Of a stretch of 64,000 nt of DNA, positions 1 through 64,000 are shown piece after piece. Origin of the DNA: Prorocentrum cordatum (lineage: Eukaryota; Sar; Dinophyceae; Prorocentrales; Prorocentraceae); NCBI GenBank assembly GCA_963575745.1, contig CAUYUJ010015741.1, forward strand, positions 231,001 to 295,000. The letters are read 5' to 3'. Below the pieces are notes generated by a model. That model was not told the DNA's origin, ran no database searches, and saw only the letters and a list, made by a program, of their open reading frames with translations. A program made the translations under genes and the position numbers. Positions within the stretch are counted from its first letter, which is position 1. Every line of letters begins with the position of its first letter.

Positions 1-60
1 AGGGGATGTCTCGAGCGAGGGGGGGCCATGCCGACAAGGAACGCTTCTCAGAAGGGCTGC

Positions 61-75
61 GTGGGCGGAGTCCAC
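61..75 (+). other. Hairpin leader copy 1 (wobble variant)
   Basis: GTGGGC-GGA-GTCCAC can form a 6-bp stem with one G-T wobble. It is followed by ACGGGTCAGC, as at the other PPR-adjacent hairpins in this window. Confidence 0.55.
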
Positions 76-77
76 GG

Positions 78-120
78 GTCAGCTCTATCTCTTCTCTATG
101 GCAGACGGAAGCGCGTTCGA
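78..120 (+). pseudogene. Degenerate PPR motif relic
   Basis: Positions 78-115 resemble the decayed fourth PPR motif at 5819-5880: both contain CTCTTCTCTATGGC and then a GCGAGAAGG-like stretch where intact motifs read ACEKG. The match starts right after the hairpin leader at 61-75. Only about 40 bp remain recognisable and no frame continues beyond them, so it is called a relic. PPR proteins bind organellar RNA, but this piece cannot function alone. Confidence 0.4.
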
Positions 121-731
121 GAAGGTCGTGCACTTTCCGCTCCCTCGAGGACCATGTTTCGACACCCCTCGCGCAGATCCTGGCCCCCGAGCGTCACAAG
201 TCGAGCCCTCCCCCCAAAAACGCGCCGAAGTGGCCATCAGAGGCTCCAAGGAGCGTCCAAGAGGCCCCCTAGAGGCCCCCAACAAGGCCCACGAGGCTCC
301 CTAGAGGACCCCACCGAGGCTCTAGAGGCTTCCAAGAGCCTCCAACAGTACTCCGAAGCGTGTCCCCAGAGGCCAAGATCCTGCATGTTCCATGGTTTTT
401 GAAAGAGTTTTGCCTGCTCACCTTCTCGGCTAGCCGACGCTCCAAGCCGGCTGAAGGAGACGGCCCAAAGCAAGAAAACCCGGCCCCGGAGGCCCGCCAG
501 GCCCAAGGCCCAAAAAGACACTAGAGTCCTCCCCAAGCCGCCAAGAGCCAGTTCCCCGACGCATGCCCCCAGAGGCCAAGATCCTTCCTTTCTCCAGGGA
601 AAGCCCCAAGATTCAGATGAAAATCCAGTTGTCGAATTCTGCTGTTCTCGCAGTCGTAGTCGCATTCGCGATGACAGTCGCAGCGGCAACGGCAGTCGCA
701 GTCACAGCCTCAGCCTCAGTCCTCCTCTCTC

Positions 732-1395
732 TCGTCTCCTCGTCCTCCTCCTCCTCCTCCTCCTCCTCCTCCTCCTCCTCCTCCTCCTCCTCCTCCTCCT
801 GGTGGTCCTCGTTCTCCTCCTCCTGGTGCTCTCCCCCCCCCTCCTCCTCCTCGTCCTCCTCCTCCTCCTCCTCCTCGTCCTCCTCCTCCTCTTCCTCCTC
901 CTCCTCCTCCTCCTCCTCCTGGTAGTCCTCCCCCTCCTCCTCCTCCTCCTCTCCTCTTCCTGGTCGTCCTCGTTCTCGTCCTCCTCGTCTTGCTCGTCCT
1001 CCTCCTCCTGGTGTTCTCTCCTCCTCCTCCTCCTCCTCCTCCTCCTCCTCCTCCTCCTCCTCCTGGTGGTCCTCGTTCTCCTCCTCCTGGTACTCTCCCC
1101 CCCCCTCCTCCTCCTCCTCCTCGTCCTCGTCCTCCTCCTCCTCCTCCTCCTCCTCCTCTCCTCCTCCTCCTCCTCCTCCTCCTCCTCCTCCTCCTCCTCC
1201 TGGTACTCCTCCCCCTCCCTCCTCCTCCTCCTCCTCCTCCTCCTCTTCCTGGTCGTCCTCCTCCTCCTGGTCGTCCTCCTCCTCCTGCTCGTCCTCCTCC
1301 TCCTCCTGCTCGTCCTTCTTCTCCTGCTCCTCCTGCTCCTCGTCCTGCTCCTGCTCGTCCTCGTCCTCCTGGTCTTGCTCGTCCTCCTCCTCGTC
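732..1395 (+). repeat. (TCC)n microsatellite with interruptions
   Basis: About 660 bp of CTC/TCC triplets, interrupted by TGG, GTCCTCGTT and C-runs. The + strand is almost purely pyrimidine and the - strand purine, so triplex formation is possible. The poly-Ser, poly-Leu and poly-Glu open frames here are translation artefacts. Confidence 0.95.
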
Positions 1396-1413
1396 GTGCT
1401 CTTGCCCCTGCTG

Positions 1414-1909
1414 AAAATGTGGCCCAGGAATGGGAGTTCTGGGAAGTCGAAGAGCACGAAGTTGCCTACAGTTGGCTACGGGCATTCAAAATGTGGCCCG
1501 GGAATGGAGTTCTGGGAACTCGAAGAGCACGAAGTGGCCTACAGTTGGCTCCGGGCATTCAAAATGTGGCCCGGGAATGGAGTTCTGGGAACTCGAAGAG
1601 CACGAAGTGGCCTACAGTTGGCTCCGGGCATTCAAAATGTGGCCCGGGAATGGAGTTCTGGGAAATAGAAGAGCACGAAGTGGCCTACAGTTGGCTCCGG
1701 GCATCCAAAATGTGGCCCGGGAATGGAGTTCTGGGAACTCGAAGAGCACGAAGTGTGTGACTGTGCCCTCCAGAATGTGGCCCGGGAATGGCGTTCTGGG
1801 ATCTCGAAGAGCACGAAGTGTGTGACTGTTGCATCCGGGTATTGAGAATGTGGCCTGGGAATGGAGTTCTGGGAAGTCGAAGAGCACGAAGTGTGTGACT
1901 GTTGGTGAA
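1414..1909 (+). repeat. 73-bp tandem repeat, about 7 units
   Basis: Units start with AAAATGTGGCCCGGGAATGG at 1414, 1488, 1561, 1634 and 1707, then AGAATGTGGCC at 1772 and 1845. Spacing is 73-74 bp except one 65-bp unit. Later units switch from GTGGCCTACAGTTGGC to GTGTGTGACTGT. The period is not a multiple of three, so it is not a coding repeat. Confidence 0.93.
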
Positions 1910-2785
1910 AAACGAGCCCGGCACCTGCCGCCCGGCAACTCCCAACACCTGCCCGGACCCCCCTGTGGAGTGATCTGCTGCTCTCTTTTGATCCCACTAG
2001 AAACCTATCAGTCTTCGCTGTTAGGTAAAAATTGCCTCCTCGTCTTCTCGGCTAGCCGGCGCTCCACGACGGCCGGAGAGAACCACAAGACCGCCCCAGG
2101 ACGGCCCAAGAGGCCTCCAAGCGAGTCCCCAGACGTCCCAGGGAGCCCCAAGATGGCCCAAGAGGCGCCCGAGACCCCCGGAGAACCCCAAGCCAGGCCC
2201 AAGAGGGGGCCAAATCACGGGGAATAATTCTGACACTCTGAGTCCTGGGCCCCCATACGCCCACACAAGGCCCAGAGGACCCCAAGCTAGGCCCACGAGT
2301 GGGCCAAAGAACGGGGAAAAACCTTGACACTCCGAGCCCTGGGCCCCCACACGCCCACAGTAGGCCCCAAGACCCCCCCAAGAGGCCTCCAAGAGCCTCC
2401 AACAGTACTCCGAAGCGTGCCCCCAGAGGCTAAAATCCTTCCTTTCCCCATGGTTGTTGATGGCGTTTTGCCTTCTCGCCTTCTCGGCTAGCCGACGCTC
2501 CACGACGGCCGAAGAGACCCACAAGACCGCCTCAGGACGGCCCAGCAGGCCTCCAAGCGCGTCCCCAGACGGCCCAAGGAGCCCCAAGATGGCCCAAGAG
2601 GCGCCCAAGCCGGCCCCAGAGGACCCCAAGCCAGGCCCAAGAGGAGGCCAAAGAACGGGGAAAAACCATGACATTCCGAGCCCTGGGCCCCCATGCGCCC
2701 ACACAAGGCCCCAAGACCCCCCCAAGAGGCCTCCAAGAGCATCCAACAGTGCTCCGAAGTATGCCCCCAGAGGCCAAAATCGCTA
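1910..2785 (+). repeat. Phased degenerate repeat, duplicated about 430-bp segments
   Basis: CTTCTCGGCTAGCC cores occur at about 2044 and 2471, each followed by GCGCTCCACGACGG-like sequence and phased CCCAAGAGGC blocks. The ACGCCCACACAAGGCCC-like stretch also recurs about 430 bp apart, so this looks like an old tandem segmental duplication. No gene seen. Confidence 0.7.
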
Positions 2786-2955
2786 GTCAGCTACAGCGCT
2801 GGGATCAGCGCGTGCGAGAAGGGCGAGCAGTGGCAGCGGGCCCTGGCGTTGCTGAGCGAGATGCGGGAGGCGAAGCTGGAGCCCAATGTCAGCTCTCCTA
2901 CAATAGCCAGGTCCGCGCGTGCGGTGGGGAGCGCAGTGGCAGCGAGCCGCCCCCC
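2786..2955 (+). pseudogene. PPR fragment: one good and one frameshifted motif
   Basis: The first motif reads SYSAGISACEKGEQWQRAL, continuing to LSEMREAKLEPN, which fits a 35-residue P-type PPR helix pair. A second motif follows in another frame (LSYNSQVRACGGERSGSE), so at least one frameshift separates them. It then runs into a C-run and phased repeat. There is no initiator, targeting peptide or further motif. PPR proteins usually need many motifs in series, so this is most likely a gene fragment or an isolated exon. Confidence 0.7.
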
Positions 2956-3970
2956 CCCCCCCCCCCGCTTCGGGGTGGCCGTCGGGGTCGCCTCGGAGCT
3001 TCTGGAGCGGCTCCGATCTGGAGCGGCTCCGATCGCGCAGCGGACGTTCCGTGACTGCCGAAGATCCGCTCCAGACGCCCCCAAGACGGCTTCAGGACGG
3101 TTCAAGACGCCCCCGAGCTGCCCCGAGAGACCTCCGAGCGGGCCCTTTCGACGCAAAAATCGTCCTGTTCCTTTCGTAAAGCGTACATTTTTGGAGAACT
3201 CGCTCTTCTGGTCTGCACGGCGTCCAAGACGGCCGAGGACGCTTCCAAGACCGCCCCAACACGGCCCCAGAGGCCCCCAAGAGAGCCCCAGTCGAGACCA
3301 AGACGGCCCCTCAGGGCCACAAGACGGCTCGCGAGGGACCCAAAAGGGCCCCCAGAAGCTCCCAAGAGAGCCCCGAGAGGGCCACGGGAGGCGCCCAAGA
3401 GGGCCTCCAAGTTCCCCCAGAGCGCCCCAAGACGGCCCGTGCCCCCCAAGACGGCCCCGGAGGGCCCCAGAACGGCCCCAGAGCGCCTCAAGAGGGCCCA
3501 GAAGAGCCTGTACAGGACCCTCCAAAAGGCTCCCAATAGAGCCCCAGGAGGGCCACAGGAGACGGCGCAGGGCGGCCTCAAAAAGCGCTTTAAAAGGGCC
3601 CAAAAGAGCCCCGACAAGACCCCTCAAGAGGTTCCCAAGAGAGCCCCAGGAGGGCACTACGAGACGGCGCCAAGACAGCCCCATGCGATCAGACGGTTGC
3701 ACTTTGCCAGGACAGCCTTGTGCCAACTACACTTCGAGGCCTCGTCTCCCGCAAGAGGTTGCGGACTCGCCCGTGAGCTTCGACGACGTGGTGCACGGAA
3801 ACTCCCAGAACTGTCGTCGCCGTCGTCGTCGTCGTCGCCGTCCTGCAGCACGCCGACCTGGAGGCCACCATGCGGTGCCACGTGTGCCAAGGCAGCCGCG
3901 CGGGGGCGTCGCCGCCGCCATCGCCGCCGCGCCGCCGCCGACGTCGTCGCCGTCGCCTGCGCCCAGAAGG
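2956..3970 (+). repeat. Phased degenerate repeat ending in GTC/GCC triplets
   Basis: AAGA-type blocks recur every 10-12 bp from about 3060 to 3680 (for example 3233-3340). GTC and GCC triplet tracts occupy 3815-3965. Positions 3178-3235 are a diverged copy of the dispersed core. No gene seen. Confidence 0.7.
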
Positions 3971-3974
3971 AAAT

Positions 3975-4611
3975 TCGGAGGTGCGCCTTAGAAAAATGCT
4001 CCGCGGGCGCCTTTGGCACTGAGAGCGGGCCTACAGTATGCGAAAATGGCCCTCGGAGGCCCTCTTAGAGCCATCTTGGGCCATCTTGGCAATTCGCACC
4101 TATCCCACCCCCGCCATCTTGGGCCGTCTTCGCTGTTCTCGCCGCTCTGAACGCTCCTGACCGCTGGGGCCCCCTCCCCTTGCCCCTTTTCCGTAGCCGT
4201 GCCGTCGCCGTTGCCGTCTTCGTCGTCGTCGTCGTCGCCGTCGCCGTCGTCGTCGTCGTCGCCGTCGCCGTCGTCGTCGCCTTCGACGTCGCCGCGACAA
4301 AAAAACGCCACCGTGCCCTGTCAAGTGGCCCCCCGCAGGGATCTACAAGCACTTCTCCTTAGACAAATGTTATGCGGGCCGCTTTGGCGCTTAGAGCGGC
4401 CCTGCAGTATGCGATGGTGGCCCTCGGAGGCCCTCTTCGAGCCATCTTGGGCAATCTTGGCAATTCGCACCGCTCCCACCACCGCCATATTGGGCCGTCT
4501 TCGCTGTTCTCACCGCTCTGAACGCTCCTAACCGCTGGGGCCCCCTCCCCTTGCCCCCCCCTTGCCCCTTTCCGTAGCCGCGCCGTCGCCGTCGCCGTTG
4601 CCGTCTTCGTT

Positions 4612-4652
<41 letters not shown>

Positions 4653-5133
4653 GACAAAAAACGCCACCGCGCCCTGTCAAGTGGCCCCCGCAGGGGTCGA
4701 CAAACACTTCTCTTTGGAAAAATGCTCCGCAGGCCCCTCTGGCGCTGGGAGCGGGCCTGCAGTATGCGATAGTGGCCCTCGGAGGCCCTCTTAGAGCCAT
4801 CTGGGGCCATATTGGCGATTCGCACCGTTCCCACCCCCGCCATCTTGGGCCGTCTCCGCTGTTCTCACCGCTCTGAACGCCCCTAACCGCTGGGGCCCCC
4901 GTCCCCTTGCCCCTTTTTCCGTAGCCGCGCCGTCGCTGTCGCCGTTGCCGTTTTCGTTGTCGTCGTCGTCGTCGCCACGACAAAAAACGCCACCGTGCCC
5001 TGTCAAGTGGCCCCCGCAGGGGTCGACAAGCACTTCCCCTTGGAAAAATGCTCCGCAGGCCCCTTTGGCGCTTAGAGCGGGCCTACAGTATGCGATAGTG
5101 GCCCTCGGAGGCCCTATTAGAGCCATGTTGGGT
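3975..5133 (+). repeat. About 3.3 tandem units of 325-357 bp carrying a GTC microsatellite
   Basis: The landmark CGACAAAAAACGCCACC recurs near 4294, 4652 and 4978. Each unit has the order AAAAATGCTCCGC, a CTATAGTATGCGA-like stretch, CCATCTTGGGCCGTC, CGCTCTGAACGC, then a (GTC)n tract. Unit length differs mainly with the number of GTC triplets. It encodes only low-complexity Val, Ser or Arg runs and is not a gene. Confidence 0.85.
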
Positions 5134-5490
5134 CATCTCGTCAATTCTCACCACAATACCAGATACAAATACCATTCGGCCCCGGCGAAGAGCAGATAAA
5201 ATGATCACGGCGACCCGCCCCGTAGAAGCTACTGGCATGATGAACACAGCGCGGCGTGAAAAACTGTTTCTGTCCACCTCATGTCGCGCTTACATACATG
5301 GGTGTGCTTCCATTGACACCGCCTCCACCATCGCTTTTCTGCCTTCAGGCCTGTTCGCCTGTATCCTTCGCCCGTCTCCCCCGCCAGCGGCCACCTCCTC
5401 CATCCACACCGCCACCTCCAACCTTCCCCCCCCCGCGAGGCCCCAGAGACGTTCCACTTCGCGCCCACACCATGGCGGACAGATTTCGCG
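5134..5490 (+). other. PPR 5' flank module, copy 1
   Basis: This stretch is colinear with 33165-33515. Shared landmarks include TTCGGCCCCGGCGAAGAGCA, GATGAACACAG, TTGACACCGCCTCCACCA and CGAGGCCCCAGAGACG. In both places it leads directly into PPR motifs. It could be an upstream exon plus intron, a promoter-proximal region, or a duplicated block. An ATG at 5472 opens MADRFRGRS, out of frame with the PPR frame that follows. Confidence 0.6.
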
Positions 5491-5503
5491 GCCGGAGCCC
5501 AAC

Positions 5504-5880
5504 GTCATCAGCTACAGCGCTGGGATCAGCGCGTGCGAGAAGGGCGAGCAGTGGCAGCGGGCGCTTGCGCTGCTGAGCGAGATGCGGGAGGCGAAGCAGG
5601 AACCCGACGTCATCAGCTACAACGCTGGGATCAGCGCGTGCGAGATGGGCGAGCAGTGGCAGCGGGCGCTTGCGCTGCTGAGCGAGATGCGGGAGGCGAA
5701 GCTGGAACCCAACGTCATCAGCTACAGCGCTGGGATCAACGCGTGCGAGAAGGGCGAGCAGTGGCAGCGGGCGCTTGCGTTGCTGAGCGAGATGCGGGAG
5801 GCGAAGCTGGAACCCAACGTCATCTCTTCTCTATGGCGATCACATCCGTGTGCGAGAAGGGTGGGGGCTCAAGTGGGTAA
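5504..5880 (+). CDS. PPR repeat array (three intact P-type motifs, one decayed)
   Basis: Three consecutive 105-bp repeats begin at 5504, 5609 and 5714. Each reads VISYNAGISACEKGEQWQRA, then LALLSEMREAKLEP, with only a few substitutions. The fourth (5819-5880) decays to SSLWRSHPCARRVG. The open frame is 5201-5956. The residues before the array (GGQISRPEPN) belong to no recognised domain, and no start or targeting peptide can be assigned. PPR proteins are RNA-binding helical repeats, typically organellar. The near identity of the motifs suggests recent tandem expansion. It could be an exon of a larger gene or a fragment. Confidence 0.65.
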
Positions 5881-7226
5881 AACTGGCCCTGTTCGGTCCC
5901 ACCACGGTGTCGAAGCGCTTGTGACGGCCCAACAGGAACCCCAGAGGGTTGCATGACGGCCCAAGAGCGTTCCAAGACGGCCTAAGTTGGTCCCGAAACG
6001 GGCCTCGACGCCCCAAAGACTTCCGAAGGTGGCTCCACGGCGGTCCGAGAGGCCCCAAAGACGCACCGAAAACGCCCCCAGAGGACGCCAAAGAGGCAAA
6101 AATCGTGTCATTCCGAGCGGAAACCGTGCATTTTCAGCGCGTCCGCCTTTTGAGGTGCTCCACGGGCCAGGGCAGGCCCAGAGGCCCCCAATACTCCCCC
6201 AAGACGACCCCAGCGCCCCCCAACAGGTTTCCAAGACGGCCCACAAGAGCCCCAAAACGACGCCAGAGAGCCCTGAAACGGCTTCACAAAACCCCAAGAC
6301 GGCCCCAAGAGAGCTCCGAGGGGGCCCCAAAAGGCTCCCAAGACGGCCTCGGGCAGCTTCAAGAGAGTTCCAAGACGGCCCAAGGCCTCCCGGACGCCCC
6401 GTGACGGCCCCAAAAGGCCCCACAACGTCCCAAAACGCTCCCAGAGCAGCCAAACAAAAACTTCAGAATGGCCTGGAAAAAACACAGAAACGCCCACTAA
6501 AAGAGCGATCGGCGAAGTACAACATTCTTTTCACCAAGGCTCCCAAGAGCAAGACGCAGCGTAGAGAGCTTTCCCAGGCACAGCTCCCAAGAGCGAGCCG
6601 TGACGTCGGGACACCCTTCCGACCTCTCACACAGGAGCACGCATGCACAGCACGCAAGCACCATGGATTTCCTGGGTTGTCCCCCGGAAGAGGCTCGGGG
6701 GGACAGCCCGGGAAAGGCCCCAGAGGCGCCCAACAAACATTTCAAGAGAAAAGGCCCCCAGGAGGCCGCAAGGCAGTCCACGAGGCCCCAACAGGCCCCC
6801 AGGAGCTCGAAAAGGAACCCCGAGAGGCCCACGAACCGTTCCCAAGGAAACGGCAGCGCCCGCCATCAGGCTTCGAAGAAGCAACCGGAAAAAAGTCACC
6901 AGAGCCCTCCAGGTGACGTTTTTCAAGGCCCCAGGTACTTTCAAAATTGAGAAGCGGCGAGACGGACACCGCAGACCCACCATAGCCGTCTGTGACGCTC
7001 CGAAGGCTGTCTAGGCGGAGGTAGAGCGGAAGGCGGACGAAGAGAAGGAAGCGGTCCAAGAGGGCTTCCGAGACGTCCCAAGACCGCTCGAAGGCGCTCC
7101 AGACGAGCCGCGGCAAACGAAATCATTGATTCTTCTATGGTTTCTGAAAGATTTCCACCTTCTCGCCATTTCGAGCGAAGACAGGCCCAGGACGGCCTTT
7201 TCGAGCCGAGACTGGCCCAAGATGAC
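5881..7226 (+). repeat. Phased degenerate repeat with core copies
   Basis: Mostly CCCAAGACGG-type phased blocks. Diverged cores occur near 6130 and at 7115-7190 (AAATCATTGATTCTTC, CACCTTCTCGCC). Positions 6480-6660 are less repetitive but show no convincing coding signal. No gene seen. Confidence 0.65.
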
Positions 7227-7241
7227 GTGGACGAAGTCCAC
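7227..7241 (+). other. Hairpin leader copy (loop GAA)
   Basis: GTGGAC-GAA-GTCCAC is a perfect 6-bp stem followed by GGGTTCGCC. This copy is not followed by a PPR motif but by phased repeat, and the macro-repeat homology begins just after it. Confidence 0.6.
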
Positions 7242-7249
7242 GGGTTCGC

Positions 7250-8479
7250 CCAAGAGGCCCCAGAAAGTCCCAGGAGGGTCCGAGGAAACGCCCAGGAAGG
7301 CCCCAAGACGGGCCTAGACGGCCCCAGCACAACCCAAGGCACGCTGCGACGGCTCAAGACGGCCCCAAGACAGCCCCAAGAGGGTGCCACCGCGGCCCCT
7401 GCTGGGTCCAGGACGACCCAAGGAGGCGCACAGGAGGGGCCCAAGACGACTCCAAGGCGGCCCCCTCACGGCCCCAGACGGCTCCAAGACAACCCCAAGA
7501 TAGTGCCAACAAGGACCCCGATGGGCCCAGGACGGCCTACGGACGCGCCCATGAGGGGCCCACGACGAACCAAGACGGCCCCATCAGGGCAAACGGCGCC
7601 CTCAAGACGGGCCTAGACGGCTCCAAGACGGCCCTTTGAGGGAGCCAAACGGCCCCACACCCTTCGGGCGAACACTTGGGGGGGCTGGGAGCTTGCGACA
7701 AGTCTCCCACATTCATTGTCCTGCCCCATTCTGTTCGCCTGGAGGCCTCCTCCAACCCTGTGGGCGAACAAGAGGAAACCCAGCGGGCCGCCAACCCTGG
7801 GGCCCGTGGGCCCCGCGCCGCTTGGGCAGAAGACGAACGCCGGGTCTGACAGGCCAGCTACCGCCCCCCTTTGCCCGATATGCTGTGCCATCCTGTTCCC
7901 CCAGGGGCCTTGGCAAACTCTTCGGGCCAACCAGACCGGACCCTTGGGACAGCAGCCAATTGATATGACCCAGGCACCTCTCCACACTCTTCGGACCACA
8001 GACCCTCTGGGCGAACAGAATGGGACTTGGCGAACAAACCCTCCCGTTGGCGGCGATGCGACTGGATCGCACCATCAAGGCGTGCCCGGAATGTGATGGC
8101 CGACCCAACAGCGGGTTCTGTTAAGATTTTACTGAATTTCAAATTTTCTTTAAGCTCTCTTGGGCCTTCCCTGTAGATCCTTGCGAGCCTCCCCGACGCT
8201 TTCGGTGGTTTTCCCCGATGGCCTCCCGAGCCCTTCCCCAGGCGCTCCTGAGACGCCTCAGATGGGCTTCGACTTCGACGCACATCCCCGAGAGACTTCG
8301 AAACTGCCCTCAATAGGAGGGGGGTGAACGAGCAGTGCGCCGGGGCCAAGCTGCTGGAGCGCTGCAAGAGCTCGGACACGATGGCGCGGTCTCGCTGCCG
8401 CCGCCCGAGCCGCCGCCGTGTTTGTAGATTTTTGGTGCAAGCTGCGCCGTTCCTCCGAGAGCCATTCCAGAAAGATGTC
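7250..8479 (+). repeat. Macro-repeat, 5'-truncated copy (P1)
   Basis: Matches the last ~1.3 kb of the 3,093-bp unit (aligns to 10274-11571). It contains the TTCTGTTCGCC hairpin block (7735-8030) and the leader up to the hairpin at 8480. It has a GATAGTGCCAACAAGG insertion also seen in the 49139 copy but not in the full units, so it belongs to a distinct subfamily. Confidence 0.85.
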
Positions 8480-11400
8480 GTGGACGGAGTCCACGGGTCA
8501 GCCCTAGTCTCTACTACATTGCAGGGGCACGTGCGTGCCAGAAGGGCGCAGGCTCAAATGTCTCAAAACCGCCCCGGGCTGGCCCCGGGCCGCCCCGGGC
8601 CGCCCAGGCAGGCCCCAGGACATGTCGAGAGGGCCCCCAGAAGCCCCCAAGACGGCCCCAGAGAGCCCCGGCACGCTTAAAGATGGGCCCAAGACGCCCG
8701 AGATTCGCCCCAGGCGGCCCAAGAGGCGTCCAAGACGCCCGAAGAGGCCTCCCAAGAGGCCTCCCAAGAGGGCTCCGAGCGACAGAAATCGTCGATTTCT
8801 ATGTGTTTTTCGATGTTTTCGGCCTCCTCGCCTCGTCGGCTTCCCGACGCTCCAAGACGGCCCAAGAAGCCCCCCCGACCGCTCCAAGACGGCCGAAGAG
8901 GACCCCAAGAGAGCCCCAAGACGGGCCAGGAGGGCCCCCAGACGGTCCCAAGACGCCCCAGGACGGCCCCAGGACGGCCCAGGAGGCGCCCAAGACGGCC
9001 CAAGAGGCACCCAAGACGGCCCCAGGAGCGGCCCAAGACGGCCCACGACAGCCCAAGAGGCGCCGAGGCGGGTCTCAGACGGCCCCAAGACGGCCCAAGA
9101 GGCACCCAAGACGGCCCGAGAGGGCCCTAAGAGCCCCCCCGGGAGGCCCAAACGAAGGCCGAAGAGGCTCCGAAACGGCCCCCACGAAGCCTTCAGTGCC
9201 TTCAGAATTCCCTCCAGGAGCGGGGGAGCGGACGAGAGGCGACAGGCATATCGCATGCAAAAACGCCCCAAGAGATCCCCAAACGGCCCCCACGAAGCCC
9301 TAAGTGGCTTCAGAATTGCTTCCAGGAGGAGGGGAGCGGACGAGAGGCGATCGGCATATCGAAGGCACAAAAGAACAATGTTGGACGCTCCGAGGGCCTT
9401 CGATGTTTCTCCGTTGGGGAGAGTCGTCGTAGGATCGACGATTGCCGACCGAGGGCAGCGAATCCAGTGGAGGCCCAAGAGGCCCCCAGGAGCCCAAAAG
9501 AGATCCCCAAGAGGTGCCACGGGGCTTAAAAACTGCTTCGAAGCGAGGGGGGCGGACGAGGGGACCGCCTCAGGAGGTTTTGGACGGTTTTGGGCCTCAA
9601 AATCGTCCGCTTTACGACGGTTTTGGAAGGATTTTGGCCTTCTCGCCTTTTCCGCTTTCCGACGCTCGAAGACGGCCCAAGAGGCCTCCAAGAGCGCCCC
9701 AGAACGGCCCAAGAGGCTTCCAAGAGCGCCCCAAGACAGCCCAAGAGGGCCCCAAGACGACCCAAGAGACGCTCAAGACGGCCCACGAGGGCCCGAAGAC
9801 AGGCCCAAGAGGGGGCCAAGAGGGGGACCACGGACCGAAAATCCGAGCCTTCCGCCCCAAGAGGGCGCCAGGAGGCCCAAACAGGCCCCCAAGAGGCCCC
9901 AAGGGGCCGCCAAGAATCCCCCGAAGAGGCCCCAGGAGGCTCCCAAGGAGCCCAAACGAGGCCCCTACAGAGGCCCCAACAGCTTCCAAAATGGCCCCGA
10001 AGAGGCCTCGAGCCCGCCTCCGAGCTTCCTCGCCGCGAGGGTGCCAACACGGCCCCAGACCGGCCCAGGACGGCCCAAGGCGCGCTCAAGACGGCCCAAG
10101 ACGATTCCAAGACGGTCCCAGGAGGGTGCGCCCAGGACGGCCCAAGGACGCGCCCGTTCGGGGCCTCAAGACGGGCCAAGATGGCAAGAGAGTCCCAGCT
10201 GGCAAAAATCGTTAATTTTCCATTGTTTACTGTTACACCCTTTGCGTTTCCCGCCGTTTCGGCGGTCCGATGCACCAAGAGGCCCCAGAAAGTCCCAGGA
10301 GGGTCCGAGGAACCGCCCAGGAAGGCCCCAAGACGGGCCAAGACGGACCCAGCACAACCCAAGGCGCGCTGCGACGGCTCAAGACGGCTCCAAGACAGCC
10401 CCAAGAGGGTGCCAACACGGCCCCTGCTGGGCCCAGGACGGCCCAAGGAGGCGCACAGGAGGGGCCCAAGACGACTCCAAGGCGGCCTCCTCACGGTCCC
10501 AGACGGCTCCAAGACAGCCCCACGAGGACCCCGATGGGCCCAGGACGGCCTACGGACGCGCCCATGAGGGGCCCACGACGAACCAAGACGGCCCCATCAG
10601 GGCAAACGGCGCCCTCAAGACGGGCCTAGACGGCTCCAAGACGGCCCTTTGAGGGAGCCAACGCGGCCCCACACCCTTCGGGCGCACACTTGGGGGGGCT
10701 GGGAGCTTGCGACAAGTCTCCCACATTCATTGTCCTGCCCCATTCTGTTCGCCTGGAGGCCTCCTCCAACCCTGTGGGCGAACAAGAGGAATCCCAGCGG
10801 GACGCCAACCCTGGGGCCCGTGGGCCCCGCGCCGCTTGGGCAGAAGACGAACGCCGGGTCTGACAGGCCAGCTACCGCCCCCCTTTGCCCGATATGCTGT
10901 GCCATTCTGTTCCCCCAGGGGCCTTGGCAAACTCTTCGGGCCAAGCAGACCGGACCCCTGGGACAGCAGCCAATTGATATGACCCTGGGACCTCTCCGCA
11001 TTCTTCGGACGAGCATCTGGGGGGCCCAGGAGATTCGGACATGTCTTCCCCATTCCTTGCCCTGTCCCGTTCTGTTCGCCCGAAGGCCTCCACTGACCCT
11101 CTGGGCGAACAGAATGGGACATGGCGAACAAACCCTCCCGTTGGCGGTGATGCGACTGGATCGCACCATCAAGGCGCGCCCGGAGGTGATGGCCGACCCA
11201 ACAGCGGTTTCTCTTAAGAGTTCACTGGATTTCAAATTTTCTTGAAGCTCTCTTGGGCCCTCCCTGTAGATCCTTGCGAGCCTCCCCGGCGCTTTCGGTG
11301 GCTTTCCCCGATGGCCTCCCGAGCCCTTCCCCGAGCGCTCCTGAGACGCCTCAGATGGGCTTCGACTTCGACGCACATCCCCGAGAGACTTCGAAACTGT

Positions 11401-11571
11401 CCTCAATAGGAGGGGGGTGAACGAGCAGTGCGCTGGGCCAAGCTGCTGCAGCGCTGCAAGAGCTCGGACACGAAGGCGCGGTCTCGCTGCCGCCGCCCGA
11501 GCCGCCGCCGTGTTTGTAGATTTTCGGTACAATCTGCGCCGTTCCTCCGAGAACCATTCCAGAAAGATGTC
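8480..11571 (+). repeat. Macro-repeat unit 1 (~3,092 bp)
   Basis: First of two tandem full units; the hairpin GTGGACGGAGTCCAC marks the start here and again at 11572. Internal order: decayed PPR motif (8511-8560), phased repeat with core 1 (about 8785-8870), a duplicated GAGCGGACGAGAGGCGA motif (about 9225 and 9337), core 2 (9595-9680), core 3 (10205-10280), a hairpin block (10670-11121), and a leader ending in the next hairpin. A frame at 8535-10652 is open for 705 residues but encodes only 7-residue-period Pro/Arg/Lys repeats, with frames also open on the opposite strand, so no protein is called. Confidence 0.92.
11063..11121 (+). other. 19-bp-stem hairpin in the macro-repeat
   Basis: TGTCCCGTTCTGTTCGCCC (11063-11081) pairs with GGGCGAACAGAATGGGACA (11103-11121) across a 21-nt loop, with one G-T wobble. 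A related, weaker hairpin using CTGTTCGCC and GGCGAACA lies in the duplicated half-block at about 10744-10790. The same structure recurs in every unit that keeps this part. Candidates are a tiny inverted-repeat element or a structured transcript. Confidence 0.75.
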
Positions 11572-14500
11572 GTGGACGGAGTCCACGGGTCAGCCCTAGT
11601 CTCTACTACATTGCAGGGGCACGTGCGTGCCAGAAGGGCGCAGGCTCAAATGTCTCAAAACCGCCCCGGGCTGGCCCCGGGCCGCCCCGGGCCGCCCAGG
11701 CAGGCCCCAGGACATGTCGAGAGGGCCCCCAGAAGCCCCCAAGACGGCCCCGGAGAGCCCCGGCACGCTTAAAGATGGGCCCAAGACGCCCGAGATTCGC
11801 CCCAGGCGGCCCAAGAGGCGTCCAAGACGCCCGAAGAGGCCTCCCAAGAGGCCTCCCAAGAGGGCTCCGAGCGACAGAAATCGTCGATTTCTACTGTGTT
11901 TTTCGATGTTTTCGGCCTCCTCGCCTCGTCGGCTTCCCGACGCTCCAAGACGGCCCAAGAAGTCCCCCCGACCGCTCCAAGACGGCCGAAGAGGACCCCA
12001 AGAGAGCCCCAAGACGGGCCAGGAGGGCCCCCAGACGGTCCCAAGACGCCCCAGGACGGCCCCAGGACGGCCCAGGAGGCGCCCAAGACGGCCCAAGAGG
12101 CACCCAAGACGGCCCCAGGAGCGGCCCAAGACGGCCCAAGACAGCCCAAGAGGCGCCGAGGCGGGTCTCAGACGGCCCCAAGACGGCCCAAGAGGCACCC
12201 AAGACGGCCCGAGAGGGCCCTAAGAGCCCCCCCGGGAGGCCCAAACGAAGGCCGAAGAGGCTCCGAAACGGCCCCCACGAAGCCTTCAGTGCCTTCAGAA
12301 TTCCCTCCAGGAGCGGGGGAGCGGACGAGAGGCGACAGGCATATCGCAGGCAAAAACGCCCCAAGAGATCCCCAAACGGCCCCCACGAAGCCCTAAGTGG
12401 CTTCAGAATTGCTTCCAGGAGGGGGGGAGCGGACGAGAGGCGACCGGCATATCGAAGGCACAAAAGAACAATGTTGGACGCTCCGAGGGCCTTCGATGTT
12501 TCTCCGTTGGGGAGAGTCGTCGTAGGATCGACGATTGCCGACCGAGGGCAGCGAATCCAGTGGAGGCCCAAGAGGCCCCCAGGAGCCCAAAAGAGATCCC
12601 CAAGAGGTGCCACGGGGCTTAAAAACTGCTTCGAAGCGAGGGGGGCGGACGAGGGGACCGCCTCAGGAGGTTTTGGACGGTTTTGGGCCTCAAAATCGTC
12701 CGCTTTACGACGGTTTTGGAAGGATTTTGGCCTTCTCGCCTTTTCCGCTTTCCGACGCTCGAAGACGGCCCAAGAGGCCTCCAAGAGCGCCCCAGAACGG
12801 CCCAAGAGGTTTCCAAGAGCGCCCCAAGACAGCCCAAGAGGGCCCCAAGACGACCCAAGAGACGCTCAAGACGGCCCACGAGGGCCCGAAGACAGGCCCA
12901 AGAGGGGGCCAAGAGGGGGACCACGGACCGAAAATCCGAGCCTTCCGCCCCAAGAGGGCGCCAGGAGGCCCAAACAGGCCCCCAAGAGGCCCCAAGGGGC
13001 CGCCAAGAATCCCCCGAAGAGGCCCCAGGAGGCTCCCAAGGAGCCCAAACGAGGCCCCTACAGAGGCCCCAACAGCTTCCAAAATGGCCCCGAAGAGGCC
13101 TCGAGCCCGCCTCCGAGCTTCCTCGCCGCGAGGGTGCCAACACGGCCCCAGACCGGCCCAGGACGGCCCAAGGCGCGCTCAAGACGGCCCAAGACGATTC
13201 CAAGACGGTCCCAGGAGGGTGCGCCCAGGACGGCCCAAGGACGCGCCCGTTCGGGGCCTCAAGACGGGCCAAGATGGCAAGAGAGTCCCAGCTGGCAAAA
13301 ATCGTTAATTTTCCATTGTTTACTGTTACACCCTTTGCGTTTCCCGCCGTTTCGGCGGTCCGATGCACCAAGAGGCCCCAGAAAGTCCCAGGAGGGTCCG
13401 AGGAACCGCCCAGGAAGGCCCCAAGACGGGCCAAGACGGACCCAGCACAACCCAAGGCGCGCTGCGACGGCTCAAGACGGCTCCAAGACAGCCCCAAGAG
13501 GGTGCCAACACGGCCCCTGCTGGGCCCAGGACGGCCCAAGGAGGCGCACAGGAGGGGCCCAAGACGACTCCAAGGCGGCCTCCTCACGGTCCCAGACGGC
13601 TCCAAGACAGCCCCACGAGGACCCCGATGGGCCCAGGACGGCCTACGGACGCGCCCATGAGGGGCCCACGACGAACCAAGACGGCCCCATCAGGGCAAAC
13701 GGCGCCCTCAAGACGGGCCTAGACGGCTCCAAGACGGCCCTTTGAGGGAGCCAACGCGGCCCCACACCCTTCGGGCGCACACTTGGGGGGGCTGGGAGCT
13801 TGCGACAAGTCTCCCACATTCATTGTCCTGCCCCATTCTGTTCGCCTGGAGGCCTCCTCCAACCCTGTGGGCGAACAAGAGGAATCCCAGCGGGACGCCA
13901 ACCCTGGGGCCCGTGGGCCCCGCGCCGCTTGGGCAGAAGACGAACGCCGGGTCTGACAGGCCAGCTACCGCCCCCCTTTGCCCGATATGCTGTGCCATTC
14001 TGTTCCCCCAGGGGCCTTGGCAAACTCTTCGGGCCAAGCAGACCGGACCCCTGGGACAGCAGCCAATTGATATGACCCTGGGACCTCTCCGCATTCTTCG
14101 GACGAGCATCTGGGGGGCCCAGGAGATTCGGACATGTCTTCCCCATTCCTTGCCCTGTCCCGTTCTGTTCGCCCGAAGGCCTCCACAGACCCTCTGGGCG
14201 AACAGAATGGGACATGGCGAACAAACCCTCCCGTTGGCGGTGATGCGACTGGATCGCACCATCAAGGCGCGCCCGGAGGTGATGGCCGACCCAACAGCGG
14301 TTTCTCTTAAGAGTTCACTGGATTTCAAATTTTCTTGAAGCTCTCTTGGGCCCTCCCTGTAGATCCTTGCGAGCCTCCCCGGCGCTTTCGGTGGCTTTCC
14401 CCGATGGCCTCCCGAGCCCTTCCCCGAGCGCTCCTGAGACGCCTCAGATGGGCTTCGACTTCGACGCACATCCCCGAGAGACTTCGAAACTGTCCTCAAT

Positions 14501-14664
14501 AGGAGGGGGGTGAACGAGCAGTGCGCTGGGCCAAGCTGCTGCAGCGCTGCAAGAGCTCGGACACGAAGGCGCGGTCTCGCTGCCGCCGCCCGAGCCGCCG
14601 CCGTGTTTGTAGATTTTCGGTACAATCTGCGCCGTTCCTCCGAGAACCATTCCAGAAAGAGGTC
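11572..14664 (+). repeat. Macro-repeat unit 2 (~3,093 bp)
   Basis: Head-to-tail with unit 1 and almost identical by eye; differences are scattered single bases and small indels (for example TATGTG versus TACTGTG near 8800/11894). Same internal order. Near identity implies recent tandem duplication or ongoing homogenisation. Confidence 0.93.
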
Positions 14665-14679
14665 GTGGACGGAGTCCAC
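14665..14679 (+). other. Hairpin leader at end of macro-repeat unit 2
   Basis: GTGGAC-GGA-GTCCAC, followed by GGGTCAGCCCTAG and then the PPR motif at 14692. The same leader closes units at 30841, 54343 and 60312. Confidence 0.7.
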
Positions 14680-14691
14680 GGGTCAGCCCTA

Positions 14692-14850
14692 GTCAGCTAC
14701 AGCGCTGGGATCAGCGCGTGCGAGAAGGGTGAGCAGTGGCAGCGGGCTCTGTCGCTAGTCAGAGATATGCGGGAGGCGAAGCTGGAGCCCGACGTCATCT
14801 GCCTTTCAGCTTTGGGCAAAGCGTGTGCGAGCGGGGAGAAACAGTTCTAG
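14692..14850 (+). pseudogene. Single PPR motif with partial second motif
   Basis: Reads VSYSAGISACEKGEQWQRAL, then SLVRDMREAKLEPDVIC, then a diverged second motif (LSALGKACASGEKQF), ending at TAG 14848-14850. It lies directly downstream of the hairpin leader. The second motif still looks like a PPR helix pair (KACASGE), so this is a genuine but very short PPR stretch. It has no start of its own and is most likely a fragment or 3' exon. Confidence 0.6.
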
Positions 14851-16580
14851 CTCCTGGGCCGCCGATGCCAGTCCAGGACGCTGCGCGGACGCCCCGACCG
14901 TTTCGGAAGACGTTTCCGAGACAGTCGAGGTGCCCCGCACGAAGGCCCCAGGAGGCTCCCAAGAGAGTCCCAAAACGTCCCTGACGCACTAAGATTTCTT
15001 TTAGATGTTTCCACGGACGCCCCAGACGCACTAAGATTTCTTGTAGGTGTTTCGACGAAGACCCCCGATGGTCCACGGAGATCCCTCGAGAAGCGGCGCC
15101 AACATTATTTATGGTGCGTGCTACGTTTTTGATTTTGGTTGTTGTCAGCAAGATTGCGACAAAATTCAACCCGGGGCTTCTCACAGGGTCCACGCTCCTA
15201 ACAACTACAAGAGGACCCAAAACGCCGACAATAATACCCAAGAGGGCCCTGAGTGGTCTCCAGAGCGGCCCCAAGACGTCTCCAAGGCTGCCACATGCCG
15301 CACCAACACGACCCCGAGAGCCCCTCCCAGGCCGCCTTCAGTAACCCCCGAATTGCCAACTCGAGACCAAGCGTGCCGGCACAGACGGGCCCCCAGAAGG
15401 GCTGCAAGGCCCCAAGGCGACGTCCAAACGGCCAGAGCCTTCACCAGCGCAGTCCACAGGCCAGTTTAGGGCTTGGCATCGCTCAAACGTGTGCCTTTTT
15501 CCTTGGCGAGGGCCAGCGAGGAGCAGACTGGAACCTCTTACGAAAACATTCGAAAACCCAAGAAACTCACGACATCGAAACATGCACGGGGAGTGGACGT
15601 CCGAGCGACGGCGAGAGGGACGCGCAGTGCCCTCAAGGCGGCAGCAGCAGCGGCACCGGACGCAGCAGCACCACTGCGGAGGCGAAGATAGGGCCGAATA
15701 TCCCTTTGGGAGCCTCCCCGAAGGCATGGGCCATCGGCGCCCCAGGGCACATGTACTGCTATCCCCCGGGCTATTCGTCCCCGTCGTCGCCCCCGACCAC
15801 TGGCGGCAGGCCCGCCGCCCTCCCCGCCGCGGGTGCGCACCCCTGGCCCCCCTCGGCGCCGTCGAGGCCCCCCGCGGCAGCAGCGGCACCCGAATGCAGC
15901 AGCACCCACCGGCGGCCAGGCCCGCCGCCGCCGTCCCCGCGGCCCTCGGCGCCGCGCCCCCGGGCCCCCCCATCGGCGCCGTCGAGGCGCCCACCCGCGG
16001 CCTCGGCGGCGGCGCTCCGCCCCCGTGCCGTGCTCCCTGCGGCCCACGCGTGCTCGGGCCTCTGCCCCGTCGGATGCCGCAGCTCTCTTCTCCTCACGGT
16101 CGTGCCGAGGCAGACGAGGTCGAGGTCGGTTCGGGGAGGGTGCCTCGGCGTTTTTTTGTGTCTTGGGGGTTCTCTGGTGCATCCCGGGAGGGTGGCCTTG
16201 GTTGTTCCGTGTGTTTTGGCCGGCGGAGGTTCTCACGTTCTTGAAGTATGCTCTTCTGGCCTAGGTCCGACTGTAGCTGCCCTGATACGCCCTTGTTGAA
16301 ACGCAACACGGGCCGTGTTCAAAACGTCCGTGTGGACACGTTGCGTGCAGGTTCGGCGCGTGTTGTTCCACGTGTTGGCGAATGCATCGCGCCAGACTTG
16401 CGATTTCAGTCTTCGTGTTGAGCTCTGTGTCAGCACGTTACGTGTTGCATGTTGCGTTTCGGGGCAGCTAAGTGCATCTCTTTCCTCAGTTGCTGTTCCA
16501 CCAGCCGCTCCAGCCTACTGCACACACACACAGAGATCGGCAGGCACGGCTTGACCGCGCTGGCCGTGAGTTTCCACAGG
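14851..16580 (+). other. Mixed non-coding stretch
   Basis: Contains a ~32-bp direct repeat (GACGCACTAAGATTTCTT at about 14984 and 15027), phased repeat at 15230-15460, and a GC-rich CCGCCG/GGCGCC tract at 15760-16080. Several frames are open across the GC-rich part on both strands, but none shows a recognisable domain. A hydrophobic stretch (FLILVVVSKIATKF, near 15117-15160) is too short to support a gene. Confidence 0.5.
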
Positions 16581-16589
16581 TTCGCGCTC

Positions 16590-16710
16590 GTCATCTGCAG
16601 CGCTGGGATCAGCGCGTGCGGGAAGGGCGAGCAGTGGCAGCGGGCTCTGGCGCTACTCAGGGAGATGTGGGAGGCGAAGCTGGAGCCCGACGTCATCATC
16701 AAATCTGCGG
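16590..16710 (+). pseudogene. Solitary PPR motif
   Basis: Reads VICSAGISACGKGEQWQRAL, then ALLREMWEAKLEPDVI, then loses similarity (KSAVPGGARARD). The upstream junction differs from the hairpin-leader type: TTCGCGCTCGTCATCTGCAG precedes it. One 35-residue motif alone is unlikely to be a functional protein. Confidence 0.6.
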
Positions 16711-17530
16711 TGCCGGGGGGCGCGCGTGCGAGGGACTCTGCATCTGTCGAGTGGCCGCTTTTTGCTGGGGGCCCAGCGGCAGGCCCAGACGGTTCATGCA
16801 GTCTCAGAGGGCCTTCAAGAGGCGTGTCGGATGGCCAAACATACCCAAAGACGGCCTAACACGGCGCCAGAAACCCCGGACTGCGCCAATCAGGCCCCAG
16901 CTGGTTCACAAACAGCTGCGCGCAGGGCTCGTGACGGGCGGATATCAGATAATTGATTGCGGCTTTGGTGCAGTTTTGACTCTCTTCATTCTCGAGCTCT
17001 GGATGCGTCCCAAAGGTTGGACCAGCCCGGGCCCGAGCTCTCGAGCGGACCAAAGGTTGGATGCGTCCCAAAGGTTGGACCAGCTGGATGCGTCCCAATG
17101 CGTCTTGGAGCTCGAGCTCTCGAGTCCTCTTGGACCGTCTTTGCGGGCCTCTCGGGGCCCTCGTGGCCCGTTTTCAGGCCGTCTTGGGCCCGAACAAGTC
17201 ACGCGGGGAGACGTGCCAGAGCCCAGGGGAGCCGCGACTAGCCCCGAGAGGTTGGACAATTGAGGGTCCAGGACCCTCACAGACTCACTAGGATCGAGGA
17301 CCGAGGCTCAGGGGATTGGGTAAAGGACCTGGGGACACGCCCACTCCGTGCCCAGCGGCACGGTGCCGGACCTCGATCATGCATGAAGAGCAGGTGCAAG
17401 CTTCATCAAATACTTCCTGCCCCCACTGCACCATCTACTCCTCTTTTTACCTCCTTCCGCCCTGTCCGCTTCTCTCCAGTCTTTTGCTTTCCTCCTTACA
17501 CCCTCGCGCTCGTGGCGCAGTGCCCCCCTC
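16711..17530 (+). other. Non-coding stretch with short GGATGCGTCCCAAAGG repeats
   Basis: GGATGCGTCCCAAAGGTTGG recurs at about 17000 and 17068, and in part at 17092, between GAGCTCTCGAG palindromes (about 17034 and 17115). No convincing gene; 17400-17520 is pyrimidine-rich. Confidence 0.6.
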
Positions 17531-17549
17531 ACAGAGTAGGTGTATATAC

Positions 17550-17640
17550 ATGTACATACATATACACCGATGTGTATATATATATATATATATATATGTA
17601 TGCAACAACAATCTGTTTATGCATATGTATATATATCCTA
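17550..17640 (+). repeat. (TA)n-rich tract
   Basis: Alternating TATATA with ACATAC interruptions abuts the left end of the retrotransposon (A1 starts at 17633). The right end of the element also runs into a dinucleotide tract. Confidence 0.85.
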
Positions 17641-17718
17641 TGCGCGCATGTCTTTTCTCATCCCGTCACGAGTCCAGGCCGTCGATGTTAGATCTCTTCC
17701 GTGGGTTTTTGGGCTCAA
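17633..17718 (+). repeat. Split direct repeat A1 (left terminus)
   Basis: 86 bp, direct copy of 23762-23847 with 4 mismatches. It ends 23 bp before the first in-frame ATG (17742). Its last bases (17699-17719) match the dinoflagellate spliced leader at 16 of 21 positions, including GGCTCAAG. Confidence 0.88.
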
Positions 17719-17741
17719 GAATTCGTACCAAGGCAGTGCGT

Positions 17742-18090
17742 ATGGATTACTTGCTCCCTGCCGCCCAGTACGCTTGGCAGGGAACGCTCGCCTATCTCTG
17801 GGGTGGGAACCTGCAGAGGTGCCCATCTGTCCACGTCCCATCTTGCCCTGCCATACCGAGCTGTGTGTGCCCGCCGTGCCCTGGCTGCCCGGCGTGCCCC
17901 GGGGGCTCCCCCGCTCCCGCCACGCTCTCGGCGAGCGGCGGGGGCAGCAGCGAGCCGAGACAGCCCTCCTCCTTCTGGTCTGTGGTGCTGGTGAACGAGA
18001 TCCTCTTGGTGGTCCTGGCGCTGACCTACGGCGCTCTGTCGTGGAACCGTGTCGGGCTGACGTGCTGCCGACGCAATGCTGGCCGTGCAG
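17742..18090 (+). pseudogene. Retroelement ORF1 N-terminus: Cys-rich region and membrane segment
   Basis: Starts at ATG 17742, just after A1. After MDYLLPAAQYAWQGTLAYLW it has a Cys-rich stretch (CVCPPCPGCPACPGG), a Ser/Gly linker, then a hydrophobic segment (VVLVNEILLVVLALTYGAL) that would span a membrane. From memory, related dinoflagellate element proteins begin with a Cys-rich stretch and one membrane helix. The frame runs to TAA 18222, but similarity leaves it near 18075 for the next frame, so a frameshift is inferred. The role is unknown; the position suggests a gag equivalent. Confidence 0.5.
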
Positions 18091-19462
18091 AACGGGGAGC
18101 CGGCGGAAGCAGCGCCTCATGGGACGCTCCCGTGGGCGTCGGTCCGCTACGAAGGACAGCTATTGTGGCACCAGCGTCTGATCTTAGGGCGACGGGCGCG
18201 GACACCACTGGAGAGAGTCACTAAGTGGATGGGGCTCATCTGTACGGTGAGCGCTGACATCTATGAGGGGGACCTTTCATGCCAGGGAAGAGACATCATT
18301 GCGGTGGGGTTCACATCAGACCGTGCAGCCTCCCCGCCGGGCGTCGGTGCCGCCAACTCGTACAGGTTCGGACGGAACCTCACGATGGCCGAGATGCAGC
18401 GGAGTGACCAGACCGCGCTGGACTACCGCTCCGCCGCTCTGGTCGCCGACCACCAGCGCCTGCGGCTGCCTGCGCCGGGCGGACCGTTCCTCGTCCCGCT
18501 GACCTTCGGTCCCGCAGGGGGCGGTGGCCCTGGCGCGGGCGCTGGGCTGGCCGCCGCCGACGCCGCGTCCCCAGCGGCCACCGCGCGGGCCGCCCCAGCG
18601 TTGTTACCCGCTGGCGCCCTGGCCGCCGCCCCCCCTGCTGGCGGAGCGGCCTCGGGCGGCGCAGCCGCGCCTGGGCCGGGGGCTGCGGCCCCGGCGGCTG
18701 GAGTGGCGGCGCGGGTGCTGGTCGAGTCGACCCCGGCGGATGGGACGTGGATGGCTGTCCGCTCGACCTCCGAGCCCGCTCAGACCTACGCGGGGAGGGA
18801 GGCCGCCTACGACGCCAGGCTGCTGAGCATCGTCGCGAACCCAGCGGGTCCAGGCGGCAGGCTTTTGAAGCAATGGCGTGATGCTGTCGCCAGCTTCACA
18901 GAGGAGTCGTTCGTGGACTGGCACATTCCAGGCCCCCGCGCGGGTTTCTGGTGCTGTCAGTTTCATAGACAGACGCCAGGGCGGTCCGCTCGACCACTTC
19001 AGGTTCTGGAGGTCCACCCTTGGGCTGTCGGCCGAGGACTACGGTGTCGGCGACGACGAGGCGAGTGTGCGGGCCATCTGCACCCTCGCCTGCTGGGGCG
19101 GCTCCGACCTGCCGAACCTGGCGGAAGTGGAGCAGATGTTCAGGACGTGCCAGAAGTATGAGTACGTGTATGTCATGGATCGGGACCCTCACCACCGCGC
19201 GTCGCCTGGCGGAGACGGAGGCGGCGAGAGGAACGACAAGATGAAGAGCCGAGGCCGTGGACGTGGCGGTGGACGCCAGGGCCTGCTGAGCTTCGGTTTC
19301 ATCGACGGGAGCGCCGTCTTCACGGGTTTCAGTCGAGACCATGGGAAGAGCATGATCTGCCCCTTGCTCCTCGAGCACGCGGCGAAGAAGGTGGAGAGGG
19401 ATGCTTCGGTGCTGAAGCAAGTTCGCAAGGCCCGCGAGGAGCAGCGGGCCTTGCGATCATGA
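18076..19462 (+). pseudogene. Retroelement ORF1 middle region (gag position, unknown function)
   Basis: Frame from 18076: ALPWASVRYEGQLLWHQ-like start, ADIYEGDLSCQGRDIIAV, a long Ala/Gly/Pro linker (18510-18720), then EESFVDWHIPGPRAGFWC. Near 18960 similarity continues in the next frame (SFIDRRQGGPLDHFRFW, LACWGGSDLPNLAEVEQMF, KYEYVYVMDRD, a Gly/Arg-rich run, CPLLLEHAAKKVERDASVL, KQVRKAREEQRALRS, then TGA 19460). I recognise these blocks from dinoflagellate RT-containing polyproteins but know of no assigned function. The frame change at about 18960 is an apparent 1-nt indel. Confidence 0.6.
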
Positions 19463-19800
19463 CGAGTCCACGACCACGCGTACCGCTCCCCCCCGGCGGT
19501 GCGCGTGTTTTCGGAGGGGGGCCCAGCGGCGGTGGCCCGCCGCCTGCTGGTGAGTTGTGCTCATTGGGCGATCGTGCTGGACGACAGCGTGATCTATTTC
19601 CACTGCCAGGGCCCGGTCAACAGCATCGGGCAGCTTCGGAGGCGCAGGGCGTCGCTGGTTCACGTTCGGTGGCGCGTCGGGTTCTCCGCAAGGGCCACGC
19701 CAACTCGATGGAGGGCGAGATCGTTCGGACCCTCAACGAGCTGTACCTTGGCCAGCCCTGGCACCCCGTCAGCCATCCTCAGTCCATCTGCGGGCCAGCG
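19459..19800 (+). pseudogene. Retroelement linker region, frame-shifted
   Basis: The conserved-looking part (VARRVLRKGHANSMEGEIVR, TLNELYLGQPWHPVS) is in the frame starting at 19459. Upstream and downstream conserved blocks lie in the +2 frame: the RT-proximal block RQALDNARDAVRRFGAP resumes there near 19800. Two compensating indels are therefore likely. No known domain. Confidence 0.45.
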
Positions 19801-21045
19801 GCAGGCCTTGGACAACGCGCGAGACGCAGTCCGACGGTTCGGCGCCCCCCCGGAGGGATTGACTGGCTCAGTGGCCTTTGAGGAGCTCCGAGTTCTCAGC
19901 GACTATGCTGGCGAGAGCGCCACCGTCGCTCCGCTCGACTTTGATAATATCAGTAGTCTCTCTCTTCCAGACGAGGGCTTCAAGCCTGTGCCGCTTGACG
20001 CGCTGGGAGGAGATGCTGGCCGCGGGATAGTCGATCGGCTTCAAGGGATGATGTTGCCCCAGTCTGAGGGTCGCGCTCGGATTGAGTCTGAGGGCCCCCA
20101 GAAGCTCTACACCGGCCCGGCGCTGAGGAACCCCAAGCTGTATGTCCAGCTGCCGCGCGCCCTCGGGCGTCGGAATCTTTTCGATTTCTACAAGGACAAG
20201 TGTTGCAGCGTAGGTGTCTTTTTCGTTTACAAGAAATCGGGTAAGCTGCGGCTCATCCTGGACGGCAGGCGTGCATCCCTGCACTTCCAGGTCCCCGACA
20301 AGGTCGCCCTCGCGTCGGGTGCGACCTTCGCCGGCCTCCACGTGGATGGGGGCAAGCCCGTCGCGGTGGCGGAGGTCGACCTGGCGGACGCGTTCTACAC
20401 GATGCTGCTGCCTCCGAAGTTCAGGAGGTACTTCGCGCCGCCTGGCTGCCGCGCTGGGATGCTGGGCCTCGAGAGCACCGCGGACGGGCGGCGCCTAGCG
20501 GGAACCGACCTGGTGTACCCGTGCTTCAGGTGCCCCCCGATGGGCTGCTCCTTCAACCTGTGGATCTGCCAGACGATGCTGGAGGGAATGGCCCTGAAGG
20601 CACCCCAGCTTTCCCTCGCGAACCGCTTCGTGGACCGCCGACCTGTGCCGCAGGTGTCCGAGGGTGTGATTCATACCGAGTACGTGGACAATGCGATCAG
20701 CCTGTCGACGAACATGGAGACGGCGGCCGCCGCCGCGTCGGCCGTGGACTCGAATCTTCGCGCGGCGGGGCTCCCTACCCACGGAGTCGAGTGCAGTTTT
20801 GGCGCCGTGGCACTGGGCTGGCAGTTCGACGAGAAGTTCCCGATCATCGGGCTGAACCCAGTGCTCCGCTGGAAGCTGAGGTTGGCCTTCCTGGAGCTGT
20901 GCCGGAGGGGACATGCCTCAGGCAAGACGGTCTCGCGCGTGGTGTCTCATTTCACCTCGCGGGGTCTGATTCGCCGCGAGCTATTGTCTGTTCTCAACTC
21001 GTTGTACGCTTTTTCTGCCCAGTACGGAGGCCGCACGGCTGTGGC
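19795..21045 (+). pseudogene. Reverse transcriptase domain (YVDN type)
   Basis: In the frame of 19499-21202: finger region FVYKKSGKLRLILDGRRASL, motif A VDLADAFYTMLLP (first Asp at 20378-20380), motif B CPPMGCSFNLWICQ, and motif C TEYVDNAISLS (20681-20692), with YVDN where most RTs have YxDD. The thumb-like stretch SHFTSRGLIRRELLSVLNSL follows. RT would copy element RNA into DNA. The domain is uninterrupted from about 19800 to 21030; then the frame changes before RNase H. If YVDN is fixed in the family the second Asp is replaced by Asn, a notable departure from canonical RTs. Confidence 0.82.
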
Positions 21046-21790
21046 CCTCTTGCCTCCGCGAGCTTCGTTGGTGCGCCAGCCTTGTCGCGTTCTGTTTCCG
21101 GGACGCTGGCGCCTCGTTCGACAGCGCGCTCACGATGGTGGACTCATCGTGGTGGGGAGTAGGAGTCGCTCAGAAAAAGTCGTCAGCCCCAGTCGCTCTT
21201 GAGCTCTCCAAGTACAATCAGAGATGGATATTCAGTACTCATCAGGAGTCGGAGGTGTCACAGAGGTCCCACGCCTTCAAGTCGGCGACCTCCGCCATCC
21301 CCTTCACCCCAGAGTCGGTCTTCAACCCGAAGGCCCCGATCAAGGAGCCCCTGGAGGCGCCCGTAGAAGAGCCTGTCAAGGAGTCCGCGGTGAAGGGGGC
21401 GCACGTGGAGGAGGAGATGGTCAATGACGCCGAGGAGGAGGAGGAGTTCCCCGAAATCCCATGCGACGTCTGGGCGAAAGGCTGGGTCCCGGTGGTATCT
21501 CATCGCTGGAGTCGTTCAGAGCATCAGGTTGTCTTGGAGGCCCGCGGTATGGTCGTGGCCGTCCGTCATGTCCTTCGACGCGTCTCATCGTTCAACCGAT
21601 GCCATCTCTGCTTGGGCGACTGCTTTGGGGACATCCTGGCCGCCACCGAGGGGCGTTCGTCGCGGCGGGAGATGGGCCGCGCGTGCAGGCAGCTGGCGGC
21701 CCTTTCGCTGGCTAGCGGCGCTGCCTTCTTCTGGCGCCGGGTCCCCTCGGAGAGGAACTCGGCCGACCGCGCCTCCGGGAACCTGCCGGG
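21040..21790 (+). pseudogene. RNase H-like domain of the retroelement
   Basis: Frame 0. Starts with LWPSCLRELRWCASLV, then MVDSSWWGVGVAQKK (first acidic position, DSS), VVLEARGMVVAVRHVL (Glu at 21537), CHLCLGDCFGDILAATEG (Asp at 21618) and a final FFWRRVPSERNSADRASGN (Asp at 21765). The order D-E-D-D fits RNase H of RT elements, which removes RNA from RNA:DNA hybrids. An acidic insertion (EEEMVNDAEEEEEFPE) separates the first two motifs. Assignment is by motif order, not overall similarity. Confidence 0.62.
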
Positions 21791-22745
21791 CGTGGGCAAC
21801 GCTGCCGCGGCGGCGGATCCTAGCTGTCTCGGGGCTGCCGCTGGCCGCCCCAGCCCTGCGAGCGGCCGCGGAGGGCCTGCTGGCGCGAGCTGGGCCGACA
21901 TCGGGCCCCCGCCCGGCCTCGAAGAGGAGGCGCGCTGGCCCTCCGGCTGGGCGAGCTTCCGCGACGGCAGCCGCAAGCCCAGCGAGGCCTCGGGAGCTGG
22001 CAGCCGAGCCGCTGGACCGCCCGGGGCGGGCGAGCTGCCACCAGGCGAGGCATCCCCTGGGCGTGGGCTGGCAGGGTCGGCCCCAGCGTTCGTTCCTCGA
22101 GCTGACGGCCGTTGGGTACAGGACCGCCTGGGGCTACCAAGTCCGATACCAAGCTTTCCTGGCTTGGTCGACGGATGCGGGCCTGTCGGTGGCGAGCGTC
22201 ACGGACCTGGGGGCCGACTGGATGGTGGCCAACGACTCCCTGGCCGCTGCCCGAACGGCCGTGTTGACTTTTGCCCTCAGCCTGGGGCCGTCGGAGACGT
22301 TGTCGCTGCGCGTCCAGTCAGTCGTGCGGCCGGTCAGGGCTGGTCCACGGCATCTGAGCATGCACTCGATCCTGCTGTTTCCCGTGGAGCTCAAGGTGAT
22401 GTCGAAGACCAAGGACTACGACACCAGTCTCCAGCTGGACAACCAAGAGTTCAGCTAAGTCGACCAGCTGCTGGATTGCCTCGTGGAGAGACGTGCGGTC
22501 GGCGCGCCCCTGTTCCACCTGGACGCGAGGTCATGGGCGCGGGTGATCCCGCAGGTGGGCGCCGGCCTCGGACTGGGCGCCCTCGGCCCCCCAATACTGT
22601 GCCAACTGCGCCACGAGGGGGCCAGCCCCGCGAGGTCGACGAACGCTTGGGAGTTCGGCGACATCAAGAAGCGCAGGCACTGGGAGGCCGTCAGGAGCCT
22701 CAAGCTGCACGCGAGGGATGGTCGAGTTCATGTGGAGCTGCAGCG
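21790..22745 (+). pseudogene. Tyrosine recombinase-like domain, catalytic residues lost, TAA interrupted
   Basis: Frame 1. SFLELTAVGYRTAWGYQVRY resembles the N-terminal SAM-like part. FALSLGPSETLSLR occupies the arm where recombinases carry the first Arg (often LRPSE); here it is Gly at 22285. The region between WMVANDSL and VLTFAL looks shortened. After TAA 22456-22458 the same frame continues: VGAPLFHLDARSWARV, GLGLGALGPP, CQLRHEGAS (box II Arg at 22609), IKKRRHWEAVRSLKLHA (His-Trp at 22678-22683). The catalytic Tyr, expected nine residues after Trp, is His at 22708. Tyrosine recombinases integrate the element circle; this copy should be inactive. Confidence 0.7.
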
Positions 22746-22754
22746 TCTGCGACC

Positions 22755-23605
22755 CGTCCTACAGTTTCGGGCCCTCGGTTGCGTCGTGACTATTGGAAGC
22801 ACCCCATGCAGAATCTGAGCTCCTGGGCCCACCTGTCCGACGCGACGGTGTACCTGGAGATCTTCAGTGGCTCTGGGAGCTGGTCCCGGGCGCTGCGGCG
22901 AAGCATGGCTTCTCGCCTGGCGCCCCGAGTCTTCGAGCTGGACGTGGGCCATGAGCCGATCTTCGGTGACCTCAGCCGACGACGAGCCCAGCGCGCGGCG
23001 CGCGGGTGGCTCCGCGGTGGCCTGCTGCAGGGCGTCTGGCTCGGGATGCCCTGCAGCTCGTGGTCGCGGGCGCAGAATCGGCCCAGCGGGCCCCCAGCCC
23101 TGCGGGACGCCGCTCACGTGTTTGGCCTGCCCAACCTGTCGTCGGGTGACTCCCTCAAGGTTGAGACGGGTAACAGGCTGTCGCAGTTCTCTTTCAGCCT
23201 CTTCCTGGAGTGTGCCAGGCGCGGAGTCACCGCATCTATCGAGAACCCTTCCACGTCGTGGATCTGGCAGACCCGCTGGGCCCAGCATGCTGCGCGCCAG
23301 CCAGGGGTTAAGACTGTGGAGTTTGACTTCTGCGCCTTCGGCACAGCCTGGCGGAAGAGGGCCCGTGTGATATATGCCCATCCCGATTTTGACTCGATCA
23401 GCACCTGCAAGTGCACAGGGCGTGGCCTTTGTTCTTTCACACACCGTCGACACCGAGCTCTGGAAGGCAAGACGCCATCCCGAGCTTTCTGGACCAAGAT
23501 TGCCGAACCATGCCCGCCCAGCTTGTCCAGTGCCCTTGCCAGAGCCTATCGCGAAGCTAGATTGTCATCCACGCACCAAGCATTGGTGCGATTAGCGGCC
23601 TAGGG
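22755..23605 (+). pseudogene. C5-cytosine methyltransferase-like domain at the element C-terminus
   Basis: Frame 0 to TAG 23601-23603. Motif I-like VYLEIFSGSGSWSRAL (from 22848), motif IV GMPCSSWSRAQ with the Pro-Cys dipeptide at 23049-23054, and motif VI SIENPSTSWIW (Glu-Asn-Pro at 23241-23249). Downstream, EFDFCAFGTAWRKRARVIYA, a Cys cluster (CKCTGRGLC) and a PSRAFWTKIAEPCPPSLSSA tail. I, PC and EN in this order are the signature of DNA cytosine-C5 methyltransferases. DIRS and PAT elements usually carry a Dam-like N6-adenine enzyme, so a C5-type domain next to a recombinase is notable. This segment is open throughout; whether it is expressed is unknown. Confidence 0.72.
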
Positions 23606-23632
23606 CCAGTTAGATCTCCGGAAAGATGTTTC

Positions 23633-23764
23633 GAGGTCGCTTTTGTTTGTCCTGGCCTCCCGCGTCTCTGCCCGACGCGGATGGATGGTGCACTCTGGCT
23701 GGACAACGTTTGCGAACAGACACTGTCGAGATGCTGGCCTGGAAATAGAGCGGGGTCGAGGATA
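23633..23764 (+). repeat. Split direct repeat B1
   Basis: 132 bp, direct copy of 24767-24898 with 2 mismatches. It starts 30 bp after the methyltransferase stop codon and overlaps A2 by 3 bp (23762-23764). Confidence 0.9.
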
Positions 23765-23847
23765 CCCTATGCGTGCATGTCTTTCCTCATCCCGTCACGA
23801 GTCCAGGCCGTCGATGTTAGATCGCTTCCGTGGGTTTTTGGGCTCAA
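23762..23847 (+). repeat. Split direct repeat A2
   Basis: 86 bp, direct copy of A1 (17633-17718). It adjoins B1, forming the internal B1A2 block expected of PAT/Ngaro-type elements. Confidence 0.9.
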
Positions 23848-23929
23848 CCCTGCCCACCCACCCTTGAGCCTTGTATTGGAGAGGCCTGACGGCTGGTGCC
23901 ACCGACCCTGATCGAAAGGGCTAGGAGCG

Positions 23930-24490
23930 GGGGGAGGAAGCGGAGGATGGGGAGGAGGAGGAGGAGGAGGAGGAGGAGGAGGAGGAAAAGGAGGAGGAGA
24001 AGAGGAGGGGAGGAGGAGAAGCAGGAGGAGCAGGAGAGGAGGAGGAGGAGGAGGGACCAGGAGGAGGAGAAGGGAGGAGGAGGAGGAGGAGGAGGAGGAG
24101 GAAGGAAGAGGAGGAGGAGGAGGAGGAGGAGGAGGAGGAGGAGGAGGAGGAGGAAGTGCATCCTTTGTGTGCCCGCTCGAAGAAAGTGCGCCCCGGGAGT
24201 GTGATATTCTGACTTTGGACGTGCTCCCGGAAGAGGAAGAAATGCATCTCGGGCGTGCCCGCTCGAGGAAAATGCGCCCTAGGGGGGGTGGTATTTTGAC
24301 TCGGGGCCCGCTCCCGGGACGCCTCTGCGGGCGGAGGAGGAGGAGGAAAAGGAAAAGGAGGAGGAGGAGGAGGAGGAGGGGAAGGAAGAGAGGAGCAGGA
24401 GGAGGAGGAGGAGGAGGAGGAGGAGGAGGAGGAAAAGGCGGAGGAGGAGGAGGACCAGGAGGAGGAGGAGGAGGAGGAGGAAGTGCATCC
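23930..24490 (+). repeat. (GGA)n microsatellites and short TGCATCC modules inside the element tail
   Basis: GGA/AGG tracts at 23930-24153 and 24330-24480. Between and after them a short module recurs, reading GTGTGCCCGCTCGA or CGTGCCCGCTCGAGGAAA (about 24168, 24257 and 24494). It lies between A2 and B2, so the microsatellite appears to have expanded inside the 3' region. Confidence 0.85.
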
Positions 24491-24766
24491 TTTGTGTGCC
24501 CGCTCGAGGAAAGGGCGCCTTGGCCGGCGTCGTACCTGCCCCGGCCCCCCCCCCCTCCCCTCCCCCCCCTGCGGGGAAGGGATCAAAGGGAAGGGGCTTC
24601 CCTTCGACTTCACTACGACGTCGCTTAATTTCGCTTTGGGTAGCGCGCTTGAGGAGGAGAGCCCTGGGAGGGGGAAAACGGAGACGACGGAGACGACCAG
24701 ACGAACGGAGAAGCCCTTCACACACGCCGACAGGGTCGGCGGATAAAGATGTTCCGTCTGTCGTTG

Positions 24767-24898
24767 GAGGTCGCTTTTGTTTGTCCTGGCCTCCCGCGTC
24801 TCTGCCCGACGCGGATGGATGGTGCATTCTGGCTGGACAACGTTTGCGAAGAGACACTGTCGAGATGCTGGCCTGGAAATAGAGCGGGGTCGAGGATA
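24767..24898 (+). repeat. Split direct repeat B2 (right terminus)
   Basis: 132-bp copy of B1 with C to T and C to G differences only. The element ends at GGATA and is followed at once by a (TC)n(TA)n tract. Confidence 0.88.

Positions 24899-24977
<79 letters not shown>
24899..24977 (+). repeat. (TC)n(TA)n microsatellite
   Basis: CT dinucleotides then TA dinucleotides, the same compound structure as at 43320-43455. It abuts the right end of the retrotransposon. Confidence 0.95.
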
Positions 24978-25998
24978 GTACCAGACGCCGGCTTCATCCG
25001 GCTGCCGCGGCTGGAAGGCAGCTCGCAAGTATGCAACCAGGCAACCGATCTTCACCCTCGCATGCGCCTGACCTGTACGAGCTGCGAGAGGACGTCATCC
25101 TGGACATCTCGGGTTTGCTGCCCAGACTTTTAGTGTGTGGGCTTGCCGCGAGCAGATCGGGCCCACTGCTGTTGCTGCAAACCCACGGGCTAGGTCCCGT
25201 GTCTTCAGCTATGCGGGAACCTCTGCGTGCGAGAAGGTGCTGTGGATCAACCGTTTTCTTGCCTCAGGGGGCCCAGGGGCCGAAAAAAACTGCTGGGGGC
25301 AGCTTCATTGTGCCCCAGCAGCCCTGCGGGCCTCGGGCCACGCCTCCTGTTCGGCCCAACAGAGCCCGCAGATATCCGAAGAGGCGCCCAAGACGGCCTC
25401 AGTTCGCTAGACAACGCGGCACCCGAGGCCCCCCAGACGCTTCAAGCGTGGTCGAAAAGGGTTCCCACGACAGCCTCGGAAGGCCAACCTCGTCGCAATA
25501 CTTTTGTTTTTTGCGTATGTTTGTGCTCCGCCTCTGTAGCGCTGCAGCGGGACATCGATGACCCCCACACTTTTTCAAGACAACCTCCGAGGCCTCCATG
25601 AGAGCCCCATACAGTGTGGGGGCGCGCATCAAGAAACCATATGCTGTTCGTCAGGGTATCCTGGGTTTCTTCGCTCCGCGCGCTGCGCGGTGACTTCCCG
25701 CAGCCGATGAAGAAGCTGCTGCGTTCAGCGTGCTGGGTTTCCCCTCGGGTGCACCTCGCGCGCGGGTTCTCAGGGTTGGGTTCCTTGCGAGGGTTTCTTG
25801 CGGCCGCGCCCGCACCGTACACGGCCCAGCACGGCCCCAGGATGGCCCAAGAGGCGCCCAGGACGGCCCAGAAGGACTTAACAAAAGGCCCCAGGAGCGG
25901 CGTGTGGCGCGGCCCACGACGGCCCGACACGTCCCCCGAGGTACTCCAGAGAGCATCATCAAGCAGTGGCGGAGCTTCCTGGCTCGCCTACAGCCCTA
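24978..25998 (+). other. Non-coding stretch with a degenerate PPR relic
   Basis: Positions 25201-25240 read VFSYAGTSACEKVL, a decayed PPR motif, preceded by the inverted repeat CACGGG/CCCGTG (25184-25201). The rest holds phased repeat (25330-25420, 25810-25900) and unassigned sequence. No complete gene seen. Confidence 0.5.
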
Positions 25999-26004
25999 CT
26001 CAGC

Positions 26005-26150
26005 AATGTTCTAAGAACCTTTTGTGGTTCCCACGAAATGTTCTTAGAACATTGTTGGCTGGGACTGTTTTTGTTTTAACACATGGTTTATGTCCTAAGA
26101 ACATTGTTTTTGTTCTTAGAACATGTTTGGGTTCTAGGAACATTTCGTGG
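26005..26150 (+). mobile_element. Small fold-back / MITE-like element
   Basis: Perfect inverted pairs: AATGTTCTAAGAAC (26005-26018) with GTTCTTAGAACATT (26040-26053), and CCACGAAATGTTC (26031-26043) with GAACATTTCGTGG (26138-26150). The palindrome GTTCTTAGAAC occurs at 26040 and again near 26112. The segment is AT-richer than its surroundings. It could be a fold-back transposon remnant or a structured RNA; no coding capacity. Confidence 0.6.
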
Positions 26151-26159
26151 TAGGATTAT

Positions 26160-27050
26160 AGGAATGCCGGGACGGTCGGTCCCTGCTCAACGTTAGTCGA
26201 TTAAAGACGCCCCCGGTAGCGCTCAAGGCATGAGGGCCCAAAGGAACCCAAAATAAGGCCCGCAGAGGCGCCCACGTAGTTTCAAAAGCCGGGAACTGTA
26301 ACATATACATTACCAGTGGCGGGCCGTTTTTCAATCCCAGGACTTTTTTGAGGGTCAAGGACGATGCTGGGGTGGTCAGGTGTATATTTTTTTCCTTGTT
26401 TTCCCGAGGAAACAACGAAGAATTTATACACCAGGATCCCGTATACACCAGAATCCGCGTTCCTGTGCGAATGTCAGCGCAGGGCCGGAGAAAACGTCGG
26501 TGTATGGAGTTCGGCTCCCTAGAAAGAGCACCACATATGCTTGCAGGACGCCTAGATGTTTGGCACATGTGCGTGTTCCGTGTCTATAAAGCTTCCAGCG
26601 GGCCCAGGACCCCAGAATTTCCCCAAGACAGCCTCAGAGGCCTCCGTGAGAGCTCCAAGACGGCCCAAGATGGCCCCAGGAGGGCCCAAGAGGCACCCAA
26701 GACGGCCCAAGAGGGCCCCAACAGGGAGAACTTGAATTGGCATGTCGTACCCTTCGCCCCAAGATGACCCCCGAGACCGCCAGTAGGCCCCCAAGAGGCC
26801 CCCCAGCAGCCTCAGGAGGCCCCCACGACACCCAAATCAGGCCCCAAGAGGCCCCGAGAGGGCCCAGATAGGCCCCAAGATTCCAAAAACCGCCTCGAAG
26901 AGGCTTCCGAGAGGATCCCTCGGAGAGCTCGGTGACCGCGCCGGCCACCGAAGAGAGCCCCATGAGCGACCCAAGAGGAGACCAGATGTTCGGCCACATG
27001 CGCGCCGAGGCCATTGAGACATGCGTGTGCTGGCCTCTTCCCATGACATC
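26160..27050 (+). other. Non-coding: unassigned sequence, then phased repeat
   Basis: Positions 26160-26600 are not obviously repetitive and give no recognisable protein. From about 26610 to 26920 the phased CCCAAGAGG-type repeat resumes. No gene called. Confidence 0.5.
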
Positions 27051-27570
27051 CTTCTCGCTCCTTGCTCCACGTTCCTCGCTCCCCCCGCTCTCTCCTCGCC
27101 CCTCACGTCCCTCTCCTCGCTCCTGGCTCTTCTCTTTTCACTCATCGCTCTTTCCACCTCTCTCCTGGTCCCTCGCTGTTCCCTCCTCGCTACTGGCTGG
27201 CGTCTGCATCCCCCTTGTCTGCTCTCCCTAACCCTCCTCACCCTCCTTCTCTCCTCGGCGGTTGCTCCTCCCTTCTCGCCCCGTGCTCCTCAGCCGCTGA
27301 TCACTCCTCGCTTCCCGCACCTCCCCCCTCAACCCTGACTCATCGCTCGTTGCTCCTCGCTCCTCGCTCCACTCACGAGCTGCAGGTTGCATCATCTAGC
27401 AAGGCAGCAAGCAACAGCACTCCTATCATAGTTTCAAGCAGCAACAGGGAACACCAGCAGTCCGCAGCAGGCACCGGTAGCACAGCAAAAGCAAGCAGCA
27501 ACAACATACCGCAGGCAGCAGCAGTCTGCAGCTGCAGGCAGGCAGCAGCAGCAGAGGCGAAGAGCGGGCC
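27050..27570 (+). repeat. CTC-rich tract followed by CAG/GCA-rich tract
   Basis: 27055-27370 is CTCGCTCC/CCTCGCTC-type pyrimidine repeat. 27395-27565 is imperfect CAGCAG/AGCAAC repeat, which would read poly-Gln, poly-Ala or poly-Ser. Taken as low complexity, not a gene. Confidence 0.75.
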
Positions 27571-27639
27571 TTTTGGCATCACGAAAGCCTTGCGGCAACA
27601 TCGCTGCCCTGGTCCAACGTGCCATCTCGGACAGAATTC

Positions 27640-27655
27640 GTGGCCAGCAGGCCAC
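27640..27655 (+). other. Hairpin leader, GGCC variant
   Basis: GTGGCC-AGCA-GGCCAC is a perfect stem whose two inner pairs differ from GTGGAC/GTCCAC by compensatory changes. It is followed by GGGTCAGCCCTAG and a PPR motif. Confidence 0.75.
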
Positions 27656-27664
27656 GGGTCAGCC

Positions 27665-27772
27665 CTAGTCAGCTACAGCTCTGGGATCAGCGCGTGCGAG
27701 AAGGGCCAGCAGTGGCAGCGGGCGCTGGCGTTGCTGAGCGAGATGTGGGAGGTGAAGCTGGAGCCCGACGTC
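27665..27772 (+). pseudogene. Solitary PPR motif
   Basis: Reads LVSYSSGISACEKGQQWQRA, then LALLSEMWEVKLEPDVI. Downstream the next motif survives only frameshifted (YYIAGPSACQKG, from about 27782), joining the decayed start of the macro-repeat. This shows that the macro-repeat start is itself a decayed PPR motif. Confidence 0.65.
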
Positions 27773-27775
27773 ATC

Positions 27776-30700
27776 TCTACTACATTGCAGGGCCCAGTGC
27801 GTGCCAGAAGGGCGCAGGCTCCAATGTCTCAAAACCGCCCCGGGCTGGCCACGGGCCGCCCCGGGCCGCCCAGGCAGGCTCCAGGACATGTCGGGAGGGC
27901 CCCCAGAGGCCCCCAAGACGGCCCCAGAGAGCCCCGGCACGCTTAAAGATGGGCCCAAGACGCCCGAGATTCGCCCCATGGGCGGCCCAAGAGGCGTCCA
28001 AGACGCCCGAAGAGGCCTCCCAAGAGGCCTCCCAAGAGGGCCCCGAGCGACAGAAATCGTAGATTTCTGCTGTGTTTTTCTATGTTTTCGGCCTCCTCGC
28101 CTCTTCGGCTTCCCGACGCTCCACGACGGCCCAAGAAGTCCCCCCGACCGCTCCAAGACGGCCGAAGATGACCCCAAGAGAGCCCCAAGACGGGCCAGGA
28201 GGGCCCCCAGACGGTCCCAAGACGCCCCAGGACGGCCCCAGGACGGCCCAGGAGGCGCCCAAGACGGCCCAAGAGGCACCCAAGACGGCCCCAGGAGCGG
28301 CCCAAGACGGCCCAAGACAGCCCAAGAGGCGCCGAGGCGGGTCTCAGACGGCCCCAAGACGGCCCAAGAGGCACCCAAGACGGCCCGAGAGGGCCCTAAG
28401 AGCCTCCCCGGGAGGCCCAAAAGAAGGCCGAAGAGGCTCCGAAACGGCCCCCACGAAGCCTTCAGTGCCTTCAGAATTCCCTCCAGGAGCGGGGGAGCGG
28501 ACGAGAGGCGACAGGCATATCGCAGGCAAAAACGCCCCAAGAGATCCCCAAACGGCCCCCACGAAGCCCTAAGTGGCCTCAGAATTGCTTCCAGGAGGGG
28601 GGGAGCGGACGAGAGGCGACCGGCATATCGAAGGCACAAAAGAACAATGTTGGACGCTCCGAGGGCCTTCGATGTTTCTCCGTTGGGGAGAGTCGTCGTA
28701 GGATCGACGATTGCCGACCGAGGGCAGCGAATCCAGTGGAGGCCCAAGAGGCCCCCAGGAGCCCAAAAGAGATCCCCAAGAGGTGCCACGGGGCTTAAAA
28801 ACTGCTTCGAAGCGAGGGGGGCGGACGAGGGGACCGCCTCAGGAGGTTTTGGACGGTTTTGGGCCTCAAAATCGTCCGCTTTACGACGGTTTTGGAAGGA
28901 TTTTGGCCTTCTCGCCTTTTCCGCTTTCCGACGCTCGAAGACGGCCCAAGAGGCCTCCAAGAGCGCCCCAGAACGGCCCAAGAGGTTTCCAAGAGCGCCC
29001 CAAGACAGCCCAAGAGGGCCCCAAGACGACCCAAGAGACGCTCAAGACGGCCCACGAGGGCCCGAAGACAGGCCCAAGAGGGGGCCAAGAGGGGGACCAC
29101 GGACCGAAAATCCGAGCCTTCCGCCCCAAGAGGGCGCCAGGAGGCCCAAACAGGCCCCCAAGAGGCCCCAAGGGGCCGCCAAGAATCCCCCGAAGAGGCC
29201 CCAGGAGGCTCCCAAGGAGCCCAAACGAGGCCCCTACAGAGGCCCCAACAGCTTCCAAAATGGCCCCGAAGAGGCCTCGAGCCCGCCTCCGAGCTTCCTC
29301 GCCGCGAGGGTGCCAACACGGCCCCAGACCGGCCCAGGACGGCCCAAGGCGCGCTCAAGACGGCCCAAGACGATTCCAAGACGGTCCCAGGAGGGTGCGC
29401 CCAGGACGGCCCAAGGACGCGCCCGTTCGGGGCCTCAAGACGGGCCAAGATGGCAAGAGAGTCCCAGCTGGCAAAAATCGTTAATTTTCCATTGTTTACT
29501 GTTACACCCTTTGCGTTTCCCGCCGTTTCGGCGGTCCGATGCACCAAGAGGCCCCAGAAAGTCCCAGGAGGGTCCGAGGAACCGCCCAGGAAGGCCCCAA
29601 GACGGGCCAAGACGGACCCAGCACAACCCAAGGCGCGCTGCGACGGCTCAAGACGGCTCCAAGACAGCCCCAAGAGGGTGCCAACACGGCCCCTGCTGGG
29701 CCCAGGACGGCCCAAGGAGGCGCACAGGAGGGGCCCAAGACGACTCCAAGGCGGCCTCCTCACGGTCCCAGACGGCTCCAAGACAGCCCCACGAGGACCC
29801 CGATGGGCCCAGGACGGCCTACGGACGCGCCCATGAGGGGCCCACGACGAACCAAGACGGCCCCATCAGGGCAAACGGCGCCCTCAAGACGGGCCTAGAC
29901 GGCTCCAAGACGGCCCTTTGAGGGAGCCAACGCGGCCCCACACCCTTCGGGCGCACACTTGGGGGGGCTGGGAGCTTGCGACAAGTCTCCCACATTCATT
30001 GTCCTGCCCCATTCTGTTCGCCTGGAGGCCTCCTCCAACCCTGTGGGCGAACAAGAGGAATCCCAGCGGGACGCCAACCCTGGGGCCCGTGGGCCCCGCG
30101 CCGCTTGGGCAGAAGACGAACGCCGGGTCTGACAGGCCAGCTACCGCCCCCCTTTGCCCGATATGCTGTGCCATTCTGTTCCCCCAGGGGCCTTGGCAAA
30201 CTCTTCGGGCCAAGCAGACCGGACCCCTGGGACAGCAGCCAATTGATATGACCCTGGGACCTCTCCGCATTCTTCGGACGAGCATCTGGGGGGCCCAGGA
30301 GATTCGGACATGTCTTCCCCATTCCTTGCCCTGTCCCGTTCTGTTCGCCCGAAGGCCTCCACAGACCCTCTGGGCGAACAGAATGGGACATGGCGAACAA
30401 ACCCTCCCGTTGGCGGTGATGCGACTGGATCGCACCATCAAGGCGCGCCCGGAGGTGATGGCCGACCCAACAGCGGTTTCTCTTAAGAGTTCACTGGATT
30501 TCAAATTTTCTTGAAGCTCTCTTGGGCCCTCCCTGTAGATCCTTGCGAGCCTCCCCGGCGCTTTCGGTGGCTTTCCCCGATGGCCTCCCGAGCCCTTCCC
30601 CGAGCGCTCCTGAGACGCCTCAGATGGGCTTCGACTTCGACGCACATCCCCGAGAGACTTCGAAACTGTCCTCAATAGGAGGGGGGTGAACGAGCAGTGC

Positions 30701-30840
30701 GCTGGGCCAAGCTGCTGCAGCGCTGCAAGAGCTCGGACACGAAGGCGCGGTCTCGCTGCCGCCGCCCGAGCCGCCGCCGTGTTTGTACATTTTCGATACA
30801 ATCTGCGCCGTTCCTCCGAGAACCATTCCAGAAAGATGTC
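27776..30840 (+). repeat. Macro-repeat unit 3
   Basis: Same order as units 1 and 2 (phased repeat, three cores, hairpin block near 30330-30390, leader). It starts after an intact PPR motif rather than after a bare hairpin leader. The 706-residue open frame at 27801-29921 is repeat-derived. Confidence 0.92.
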
Positions 30841-30855
30841 GTGGACGGAGTCCAC
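30841..30855 (+). other. Hairpin leader
   Basis: GTGGAC-GGA-GTCCAC followed by GGGTCAGCCCTAG, then a PPR motif. Confidence 0.7.
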
Positions 30856-30864
30856 GGGTCAGCC

Positions 30865-31025
30865 CTAGTCAGCTACAACGCTGGGATCAGCGCGTGCGAG
30901 AAGGGCGAGCAGTGGCAGCGGGCGCTGGCGCTGCTGAGCGAGATGAGGGAGGCGAAGCTGGAGCCCGACGTCATCTACACTACAACGCAGGGACACGTGC
31001 GTGCGAGAGGGGCGGGGGCTGGCGG
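30865..31025 (+). pseudogene. PPR motif plus decayed second motif
   Basis: Reads LVSYNAGISACEKGEQWQRA, then LALLSEMREAKLEPDVI. A second copy is decayed and shifted (YYNAGTRACERGGGWR in another frame). It then enters phased repeat. Fragment or isolated exon. Confidence 0.65.
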
Positions 31026-33164
31026 AGCGTAACCGGCCCCTCTGGTCGCCCCACGACGGCCCGAGACGCACTAGATGGCCACATAGCGCCCAAGACGGCC
31101 CAAGAGGGCCTTCGACTAGGTCCCACAGCGCTCCGAGATGCCCAAGCTACGCACCAGACAGCCCAAAAGTCCTCCCGAGACGCTCCAAGTCGGCTCCAGG
31201 ACGAGCCCCAAAAAAGCCAGATCAATGACAAATCGTTGAAATTCCTATGGAAAAGGAGCCTTTTTCCAGGTCCACTACTTTTTTTCCACTGCGATGTCCA
31301 CACGGCCCTACTGGCCCTCCAGATTACCCCACCACGCCTCTGGAAGCCCCCTGGACGGCCCCAAGACGGCCCCACGATGGCTCTTGAGGCGCCGATGGCA
31401 GCCCAAGAGGCTGCCATGACAGCGCCGCGACGGTCCCATCACGAGTCAAGACGGCTCCGAGACGGCTCCAAGACGGCCCCAGAGGCGCTAAGACGGCCGA
31501 AGAGACCCACAAGACCGCCCAAGGACGGCCCAACAGCCTTCAAGCGCGTCCCCAGACAGCCCAGTGAGCCCCAAAGATGGTCCAAGAGGCGCCCAAGGCG
31601 GCCCCAGAGGACCCCAAGCCAGGCCCACGAGGGGGCCAAAGAAATGGGAAAAACCTTGACACTCCGAGCCCTGGGCCCCCATACGCCCACACAAGGCCCC
31701 AAGACTCTAGTCCCCCAAGAGGCCTCCAAGAGCCTCCAACAGTACTCCGAAGCATGCCCCCAGAGTCCACAATCCTTGATGTTTCAATTGTTTTGGGGGG
31801 AGTTTTGCCTTCTCGCCTTCTCGGCTAGCCGACGCTCCAAGACGGCCGAAGAGACCCACAAGACCGCCCCAGGACGGCCCACCAGGCCTCCAAGCGCGTC
31901 CCCAGACGGCCCAGGGAGCCCCAAGATGGCCCAAGAGGTGCCCAAGCCGGCCCCAGAGGACCCCAAGCCAGGACCCCCAGAAGGGACCCAAGAGGCAAAA
32001 ATTGCCCCATTCGCTTTGGAAAACGTGCATTTTTTATATGCTCGCTCTTTTCGTCTTCCCCGCGTCCAAGACGGCTATACAGGCCTTCCCGATCGCACCA
32101 AGACGCCCCCAGAGCACCCCGGGAGGGCCCCCAAACGGCTATACAGGCCCCCCAGCTCGCCCCAAGACGCGCCCAGAGGCCCCCAAAGGGCCCCACGGCC
32201 CCGACGGCCCAGGACGCACCCAAGATAGCCCCAAGAGCAGCCAAGAATGGCCAATGGGACGGCTCCGAGAGGCTTCAGGGGGCGCCAAGACGGCCTCAGA
32301 GCACCCTTGGGAACCCCACGACAGCCCCAGAGGCCCCCAATGCAGGCCAGGAGGCTCCCAAAATGGCTCAGGAGGTTCTCCAGGAGAGCCCCAAGAGGCC
32401 CAAACCGTCCCATTCCCGACGGGAAACGCACCTTCCATATATCACTTGTTCGTCCTCGCAGCGTCCAGAAGGCTATACAGGCCCCCCAGCTCGCCCCAAA
32501 ACGCGCCCAGACGCCCCCATGAGGGCGCCCAAAGGGCCACACACTGCCCCGGGACGGCTCCAGAGGCGCCCGAGACGGCACGCACCCAAGACAGCCCCAA
32601 GAGCAGTTCATAATGGCCCAAGACGGCTCCACCGCCCCGTCTCCAAGACGGCTGTAGAGGCCCCCGCCGCCCCGTCTCCAAGCCTTTCCGTTTGGACAGT
32701 CTCCAAGACGGTCTATGGGCCGTCCGGGCCGGCTCCAGAGGCGCCCGGGACGGCTCAAGAAACACCAAAGACAGCCCCAGCAGCACCCAGTATTGGCCCA
32801 AGATGGCCCCAAGATTGTTCCAAGACGGTCCGAGAGGCGCCCAAGACGGCCTCACATCGCCCCAAGACGGCCCAAGATGCACTCAAGACTGCCAACCAAA
32901 GAGGGCTCCGAGAGATCCACCCCCAGGACGACGAAAAGAGGCCCCCAAGCGGCCCCCGATAGGCCTTGGATGCTTCTCTCTTGGAGAGCGTCGAACTTCC
33001 AGCATCGTTTTGCATGCTGCTGGACCCTCTGGGAGCCATCTCTGCGCTATTTGGGGACGTCTTGGGGAGGTGCGCTCGAAAAGTCGATTCGTGTCCTCGC
33101 AACGGGACCCTTCTTAGGGAGTTCCGTCTCGCTGCCCTCTTGCGGGCCTCCCAGGCCGCGAGAA
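31026..33164 (+). repeat. Phased degenerate repeat with core copies
   Basis: CCCAAGACGG-type blocks throughout. Cores near 31805-31850 (CGCCTTCTCGGCTAGCCGAC), 32035-32085 and 32445-32480. A GGCTATACAGGCCCCCCAGC segment recurs at about 32140 and 32472. Long open frames here (for example 30783-32228) are repeat-derived. No gene. Confidence 0.7.
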
Positions 33165-33505
33165 TTGGTAGCATTGTCACCACACTGCCAGATGAAGTTA
33201 TCATTCGGCCCCGGCGAAGAGCAGATCAACTTCTCACGGCTACCTTCCCCGCAGAAGCTATGATGAACACAGACTGCGGCGTCAGAAGCAACTTCTGTCC
33301 ACACCATGTCATGCCTACATAGGTTTGCTTCCACTGACACCGCCTCCACCAACGCGCTCCTTCCTTCAGGCCTGCTTGCCTGCATCCCTCGCCCACCTTC
33401 CCCTCCAGCGGCCACCTCCATCCACGCTGTCCTCTTCAACCTCCCCTTACCCGCAAGGCCCCAGAGACGCTCCACTTCCACGTGCACGCCAGGGCGGGCA
33501 AATTC
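33165..33505 (+). other. PPR 5' flank module, copy 2
   Basis: Colinear with 5134-5490 (TTCGGCCCCGGCGAAGAGCA, GATGAACACAGA, CTGACACCGCCTCCACCA). It leads through a hairpin into PPR motifs. The junctions differ: at 5490 the flank reads straight into GAGCCCAACGTCATC, whereas here a hairpin and CTAG intervene. Confidence 0.6.
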
Positions 33506-33522
33506 CGCGGCCGGAGGCCGCG
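33506..33522 (+). other. Hairpin leader, GCGGCC variant
   Basis: CGCGGCC-GGA-GGCCGCG, a perfect 7-bp stem. Relative to CGTGGAC/GTCCACG it has compensatory changes at two pairs. Followed by GGTCAGCCCTAG. Confidence 0.75.
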
Positions 33523-33530
33523 GGTCAGCC

Positions 33531-33740
33531 CTAGTCAGCTACAACGCTGGGATCAGCGCGTGCGAGAAGGGCGAGCAGTGGCAGCGGGCGCTGGCGCTGC
33601 TGAGCGAGATGAGGAAGGCGAAGCTGGAGCCCGAAGTCATCAGCTACAACGCTGGGACAGGCGCGGGCAAGAAGGGCGGGCAGACAGCCCCAAGAGGGTC
33701 CCAAGACGGCCCCAGGGAGCCCCAGGGCAGCCCAAGACAC
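33531..33740 (+). pseudogene. PPR: one intact and one decaying motif
   Basis: LVSYNAGISACEKGEQWQRA, LALLSEMRKAKLEPE, then VISYNAGTGAGKKGGQT, which drifts into phased repeat. In-frame stop at TAA 33741-33743. Same modular arrangement as the other PPR fragments. Confidence 0.62.
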
Positions 33741-33759
33741 TAATACACTATACTATAAT

Positions 33760-36085
33760 ATTACATTAATACGGTATACCAATTCCCTTCACTGGTACAC
33801 ATTTTGCGCGATACGTCCTACGCGGCTTCGGAGGCGCGACGATGCTAACACACTGTAGTATTACACTACACTAATAGCTTACACTGGTACAATATAGTAG
33901 TTCACTTCACTGATACGCACTTTGCGCGATGCATCCTGCGCGACCACGGAGACGCGACGATACGAATGCACATCACTGATAGGCCACACTCATGCAATCT
34001 ATTGGTTCACTTCACTGGTACACGTTTTGCGCGATTCGGAGGCGCGACGATACGGAAACACTATAGTGATACACTATACCATTAGACTGCACTAGTGCAG
34101 TATACGACTTCACTGCACTGCTTTGCGCGATACATCCTGTGCGACCTCGGAGGCGCGACTCTACTAATGCACTACACTAGTTCGCTATAGTACTAGATTT
34201 CACGAGTACGATATGTTAATCAACATCGCTGGTACACACCTTGCGCGATACATATTACGCGACCTCGGAGGCGCGGCGGGACGAATCCACTATTTTAGTG
34301 CGCTGTGCTAATAGATTACGCTAGTGCAATATGCGAATTTACTTCGCTGGCACGCACTTTGCGTGCTACATCCTACGGGACCTCGGAGACGCGACTGTGC
34401 GAATCCACTACAGTAGTGCACAATACGAATGCACTACATTAATACAATATATTACTTCACTAAACTGGTGCACCCTTTGCGCGGTACACCCTACGCGACC
34501 TCGAAGACGCGACGATATTAAAACACTATATGGAGACACCGTACTAATAGATTACACTTGCACATTATATTAGTTCGCTTCGCTGGTGCGCACTTTGCGC
34601 GAAGCATCCTGCGCGACATCGGAGACGCGGCGATATTAATACATTATAGCCATACACTATACGAACAGATTGCACTAGTACAATATAGTCGTTCACTTCA
34701 CTGACACGCACTTTGCGCGGTGCATCCTGCGCGGCCTCGGGGGCGCGACGGTACTAATGCACTATATTAGTACACCATACTATTAGATTACACGAATACA
34801 GCATATTATTGCACAACACTGGCGCACACTTTGCGCGGTGCATCCTGCGCGACCTCGGGGGCGCTGCGATATGCATACACTACGCTGCTAATACACTGGA
34901 CCAATAGATTACATTGGTGCAATAAATTAATCCGCATAACTGGCGCACCCTTTGCGCGATGTACTCTGCGCGACCTCGGAGACGCGACGGGATTGCTGCA
35001 TTATATTCATGCACGCTACTAATATATTGTACTAGCACAGTAGATTAATTCACCACACTGGCACACCCCTTGCGCGATACATCCTGCGCGACCTCGGAGA
35101 CGCGACGACGCCACTACTATGCTGATCCGCTAAGATGCTACATCCTATTTTACACTACACTAATATACGCTTTGTGCCAGCTCTCCTACTATCGCGCAAT
35201 GTGTATATCAGTGAACTACGATGCTGCGTTAATGCCATCTTCTAATATAGTGTAATAATATAATGGCTTAGCACCGTTTCGTCTCCGAGGTCGCGCAGGA
35301 GGTATCGCGCAAAGTGCGCATCAATGAAGCGACTTAATTTACGGCCATATGTTCGTATAGTGTATAACTATATTGTATTAGTATCGACGCGCCTCCGAGG
35401 TACATCCTGCGCGACCTCGGAGACGCGACGATACTACTACGATACATCATCATACTTTACTAATTGTGTATATTGGTACAGTATATTAATTCACTTCACT
35501 GATGCACACTTTGCTCGATGCATTCTACGCGACCTCGGGGGCGCGACGGTGCTAATACACTGTATGCATACACTATGCGTATGGATTACACGAGTACAGT
35601 GCACGAATTCGCTACACTGGTACACGCATTGCGCGATGCATCCTACGCGGCCTCGGAGACGCGACGATGCCACTAATGTACCACTCGGCTAAATTAATAT
35701 ATTATATTTAACATATTTTTACACGACACTAGTATGCGCTGTGCGCCAGACCTCCTACGCGACCTCGGGGACGCGGCGATGCGAATCCATTGCGCTTCAC
35801 TGATACACACTTTGCGCGACGCATACTACGCGACCTCGGAGACGCGACGATATTCATGCACTGTATCACTACACTATACTAATTGATTACATTAATACAA
35901 TATATATGTATTCCCTTCACCGATACACAGTTTGCGCGATGCATCCTACGCTGCATTGGCGACGCGACGATACCACTACTATACTAATACGGTAAAATAA
36001 TACATTATGTTATAAACGAGACTTATATGCGTTTTGCGCCAGACCCCCCACGCGGCCTCGGAGACGCGACGACAGCGACGGCGAC
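33760..36085 (+). repeat. 118-bp satellite, about 19 units, one inverted block
   Basis: A GC core (TTTGCGCGATGCATCCTGCG, then CGACCTCGGAGACGCGACGA) alternates with an AT-rich spacer of CTAATACACTATACTAATAG type. Core starts include 33804, 33922, 34123, 34241, 34359, 34477, 34595, 34713, 34831, 34952, 35070, 35511, 35629, 35812 and 35932; most spacings are exactly 118 bp. At about 35270-35320 the core is inverted (TCGCGCAAAGTG). A variant core GCGCCAGACC occurs near 35738 and 36034. No coding potential. The AT content makes it a distinct compositional island. Confidence 0.93.
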
Positions 36086-36300
36086 GACGGCGACAGCGAC
36101 GACGACGACGACTGCGGCGGCAGCGGCGGTGGCGGCGGCGGAGGCTGCGACGAAGATGACGACGGACAACAACTACGACAACGTGTAGTGTATTCGTGTA
36201 GTGTAGTAGTGTGGTGTATTAGTGTAGTGTGTTGGTGACCAGTGCAGTGTGCTAGTGTAGTGTATCAGTGTAGTGTATTTGTGTAGTGTGTTACTGTGGT
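36060..36300 (+). repeat. GAC/GGC triplets, then TAGTGTAGTGTATT repeats
   Basis: 36068-36165 is GACGAC/GGCGGC triplet repeat. 36185-36300 is an imperfect GTGTAGTGTATTAGT repeat continuing the satellite-like theme. Confidence 0.85.
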
Positions 36301-37055
36301 GTATGATGGGAATCTATGTATGGTTATAGCGGACCCTCCCAGGTTTAATACGTCCCCAAGTATAGCAGTTCTGGCCCACTGGAATCTGGCCTCAAGCTTC
36401 TTTCGCGCACACATGAAGCCTCCGTGCGCCCTGGCAAGTAGGTGCCACGCAGGGCCCTTCTGCGCCCAATGAAGCCCCCCCGAGGGGCCGCGGATTCGGA
36501 TACCGTCGTTTTCGGAGTCTCCCCGACGGGTTACAGGTGGAGCCCCTGAGCAGACATCCAGGGGCTGGAAGAGTTCATGCGAAGCCAAGGGTCGAGCATC
36601 TTGGCAAACGCCAAGTTGTGAAATGCACGGCTTTGTCGTTGGGGCCCTGTGCGTTTGGAGATGCGCATGGGCGGCTCGATCGCAGCATGCTTAGGCGCAG
36701 CCGATGCCCAACGTGCGCCGTTGCAGCTGCCCCGTGTTCATTGCCTCTTCCGCGCACGGGCGCGCGCCTTTGGGATGTTGAGGCAGCATGCCATTACAAG
36801 TTCGCATACATAGACAAACAGATCATGCCACACTCGCCCCCCAATGCGCAGATGGGTTACATGTGGCATAGGCGCATCCCCTTCCCCATTCCTGCCGCCC
36901 CATGGGCGCATCTGTCCATAGGCATGCCCAGCCCCGCCGCGTCCCACCCCTCCGTGTGTAGCCGTTTTGGCCTGAGTTGGCTCCGTGCCCGGGTACTCCC
37001 GTGGTCTCGCGCGTTGTCGTGCATTCTAGGTCCCTATATATTCTACCGAGGCGCA
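36301..37055 (+). other. No clear gene
   Basis: Non-repetitive sequence with scattered short frames but no recognisable domain. CCTATATATTC at 37033-37043 lies about 15 bp before the small ORF at 37056; a TATA-like element is unusual for dinoflagellates, so I do not call it a promoter. Confidence 0.4.
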
Positions 37056-37394
37056 ATGGCGCCGAAGCAGGCCCCGACTGCTACCCAGGTCAATCGGCTC
37101 CGTGCGAAGGTGGCTTCTTGGAGGGCTCTTGCCCTGCAGTTGAGGAAAGAGAACAGGGCCAAGGTGCTCACTATCAAGAGGATGCGCGCCGCGTGTAACA
37201 AAGCCAGCCGCTATGCCAACCGTCGGTTGGACGAGAGCGGCGCTGGCGCTGGCGGCGTCGCCGCCGCCGCTGGCCGCGCCCCGAGGCCGCGGCCCCAACA
37301 GATGCGCAGGCCCGCCGCTGCGGGCGCCGCTGTGCGCGCCGCCGCTCCGCCAATCGTAGGTGCGCCCACCGTGGCCCCTCAGGCCCCAGAGTAG
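37056..37394 (+). CDS. Small basic protein with coiled-coil-like N-terminus (hypothetical)
   Basis: ATG 37056 to TAG 37392-37394, 112 codons, uninterrupted. Residues 1-60 are basic and heptad-like (LRAKVASWRALALQLRKEN, then LTIKRMRAACNKASRYANRR), predicting one or two helices. The remainder is Ala/Gly/Pro-rich low complexity. A T-run follows the stop (about 37433). The frame is open upstream to 36537, so the true start is uncertain. It resembles small DNA- or RNA-binding or structural proteins in composition only. I do not recognise it and assign no function. Confidence 0.35.
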   Translation: MAPKQAPTATQVNRLRAKVASWRALALQLRKENRAKVLTIKRMRAACNKASRYANRRLDESGAGAGGVAAAAGRAPRPRPQQMRRPAAAGAAVRAAAPPIVGAPTVAPQAPE

Positions 37395-39540
37395 TAGGAT
37401 CATACTACTCCTGCCTGCGTGTGTCTTTCATCGTTTTTTTTTTTTTGTTTCAATTGCCTTGCAAGGTCAGCACCCCGCGAGCGCGGGCGCCGAGGGCGGG
37501 ATGGGGGGGGGGATGAGCAGGTGAGATGTGGAATGGGAGGGGGGAGGCAGAGGCACGATGAGGAGGCGGACGGGGCAGGGCGGGGTGACGGCGCAGGATG
37601 GGAACGCGTGTTGACGAGAAAGTGTTGTTCAATGCTCAGCCTCGGCGTGCGCCCGGCGTCGCCGAAGAGCAACTGCGCTGCCGTCGGCGCCACGCCGTCG
37701 GCGACGCCATCAGAGGGCTGATTCGTGAGTTGCGCTGGTTTTCACAGCGCGCGTGATGGCAGTCGTTGGGTGTTCCCGCTGGCGCTCAGCAGAATCGTTG
37801 CACCTCCTTTGCCTCGTGCATCGCCCTACCCTACCTGCTGCGCAGGCGATCGCCGCTCCGAAAGCCCCCCCACGATTGAGGGCGGCGCGCTGGGCGAGGG
37901 TGACCAGGGCGATGGGGATGAGGATTGGCAGGGCTGGCAATGAGGTGGAGGAGGTCGAGGAGGAGCAGGAGAGGTTCCTGATAGGGAGGACAAGAGGTGT
38001 AGAGAGAAGGGGGCAGAGAAGGCGGGATGGCGACGATGGCGACGCGGGCCAGGGCGTCGGCGAGGATGAGGGCGCGGAGGAGGGGCATCAGTAGCAGGAA
38101 CTGGACGGCGAGGACACTGGCGGGGGCGACGGGGGCAAGGGAGGACAGGGCGCGCGCGACGAGGATGAGGAGGGCGACGATGAGGAGGACAATGATGATT
38201 GGAGCAGCGATGAGTGGGTCGAGGAGTAGGCAGGGAAACATGAGGACGTGGGTTGCGAGGGCGAGCAGGGGCGCGCGCGCGTGCGTGCGTCGCGGGCGGT
38301 GTCGCGGTGGAGGAGGAGCAGCGGGGGGGAGGAGGGCGAGGATGCGGATCGGGGTGATGGGAGGTGGGCGAGGATGAGGGGCAGCATCATGAGGGCTGGA
38401 CTGGACTGGAGCTCTGTAAATTCTGAACGCCTCGCGTATCCCCACCAGCCCATCCAGGGAAGATGCACTGGCAAGATGTCTTCACCAGGAAAGTGTAGCA
38501 GCATGCAGCGCAGCAGCCTGCGCAACCACATACGCCCAGGAGTATCCCCGCGAGGGGGGTGGGGCAACAGCGCCCCAAGATGGCTTGAAGGAGGGCACCC
38601 TAGATTTCTAAGGAGCCCCAAGGCCCCTCACTCCCGGTAGGGCTTCATAGAGCTCCCAAGGGGGCCCCGAGGGAAGCCCCAGGACCACCGCCTAGGACAT
38701 CTTGGCGCCACCTAGAGGCCAGAGCCCATCGCAAGCGAAAGGGTGAGAAGGTAAGCCAAATCAAACTACGCTAGGTATTGAAATGTACTGGTCATTGTGG
38801 GGGCTTCCATGGGATGATCCGCAGCCGCTCGAATCCGCCTGTAGCTGTCTTGAGTCCCGAGGGCTCTTTGGAACGTGTTGGGCGCCATCTTGAACCATGA
38901 GGCCTCTTGGGGTGCATGTTGGAGGCGATGTCAACCCCCTTGCGGTCCTGCTTGGGCCATCCGAGACCATTCTGGGCGCTCCGACGCCTCGCGGAACGCC
39001 CCCTCCAGACCCAATGGGGGGGGGGGGGGGGGTCGGGGGAACCGCGCCCGCGCCCCCCCTTCCCGAAGGGAGAGAATGAGGATCGTGTTATCATTCCGGG
39101 CTCAGACCGCTCCCGCCCGAAAGGCTGGCGCGGTTCGACCTCCCCCAACATTCCCGCAGCTGTCGCATCCATCCCCGCCCGTGCCTCCCCCCGCAACATG
39201 CCCCATCTAGTCTTGCATTCCTCAATCCCCTCCTCCCCTGAACCCCTTTGCCACCCTCTGCTCGAGCGACTCCAGTGCATCCCTCCAATACCTTCTACCA
39301 CAGTCGCCCCCTCCCACTTCATCACCATTATCCCTCTCGCCCCCCTCCTCTGTCCTACCCCCCCCTGCCTCCGCCCCCGCCCAGCGCCCCCGCCCATAGT
39401 CCTCATTCCTCCCTCCGCCCCGACGACGCGGGGCATTGCCGACGCGGTCTGGCCACGCCAGAGCCCGATGGCTCGAGCGGCAGTGCACCGCCGCGCTCAT
39501 TCTGGCCTCGATTGGGCTCGCCAGCGCAGGTTGCGGTTGC
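37395..39540 (+). other. GC-rich non-coding stretch with dispersed repeat copies
   Basis: GAGG/GGGC-rich tracts (37480-37600, 37900-38390). A dispersed repeat at 38400-38470 (ACGCCTCGCGTATCCCC) is shared with 47830. A second block, 38960-39080 (CCCCTCCAGACCCA, G-run, CCCGAAGGGAGA), is shared with 48400-48500. Then a CCCC/CTCC tract, 39150-39440. Several open frames but no recognised protein until 39542. Confidence 0.5.
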
Positions 39541-39541
39541 C

Positions 39542-39805
39542 ATGCCCAAGCGCGAGCCGTCAGCAGGATCAACAGGCGCGGGCGCTGCCGCCAAGGCAGA
39601 TGCGCCTCCACCTCCCATGAAGCGGCCGAGGAGGAGCCGTTTGGCCGCGCGAGTCAAGTTGGCAGAGGACGGCCCCGCACCGTTGCGCCCCGACGCTGAG
39701 ATCCTCGATGGCGAGTTCGAGGAGACGCTGGCCGTCCGCAAGGAGAGGAGCCGCTCGGTGCTCATCTGCTGCGCGATGTGCGACCAGAACAACAAGGACA
39801 CGTGG
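39542..39805 (+). CDS. Exon 1 of a two-exon host gene: basic leader plus half zinc ribbon
   Basis: ATG 39542 in a frame encoding MPKREPSAGSTGAGAAAKAD, a Lys/Arg-rich stretch (PPMKRPRRSRLAARVK) that could be a nuclear localisation signal, and ILDGEFEETLAVRKERSRSV, ending LICCAMCDQNNKDTW. The CxxC-type CCAMC is one half of a zinc ribbon; the other half (CDDC) lies at the start of exon 2. Beyond about 39805 the frame enters GAC-rich low complexity. Possible donors are AC|GTGGGG (39802) or GG|GTGGCA (39813). The exact junction is undetermined because dinoflagellates also use GC and GA donors. Confidence 0.5.
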
Positions 39806-40283
39806 GGGCGGGGTGGCAACGGACGGCGACAACGGCGAACGACGACGATCGATGACGGAGGACGGCGACGACGGACAACGGCGCCGTCGACGACGGGCGA
39901 CTGAGGGCGGCAACGACAGACGACGTCGCCGACGACGACGGCGGTGCTGACGACGACGACGGCGAACGGCGACGGACGACGACCGACGACCATGACAGTC
40001 GGACAATGACGCCGCCGCCGTCGGCGACGACGACGGCCACGACGACGATGCCGACGGTGGTCGAAACTACGACGGTGATGACGACGGCGATGGCGATGAC
40101 TACGGGTGCGGTGACGACAGTGGTGGCGACGACGGCGGCGACGTCGACGACGCCCTCGACGCGCGACGTCGCCATCGGCGTCGTGGTCGACGTCGTTGAC
40201 GACGACGGCGACGACGACGACGAGCACTGACGGCGACGGCGTAGTAGTCACTTCATCGGTGTCCTCGCCACCCAGCCTCCCAG
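39806..40283 (+). repeat. GAC/GACGGC-rich probable intron
   Basis: GACGAC and GACGGC triplets throughout, with stop codons in the two flanking exon frames (a stop at 40245 in the exon 2 frame). It ends CCTCCCAG|GAC at 40283/40284, a good acceptor. Triplet expansion within an intron would explain its length. Confidence 0.55.
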
Positions 40284-43275
40284 GACAAAGCAGTGGAGTT
40301 CCACAGGCTCAGCGTGCCCGAAGACCAGGGCGCCATCAATGGCATTGAGAACGTTGACGACATCTGGGTCTGCGACGACTGCAAGGACTGGCGCAGGGCC
40401 CACCTTCCGCTTCGCACGGCCTTGAGCCTAATCATCGAGAAGAAGGGGTGCGAGGAGGTCGCCTTGCAGATCGACCAAGGCATGCAGGCCACGGCCGAGC
40501 AGTCGGCGGGCCCTCCTTTCATGGTTTCGGAGGTATCCGAGAAAGGCTGGCGCATTGAAGAGTTGTACGATTTGATGTCCTGGGGCGAGGTGCCGAACGT
40601 TACTGGGAAGACGCCGGAGCAGCTCGAGATCCACGGCATCGCCAGGAGGCTGCACGGCCAAAAGGCGGCGGTGCTCTACCCGGTTCCGCCGACGGACAGG
40701 CCCCCTCTCCAGCTGCGCGTGTTCAGCCAGGGGGGCGCTCAGTCGCAGGTCCAGCGGATTCCGACGAATATCCCGCGCGCGTATAGGAACCAGCCCGAGG
40801 ACGTCCTAGACGACGTCGTGAAGAAGATGTTCGCGCAGCAGGGCGTCGACAAATGCAGCTACTCGCAGTCGACCATCGACGAGCTGAAGGCGAAGGCGGT
40901 CAAGATTATCAAAGAGGAGGCCGAGAAGAAGGCGGCGAAGGTGGTTGGCGCTGCAGCAGCTGGCTTGAGGAGGACGTCAACCTTCTTGCTGGGAGAGAGT
41001 TGCACTGAGGGCTCTGGCACCACGGCCGCTGAGGGCACTCTTGAACCAGGCAATCGGAGGTCGGCGATCGAGGATGGGCCAGCAATGGAGGCCTCTTCGA
41101 CTGGAGCTGGAGCGTCCTCCAGCTCGGCTGTCATATTTTGTGATGCGACGCCTCGCCAGGGCTTCGAACCACCGCTCCCCCAGCCGAGCCCTGCGCGGGA
41201 GACCTGCACAGACGAGGTGAGCAGATTCCACAGCCGACCGAAGCCTAGGAAAATCCAACAGCATGAGGTGGAGAGCCCGCTCGGGACGGCGCTTCACTGG
41301 ATCCAGGGGAGCCCATTGCGGCATGCCCTGCTCGGCGAGGAGATGAAACGGGAGCTGAATCAGCTCGGCATCATCAAGAGGGAGGTTTGCGGAGCAGAGG
41401 CTAGCAACATCAGCAAGCACGAGGGGCATCTCAAGATGGCCTCTGAGCTGTGGAAGGTCAATTGCGCCCAGCAGAAGTTCACGAGGGCGAGGCGTGACCT
41501 GGTGGTGACCACGCTCGATGGCGCTGGGATCAGCTGGCCGCCCGAGACGCAGGTCGACTTCTTGTCGTGGGAGCTGGAGGGCAACGCGATGAAGATCGAT
41601 GACCTGATCAAGGCCGACGCAACGTCCGATTGCAGTGGCATGCTCTCCGATGGGATTGGGCTCTACCTGCCTTGGCGTACGGGCGCTGACCAGATCAAGT
41701 TCGATGCTCAGCGGCCGACGCTCGGCAAGTGCTGCATCTCAGATCCTATACGGGCCGATCTCTTCATCAACTTCGCCATCACGGACAGGCTCGTGACGTG
41801 GGTTGAGAAAGGCCAGGCATATCAGAAGGTCGTCTTGGACTACATTCGCATCTCCAAGGCGCTGCTGGTCATTCCAGAGGGGGATGCAGACCTCGGCCGC
41901 TCCTCGGCCATGGCCTTGTCCATGGTCATCAAAGTCTTCGACGTGGTGGAAGCCGTGGCGGCCAACGCGGACACTGTCAGCGCGGCAACGGACATGGACG
42001 TGCTTGCAGATATGGAGGAGGTCCTGGCGGCGTCGCATCAGACAGACAGGAAGAGCGTGTTCGGCATTGTCGGGCAGGCGCTTTCGAAAGCAGAGCCTTG
42101 GGTCTCCAAGCTCTCTTTGGGACTTAAGCGCGCGAAGGTTCTCAAGCATTACGCCCCAGGCGTCTCGGAGAAGATCGGTAATACCACTTCTCTGGATACC
42201 ACGCCCTCGATGGAGTTCTGCAGCAAGGTTGATGATATTATGCCAAAGGTCCCTTACTTCACGAAGTTAGCGGGCCCTCAGGCCACGGAGTGTTTCGAAG
42301 CTGCGTTCTGCCATAAGATCAACTCCAGCGCTGAGGCCTTGCTTGAACTGGTTCAGAAGGAGCCGATCGAGTCCAAGTCTGAGGGGTGCTCGGAAGAGCA
42401 GGCGGGCTTGGTGGATGCGCATCTGAAGGTCGTGCGGGACGCTACGGAGGCGATGCCCATGAAGGACGAGTTCCGACGGCTCTCCCAGCGCACCTCGGTT
42501 GAGAAGGCGAGGCTATCTTCAGTCTCGACCGAGGCTTCGCACATTATCTCTTTACGGAGCGTGGCTGCCGACTGGAAGCAGATCGACTCCGAGATTGGTT
42601 CGATTGAGGCTGCATCGGCGCTGCGCCTTGCGCCTGAGAGCAGGGTCCCCAGCGCGGCCAAGGATGCCTTCGCCAACGCCTTGAAGACTATGGGCGGCCC
42701 CGAAGCATTAGACTCCGAAGCGGACAAGGCCAAGATCGCCAAGGTGCTGACAGCCTTCGAGAAGCTCGTGGCCAAAGAGGACAAAGCTGCCGTCGACAAC
42801 GCATCCAAGACCTGGCAGATGGCTCGGGAGTGCGACGACAGCGCTAAGATCATCACTGGCAAGATCGGCAAACTAGACAAGGTGTCCCAGGGCGAGGTGT
42901 CTACTGCCATCGCGACGTGCTCGCGACACCTCCTGGAGTTCCGCAAGCTGGCCGCTGTTTCGGGCTGGACCTCTGAGAGCCCAGGGCCGCATTGGAAGCG
43001 TTTGGTTACCTACTTCGATCACATCGAGGGCCAGGTCCTCTCTTGGAGGGGCCCATGCGTTGAGAAGCGGGCGGGGTCCTTGGCGAAACTCATGATTCAG
43101 GTAAATAGCGACATCTCCGAGAACGCCGCCATTTCCAAGTTCATGGAGTGGCTCAAGGACGCGCCCACCGCGGCGCAAGTCAGGGGCTCCCAGTGCGAGA
43201 ACCTCATCACCCTGAAGTCGGACACGTGGGATGGCATGATCCAGCAGCTGGTCGCGGACCCTCGCTTGAAATGTG
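40284..43275 (+). CDS. Large helical protein, exon 2 (dinoflagellate hypothetical)
   Basis: About 1,000 uninterrupted codons on + with high GC at third positions, unlike the surrounding repeats. Starts DKAVEFHRLSVPEDQG, then VDDIWVCDDCKDWRRAHLPL, whose CDDC completes the zinc-ribbon-like motif begun in exon 1. Residues about 165-235 are rich in Lys/Glu helices (DELKAKAVKIIKEEAEKKAA). A Ser/Thr/Pro-rich linker follows (about 240-310). The rest is predicted all-helical, e.g. TALHWIQGSPLRHALLGEEM, SMVIKVFDVVEAVAANADTV and GPHWKRLVTYFDHIEGQVLS. No catalytic motif seen. After LVADPRLKC the frame runs into a TC microsatellite, so a donor at about 43273-43276 (TGTG|GTGGGT) is likely and more exons should follow. 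Function unknown. Confidence 0.75.
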
Positions 43276-43289
43276 GTGGGTTGGCTGCT

Positions 43290-43335
43290 CCCCCTTCTCC
43301 CCCTCGCCCCAATCCTTCCTCCCCGCCCTCTCTCG

Positions 43336-43425
<90 letters not shown>

Positions 43426-43460
43426 CTCTCTCTCTCTCTCTCTATATATATATCTCGTTC
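43290..43460 (+). repeat. (TC)n(TA)n(TC)n(TA)n microsatellite in probable intron
   Basis: CT dinucleotides 43325-43412, TATATATATA, CT again, then TATATATAT to 43453. Same compound structure as 24899-24977. It follows the putative donor of the large gene. Confidence 0.93.
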
Positions 43461-44115
43461 TCCCTCCGTCAATCCCTGCCCCTGCCTTGCCACCCCATGT
43501 ATTTCCCGTCTTCCTGCTCTGCCCTCCACCCGCACCTCTTGTCGCACTATCCCCTTCCGCCCACCGCCGCGCCCTATGCCGGCGGTGCTCATGTGACATG
43601 CGTTGGGGTTTAGTATGTCCCTCTGGGCGGCCACGATCCGAAGCTAGCTAGTCCAATGCAGCCCGCTGGGGGGGTGGGGGAACGTTCCCTGGCGCGGGCC
43701 TGCGCGCCGCGAAACGTGTATGGAGCGACGGCCCCGTGCCCGACTTAGCCTAGCGAACGCGAGACCGCGCGCGTTGGATATCACGCGGTTCGCTTTCAAT
43801 CCAGCCCGATGTTTGACGATTCGCGCGCCTTCGCCAGCCCATCCAAAACCGACGCCCAGGCGAGTTGAAACGTTCAAGGAAGCGTTGGGTCAAGGAGGGG
43901 GGGCAGCCGTTATCGTTCGAGGGTGCGAGGAGGAGGAGAAGAATGAGGATGAGGACGAGGCGGGGGGGGGGAGGGGGGGGGGGAGCGGGGGGCAAGAACG
44001 GGCGGATGAGGAGGAGGGGGAGGTGAGGAGGACAAGGGGGATTACGACGGGGGAGGAGGAAGAGGGGGAATAGGGCGAGCAGGAGAGCCACCAGCCTGTT
44101 TGAATGACTCTCGGA
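43461..44115 (+). other. Non-coding, dispersed repeat and GAGG tract
   Basis: 43820-43890 contains GACGCCCAGGCGAGTTGAAA, related to GTGCCCAGGCGAGTTGCC at 47861. 43925-44065 is GAGGAGG/GGGGGG-rich. No gene seen; possibly intron of the gene ending at 43275. Confidence 0.5.
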
Positions 44116-44785
44116 TTCTCTACTGATGTCTCTCGGGGGCTTTCTGGGGGCCTCTCGAAGCCTCTTGGCGGGCCCATGTGGCGTCTTTGAGCGCCTTGGG
44201 GTGCCTCGGGGGTCCCCTTGAGGCCCCTCGAAGGGTCCCTTGGGGGCTTCGTGGAGGCTTCTTGGGCGCCTCGTGGGGCAGTTGAAGCCCTCTTGAGGTG
44301 CTCTTGGGGGCCTCAGGGGCGCTCCTGACGTCATCTCGGAGATCGATCAACGCATGGGTGCTCCTTGATCAGCCCCCCCCCCTCCCCCTCGGGAGCCTCA
44401 AGCATAGTCTCGTGGGGCGCTCCTGGGGCGCTCTTGGAGCGCTGCTGGGCGCCCTCAGGGCCGTCTTGGGGCTCTCTTGGGGCCATCTTGGGGTCCTTGT
44501 GTGCGGTCTTGGAGCCATCTTGGGGCGTCGGATGACCATCGGAAACGAATGGGCGACGAAGCAAAACAACCACATTGATTTCCTTTGGGTGTTCTGAAGG
44601 TTTGGCTTCTTGAGGATATCCTTGGGGGTCTCTTCGGCCACTTATAGTTGTCTCGGGGCGGTCTTGGGTCATCTGGGGGCCTCTCTGGGGTCATCTTGAG
44701 GCGTCTTGAACCTTGAGCCACCTTGGGCGACATCTTGGGCTCTCTGACGCCCTCTTGGAGCAGTGGGCCATCTTGGATGCTCGAC
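44116..44785 (-). repeat. Phased repeat in inverted orientation
   Basis: The + strand reads CTTGGGGGCCTC, TCTTGGGGC and GCCCTCTTGG, the reverse complement of the repeat seen elsewhere, with the same 10-11 bp spacing. No gene. Confidence 0.75.
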
Positions 44786-44846
44786 GCCTTCCCCCCCCCC
44801 CCCCCCCCTCCCGCGCCCCCCCCCCCCCCCCCCCCCCCCCCGGGCC
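44786..44846 (+). repeat. Poly-C tract
   Basis: Two long C-runs separated by TCCCGCG. The - strand is a G-run and could form quadruplex. Such a tract is also prone to sequencing error. Confidence 0.9.
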
Positions 44847-45590
44847 AGTCCAGGTCCAGAGGGCGGGGGTAGGGCGGGGGTAAACCCTTCACCGAAGAGG
44901 GGGGGCAGGGGGGGAACGAATCAGTTTTCGAGATGAATTCCCTGAAGGACTGGTGGAGCTTTAACTGTACAGCAACATAGCGCCATGCCGTCTAACCTTT
45001 AAGCCACACTGTGAGGTCCAGGTGAACACCCGCCCCCTTGAGAGCAGCGTGCTCCCTCAACTCAGTGTAGGATGACCCGCGTCAATCAAATGTCATGCCC
45101 GGGGGCTGGCGTGCAAATCAAGGCCCATTCATGTCGATCGCGTCCGCCCACGAGGCCCGCCGCGGCCCCGTCGATGGAGCGGCTCAGTTGGGGCGGGCTG
45201 CGCTTAGAAAAGGGGCAAGGCAAAGTTGTCAATGGCAGCCGAGGTGCATGTATTGCTATGGATCTCTAGTTTAGTCGCATTGCAAGGTCCCCCCACCCGT
45301 GCCCGCACACTTATTCGGGAGACTCCCACGGGGCGCATTCTTGGATCCACTGTGCACGCGTCGTTGCATGGGGCGTCGCTCGCAACCTCTATGGCTGGGA
45401 CAAGAACCCTTGTAGGCAAGCCGCATGTGGACTTGTGCAGGACACTCGGGCCATGCCTGATAGACACTGTCATGTGGCTAGGCCCGAGACGGCTTGCAAC
45501 GCGTCAACGTTCGTGTGTTTATAAAACGGCTCAGGCCCATCCCGCCACCGTGTCTGGGTTGTGGTTTAGGGGCCTGTTGGATGCATATGC
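44847..45590 (+). other. Unassigned sequence
   Basis: Little internal repetition. A frame at 45226-45648 (MSMAAEVHVLLWISSLVALQ...) starts with a hydrophobic stretch but has no recognisable domain and runs into inverted phased repeat. Not called as a gene. GGCCCATCCCGCCACCGTG at 45535 recurs at 46747. Confidence 0.4.
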
Positions 45591-46215
45591 GGGAATCGTG
45601 GAATGCTTCTTCGGGGGCCATTCGAAGGCTCTTCGGGGCTTCTGGTAAGCTTCTCGGGGCTTCTTCAAGGCTTCGCGGGTGCCTCTTGGGGGCCTCGTTG
45701 GGGCGCCCTGGGGGGCTCTGGGGAGAGGCTCTTAGATGCACCTTGGGGTGGAAGTCATAAGAAGTCCGTGTGTGTTCCCCTCCCTCGGCCTCTTGGGGCC
45801 CCTCTCTGCGTGCCTTCTGAGCGATCTTGGGCGCCGCTTGGGCCGTCTTGGGGCCCTCTTGGGCCGCCGTGGGAGCCTCTTACGCCGTCGCGGCGCGATG
45901 TTGGAAGCCTCGTGGGCGACCTTCCAGTGCCTTATGCCCGAGAAGGCGAGAATGCAAAAAAACAGCTGAAAACCAATCAGACATCGAAGAGTTTGGCCTA
46001 TTGGGGCCCTCTTGGGGGCCCACTTCGGGCGCGCCTGGGGCCTCCTGGGGGCTTCGTGGGTCGTCATGGGGCCATATTGGGCGTCTTGGGCGCTCTTAGG
46101 CCGTCTTGGATTCCTCGGGGCCCCTTCATCTGCGCTCCTCGGGGCCGTCTCGGCCCGTCTTTAGGCCCTCGGGGATCCCGAGGGTCCGCGCGATGGGGCC
46201 CAGCAGCGCGCGACT
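45591..46215 (-). repeat. Phased repeat, inverted orientation, with inverted core
   Basis: CTTGGGGGCC and GCCGTCTTGG blocks on +. 45905-45975 is the reverse complement of the dispersed core (GAGAAGGCGAGAATGC). No gene. Confidence 0.7.
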
Positions 46216-46660
46216 GTGCCCAAGCAATTTGAGGACGTGGGGCCCCTGTCTTTATCGTACTACGGTGCGGCAGTATCCACTGCAGATAGCAGGGAACACG
46301 TTGGCCGAAAGAAACGCCACGTCGCGCTCCGCTGCCTGGTGGCGGAATCCGTGGTTGTGATTTCCCAGGAGAAGCTCGACTACGTCGGGCGCGCGCCGGC
46401 GAGCAAGCTCGCCGCGGACAAGGAGCTGACCGCGCACGCGGCCACCTCGGTGGAGTTGGCCCTGGAGCGCTTCTTCGCGAAGAGCATCCTGGAGGCTGAC
46501 GCGAAGCACGCCGACCCCTTCGCCAAGCGGCAGGCGAAGATCAAGATCCAGGGCCAGCTCACGAAGCACAACTGCCAGTCTGCGAAAATGTTGCATCCCG
46601 CGGTGCTCGCAATCTACCGTGCTGGCTTGAGGATGCAGAAAGTGGGCCAGGGCACTGAGG
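46216..46660 (+). CDS. Exon-like ORF, possibly a downstream exon of the large helical gene
   Basis: The frame encodes REHVGRKKRHVALRCLVAES, VVVISQEKLDYVGRAPASKL, ELTAHAATSVELALERFFAK, KHADPFAKRQAKIKIQGQLT and CQSAKMLHPAVLAIYRAGLR, amphipathic helices with normal amino-acid composition unlike the flanking repeats. Possible acceptor near CTGCAGATAG|CAGGGAAC (about 46290) and donor near ATGCAGAAA|GTGGGCC (about 46640). Same strand and similar helical character as the gene ending at 43275. A link across 3 kb is plausible but unproven. Function unknown. Confidence 0.45.
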
Positions 46661-47500
46661 CCTCGTGGTTCCCCCCCCCTCGAGCAGCAGGCCAAACAGA
46701 GAACAGTCACACCATGCGCACCTCTAACATAGTTAGTGGCCTGCGGCCCATCCCGCCACCGTGCCTGGGTTGTTGGTTAGAGGCCTCTTGGATGTTCTCT
46801 GGCATATTGTGGGAGGCCGTTCGGGCGCCTATTGGAAGCAAGTTTGAAGCCTCTTGGGGGCCGTTTGTGTGCTTCGTGGGGGCTCGTTTTGCGCCTCTTG
46901 GGTGCCTCGTGGGGCCTCTGGGTGGCCTCGTGGGCTTTCTTGGGGGCCTCCTGGGGCGTCCTGGTGGCCTCTTGAGGCAGAAGGTTCGAATTGTCGGTCA
47001 GTGTTCCCCCCCCTGGGCCCCTCTTGGGGCCGTCTTGGGGCCCTCTTGGGCAATCTTGGGCGCCTCTTGGGCCAGTCTGGGGCCCTCTTGGACCGTGTTT
47101 GGGCCCTCTTGGGGGCCTCTTGGGCCGTCCTGTGGCAATCTTTCGGGCCTCGTGGTCCGTCTTGGAGCGTCGGAAGCACGACAAGGCGATAACCAAAACA
47201 AGCATTGAACACCACAAATCAATACATACGTTTGGCCTCGTGGAGCCCTCTTGCAATGCCTCTTGGGGCGCTCTTGGGGCCTCTTGGGGGCCTCTTGGGG
47301 GCCTCATGGGCCGTCTTGGGGCCATCTTGGGAGTCTTGGAGCGCTCTTGGGCCGTCTTGGGGGCCTCTTGGGCCCTCTTGGGCGCTTCTTGGGGCCCTCT
47401 TGGCCCGTCTTGGGGCCCTCTGGCCTCTTGGAAAATCCACGCGACCGAATCCAAGCGCGCGCAGTAGCGCCCAGAAAATTTGGAAATTCGGGGCCCGAGC
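46661..47500 (-). repeat. Phased repeat, inverted orientation
   Basis: Starts after the direct-repeat element GGCCCATCCCGCCACCGTG (46747). CTTGGGGCCGT/CTTGGGCGCCT blocks at 10-11 bp spacing (for example 47028-47110). 47150-47215 is an inverted core. The long - strand frames are repeat-derived. Confidence 0.75.
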
Positions 47501-49138
47501 CCCATAGAAAACTAGAATGCTGAAATCAAGACAGGGAACCGTTGGGGAACCTGGGGGAAACTCACCTCGCGCCTCGCGGCACTGTGGCGGATCAACACAC
47601 ATGTATGTAGCATTCGGCACAAGCATCATCGCACACATACGTGGACGCATCCTCCTCCTCGGACGCTCTCGTTTGCCCGCGCCAGCTCGTCGGACAGCGG
47701 CGCCCTCGTGGAAGTTGGGCGTGCGCGTGCAGGCGCGCGAGAGAGAACCCTCCCCGACGTATCCATCGCGTCCAAAATGGAGGCCATCTAGATAATGTGC
47801 CCCTTTTCCCCCCCTCGATCCTGGACGCTTCGCGTATCCCCGCCAGTCCATGCAGAGCCGGTGCCCAGGCGAGTTGCCTTGACCAAGGAAGTGCATCCGC
47901 ACGCAATGAAAACCATATGCGGCGACCGTTGCCTCTGGAAAGGCGAGGGGTGCAAGCGGAGGAGGTGCTGGAGCAGTCGCGGTTGGGGCGCGGTGGAAGG
48001 GGGGGGATCAGGAGGGCGAGGAGGGGGGCGGAGGAAGCGGATGAGGGCGGGGGGGGGGAGGAGGATCGGGATGAGGAAATGGACGGGGGAGGAAGCAGGA
48101 CACGACGACGAACAATAATATGAGTGCGACGGAGGCGGCGCTGACGACAACAGTTGTCAACTGCCACGGCCTTTACAAATCTTTCGCTCTGGGAGTGTCT
48201 TGGAACCTTGCTGGGGCCATCGTGGACCCTTCTTGGGGGCATATTCGAGGTCTCCTGCCAATTGGGCATCGCTTCAGAACGGCCTCGAGGGCTTTGGGGG
48301 CCATGGTGGATGCCGCGTTGAGTTATCTTGAGCTTCTCTGGGCGGCCTCGGATGTCATCTTGGGTTCCTCGAGGCCCTCTTGGGGCCATCCTCGGCCGTC
48401 CTGGATGTTCCGACGCCGCGTGGAACTCCCTCTCCAGACCCAGGGGGAGGGGGAAGGGGAGAAGGGGGGCCCTTCCCGAAGGGGAAGAAGGGGGTTAGGG
48501 TTAGAACACCGAGCTCCTTAGACCACTCACGCTCTAAATGTCTGGTTGGTTGCCACCTACCCCCTTATTACTGCCGCCTCCTTTGTCCATCCCCGCCCCC
48601 TCTTCTCCCCTCCGCACCCTGCCCCCTCCATTCCTGCCCCTTCCATGCCCTCCCACCCCGCAGCCCTCGCGCCCTGCCTCCCCATGTCATCTGTCCATTC
48701 CTGTCCCTTGACCTCTTTCCCAGCGCCGCGCCTCTGCGATGCGCGGCGGCGACGTGGTGGATGCTTCAGGGGTTGCGCGGAGCTTTGATATGGGGTCCGC
48801 AGGGGCGCTCGTTAACGCCCCAGTTGTCTGTGTGTCATTTTGTCTGGCACGGTTCGTTCCTCGTCTGATTTTCTTTTGGTTCCTCGAGGCCCGACGTTCG
48901 GGATGTCTGGCGGCGCCCCGCCGTGCTTGGAATGTCTGGCGCCGCTCCGTCTCTCGGGGCCGATAGGTCTAGGGCGCGCGCAAATCTGGCGTACAGAATG
49001 CAAACCTCGCAAATACATGTTGAAACCATTTGGATGGTATTTATGCCCTGTGACCTCATGAGGCTACCCAAAGACATCCCAGGGACATCTGAGTGCATGT
49101 TTGTGGGTTCTCAATACCTAACGCGTCGCCGCGGTTGC
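47501..49138 (+). other. Mixed non-coding, dispersed repeat copies
   Basis: 47808-47910 is the dispersed repeat shared with 38400 and 43820. 47950-48120 is GAGG-rich. 48190-48420 is inverted phased repeat. 48400-48500 pairs with 38980-39080. 48540-48720 is CCCC/CTCC-rich. 48880-49130 has no recognisable feature. No gene called. Confidence 0.5.
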
Positions 49139-51250
49139 GGCCCAAGAGGCTCCCAGGAGCCCAAGCGAGGTCCCCAAGAGGTGCCACGGGGCTTCAAAAC
49201 TGCTTCGAAGCGAGGGGGGCGGACGAGGGGGCCGCCCCAGGAGGTTTTGGACGGTTTTGGGCTTCAAACTCATCCACTTTACGACGGTTTTGGAAGGATT
49301 TTGGCCTTCTCGCCTTTTCCGCTTTCCGACGCTCGAAGACGGCCCAAGAGGCTTCCAAGAGCGCCCCAGAACGCCCCAAGAGGCCTCCAAGAGCGCCCCA
49401 AGACAGCCCAAGAGGGCCCCAAGACGACCCAAGAGACGCTCAAGACGGCCCACGACGGCCCGAAGACAAGCCCAACAGGGGGCCAAGAGGGGGACCACGG
49501 ACCGAAAATCCGAGCCTTCCGCCCCAAGAGGGCGCCAGGAGGCCCAAACAGGCCCCCAAGAGGCCCCAAGGGGCCGCCAAGAATCCCCCGAAGAGGCCCC
49601 AGGAGGCTCCCAAGGAGCCCAAACGAGGCCCCAACAGAAGCCCCAACAGCTTCCAGAATGGCCCCAAAGAGGCCTCGAGCCCGCCTCCGAGCTTCCTCGC
49701 CGCGAGGGTGCCAACACGGCCCCAGACGGGCCCAGGACGGCCCAAGGCGCGCTCAAGATGGCCCAAGACGACTCCAAGACGGCCCCAGGAGGGCGCGCCC
49801 AGGACGGCCCAAGGACGCGCCCGGTCGGGGCCTCAAGACGGGCCAAGATGGCAAGAGAGCCCCAGCTGGCAAAAATCGTTATTTTTCCATTGTTTACTGT
49901 TACGCCCTTTGCGTTTCCCGCCGTTTCGGCGGTCCGATGCACCAAGGGGCCCCAGAAAGTCCCAGGGGGGGCCGAGGAAACGCCCAGGAAGGCCCCAAGA
50001 CGGGGCAAGACGAACCCAGCACAACCCAAGGCGCGCTGCGACGGCTCAAGACGGCTCCAAGACAGCCCCAAGAGGGTGCCAACACGGCCCCTGCTGGGCC
50101 CAGGACGGCCCAAGGAGGCGCACAGGAGGGGCCCAAGACGACTCCAAGGCGGCCCCCTCACGGTCCCAGACGGCTCCAAGACAGCCCCACGATAGTGCCA
50201 ACAAGGACCCCGATGGGCCCAGGACGGCCTACGGACGCGCCCATGAGGGGCCCACGACGAACCAAGACGGCCCCATCACGGCAAACGGCGCCCTCAAGAC
50301 GGGCCTAGACGGCTCCAAGACGGCCCTTTGAGGGAGCCAACGCGGCCCCACACCCTTCGGGCGCACACTTGGGGGGGCTGGGAGCTTGCGACAAGTCTCC
50401 CACATTCATTGTCCTGCCCCATTATGTTCGCCTGGAGGCCTCCTCCAACCCTGTGGGCGAACAAGAGGAACCCAGCGGGCCGCCAACCCTGGGGCCCGTG
50501 GGCCCCGCGCCGCTTGGGCAGAAGACGAACGCCAGGTCTGACAGGCCAGCTACCGCCCCCCTTTGCCCGATATGCTGTGCCATTATGTTCCCCCAGGGGC
50601 CTTGGCAAACTCTTCGGGCCAAGCAGACCGGACCCCTGGGACAGCAGCCAATTGATATGACCCAGGGGCCTCTCCGCATTCTTCGGACGAGCACCTGGGG
50701 GGCCCAGGAGATTCGGACAAGTCTTCCCATTCCTTGCCCTGGTCCGTTCTGTTCGCCCGAAGGCCTCCACAGACCCTCTGGGCCAACAGAATGGGACATG
50801 GCGAACAAACCCTCCCGTTGGCGGTGATGCGACTGGATCGCACCATCAAGGAGTGCCCGGAGGTGATGGCCGACCCGACAGCGGTTTCTCTATAAAGATT
50901 TTACAGAATTTCAAATTATCTTGAAGCTCTCTTGGGCCCTCCCTGTAGATCCTTGCGAGCCTCCCCGGCGCTTTCGGTGGCTTTCCTCGATGGCCTCCCG
51001 AGCCCTTCCCCGAGCGCTCCTGAGACGCCTCAGATGGGCTTCGACTTCGACGCATATCCCCGAGAGACTTCGAAACTGTCCTCAATAGGAGGGGGGTGAA
51101 CGAGCAGTGCGCTGGGCCAAGCTGCTGGAGCGCTGCAAGAGCTCGGACACGAAGGCGCGGTCTCGCTGCCGCCGCCCGAGCCGCCGCCGTGTTTGTAGAT
51201 TTTCGGTACAATCTGCGCCGTTCCTCCGAGAACCATTCCAGAAAGATGTC
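49139..51250 (+). repeat. Macro-repeat, 5'-truncated copy (P2)
   Basis: Aligns to about 9471-11571 of unit 1, so the first third is missing. More diverged than the full units (AAACTCATCCACTTT where unit 1 has AAAATCGTCCGCTTT), and the hairpin arm at about 50790 is broken (GGGCCAACAG). It shares the GATAGTGCCAACAAGG insertion with P1. Confidence 0.88.
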
Positions 51251-54200
51251 GTGGACGGAGTCCACGGGTCAGCCCTAGTCTCTACTACATTGCAGGGCCC
51301 AGTGCGTGCCAGAAGGGCGCAGGCTCAAATAACTCAAAACCGCCCCGGGCTGGCCCCGGGCCGCCCCGGGCCGCCCAGGCAGGCCCCAGGACATGTCGAG
51401 AGGGCCCCCAGAAGCCCCCAAGACGGCCCCGGAGAGCCCCGGCACGCTTAAAGATGGGCCCAAGACGCCCGAGATTCGCCCCAGGCGGCCCAAGAGGCGT
51501 CCAAGACGCCCGAAGAGGCCTCCCAAGAGGCCTCCCAAGAGGGCCCCGAGCGACAGAAATCGTCGATTTCTATTGTGTTTTTCTATGTTTTCGGCCTCCT
51601 CGCCTCGTCGGCTTCCCGACGCTCCAAGACGGCCCAAGAAGCCCCCCCGACCGCTCCAAGACGGCCGAAGAGGACCCCAAGAGAGCCCCAAGACGGGCCA
51701 GGAGGGCCCCCAGACGGTCCCAAGACGCCCCAGGACGGCCCCAGGACGGCCCAGGAGGCGCCCAAGACGGCCCAAGAGGCACCCAAGACGGCCCCAGGAG
51801 CGGCCCAAGACGGCCCACGACAGCCCAAGAGGCGCCGAGGCGGGTCTCAGACGGCCCCAAGACGGCCCAAGAGGCACCCAAGACGGCCCGAGAGGGCCCT
51901 AAGAGCCCCCCCGGGAGGCCCAAAAGAAGGCCGAAGAGGCTCCGAAACGGCCCCCACGAAGCCTTCAGTGCCTTCAGAATTCCCTCCAGGAGCGGGGGAG
52001 CGGACGAGAGGCGACAGGCATATCGCAGGCAAAACGCCCCAAGAGATCCCCAAACGGCCCCCACGAAGCCCTAAGTGGCCTCAGAATTGCTTCCAGGAGG
52101 GGGGGAGCGGACGAGAGGCGACCGGCATATCGAAGGCACAAAAGAACAATGTTGGACGCTCCGAGGGCCTTCGATGTTTCTCCGTTGGGGAGAGTCGTCG
52201 TAGGATCGACGATTGCCGACCGAGGGCAGCGAATCCAGTGGAGGCCCAAGAGGCCCCCAGGAGCCCAAAAGAGATCCCCAAGAGGTGCCACGGGGCTTAA
52301 AAACTGCTTCGAAGCGAGGGGGGCGGACGAGGGGACCGCCTCAGGAGGTTTTGGACGGTTTTGGGCCTCAAAATCGTCCGCTTTACGACGGTTTTGGAAG
52401 GATTTTGGCCTTCTCGCCTTTTCCGCTTTCCGACGCTCGAAGACGGCCCAAGAGGCCTCCAAGAGCGCCCCAGAACGGCCCAAGAGGTTTCCAAGAGCGC
52501 CCCAAGACAGCCCAAGAGGGCCCCAAGACGACCCAAGAGACGCTCAAGACGGCCCACGAGGGCCCGAAGACAGGCCCAAGAGGGGGCCAAGAGGGGGACC
52601 ACGGACCGAAAATCCGAGCCTTCCGCCCCAAGAGGGCGCCAGGAGGCCCAAACAGGCCCCCAAGAGGCCCCAAGGGGCCGCCAAGAATCCCCCGAAGAGG
52701 CCCCAGGAGGCTCCCAAGGAGCCCAAACGAGGCCCCTACAGAGGCCCGAACAGCTTCCAAAATGGCTCCGAAGAGGCCTCGAGCCCGCCTCCGAGCTTCC
52801 TCGCCGCGAGGGTGCCAACACGGCCCCAGACCGGCCCAGGACGGCCCAAGGCGCGCTCAAGACGGCCCAAGACGATTCCAAGACGGTCCCAGGAGGGTGC
52901 GCCCAGGACGGCCCAAGGACGCGCCCGTTCGGGGCCTCAAGACGGGCCAAGATGGCAAGAGAGTCCCAGCTGGCAAAAATCGTTAATTTTCCATTGTTTA
53001 CTGTTACACCCTTTGCGTTTCCCGCCGTTTCGGCGGTCCGATGCACCAAGAGGCCCCAGAAAGTCCCAGGAGGGTCCGAGGAACCGCCCAGGAAGGCCCC
53101 AAGACGGGCCAAGACGGACCCAGCACAACCCAAGGCGCGCTGCGACGGCTCAAGACGGCTCCAAGACAGCCCCAAGAGGGTGCCAACACGGCCCCTGCTG
53201 GGCCCAGGACGGCCCAAGGAGGCGCACAGGAGGGGCCCAAGACGACTCCAAGGCGGCCTCCTCACGGTCCCAGACGGCTCCAAGACAGCCCCACGAGGAC
53301 CCCGATGGGCCCAGGACGGCCTACGGACGCGCCCATGAGGGGCCCACGACGAACCAAGACGGCCCCATCAGGGCAAACGGCGCCCTCAAGACGGGCCTAG
53401 ACGGCTCCAAGACGGCCCTTTGAGGGAGCCAACGCGGCCCCACACCCTTCGGGCGCACACTTGGGGGGGCTGGGAGCTTGCGACAAGTCTCCCACATTCA
53501 TTGTCCTGCCCCATTCTGTTCGCCTGGAGGCCTCCTCCAACCCTGTGGGCGAACAAGAGGAATCCCAGCGGGACGCCAACCCTGGGGCCCGTGGGCCCCG
53601 CGCCGCTTGGGCAGAAGACGAACGCCGGGTCTGACAGGCCAGCTACCGCCCCCCTTTGCCCGATATGCTGTGCCATTCTGTTCCCCCAGGGGCCTTGGCA
53701 AACTCTTCGGGCCAAGCAGACCGGACCCCTGGGACAGCAGCCAATTGATATGACCCTGGGACCTCTCCGCATTCTTCGGACGAGCATCTGGGGGGCCCAG
53801 GAGATTCGGACATGTCTTCCCCATTCCTTGCCCTGTCCCGTTCTGTTCGCCCGAAGGCCTCCACAGACCCTCTGGGCGAACAGAATGGGACATGGCGAAC
53901 AAACCCTCCCATTGGCGGTGATGCGACTGGATCGCACCATCAAGGCGCGCCCGGAGGTGATGGCCGACCCAACATCGGTTTCTCTTAAGAGTTCACTGGA
54001 TTTCAAATTTTCTTGAAGCTCTCTTGGGCCCTCCCTGTAGATCCTTGCGAGCCTCCCCGGCGCTTTCGGTGGCTTTCCCCGATGGCCTCCCGAGCCCTTC
54101 CCCGAGCGCCCCTGAGACGCCTCAGATGGGCTTCGACTTCGACCCACATCCCCGAGAGACTTCGAAACTGTCCTCAATAGGAGGGGGGTGAGCGAGCAGT

Positions 54201-54342
54201 GCGCTGGGCCAAGCTGCTCCAGCGCTGCAAGAGCTCGGACACGAAGGCGCGGTCTCGCTGCCGCCGCCCGAGCCGCCGCCGTGTTTGTAGATTTTCGGTA
54301 CAATCTGCGCCGTTCCTCCGAGAACCATTCCAGAAAGATGTC
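51251..54342 (+). repeat. Macro-repeat unit 4
   Basis: Full unit from hairpin (51251-51265) to hairpin (54343-54357), 3,092 bp, colinear with units 1 and 2. It is directly tandem with P2. Confidence 0.92.
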
Positions 54343-54357
54343 GTGGACGGAGTCCAC
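54343..54357 (+). other. Hairpin leader
   Basis: GTGGAC-GGA-GTCCAC, then GGGTCAGCCCTAG and a PPR motif. Confidence 0.7.
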
Positions 54358-54366
54358 GGGTCAGCC

Positions 54367-54540
54367 CTAGTCAGTTACAGCGCTGGAATCAGCGCGTGCG
54401 AGAAGGGCGAGCAGTGGCAGCGGGCGCTGGCGCTGCTGAGCGAGATGCGGGAGGCGAAGCTGGAGCCCGACGCCATCTGTACTACAATTCCGGGCGAAGC
54501 GCGCGCGAGAAGTACAAGCAGTGGCAGCGCCTTGGGCCGC
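54367..54540 (+). pseudogene. PPR motif plus decayed second motif
   Basis: LVSYSAGISACEKGEQWQRA, LALLSEMREAKLEPDAI. A second motif is shifted (LYYNSGRSAREKYKQWQRLG in another frame, 54478-54540), still recognisable by QWQR. Then phased repeat. Two motifs in different frames indicate decay. Confidence 0.65.
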
Positions 54541-55504
54541 TCAGAGAGCTCGCGGGCCGCCCGGAGAGCCTCCGGGCCGTTGCCCGACGGGCCCGGGAGG
54601 CCCCCGGACCGCTCGCGGATTGATCCAGGATTCCCACATCGCCCCAAGACGGCCTCAGGAGGTCCCGAAGACGGCCCAAGACGGTCTAAGAGTGTATCCG
54701 AGACGCTTACGATGGCTTCAAGACGCCTTCAAGACGGCCCGAGACGCCTCCACGAGGCCCCCACAGCGCTCGAAGTGTACCTCCAAGAGGGGCCGCAGAA
54801 GCCAGAATCGTTGATTCTCTTTGCTTTTTTCAAAGTTTCTGGCCTTCTCGCTTTTTCAGCTGTCCGACGATCCACTGCCGCTCAAGAGGCCCCCAAGACC
54901 GTTCCAAGACGGCCCAAGAGGCCTTCAAGACGGCCCCAAGACGGCCCAAGAGGGCAGCAAGAAGGCCCCAAGAGAGGCCCAAGACAGGGACCCGGAACCG
55001 AAACATCGAGGCCTCCACCCCAAGAGGCCCTCAGGAAGCCCAAGACGCCCCAAAGAAACGCCGCGACGCTCCCAAGACTTCCCCAGGAGGCCCCCAGACG
55101 CCCCAAAGAGGCTCCAAGAGGTCCCCCAGAGACCGCCAAGCGCCCCAAAAGGCTCCCCAGAGGCCCCAAAAGAGGACCCAAGAGGCCCCAAGACGCCTCC
55201 AAACTGTTACCAAGAAGCCCCCAAACTGTCTCCCAGAGGCTCCCGAGAGGCCAACCATGAGATCCCAACCAACATCCACGAGATCTCTTGCCCATTACCC
55301 AGGCCCGCGGCGAGATTGCCCGCAGGCCACTACAGCCGGTTCGGGGGCCCTACGTATCCCAGCACCCGCACCCTTGGCTGTATCGATGCAGGGCCCTGGG
55401 GGGCCGAAACCTCGGGAAACTCAGATCGTCTTGGGCGGTGTCCAATGCCTTGGGATACGTGTGGGGGCCAATCCTGGCGCAGTGGAATGGCCAGAACCTT
55501 CGGA
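54541..55504 (+). repeat. Phased repeat with a core copy
   Basis: Core at about 54805-54870 (AGAATCGTTGATTCTC, CTTCTCGCTTTTTCAGC). CCCAAGACGG/CCCCAAGAGG blocks continue to about 55250. No gene. Confidence 0.7.
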
Positions 55505-55578
55505 TTTTCGCTAATCGCGGAGAGGCCGGGCGCGATTAGCGAAAACCCGATGCTTTTTGAGACCTCCACGCCCGGCCT
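55505..55578 (+). other. Overlapping alternative hairpins
   Basis: TTTTCGCTAATCGCG (55505-55519) pairs perfectly with CGCGATTAGCGAAAA (55531-55545) across an 11-nt loop. AGGCCGGGCG (55523-55532) pairs perfectly with CGCCCGGCCT (55569-55578). The two stems share bases 55531-55532 and the loop, so they exclude each other. Confidence 0.6.
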
Positions 55579-55772
55579 TAATCGGTTACGATAGCCCTCT
55601 TGGGTCGGGCGCCTCGTGGGGCGGCTTGAGGCAATCTTGGGGGTGTGAGGCCGTCTCGGACCTCGCGTTGGGCTCCCGTGGGCGGCATCTGCGGCTGTGC
55701 TGGGCCCTGCTGGGGGTCACTTGAGGCTTCGGCGACACGTGCGAGTTCGGGACCAACGCCTGGACCTGCGGG
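55579..55772 (-). repeat. Short inverted phased repeat
   Basis: GCCCTCTTGGG/CAATCTTGGGGG on +, opposite to its neighbours, between the alternative hairpins and the next hairpin leader. Confidence 0.5.
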
Positions 55773-55789
55773 CCGTGGATTTTCCACGG
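55773..55789 (+). other. Hairpin leader, TTT-loop variant
   Basis: CCGTGGA-TTT-TCCACGG, a 7-bp perfect stem, then GTTCAGCCCTAG and the decayed PPR/macro-repeat start. Confidence 0.7.
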
Positions 55790-55796
55790 GTTCAGC

Positions 55797-56545
55797 CCTA
55801 GTCTCTACTACATTGCAGGGCCCAGTGCGTACCAGAAGGGCGCAGGATCAAGTGACCAATAATCGCCCCGGGCTGGCCCCGGGCCGCCCCGGGAGGCCCC
55901 AAGACACACCAAGGGGGCCCCAAGAGGCCCCCAAGACGGCCCCGGAGGGCCCCGGCACGCCCAGCCTGAGGGGCCCAAGACGCTCGAGATTGGCCCAAGA
56001 CGGCTCCAGAGGCCTCCAAGACGCCCCAAGAGGCCTCCCAAGAGGCGTCCCAAGAGGGCCCCGAGCGGCAGAAACCGTCGATTTCCATTGTGTTTTTCGA
56101 TGGTTTCGGCCTCCTCGCCTTTTCGGCTTCCCGACGCTCCAAGACGGCCCAAGACGTCCCCCAGACCGCTCCAAGACGGCCGAAGAGGACCCCAAGAGAG
56201 CCCCAAGACGGGCCAAGAGGGCCCCAAGACGGCCCCAAGACGGCCCAGGACGGCCCCAGGACGGCCCAGGAGGCGCCCAAGACGGCCCAAGAGGCACCCA
56301 ATACGGCCTCAGGAGCGGCCCAAGACGGCCCAACAGAGCCCAAGAGGCGCCGAAGCCGGCCTCAGACGGTTCAAAGACGGCCCAAGAGGCACCCAAGACG
56401 GCCCAAGAGGGCTCCAGAGCCCCCCAGGAGACCCAAAAGAAGCCCCTCGAAAGGGCCCCCACGAGGCCCTAAGTGGCTTCAGAAATGCCTCCACGAGGGG
56501 GTGAGCGGACGAGAGGCGACAGGCATATCGCGGACACAAAAGATG
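55797..56545 (+). repeat. Macro-repeat, 3'-truncated copy (P3)
   Basis: Aligns to the first ~750 bp of the unit (decayed PPR, phased repeat, core 1 at about 56080-56140, GAGCGGACGAGAGGCGA at 56504). It is the most diverged copy and ends after CATATCGCGGACACAAAAG. Confidence 0.82.
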
Positions 56546-57038
56546 CGTTTTCGACGCTCCCAGGGCCTTAGATGTTTGTCTCATGGGGAGCGCCGTCGGA
56601 CCTCCGAACTTGGATCCTCGAGGCTCCACGCTCGAGGTCCTCCGTGACGCGCTCTTCAAACGGAGGCTCCCAAGAGCGAGCCGCAACGTCAAGATCTCTG
56701 AAATCCACAGCTCCCCAGAGCGAGCGGTGACGTAACCAGCCCTTTACGCCGAGGCCCGGTCCACGGGCTCGCCCGAGGAAGAGCTACATGATGATCGGCT
56801 AGGTGGACCACTAGCGCAGGCGCGCCTCGCGCCTCTGCTGCTTCGACCGCTGTTGTTTTTACCGCTGCTTGCCATCGTCATCGTGGTTGTCGTGGCCGTC
56901 GTAGTCGTCGACGTCGTCGTGGCGTCGTCGGTATCGTCGTCGACGTCGCGTCCTTGACGCCGTCTGGGTCGTCTTCGTCTGTCGTCGTCGTCGTCGTCGT
57001 GATCGTCGCTGTCGTCGTCGTCGTCGTCGTCGTCGTAA

Positions 57039-57079
<41 letters not shown>

Positions 57080-57217
57080 CGTCGTCCGTCGTCCGTCGTC
57101 GTCAGTCGTCGGACTCCGAGTCGACGTCGTCGACGGCGTCGCCCTCTGCTCCCCCCCGAGTCCACTCCCCCCCCCGCCCCCGCCCGCAGGCCAGGCGAAC
57201 ACGCTCGAGAAGATGTC
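56546..57217 (+). repeat. Spacer with (GTC)n microsatellite
   Basis: 56650-56740 contains CCAAGAGCGAGCCG, related to 6590. 56880-57125 is GTCGTC/GTCGTA repeat. 57150-57190 is C-rich. No gene. Confidence 0.8.
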
Positions 57218-57232
57218 GTGGAAGAATTCCAC
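57218..57232 (+). other. Hairpin leader, AA/TT variant
   Basis: GTGGAA-GAA-TTCCAC, perfect stem with a compensatory innermost pair, then GGGTCAGCCCTAG. Confidence 0.75.
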
Positions 57233-60200
57233 GGGTCAGCCCTAGTCTCTACTACATTGCAGGAGCACGTGCGTGCCAGAAGGGCGCAGGCTCAAATAAC
57301 TCAAAACCGCCCCGGGCTGGCCCCGGGCCGCCCCGGGCCGCCCAGGCAGGCCCCAGGACATGTCGAGAGGGCCCCCAGAAGCCCCCAAGACGGCCCCGGA
57401 GAGCCCCGGCACGCTTAATGATGGGCCCAAGACGCCCGAGATTCGCCCCAGGCGGCCCAAGAGGCGTCCACGACGCCCGAAGAGGCCTCCCAAGAGGCCT
57501 CCCAAGAGGGCCCCGAGCGACAGAAATCGTTGATTTCTCTTGTGTTTTTCTATGTTTTCGGCCTCCTCGCCTCGTCGGCTTCCCGACGCTCCAAGACGGC
57601 CCAAGAAGCCCCCCCGACCGCTCCAAGACGGCCGAAGAGGACCCCAAGAGAGCCCCAAAACGAGCCAGCAGGGCCCCCAGACGGTCCCAAGACGCCCCAG
57701 GACGGCCCCAGGACGGCCCAGGAGGCGCCCAAGAAGGCCCAAGAGGCACCCAAGACGACCCCGGGAGCGGCCCAAGACGGCCCACGACAGCCCAAGAGGC
57801 GCCGAGGCGGGTCTCAGACGGCCCCAAGACGGCCCAAGAGGCACCCAAGACGGCCCGAGAGGGCCCTAAGAGCCCCCCCGGGAGGCCCAAACGAAGGCCG
57901 AAGAGGCTCCGAAACGGCCCCCACGAAGCCTTCAGTGCCTTCAGAATTCCCTCCAGGAGCGGGGGAGCGGACGAGAGGCGACAGGCATATTGCAGGCAAG
58001 AACGCCCCAAGAGATCCCCAAACGGCCCCCACGAAACCCTAAGTGGCTTCAGAATTGCTTCCAGGAAGGGGGGAGCGGACGAGAGGCGACCGGCATATCG
58101 AAGGCACAAAAGAACAATGTTGGACGCTCCGAGGGCCTTCGATGTTTCTCCGTCGGGGAGAGTCGTCGTAGGATCGACGATTGCCGACCGAGGCCAGCGA
58201 ATCCAGTGGAGGCCCAAGAGGCCCCCAGAAGCCCAAAAGAGATCCCCAAGAGGTGCCACGGGGCTTAAAAACTGCTTCGAAGCGAGGGGGGCGGACGAGG
58301 GGACCGCCTCAGGAGGTTTTGGACTGTCTTTGGGCCTCAAAATCGTCCGCTTCACGACGGTTTTGGAAGGATTTTGGCCTTCTCGCCTTTTCCGCTTTCC
58401 GACGCTCGAAGACGGCCCAAGAGGCCTCCAAGAGCGCCCCAGAACGGCCCAAGAGGTTTCCAAGAGCGCCCCAAGACAGCCCAAGAGGGCCCCAAGACGA
58501 CCCAAGAGACGCTCAAGACGGCCCACGAGGGCCCGAAGACAGGCCCAAGAGGGGGCCAAGAGGGGGACCACGGACCGAAAATCCGAGCCTTCCGCCCCAA
58601 GAGGGCGCCAGGAGGCCCAAACAGGCCCCCAAGAGGCCCCAAGGGGCCGCCAAGAATCCCCCGAAGAGGCCCCAGGAGGCTCCCAAGGAGCCCAAACGAG
58701 GCCCCTACAGAGGCCCCAACAGCTTCCAAAATGGCCCCGAAGAGGCCTCGAGCCCGCCTCCGAGCTTCCTCGCCGCGAGGGTGCCAACACGGCCCCAGAC
58801 CGGCCCAGGACGGCCCAAGGCGCGCTCAAGACGGCCCAAGACGATTCCAAGACGGTCCCAGGAGGGTGCGCCCAGGACGGCCCAAGGACGCGCCCGTTCG
58901 GGGCCTCAAGACGGGCCAAGATGGCAAGAGAGTCCCAGCTGGCAAAAATCGTTAATTTTCCACTGTTTACTGTTACACCCTTTGCGTTTCCCGCCGTTTC
59001 GGCGGTCCGATGCACCAAGAGGCCCCAGAAAGTCCCAGGAGGGTCCGAGGAACCGCCCAGGAAGGCCCCAAGACGGGCCAAGACGGACCCAGCACAACCC
59101 AAGGCGCGCTGCGACGGCTCAAGACGGCTCCAAGACAGCCCCAAGAGGGTGCCAACACGGCCCCTGCTGGGCCCAGGACGGCCCAAGGAGGCGCACAGGA
59201 GGGGCCCAAGACGACTCCAAGGCGGCCTCCTCACGGTCCCAGACGGCTCCAAGACAGCCCCACGAGGACCCCGATGGGCCCAGGACGGCCTACGGACGCG
59301 CCCATGAGGGGCCCACGACGAACCAAGACGGCCCCATCAGGGCAAACGGCGCCCTCAAGACGGGCCTAGACGGCTCCAAGACGGCCCTTTGAGGGAGCCA
59401 ACGCGGCCCCACACCCTTCGGGCGCACACTTGGGGGGGCTGGGAGCTTGCGACAAGTCTCCCACATTCATTGTCCTGCCCCATTCTGTTCGCCTGGAGGC
59501 CTCCTCCAACCCTGTGGGCGAACAAGAGGAATCCCAGCGGGACGCCAACCCTGGGGCCCGTGGGCCCCGCGCCGCTTGGGCAGAAGACGAACGCCAGGTC
59601 TGACAGGCCAGCTACCGCCCCCCTTTGCCCGATATGCTGTGCCATTATGTTCCCCCAGGGGCCTTGGCAAACTCTTCGGGCCAAGCAGACCGGACCCCTG
59701 GGACAGCAGCCAATTGATATGACCCTGGGACCTCTCCGCATTCTTCGGACGAGCATCTGGGGGGCCCAGGAGATTCGGACATGTCTTCCCCATTCCTTGC
59801 CCTGTCCCGTTCTGTTCGCCCGAAGGCCTCCACAGACCCTCTGGGCGAACAGAATGGGACATGGCGAACAAACCCTCCCGTTGGCGGTGATGCGACTGGA
59901 TCGCACCATCAAGGCGCGCCCGGAGGTGATGGCCGACCCAACAGCGGTTTCTCTTAAGAGTTCACTGGATTTCAAATTTTCTTGAAGCTCTCTTGGGCCC
60001 TCCCTGTAGATCCTTGCGAGCCTCCCCGGCGCTTTCGGTGGCTTTCCCCGATGGCCTCCCGAGCCCTTCCCCGAGCGCTCCTGAGACGCCTCAGATGGGC
60101 TTCGACTTCGACGCACATCCCCGAGAGACTTCGAAACTGTCCTCAATAGGAGGGGGGTGAACGAGCAGTGCGCTGGGCCAAGCTGCTGCAGCGCTGCAAG

Positions 60201-60311
60201 AGCTCGGACACGAAGGCGCGGTCTCGCTGCCGCCGCCCAAGCCGCCGCCGTGTTTGTAGATTTTCGGTACAATCTGCGCCGTTCCTCCGAGAACCATTCC
60301 AGAAAGATGTC
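57233..60311 (+). repeat. Macro-repeat unit 5
   Basis: Full unit with the same internal order. A stop-free stretch on both strands (57418-59307 on +, 57252-59252 on -) follows from the repeat's composition. Ends in the hairpin at 60312-60326. Confidence 0.92.
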
Positions 60312-60326
60312 GTGGACGGAGTCCAC
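60312..60326 (+). other. Hairpin leader
   Basis: GTGGAC-GGA-GTCCAC, then GGGTCAGCCCTAG and a PPR motif. Confidence 0.7.
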
Positions 60327-60335
60327 GGGTCAGCC

Positions 60336-60480
60336 CTAGTCAGCTACAACGCTGGGATCAGCGTGTGCGGGAAGGGCGAGCAGTGGCAGCGGGCGCTGGC
60401 GCTGCTGAGCGAGATGCGGGAGGCGAAGCTGGAGCCCGACGCCATCTCTACTACAATGCAGCGTTCACCGCTCGCCAAAA
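60336..60480 (+). pseudogene. Solitary PPR motif
   Basis: LVSYNAGISVCGKGEQWQRA, LALLSEMREAKLEPDAI, then a decayed second motif (STTMQRSPLAKS; YYNAAFTARQK in another frame). Fragment. Confidence 0.62.
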
Positions 60481-61090
60481 GTGTAGCGCAGTGGCAGTGG
60501 GCCGGCCCCTCCGGATCCCTCCCGGGGCGTCCCAGCAAGCTCTGGTCGACTCCAGCGCGGCTCCGAGGCTGTCTCAGGCCGCTCCGAGACGCTCCGAGAT
60601 GCCCGGAGGCGCCCTGGATGCTCAGCAGCCTCCCCCTCGCGCCCACGATGGCCCAAGACACTCCAACACGCGCCGGCAGGAGCGTCTGAGGAGGGGAGAA
60701 ATATGCATTTCCTTTGGAAAACGAGCCACTTTCAAGTTCCTGCTGACGAGGTTCCCTGCCAGCTCCCGGTGCGTGCTTCTCCCCGCGCCGTCGCGTTCTT
60801 TTCGGTTGCCTCGGGCCCCTTGTCCTGCCCTTCTGGCGCCTCGGGGCCCTCTTCCGGCCCTCCGCGGCCTCCTCCGGGCTCTCTTGGGATTTCTTCCGGC
60901 GCTCCGAGATGCTTCCGGAGGCGCTCTGCAAGCTCAGCGGCCTCCCCCGCGCGCCCAAAATGGCCCCTTCGACGTCCCTGGAAGCTCAGCAGCCTCCCCC
61001 GGCCGTTCCTGCTGACGAGGTTCCCTGCGAGCTCCCGGTGCGTGCTTTTCCCCGCGCCCTCGCGTTCTTTGCGGCCCCACCAGGGGCTGG
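60481..61090 (+). other. Non-coding with a ~70-bp direct repeat
   Basis: GTTCCTGCTGACGAGGTTCC starts a ~70-bp block at about 60738 that recurs with few changes at about 61005 (CTCCCGGTGCGTGCTT in both). It precedes the 190-bp array. No gene. Confidence 0.6.
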
Positions 61091-63195
61091 GTACTGTTCG
61101 TTTTGAGCGCCCCTCAAAACAAACACCTGGAAGCTCTTTCTGGTTCCGTCCTGGCGCCCTCGAGGCCCTTCCCCAGACGGCCTTGACACCGCGAGGAGCT
61201 TCCCAAAGGAACCCAAGAAGATCTCAGGAGCTTCGCGAAGAGAGCCCCGAGAGACGCCTAGGAAGACCCCGCGAGAGGCCGCGCTCTGTTCGTTTTGAGC
61301 GCCCCTAAACACGAATACCACGAAGCTCTTTTTGGTTCCGTCCTGGCGCCCTCGGAGGCCCCTTCCGAGACGGCCTTGAAGCCGCGAGGAGCCCCCCAAA
61401 GGAGCCCAAGAAGATCTCAGGAACTTCGAAGAGAGCCCCGACAGAGGCCTAGGAAGGCCCCGCGAGAGGCCGCGCTCTGTTCGTTTTGAGTTCCCCTCAA
61501 AACGAACACGACGAAGCTCTTTTCGGTTCCGTCCTGGCTCCCCGGAGGGCCCTACCGAGACGGCCTTGAAGCCGCGAGGAGCTTCCCAAAGGAGCCCAAG
61601 AAGATCTCAGACGCTTCGAAGACAGACCCGAGAGACGCCTGGGAAGGTCCCACCAGGGGCTGGGCACTGTTCGTTTTGAACGCCCCTCAAAACGAACACC
61701 TGGAAGCTCTTTCTGGTTCCGTCCTGGCGCCCTCGAGGCCCCTCCCGAGACGGCCTTGACACCGCGAGGAGCTTCCCAAAGGAGCCCAAGAAGATCTCAG
61801 GAACTTCGCGAAGAGAGCCCCGAGAGAGGCATATGAAGACCCCGCGAGAGGCCGCGCTCTGTTCGTTTTGAGCGCCCCTCAAAACGAACACCACGAAGCT
61901 CTTTTTGGTTCCGTCCTGGCGCCCTCGAGGCCCCTACCGAGACGGCCTTGAAGCCGCGAGGACCTTCCCACAGGAGCCCAAGAAGATCGCAGACGCTTCG
62001 AAGAGAGCCCGAGAGAGGCCAGGGAAGGCCCCACCAGGGGCTGGGCACTGTTTTTTTGAGCGCCCCTCAAAACGAACACCTCGAAGCTCTTCTTGGTCCT
62101 GTCCTGGCGCCCTCGAGGCCCCTCCCGAGAGGGCCTTGGAGCCGCGACGACCCCCCCAAACGAGCCGAAGAAGATCTCAGACGCTTCGAAGAGAGCCCCG
62201 AGAGAGGCCCGGGACAACCCCACCAGGGGCTGGGCACTGTTCGTTTTGAGCGCCCCTCAAAACGAACACCTCGAAGCTCATTTTGGTTCCGTCCTGGCGC
62301 CCTCGCGGCCCCTACCGAGACGGCCTTGCCGCGAGGAGCTTCCCAAAGGAACTCAAAAAGATTTCAGGAGCCTCGAAGAGAGCCCCCCCCAGAGGCGTAG
62401 GAAGGCCCCGCGAGAGGCCGCGCTCTGTTCGTTTTGAGCGCCCCTCAAAACGAACACCATGAAGCTCTTCTTGGTTCCGTCCTGGCTCCCCGGAGGCCCC
62501 TACCAAGAGGGCCTTGAAGCCGCGAGGAGCCACCCAGAGGGGCCCAAGAAAATTTCGGGAGCTTCGAAGAGAGCTCCGAGAGAGGCCTAGGAAGACCCCG
62601 CGAGAGGCTACGCACTGTTCGTTTTGAGCGCCCCTCAAAACGAACACCTCGAAGCTCATTTTGGTTCCGTCCTGGCGCCCTCGAGGCCCCTACCAAGACG
62701 GCCTTGAAGCTGGGGGGGGCTTTCCAAAGGAGCCCAAGAAGATCTCAGACGCTTCGAAGGGAGCCCGGGAGAGGCCTGGGAAGGCCCCACCACGGGCTGG
62801 GCATTGTTCGTTTTGAGCGCCGCGGAGGGGGCCCCTCAAAACGAACACCTGGAAGCTGTTTCTGGTTCCGTCCTGGCGCCCTCGCGGCCCCTCACGAGAC
62901 GGCCTTGAAACCGCGAGGAGCCCCCGAAAGGAACCCAAACATATCCCAGGAACTTCGAAGAGAGCCCCGAGAGAGGCCTAGGAAGACCCCGCGAGAGGCC
63001 GCGCTCTGTTCGTTTTGAGCGCCCCTCGAAACGAACACCACGAAGCTTTTTGGGGTTCCGTCCTGGCGCCCTCCAGGCCCGTATCGAGACGGCCTTGAAG
63101 CCGCGAGGAGCTTCCCAGAGGAACCCAAGAATATCTCAGGAACTTCGAAGAGAGCCCCGAGAGAGGCCGAGGAAGACCCCGCGAGACTGGGCCCT
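61091..63195 (+). repeat. About 190-bp tandem array, 11 units, each with a 12-bp hairpin
   Basis: The hairpin GTTCGTTTTGAG-CGCCC-CTCAAAACGAAC starts at 61096, 61288, 61479, 61669, 61861, 62050, 62239, 62427, 62617, 62806 and 63008. Spacing is 188-192 bp except the last (202 bp). Between hairpins each unit has AAGCTCTTTTTGGTTCCGTC, CCTGGCGCCCTCGAGGCCCC, ACGGCCTTGAAGCCGCGAGG and AAGAAGATCTCAG blocks. The period is not a multiple of three and frames are short, so it is non-coding. Confidence 0.93.
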
Positions 63196-63369
63196 GCCGA
63201 CGCCTTCGACGCAGCCGCATTTTTTTGACGCCTTGCCGAAGGGTGTTGTCGCGCTGCGTTCCAGCGCTGCATAGGGACAGGCGGGAGAACCCGAAGGAGA
63301 GGAGAAAGAAGAGGAAGATGAGGGACAGGATGAGAGGGGCGAGGATGATCAGGAGGGCAGTGAGAAGGA

Positions 63370-63545
63370 TGAGGGAGTCAGGAGGAGGAGGAGGAGGAGG
63401 AGGAGGAGGAGGAGGAGGAGGAGGAGGAGGAGGAGGAGGAGGACGAGGAGCAGGAGGAGGAGGAATAGGAGGAGGAGGAGGAGGAGGAGGAGGAGGAGGA
63501 GGAGACGGAAACGGAGGAGGAGGAGGAGGAACAGGAGCAACAGAA
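63370..63545 (+). repeat. (GGA)n microsatellite
   Basis: GGAGGA triplets with CGA, ACA and ATA interruptions; purine-only + strand. Confidence 0.95.
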
Positions 63546-63619
63546 GGATAATGAGGTGGATGGGAAGACATTCATGTTCTTCTCCCCCAGCTGCTCCATC
63601 GCGCCTCCGTTCCCAATGC

Positions 63620-63720
63620 GTTTTGCACATGGCCCGATCGAGCCCGATCAGGCGGCGCTCAAGGTGCTCGGCGACATGTGGAAGGCGAACCTGACGCCAT
63701 CCATCATGATCGCCTGACGG
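63620..63720 (+). pseudogene. Diverged PPR motif
   Basis: GPIEPDQAALKVLGDMWKAN, then LTPSIMIA and a stop (TGA at about 63717). ALKVLGDMWKANLTP aligns with ALALLSEMREAKLEP, so this is an older, independently diverged PPR motif. Confidence 0.5.
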
Positions 63721-63741
63721 CAGCGCCTCATCACTTCGCAG

Positions 63742-63756
63742 GTGGACGTAGGCCAC
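63742..63756 (+). other. Hairpin leader, one mismatch
   Basis: GTGGAC-GTA-GGCCAC, stem with one A-G mismatch, then GGGTACACCCTAG and a decayed PPR motif (CTATACTACAATGCAGGG, 63773-63790). Confidence 0.5.
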
Positions 63757-63790
63757 GGGTACACCCTAGTCTATACTACAATGCAGGGCC

Positions 63791-64000
63791 CCGCGCGTGC
63801 GAGAACGGCGATTCTGGTCAAATGGCGTAGCAGGCCCAAGACACGCCAAGAGGGCCCCCGGAGGCCCCCAAGACGGCCCCAGAGGGCCCCGGGACCCCAA
63901 GCCGGCCCCAGAAGGCTCCGGGACGCCCCAAGATGGGCCCGAGACGCCGAAGAATGGGCCAAGACGGCCCCAGAGGCGGCCAAAATGCCCCAAGTGGCTT
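63791..64000 (+). repeat. Phased repeat, cut by the window end
   Basis: CCCAAGACGG/CCCCAGAGG blocks continue to the last base. The layout (hairpin, decayed PPR, phased repeat) mimics the start of a macro-repeat, but the sequence is too diverged to assign. Confidence 0.65.

Follow-up and report, generated by a model that had tools for sequence, protein, structure and literature searches.

A defective tyrosine-recombinase retrotransposon with split direct repeats and a C5-methyltransferase-like domain in the dinoflagellate Prorocentrum cordatum

Introduction

Among retrotransposons that encode a tyrosine recombinase (YR), the PAT group of DIRS is described as carrying A1-B1A2-B2 split direct repeats and a methyltransferase domain (PMC4157794), both of which recur in the element reported here. 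Ngaro elements share the split direct repeats, the internal ones lying downstream of the YR as they do here, but are described as having no methyltransferase (PMC4157794). Some DIRS1-like elements have a pol region encoding reverse transcriptase (RT), RNase H (RH) and methyltransferase (MT) with an overlapping YR, and they integrate at a short shared sequence, leaving the target unduplicated (PMC3266345); in both respects they resemble the present element, although the terminal repeats of DIRS1 are inverted and its junction measures 3 bp (PMC3266345) where we see split direct repeats and AT. The methyltransferases known earlier from the DIRS class are of the Dam-like adenine type (PMC5890265). 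SymbioDIRS-Dnmt3 of Symbiodinium, by its description in PMC5890265, shares with our element a dinoflagellate host, an A-coding-B-A-B plan, a pol ORF combining RT with a cytosine methyltransferase, and a separate YR ORF. Outside retrotransposons, a YR is linked to insertion into simple repeats, as here, in nimaviruses that insert into telomere repeats; these are large DNA viruses of crustaceans with another repeat as target, and their YRs are not closely related to those of DIRS (PMC10871703).

Neither a YR retrotransposon of P. cordatum nor a microsatellite-targeting YR retrotransposon was named in the titles and abstract openings among the matches listed in the open-licence literature. The main text of the P. 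cordatum genome paper (PMC10666404) has no occurrence of DIRS, 'retrotranspos' or methyltransferase, that of the SymbioDIRS-Dnmt3 paper (PMC5890265) none of Prorocentrum or microsatellite, and the available text of a dinoflagellate review (PMC11453091) none of DIRS.

Results and discussion

Element structure and boundaries

The window, by which we mean the whole 64-kb stretch of P. cordatum DNA analysed, contains one copy of the element with the following features.

17539..17632, no strand: left flank, TA/ATGT-rich simple sequence, taken as insertion target; its final 40 bp contain four ATG[TC], just reaching the threshold
17633..17718, plus strand: A1, left terminal repeat and element start; 20 fetched relatives start at A base 1 or 2, and upstream flanks differ
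18229..19223, plus strand: Gag-like region, split over frames (alignment to relatives)
20051..21034, plus strand: RT with YVDN motif (alignment to relatives; weak Pfam RVT_1 match)
20970..23603, plus strand: open pol frame running from RNase H through the YR region to the methyltransferase (open reading frame)
21039..21791, plus strand: RNase H-like region, named by position and resemblance (alignment to relatives)
22087..22716, plus strand: YR, lying inside pol but read in a different frame; defective (comparison with relatives)
22791..23480, plus strand: C5-cytosine-methyltransferase-like domain with EIFSGSG, PCSSWS and IENP (motifs, alignment, structure model)
23630..23764, plus strand: B1, internal B copy (repeat comparison)
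23762..23847, plus strand: A2, internal A copy (repeat and junction comparison)
23877..24744, plus strand: GGA-rich insert of about 868 bp in the A2-B2 spacer, bounds approximate (spacer length against relatives)
24764..24898, plus strand: B2, right terminal repeat, element end at GAGGAT (repeat comparison, ends of relatives)
24899..24980, no strand: right flank, CT/TA simple sequence; no ATG[TC] in 40 bp

The positions of both repeat pairs in the original prediction were confirmed: the A copies (86 nt) are 95% identical (82/86) and the B copies (135 nt) 98%, with two mismatches in an earlier 132-nt version. B1 had been said to abut A2; the two do adjoin, but they actually overlap by three bases (ATA, 23762-23764). 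Neither repeat was found elsewhere in the 64-kb window (E 1e-3) and, judged by length and identity, chance can be excluded as the origin of the pairs. The earlier size of 7.3 kb needs revision, its end positions being precise but about 0.87 kb of the window copy being a later insert. The A2-B2 spacer measures 49-52 bp in all 12 complete family-1 relatives against 919 bp in the window copy, about 868 bp of which is absent from relatives; the family element is therefore 6.4-6.7 kb long, as are its complete relatives, and not 7.3 kb. A search with the first ~220 bp of the insert, simple repeats being skipped, revealed no second genomic copy. A 2-bp AT is common to both element ends and the internal junction, which reads GAGG-AT-ACCC in the window copy and GAGG-AT-ATCC in most of the relatives shown.

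Within the coding part, no CCHC knuckle was found in the Gag-like region, as in the Toc and Kangaroo forms, described as lacking a zinc knuckle (PMC4157794). The Pfam RVT_1 match to the RT is weak in the window copy (E 0.042) and above cut-off in one relative, P0008, and the RNase H-like region has no Pfam match. In relatives a single frame, beginning before the RT, extends from RT to methyltransferase (1,269 aa in L011; 1,196 aa in L023, where it covers the first 153 of 230 MT residues). This RT-RH-MT frame, which the YR frame overlaps, is broken in the window copy; by its sequence the latter is defective, with both YR lesions and frame breaks.

Copies elsewhere in the genome

Of 20 copies fetched from this genome, a sample of the best-scoring ones, 13 show the A-coding-B-A-B plan again, with B only partly matched in one of the 13 (L028). 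As had been predicted, the copies share precise ends, while their flanks do not match one another. Three pairs that do share flanks beyond the element (L031/L037, L034/L035 and L045/L046) are read as apparent duplications of a locus; in this sample, common flanks are otherwise not seen. Nor did A and B prove to be abundant repeats scattered at random, since A2 matches in the sample lie mostly in known copies (40 of 1,245 candidates scored). No solo A-B remnant was recognised among 41 matches, with the same 40 of 1,245 candidates scored and surroundings not inspected match by match. Genome-wide, a junction pattern finds at least 26 internal B-A junctions, some in duplicated loci, against at least one for the reversed control pattern. 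The 13 complete copies are decayed, their repeats differing at 1-10 of 86 and 2-21 of 132 positions. The family is best read as a low-copy YR retrotransposon in P. cordatum.

A methyltransferase of predicted C5 type

The structure model of the window's MT domain has a pLDDT of 88.2, every one of the 33 Foldseek matches with E<=0.001 is a C5 methyltransferase, and the PC and ENP motifs are present. The domain is accordingly predicted to have a C5-cytosine fold and is here called methyltransferase-like. Neither PF00145 (DNA_methylase) nor any other Pfam model matched it in any of seven members (limit E 10, with filters dropping most matches above about 0.1), and a PDB profile search gave four matches, none a methyltransferase. 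In PHROGs three families of DNA methyltransferases were retrieved (best E 1.3e-4), none of them by the window member. In viral_contigs there were 40 pattern matches and no confirmed relative, and the MT region retrieved no phage match in a distant-mode search.

Classification

The identification as a YR retrotransposon with split direct repeats was borne out by the recurrent plan, the lack of target duplication, the RT and RNase H, and the YR relatives inside. The geometry had been linked to PAT/Ngaro; by its C5-type methyltransferase and the nesting of the YR in the pol frame, the element is neither of these in plain form. RT and a YR with R, HxxR and Y, expected of the DIRS order, are found at the level of the family, the window YR having lost the box-I Arg, the His and the Tyr; the absence of target-site duplication, equally expected, is seen in the flanks, which share AT only. 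The split direct repeats agree with PAT, whereas the predicted C5-cytosine fold differs from the Dam-like adenine methyltransferase described there (PMC5890265), and the presence of a methyltransferase-like domain sets the element apart from Ngaro. With SymbioDIRS-Dnmt3 it shares A-coding-B-A-B and an MT in one frame with RT; a difference from that element, with which we compare by description only (PMC5890265), is that no Pfam model, PF00145 included, recognises the MT here. Because its MT has a predicted C5-cytosine fold, the element resembles SymbioDIRS-Dnmt3 more closely than it does the classical PAT or Ngaro elements. The target duplication and DDE integrase of LTR retrotransposons were not seen, in the flanks and among the Pfam matches respectively.

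Apparent loss of the recombinase in one clade

YR motifs are present in relatives, and PF00589 matches two of five YR members (best E 5.4e-4). The window copy has no Pfam match for YR or MT, a comparison of YR with PDB sequences gave no match up to E 1, and the structure model of P0022, in which nearly all of the YR part has pLDDT <50, allows no claim on the YR fold. The window copy belongs to a clade with a 213-bp in-frame deletion in YR, near 22205 in the window. The carriers, seven among 19 rows, form one clade (100/100) and all have Gly for the box-I Arg, which is kept in all nine copies without the deletion; the flanks of the seven do not match one another. In the window YR, moreover, Cys replaces the His of HxxR and His the catalytic Tyr, and there is one stop. 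Departures from R-H-R-Y are not confined to this clade: eight of nine sampled YR genes without the deletion depart at one place or more, two of these where the frame is broken. Several relatives have Tyr at the His position, which may vary naturally. An origin of the 213-bp gap by splicing was rejected, as the junction, examined by eye, lacks GT/GC-AG and the segment aligns as coding in distant relatives.

Selection was compared between the deletion clade and eight other copies. The pN/pS of YR is 1.06 (0.78-1.50) in the former against 0.54 (0.42-0.70) in the latter, with corresponding values of 0.53 and 0.62 for RT, 0.64 and 0.53 for RH, and 0.39 and 0.39 for MT. On the stem and internal branches of the deletion clade, nonsynonymous to synonymous changes number 78:15 for YR, 14:39 for RT, 18:17 for RH and 15.5:39.5 for MT. 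On tip branches YR is not clearly freer in the deletion clade (83:34) than in the others (150:72), as would follow if insertions decay once they have landed; the contrast between stem or internal and tip branches rests on few internal branches. The 'full' group for these rates excludes L028; L012, L016, L018, L021 and L027, which lack YR or MT or both, are likewise not counted. The YR of the deletion clade thus appears to evolve about neutrally, with RT, RNase H and MT staying constrained and MT apparently as constrained as RT or more so. This suggests that YR acts in trans, and RT and MT in cis.

In pol, changes at codon position 2 exceed those at position 1 (32 against 17), unlike the usual protein pattern. 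Positive selection on the decayed YR was considered and dropped, 78:15 being set against a neutral ratio of about 3.05:1 (p 0.055) and the overlapping pol frame offering a simpler cause.

Insertion sites

Flank comparison shows no target-site duplication beyond the shared AT, and the predicted absence of such duplications from other copies was likewise upheld from their flanks. At least four ATG[TC] within 40 bp occur in 13 of 26 family-1 left flanks against 305 of 30,836 background 40-mers, an approximately 50-fold enrichment, the background being taken from the window plus the same loci. Right flanks are ATGT/ATGC-rich in 8 of 14 cases, L020 and L028 being left out. The left-flank count drops L035 and L037 (duplicate flanks) and L045 and L046 (5' end divergent or truncated), and keeps L034, whose first bases depart too, as a non-hit. 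The repeats lie mostly on one strand, with the opposite strand in one left flank (L020). Half of the family-1 left flanks are not ATGT/ATGC-rich. In the sister family (family 2), counted apart, none of nine left flanks is so and two have TCC repeats, and a family-wide target rule was rejected on that ground.

When flanks were joined with AT counted once, the period-4 phase was kept at all six junction-spanning positions in five of 15 copies and at five of six in three more; the other seven joins have only 0-4 positions in phase. The right side was read one 4-base unit further, with phase kept, in L009, L013, L014, L015, L019, L023 and L026; in L020 the right end was shifted by a few bases. The window join scores equally well with AT counted twice (7/8). 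Taken together, the flanking sequences suggest that the family tends to insert into ATGT/ATGC microsatellites.

Proposed life cycle and alternatives

The best explanation, and one we consider highly probable, is that the window holds a defective copy of a YR retrotransposon with AT-mediated integration into microsatellites, from a YR-less clade served in trans and using RT, RNase H and MT in cis. Element RNA would be reverse transcribed, and the B1A2 segment would act as the template completing and circularising the cDNA, with the joint GAGG-AT-ATCC. YR would then recombine the AT of the joint with one located in a microsatellite, so that the element would integrate and the target would not be duplicated. 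The window copy's clade, having lost YR, would be integrated by YR supplied in trans by relatives, the putative donor, while RT, RNase H and methyltransferase would be required in cis. We favour, with less assurance, the more specific proposal that the clade lost YR at or before its root and yet multiplied with YR in trans and RT and C5-type MT in cis, the MT being essential and the YR having an AT core and a preference for ATGT/ATGC.

The deletion clade might instead owe its spread to segmental duplication, or have spread while YR was still present, the YR being old dead sequence and trans supply needless. Some family copies do share flanks, namely the three pairs above, and the decay of the 13 complete copies would suit a dead YR. 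The flanks of the seven clade members are, however, unlike one another; deletion and Arg to Gly are found in all seven; and RT and MT show constraint along the stem and internal branches of the clade itself. We regard this account as improbable. No greater weight attaches to the idea that the microsatellites arose around the element after insertion, or that the host is so rich in repeats as to make target choice needless: the window flanks are long simple repeats, only marginally ATGT-like, and 2,426 of the 30,836 background 40-mers are periodic, but against this stand the strength and predominant strand of the ATGT/ATGC enrichment and the 8 of 15 joins in which the repeat keeps its phase from one side of the insertion to the other. 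RT and direct repeats would also be seen in an LTR retrotransposon or a chance composite of nested repeats. This is very improbable, given that a pair of dissimilar repeats in split order is seen again and again, in 13 of 20 copies, that the flanks show no target duplication, that relatives have YR motifs and that no integrase family is among the Pfam matches of the window and relatives searched.

Implications

The function of the methyltransferase in DIRS-like elements 'still remains unknown' (PMC3266345), and why they carry one is an old question. Here selection appears to separate the parts, the recombinase being dispensable and the methyltransferase kept, and a cis role of the latter can thereby be tested directly. 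A recombinase that has an AT core and prefers microsatellites would likewise provide a defined substrate in vitro. If the proposed life cycle is true, the clade would show a YR retrotransposon genetically dissected by nature, and each element would need the methyltransferase for its own life cycle.

Element ends and genomic copies

The element was originally predicted to be a tyrosine recombinase (YR) retrotransposon with split direct repeats in the order A1-coding-B1A2-B2. Self-comparison of the sequence bears out both repeat pairs, and finds a further segment between the last two repeats:

17633-17718 and 23762-23847: A1 and A2, 86 nt, 95% identical
23630-23764 and 24764-24898: B1 and B2, 135 nt, 98% identical
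23877-24744: extra GGA-rich segment of ~868 bp with three internal repeats of ~65 bp, both of its ends within the A2-B2 spacer

B1 and A2 overlap by ATA, and no additional A or B is present in the window at E 1e-3. The coding limits predicted for the element hold too, with an ATG 23 bp downstream of A1 and the last long frame ending at 23603, 30 bp before the 132-nt version of B1. This ATG is the putative start of a Gag-like gene, in a region broken over frames.

The search for other copies covered 4.13 Gb in 21,875 contigs, taken as the CCMP1329 assembly of P. cordatum, given as 4.15 Gb in the available text of PMC10666404. The closest proteins are P. cordatum predictions, with identity up to 90%. 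A 1.2-kb query starting at A1 gave at least 67 matches (best 40 of 115 candidates scored); among the matches listed are at least 40 separate copies, 35 of which start at query base 1 or 2. Such starts alone are no proof of a boundary, because the query itself starts there; the boundary follows from the flanks, which are unlike one another. No flank-to-flank match was seen by megablast (E 1e-10) among 15 copies, the window copy included, compared on both sides and six more on the left. Three look-alike pairs within 18 further left flanks are read as locus duplications.

Twenty copies were taken for comparison, 10 kb each, and all 20 start at base 1 or 2 of A1. The predicted split-repeat plan, A-coding-B-A-B, recurs in 13, although B is matched only in part in L028, a member of a sister family (family 2). 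Two copies (L020 and L025) have A-coding-B only, the outcome expected of exchange between B1 and B2, and in the remaining five only the 5' part is visible inside the fetched stretch. The internal B-A junction pattern, with three mismatches allowed, occurs at no fewer than 26 genome places, some in duplicated loci, against one for a control, and the family therefore looks low-copy. A stretch of contig C19155 in the same genome (490163-510955) carries three B-A junctions ~10.3 kb apart, perhaps a tandemly duplicated block with part of an element.

The flank evidence upholds the ends of the predicted 7.3-kb element, but its size is not that of the family. All 12 complete copies of family 1, to which the window copy belongs, measure 6,425-6,717 bp with an A2-B2 spacer of 49-52 bp (~116 bp in L028), whereas the window copy measures 7,266 bp with a spacer of 919 bp. 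The extra segment of ~868 bp is a later insert; about its first 220 bp, used as query with simple repeats skipped, matched no second genomic copy.

Probable insertion target

Most left ends read ...AT-ATCCTATG, with TATGT before it in many; right ends read GAGG-AT-, with GTATG next in many, and the internal junction reads GAGG-AT-ATCC. When the flanks are joined with AT present once, period-4 phase is kept at 6/6 junction-spanning positions in L009, L014, L015, L019 and L026, at 5/6 in L010, L013 and the window copy, and at only 0-4 of 6 in the other seven of 15 joins. As controls, the five best joins score 2/4 with AT omitted and 6/8 with AT twice. The window join is non-discriminating, since its controls score as well (3/4 and 7/8). 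Joining the flanks of L011 restores, by eye, a period-6 repeat.

At least four ATG[TC] per 40 bp are found in 13 of 26 family-1 left flanks, compared with 305 of 30,836 background 40-mers (0.99%) drawn from the window and from the loci of the copies themselves. Eight of 14 right flanks are similarly rich. The window copy has four on its left, which is the threshold, and none on its right, and the left flank of L020 carries the repeat on the opposite strand. None of nine left flanks in family 2, about 70% identical, is rich in ATG[TC]. TCC repeats lie at the left flanks of L027 and L028 in this sister family and are absent from the other seven sampled.

Coding layout

Judged by relatives, the order along the DNA is Gag-like, reverse transcriptase (RT), RNase H, YR and a C5-cytosine-methyltransferase-like domain (MT). 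Where frames are open, a single one (pol) encodes RT, RNase H and MT, and YR is nested inside it in the next, like the DIRS1-like overlap in the available text of PMC3266345. In L011 this frame runs from 3887 to 7693 (1,269 aa) and that of YR from 5322 to 6956 (545 aa); in L023 a frame of 1,196 aa takes in RT and RNase H as well as the initial 153 of 230 MT residues. No CCHC knuckle was found in the first 2.2 kb of 21 copies. A distant relative, the EukProt gene model P0026, has a predicted protein order of RT-methyltransferase-YR in a single frame, in contrast to the overlapping layout of the window family.

At the sequence level, motif and family matches point to the identity of the YR. Box I (LYLRPxE) is invariant in 5/5 members, HxxR is present in three of the four extending that far, and the catalytic Tyr in two of the three extending to the last motif. 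PF00589 matches two of five members (best E 5.4e-4). On its sequence the window copy is defective, because its RT frame differs from the RNase H/MT frame and its YR has a deletion, one stop and some catalytic residues lost.

A clade with a deleted recombinase

Seven copies share an in-frame loss of 71 YR codons, 213 bp in all (exact length from alignment of the window copy with three copies bearing the segment): the window copy, L009, L013, L014, L015, L019 and L020. In an RT-RNase H tree of 19 copies, including L016 and L018 of untyped deletion status, these form one clade (100/100) nested among segment-bearing copies. The box-I Arg is Gly in all seven and Arg in 9/9 copies without the deletion. 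Among ten further stretches, two have the deletion (L050, L056) and one (L055) has a larger gap in a similar background, whereas L047 and L048 keep the whole segment; five are truncated or uninformative.

Selection tests took sites as independent, used one tree and included pieces in shifted frames. On these terms pairwise pN/pS for YR (intervals by codon bootstrap) is 1.06 (0.78-1.50) in the clade versus 0.54 (0.42-0.70) in eight others. The corresponding values are 0.53 and 0.62 for RT, 0.64 and 0.53 for RNase H and, lowest, 0.39 and 0.39 for MT; a clear difference between groups is seen for YR alone (bootstrap 0.0006, versus 0.12 for RNase H). On the clade's stem and internal branches, the period of its multiplication, nonsynonymous to synonymous changes (parsimony, 15 copies) number 78:15 for YR, 14:39 for RT, 15.5:39.5 for MT, much like RT, and 18:17 for RNase H, a per site ratio of about 0.33. 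YR on the others' internal branches gives 16:23 (Fisher p 1.8e-6 against the clade). On tip branches the YR contrast is small (83:34 versus 150:72), as expected for decay after insertion.

YR changes at codon positions 1, 2 and 3 number 32, 45 and 17 in the clade versus 10, 8 and 21 on the others' internal branches (p 1e-4). Since the second codon position of YR is the third of pol, this pattern fits constraint on the overlapping pol frame after YR ceased to matter. Against a simple reading of that kind, changes at pol position 2 exceed those at position 1, which is not the usual pattern.

Other features of the window

The window also contains the following:

2795, 5516, 14701, 16599 and 54379, + strand: five occurrences of a single pentatricopeptide-like module (SAGISACEKGEQWQRALALL...)
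8535-10652, 11775-13745, 27801-29921, 49093-50331, 52149-53423 and 57418-59392: long, similar Pro/Arg-rich open frames, about six repeats
40293-43613, + strand: open frame of 1,106 aa, entering a CT/TA simple repeat near its end

The first module (2795) matches PPR_2 at E 5e-4, under the Pfam cut-off. The one Pro/Arg-rich frame scanned has no Pfam match; these frames may belong to a dispersed GC-rich repeat whose composition keeps them open. The 1,106-aa frame has no Pfam match at E 0.1.

Recombinase probably supplied in trans

The best explanation as a whole, and one in which we have good confidence, is that the window holds a defective copy from a low-copy YR family which enters microsatellites, and that the deletion clade was integrated by YR acting in trans. 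Symbiodinium, likewise a dinoflagellate, is already known to have DIRS-like elements with the A-coding-B-A-B plan and a cytosine methyltransferase. The Prorocentrum family, its microsatellite target and a recombinase-less clade with constrained methyltransferase were not found among the titles and abstract starts listed from open-licence literature.

The YR of the deletion clade was probably supplied by relatives. In models of such elements B1A2 serves as template, and it may do so here. A circle step would be taken over from the published DIRS model, as set out in the available text of PMC3266345. The methyltransferase may mark cDNA, a role proposed in the accessible part of PMC5890265. RT and methyltransferase would be kept because the proteins of an element work on the RNA or cDNA of that same element.
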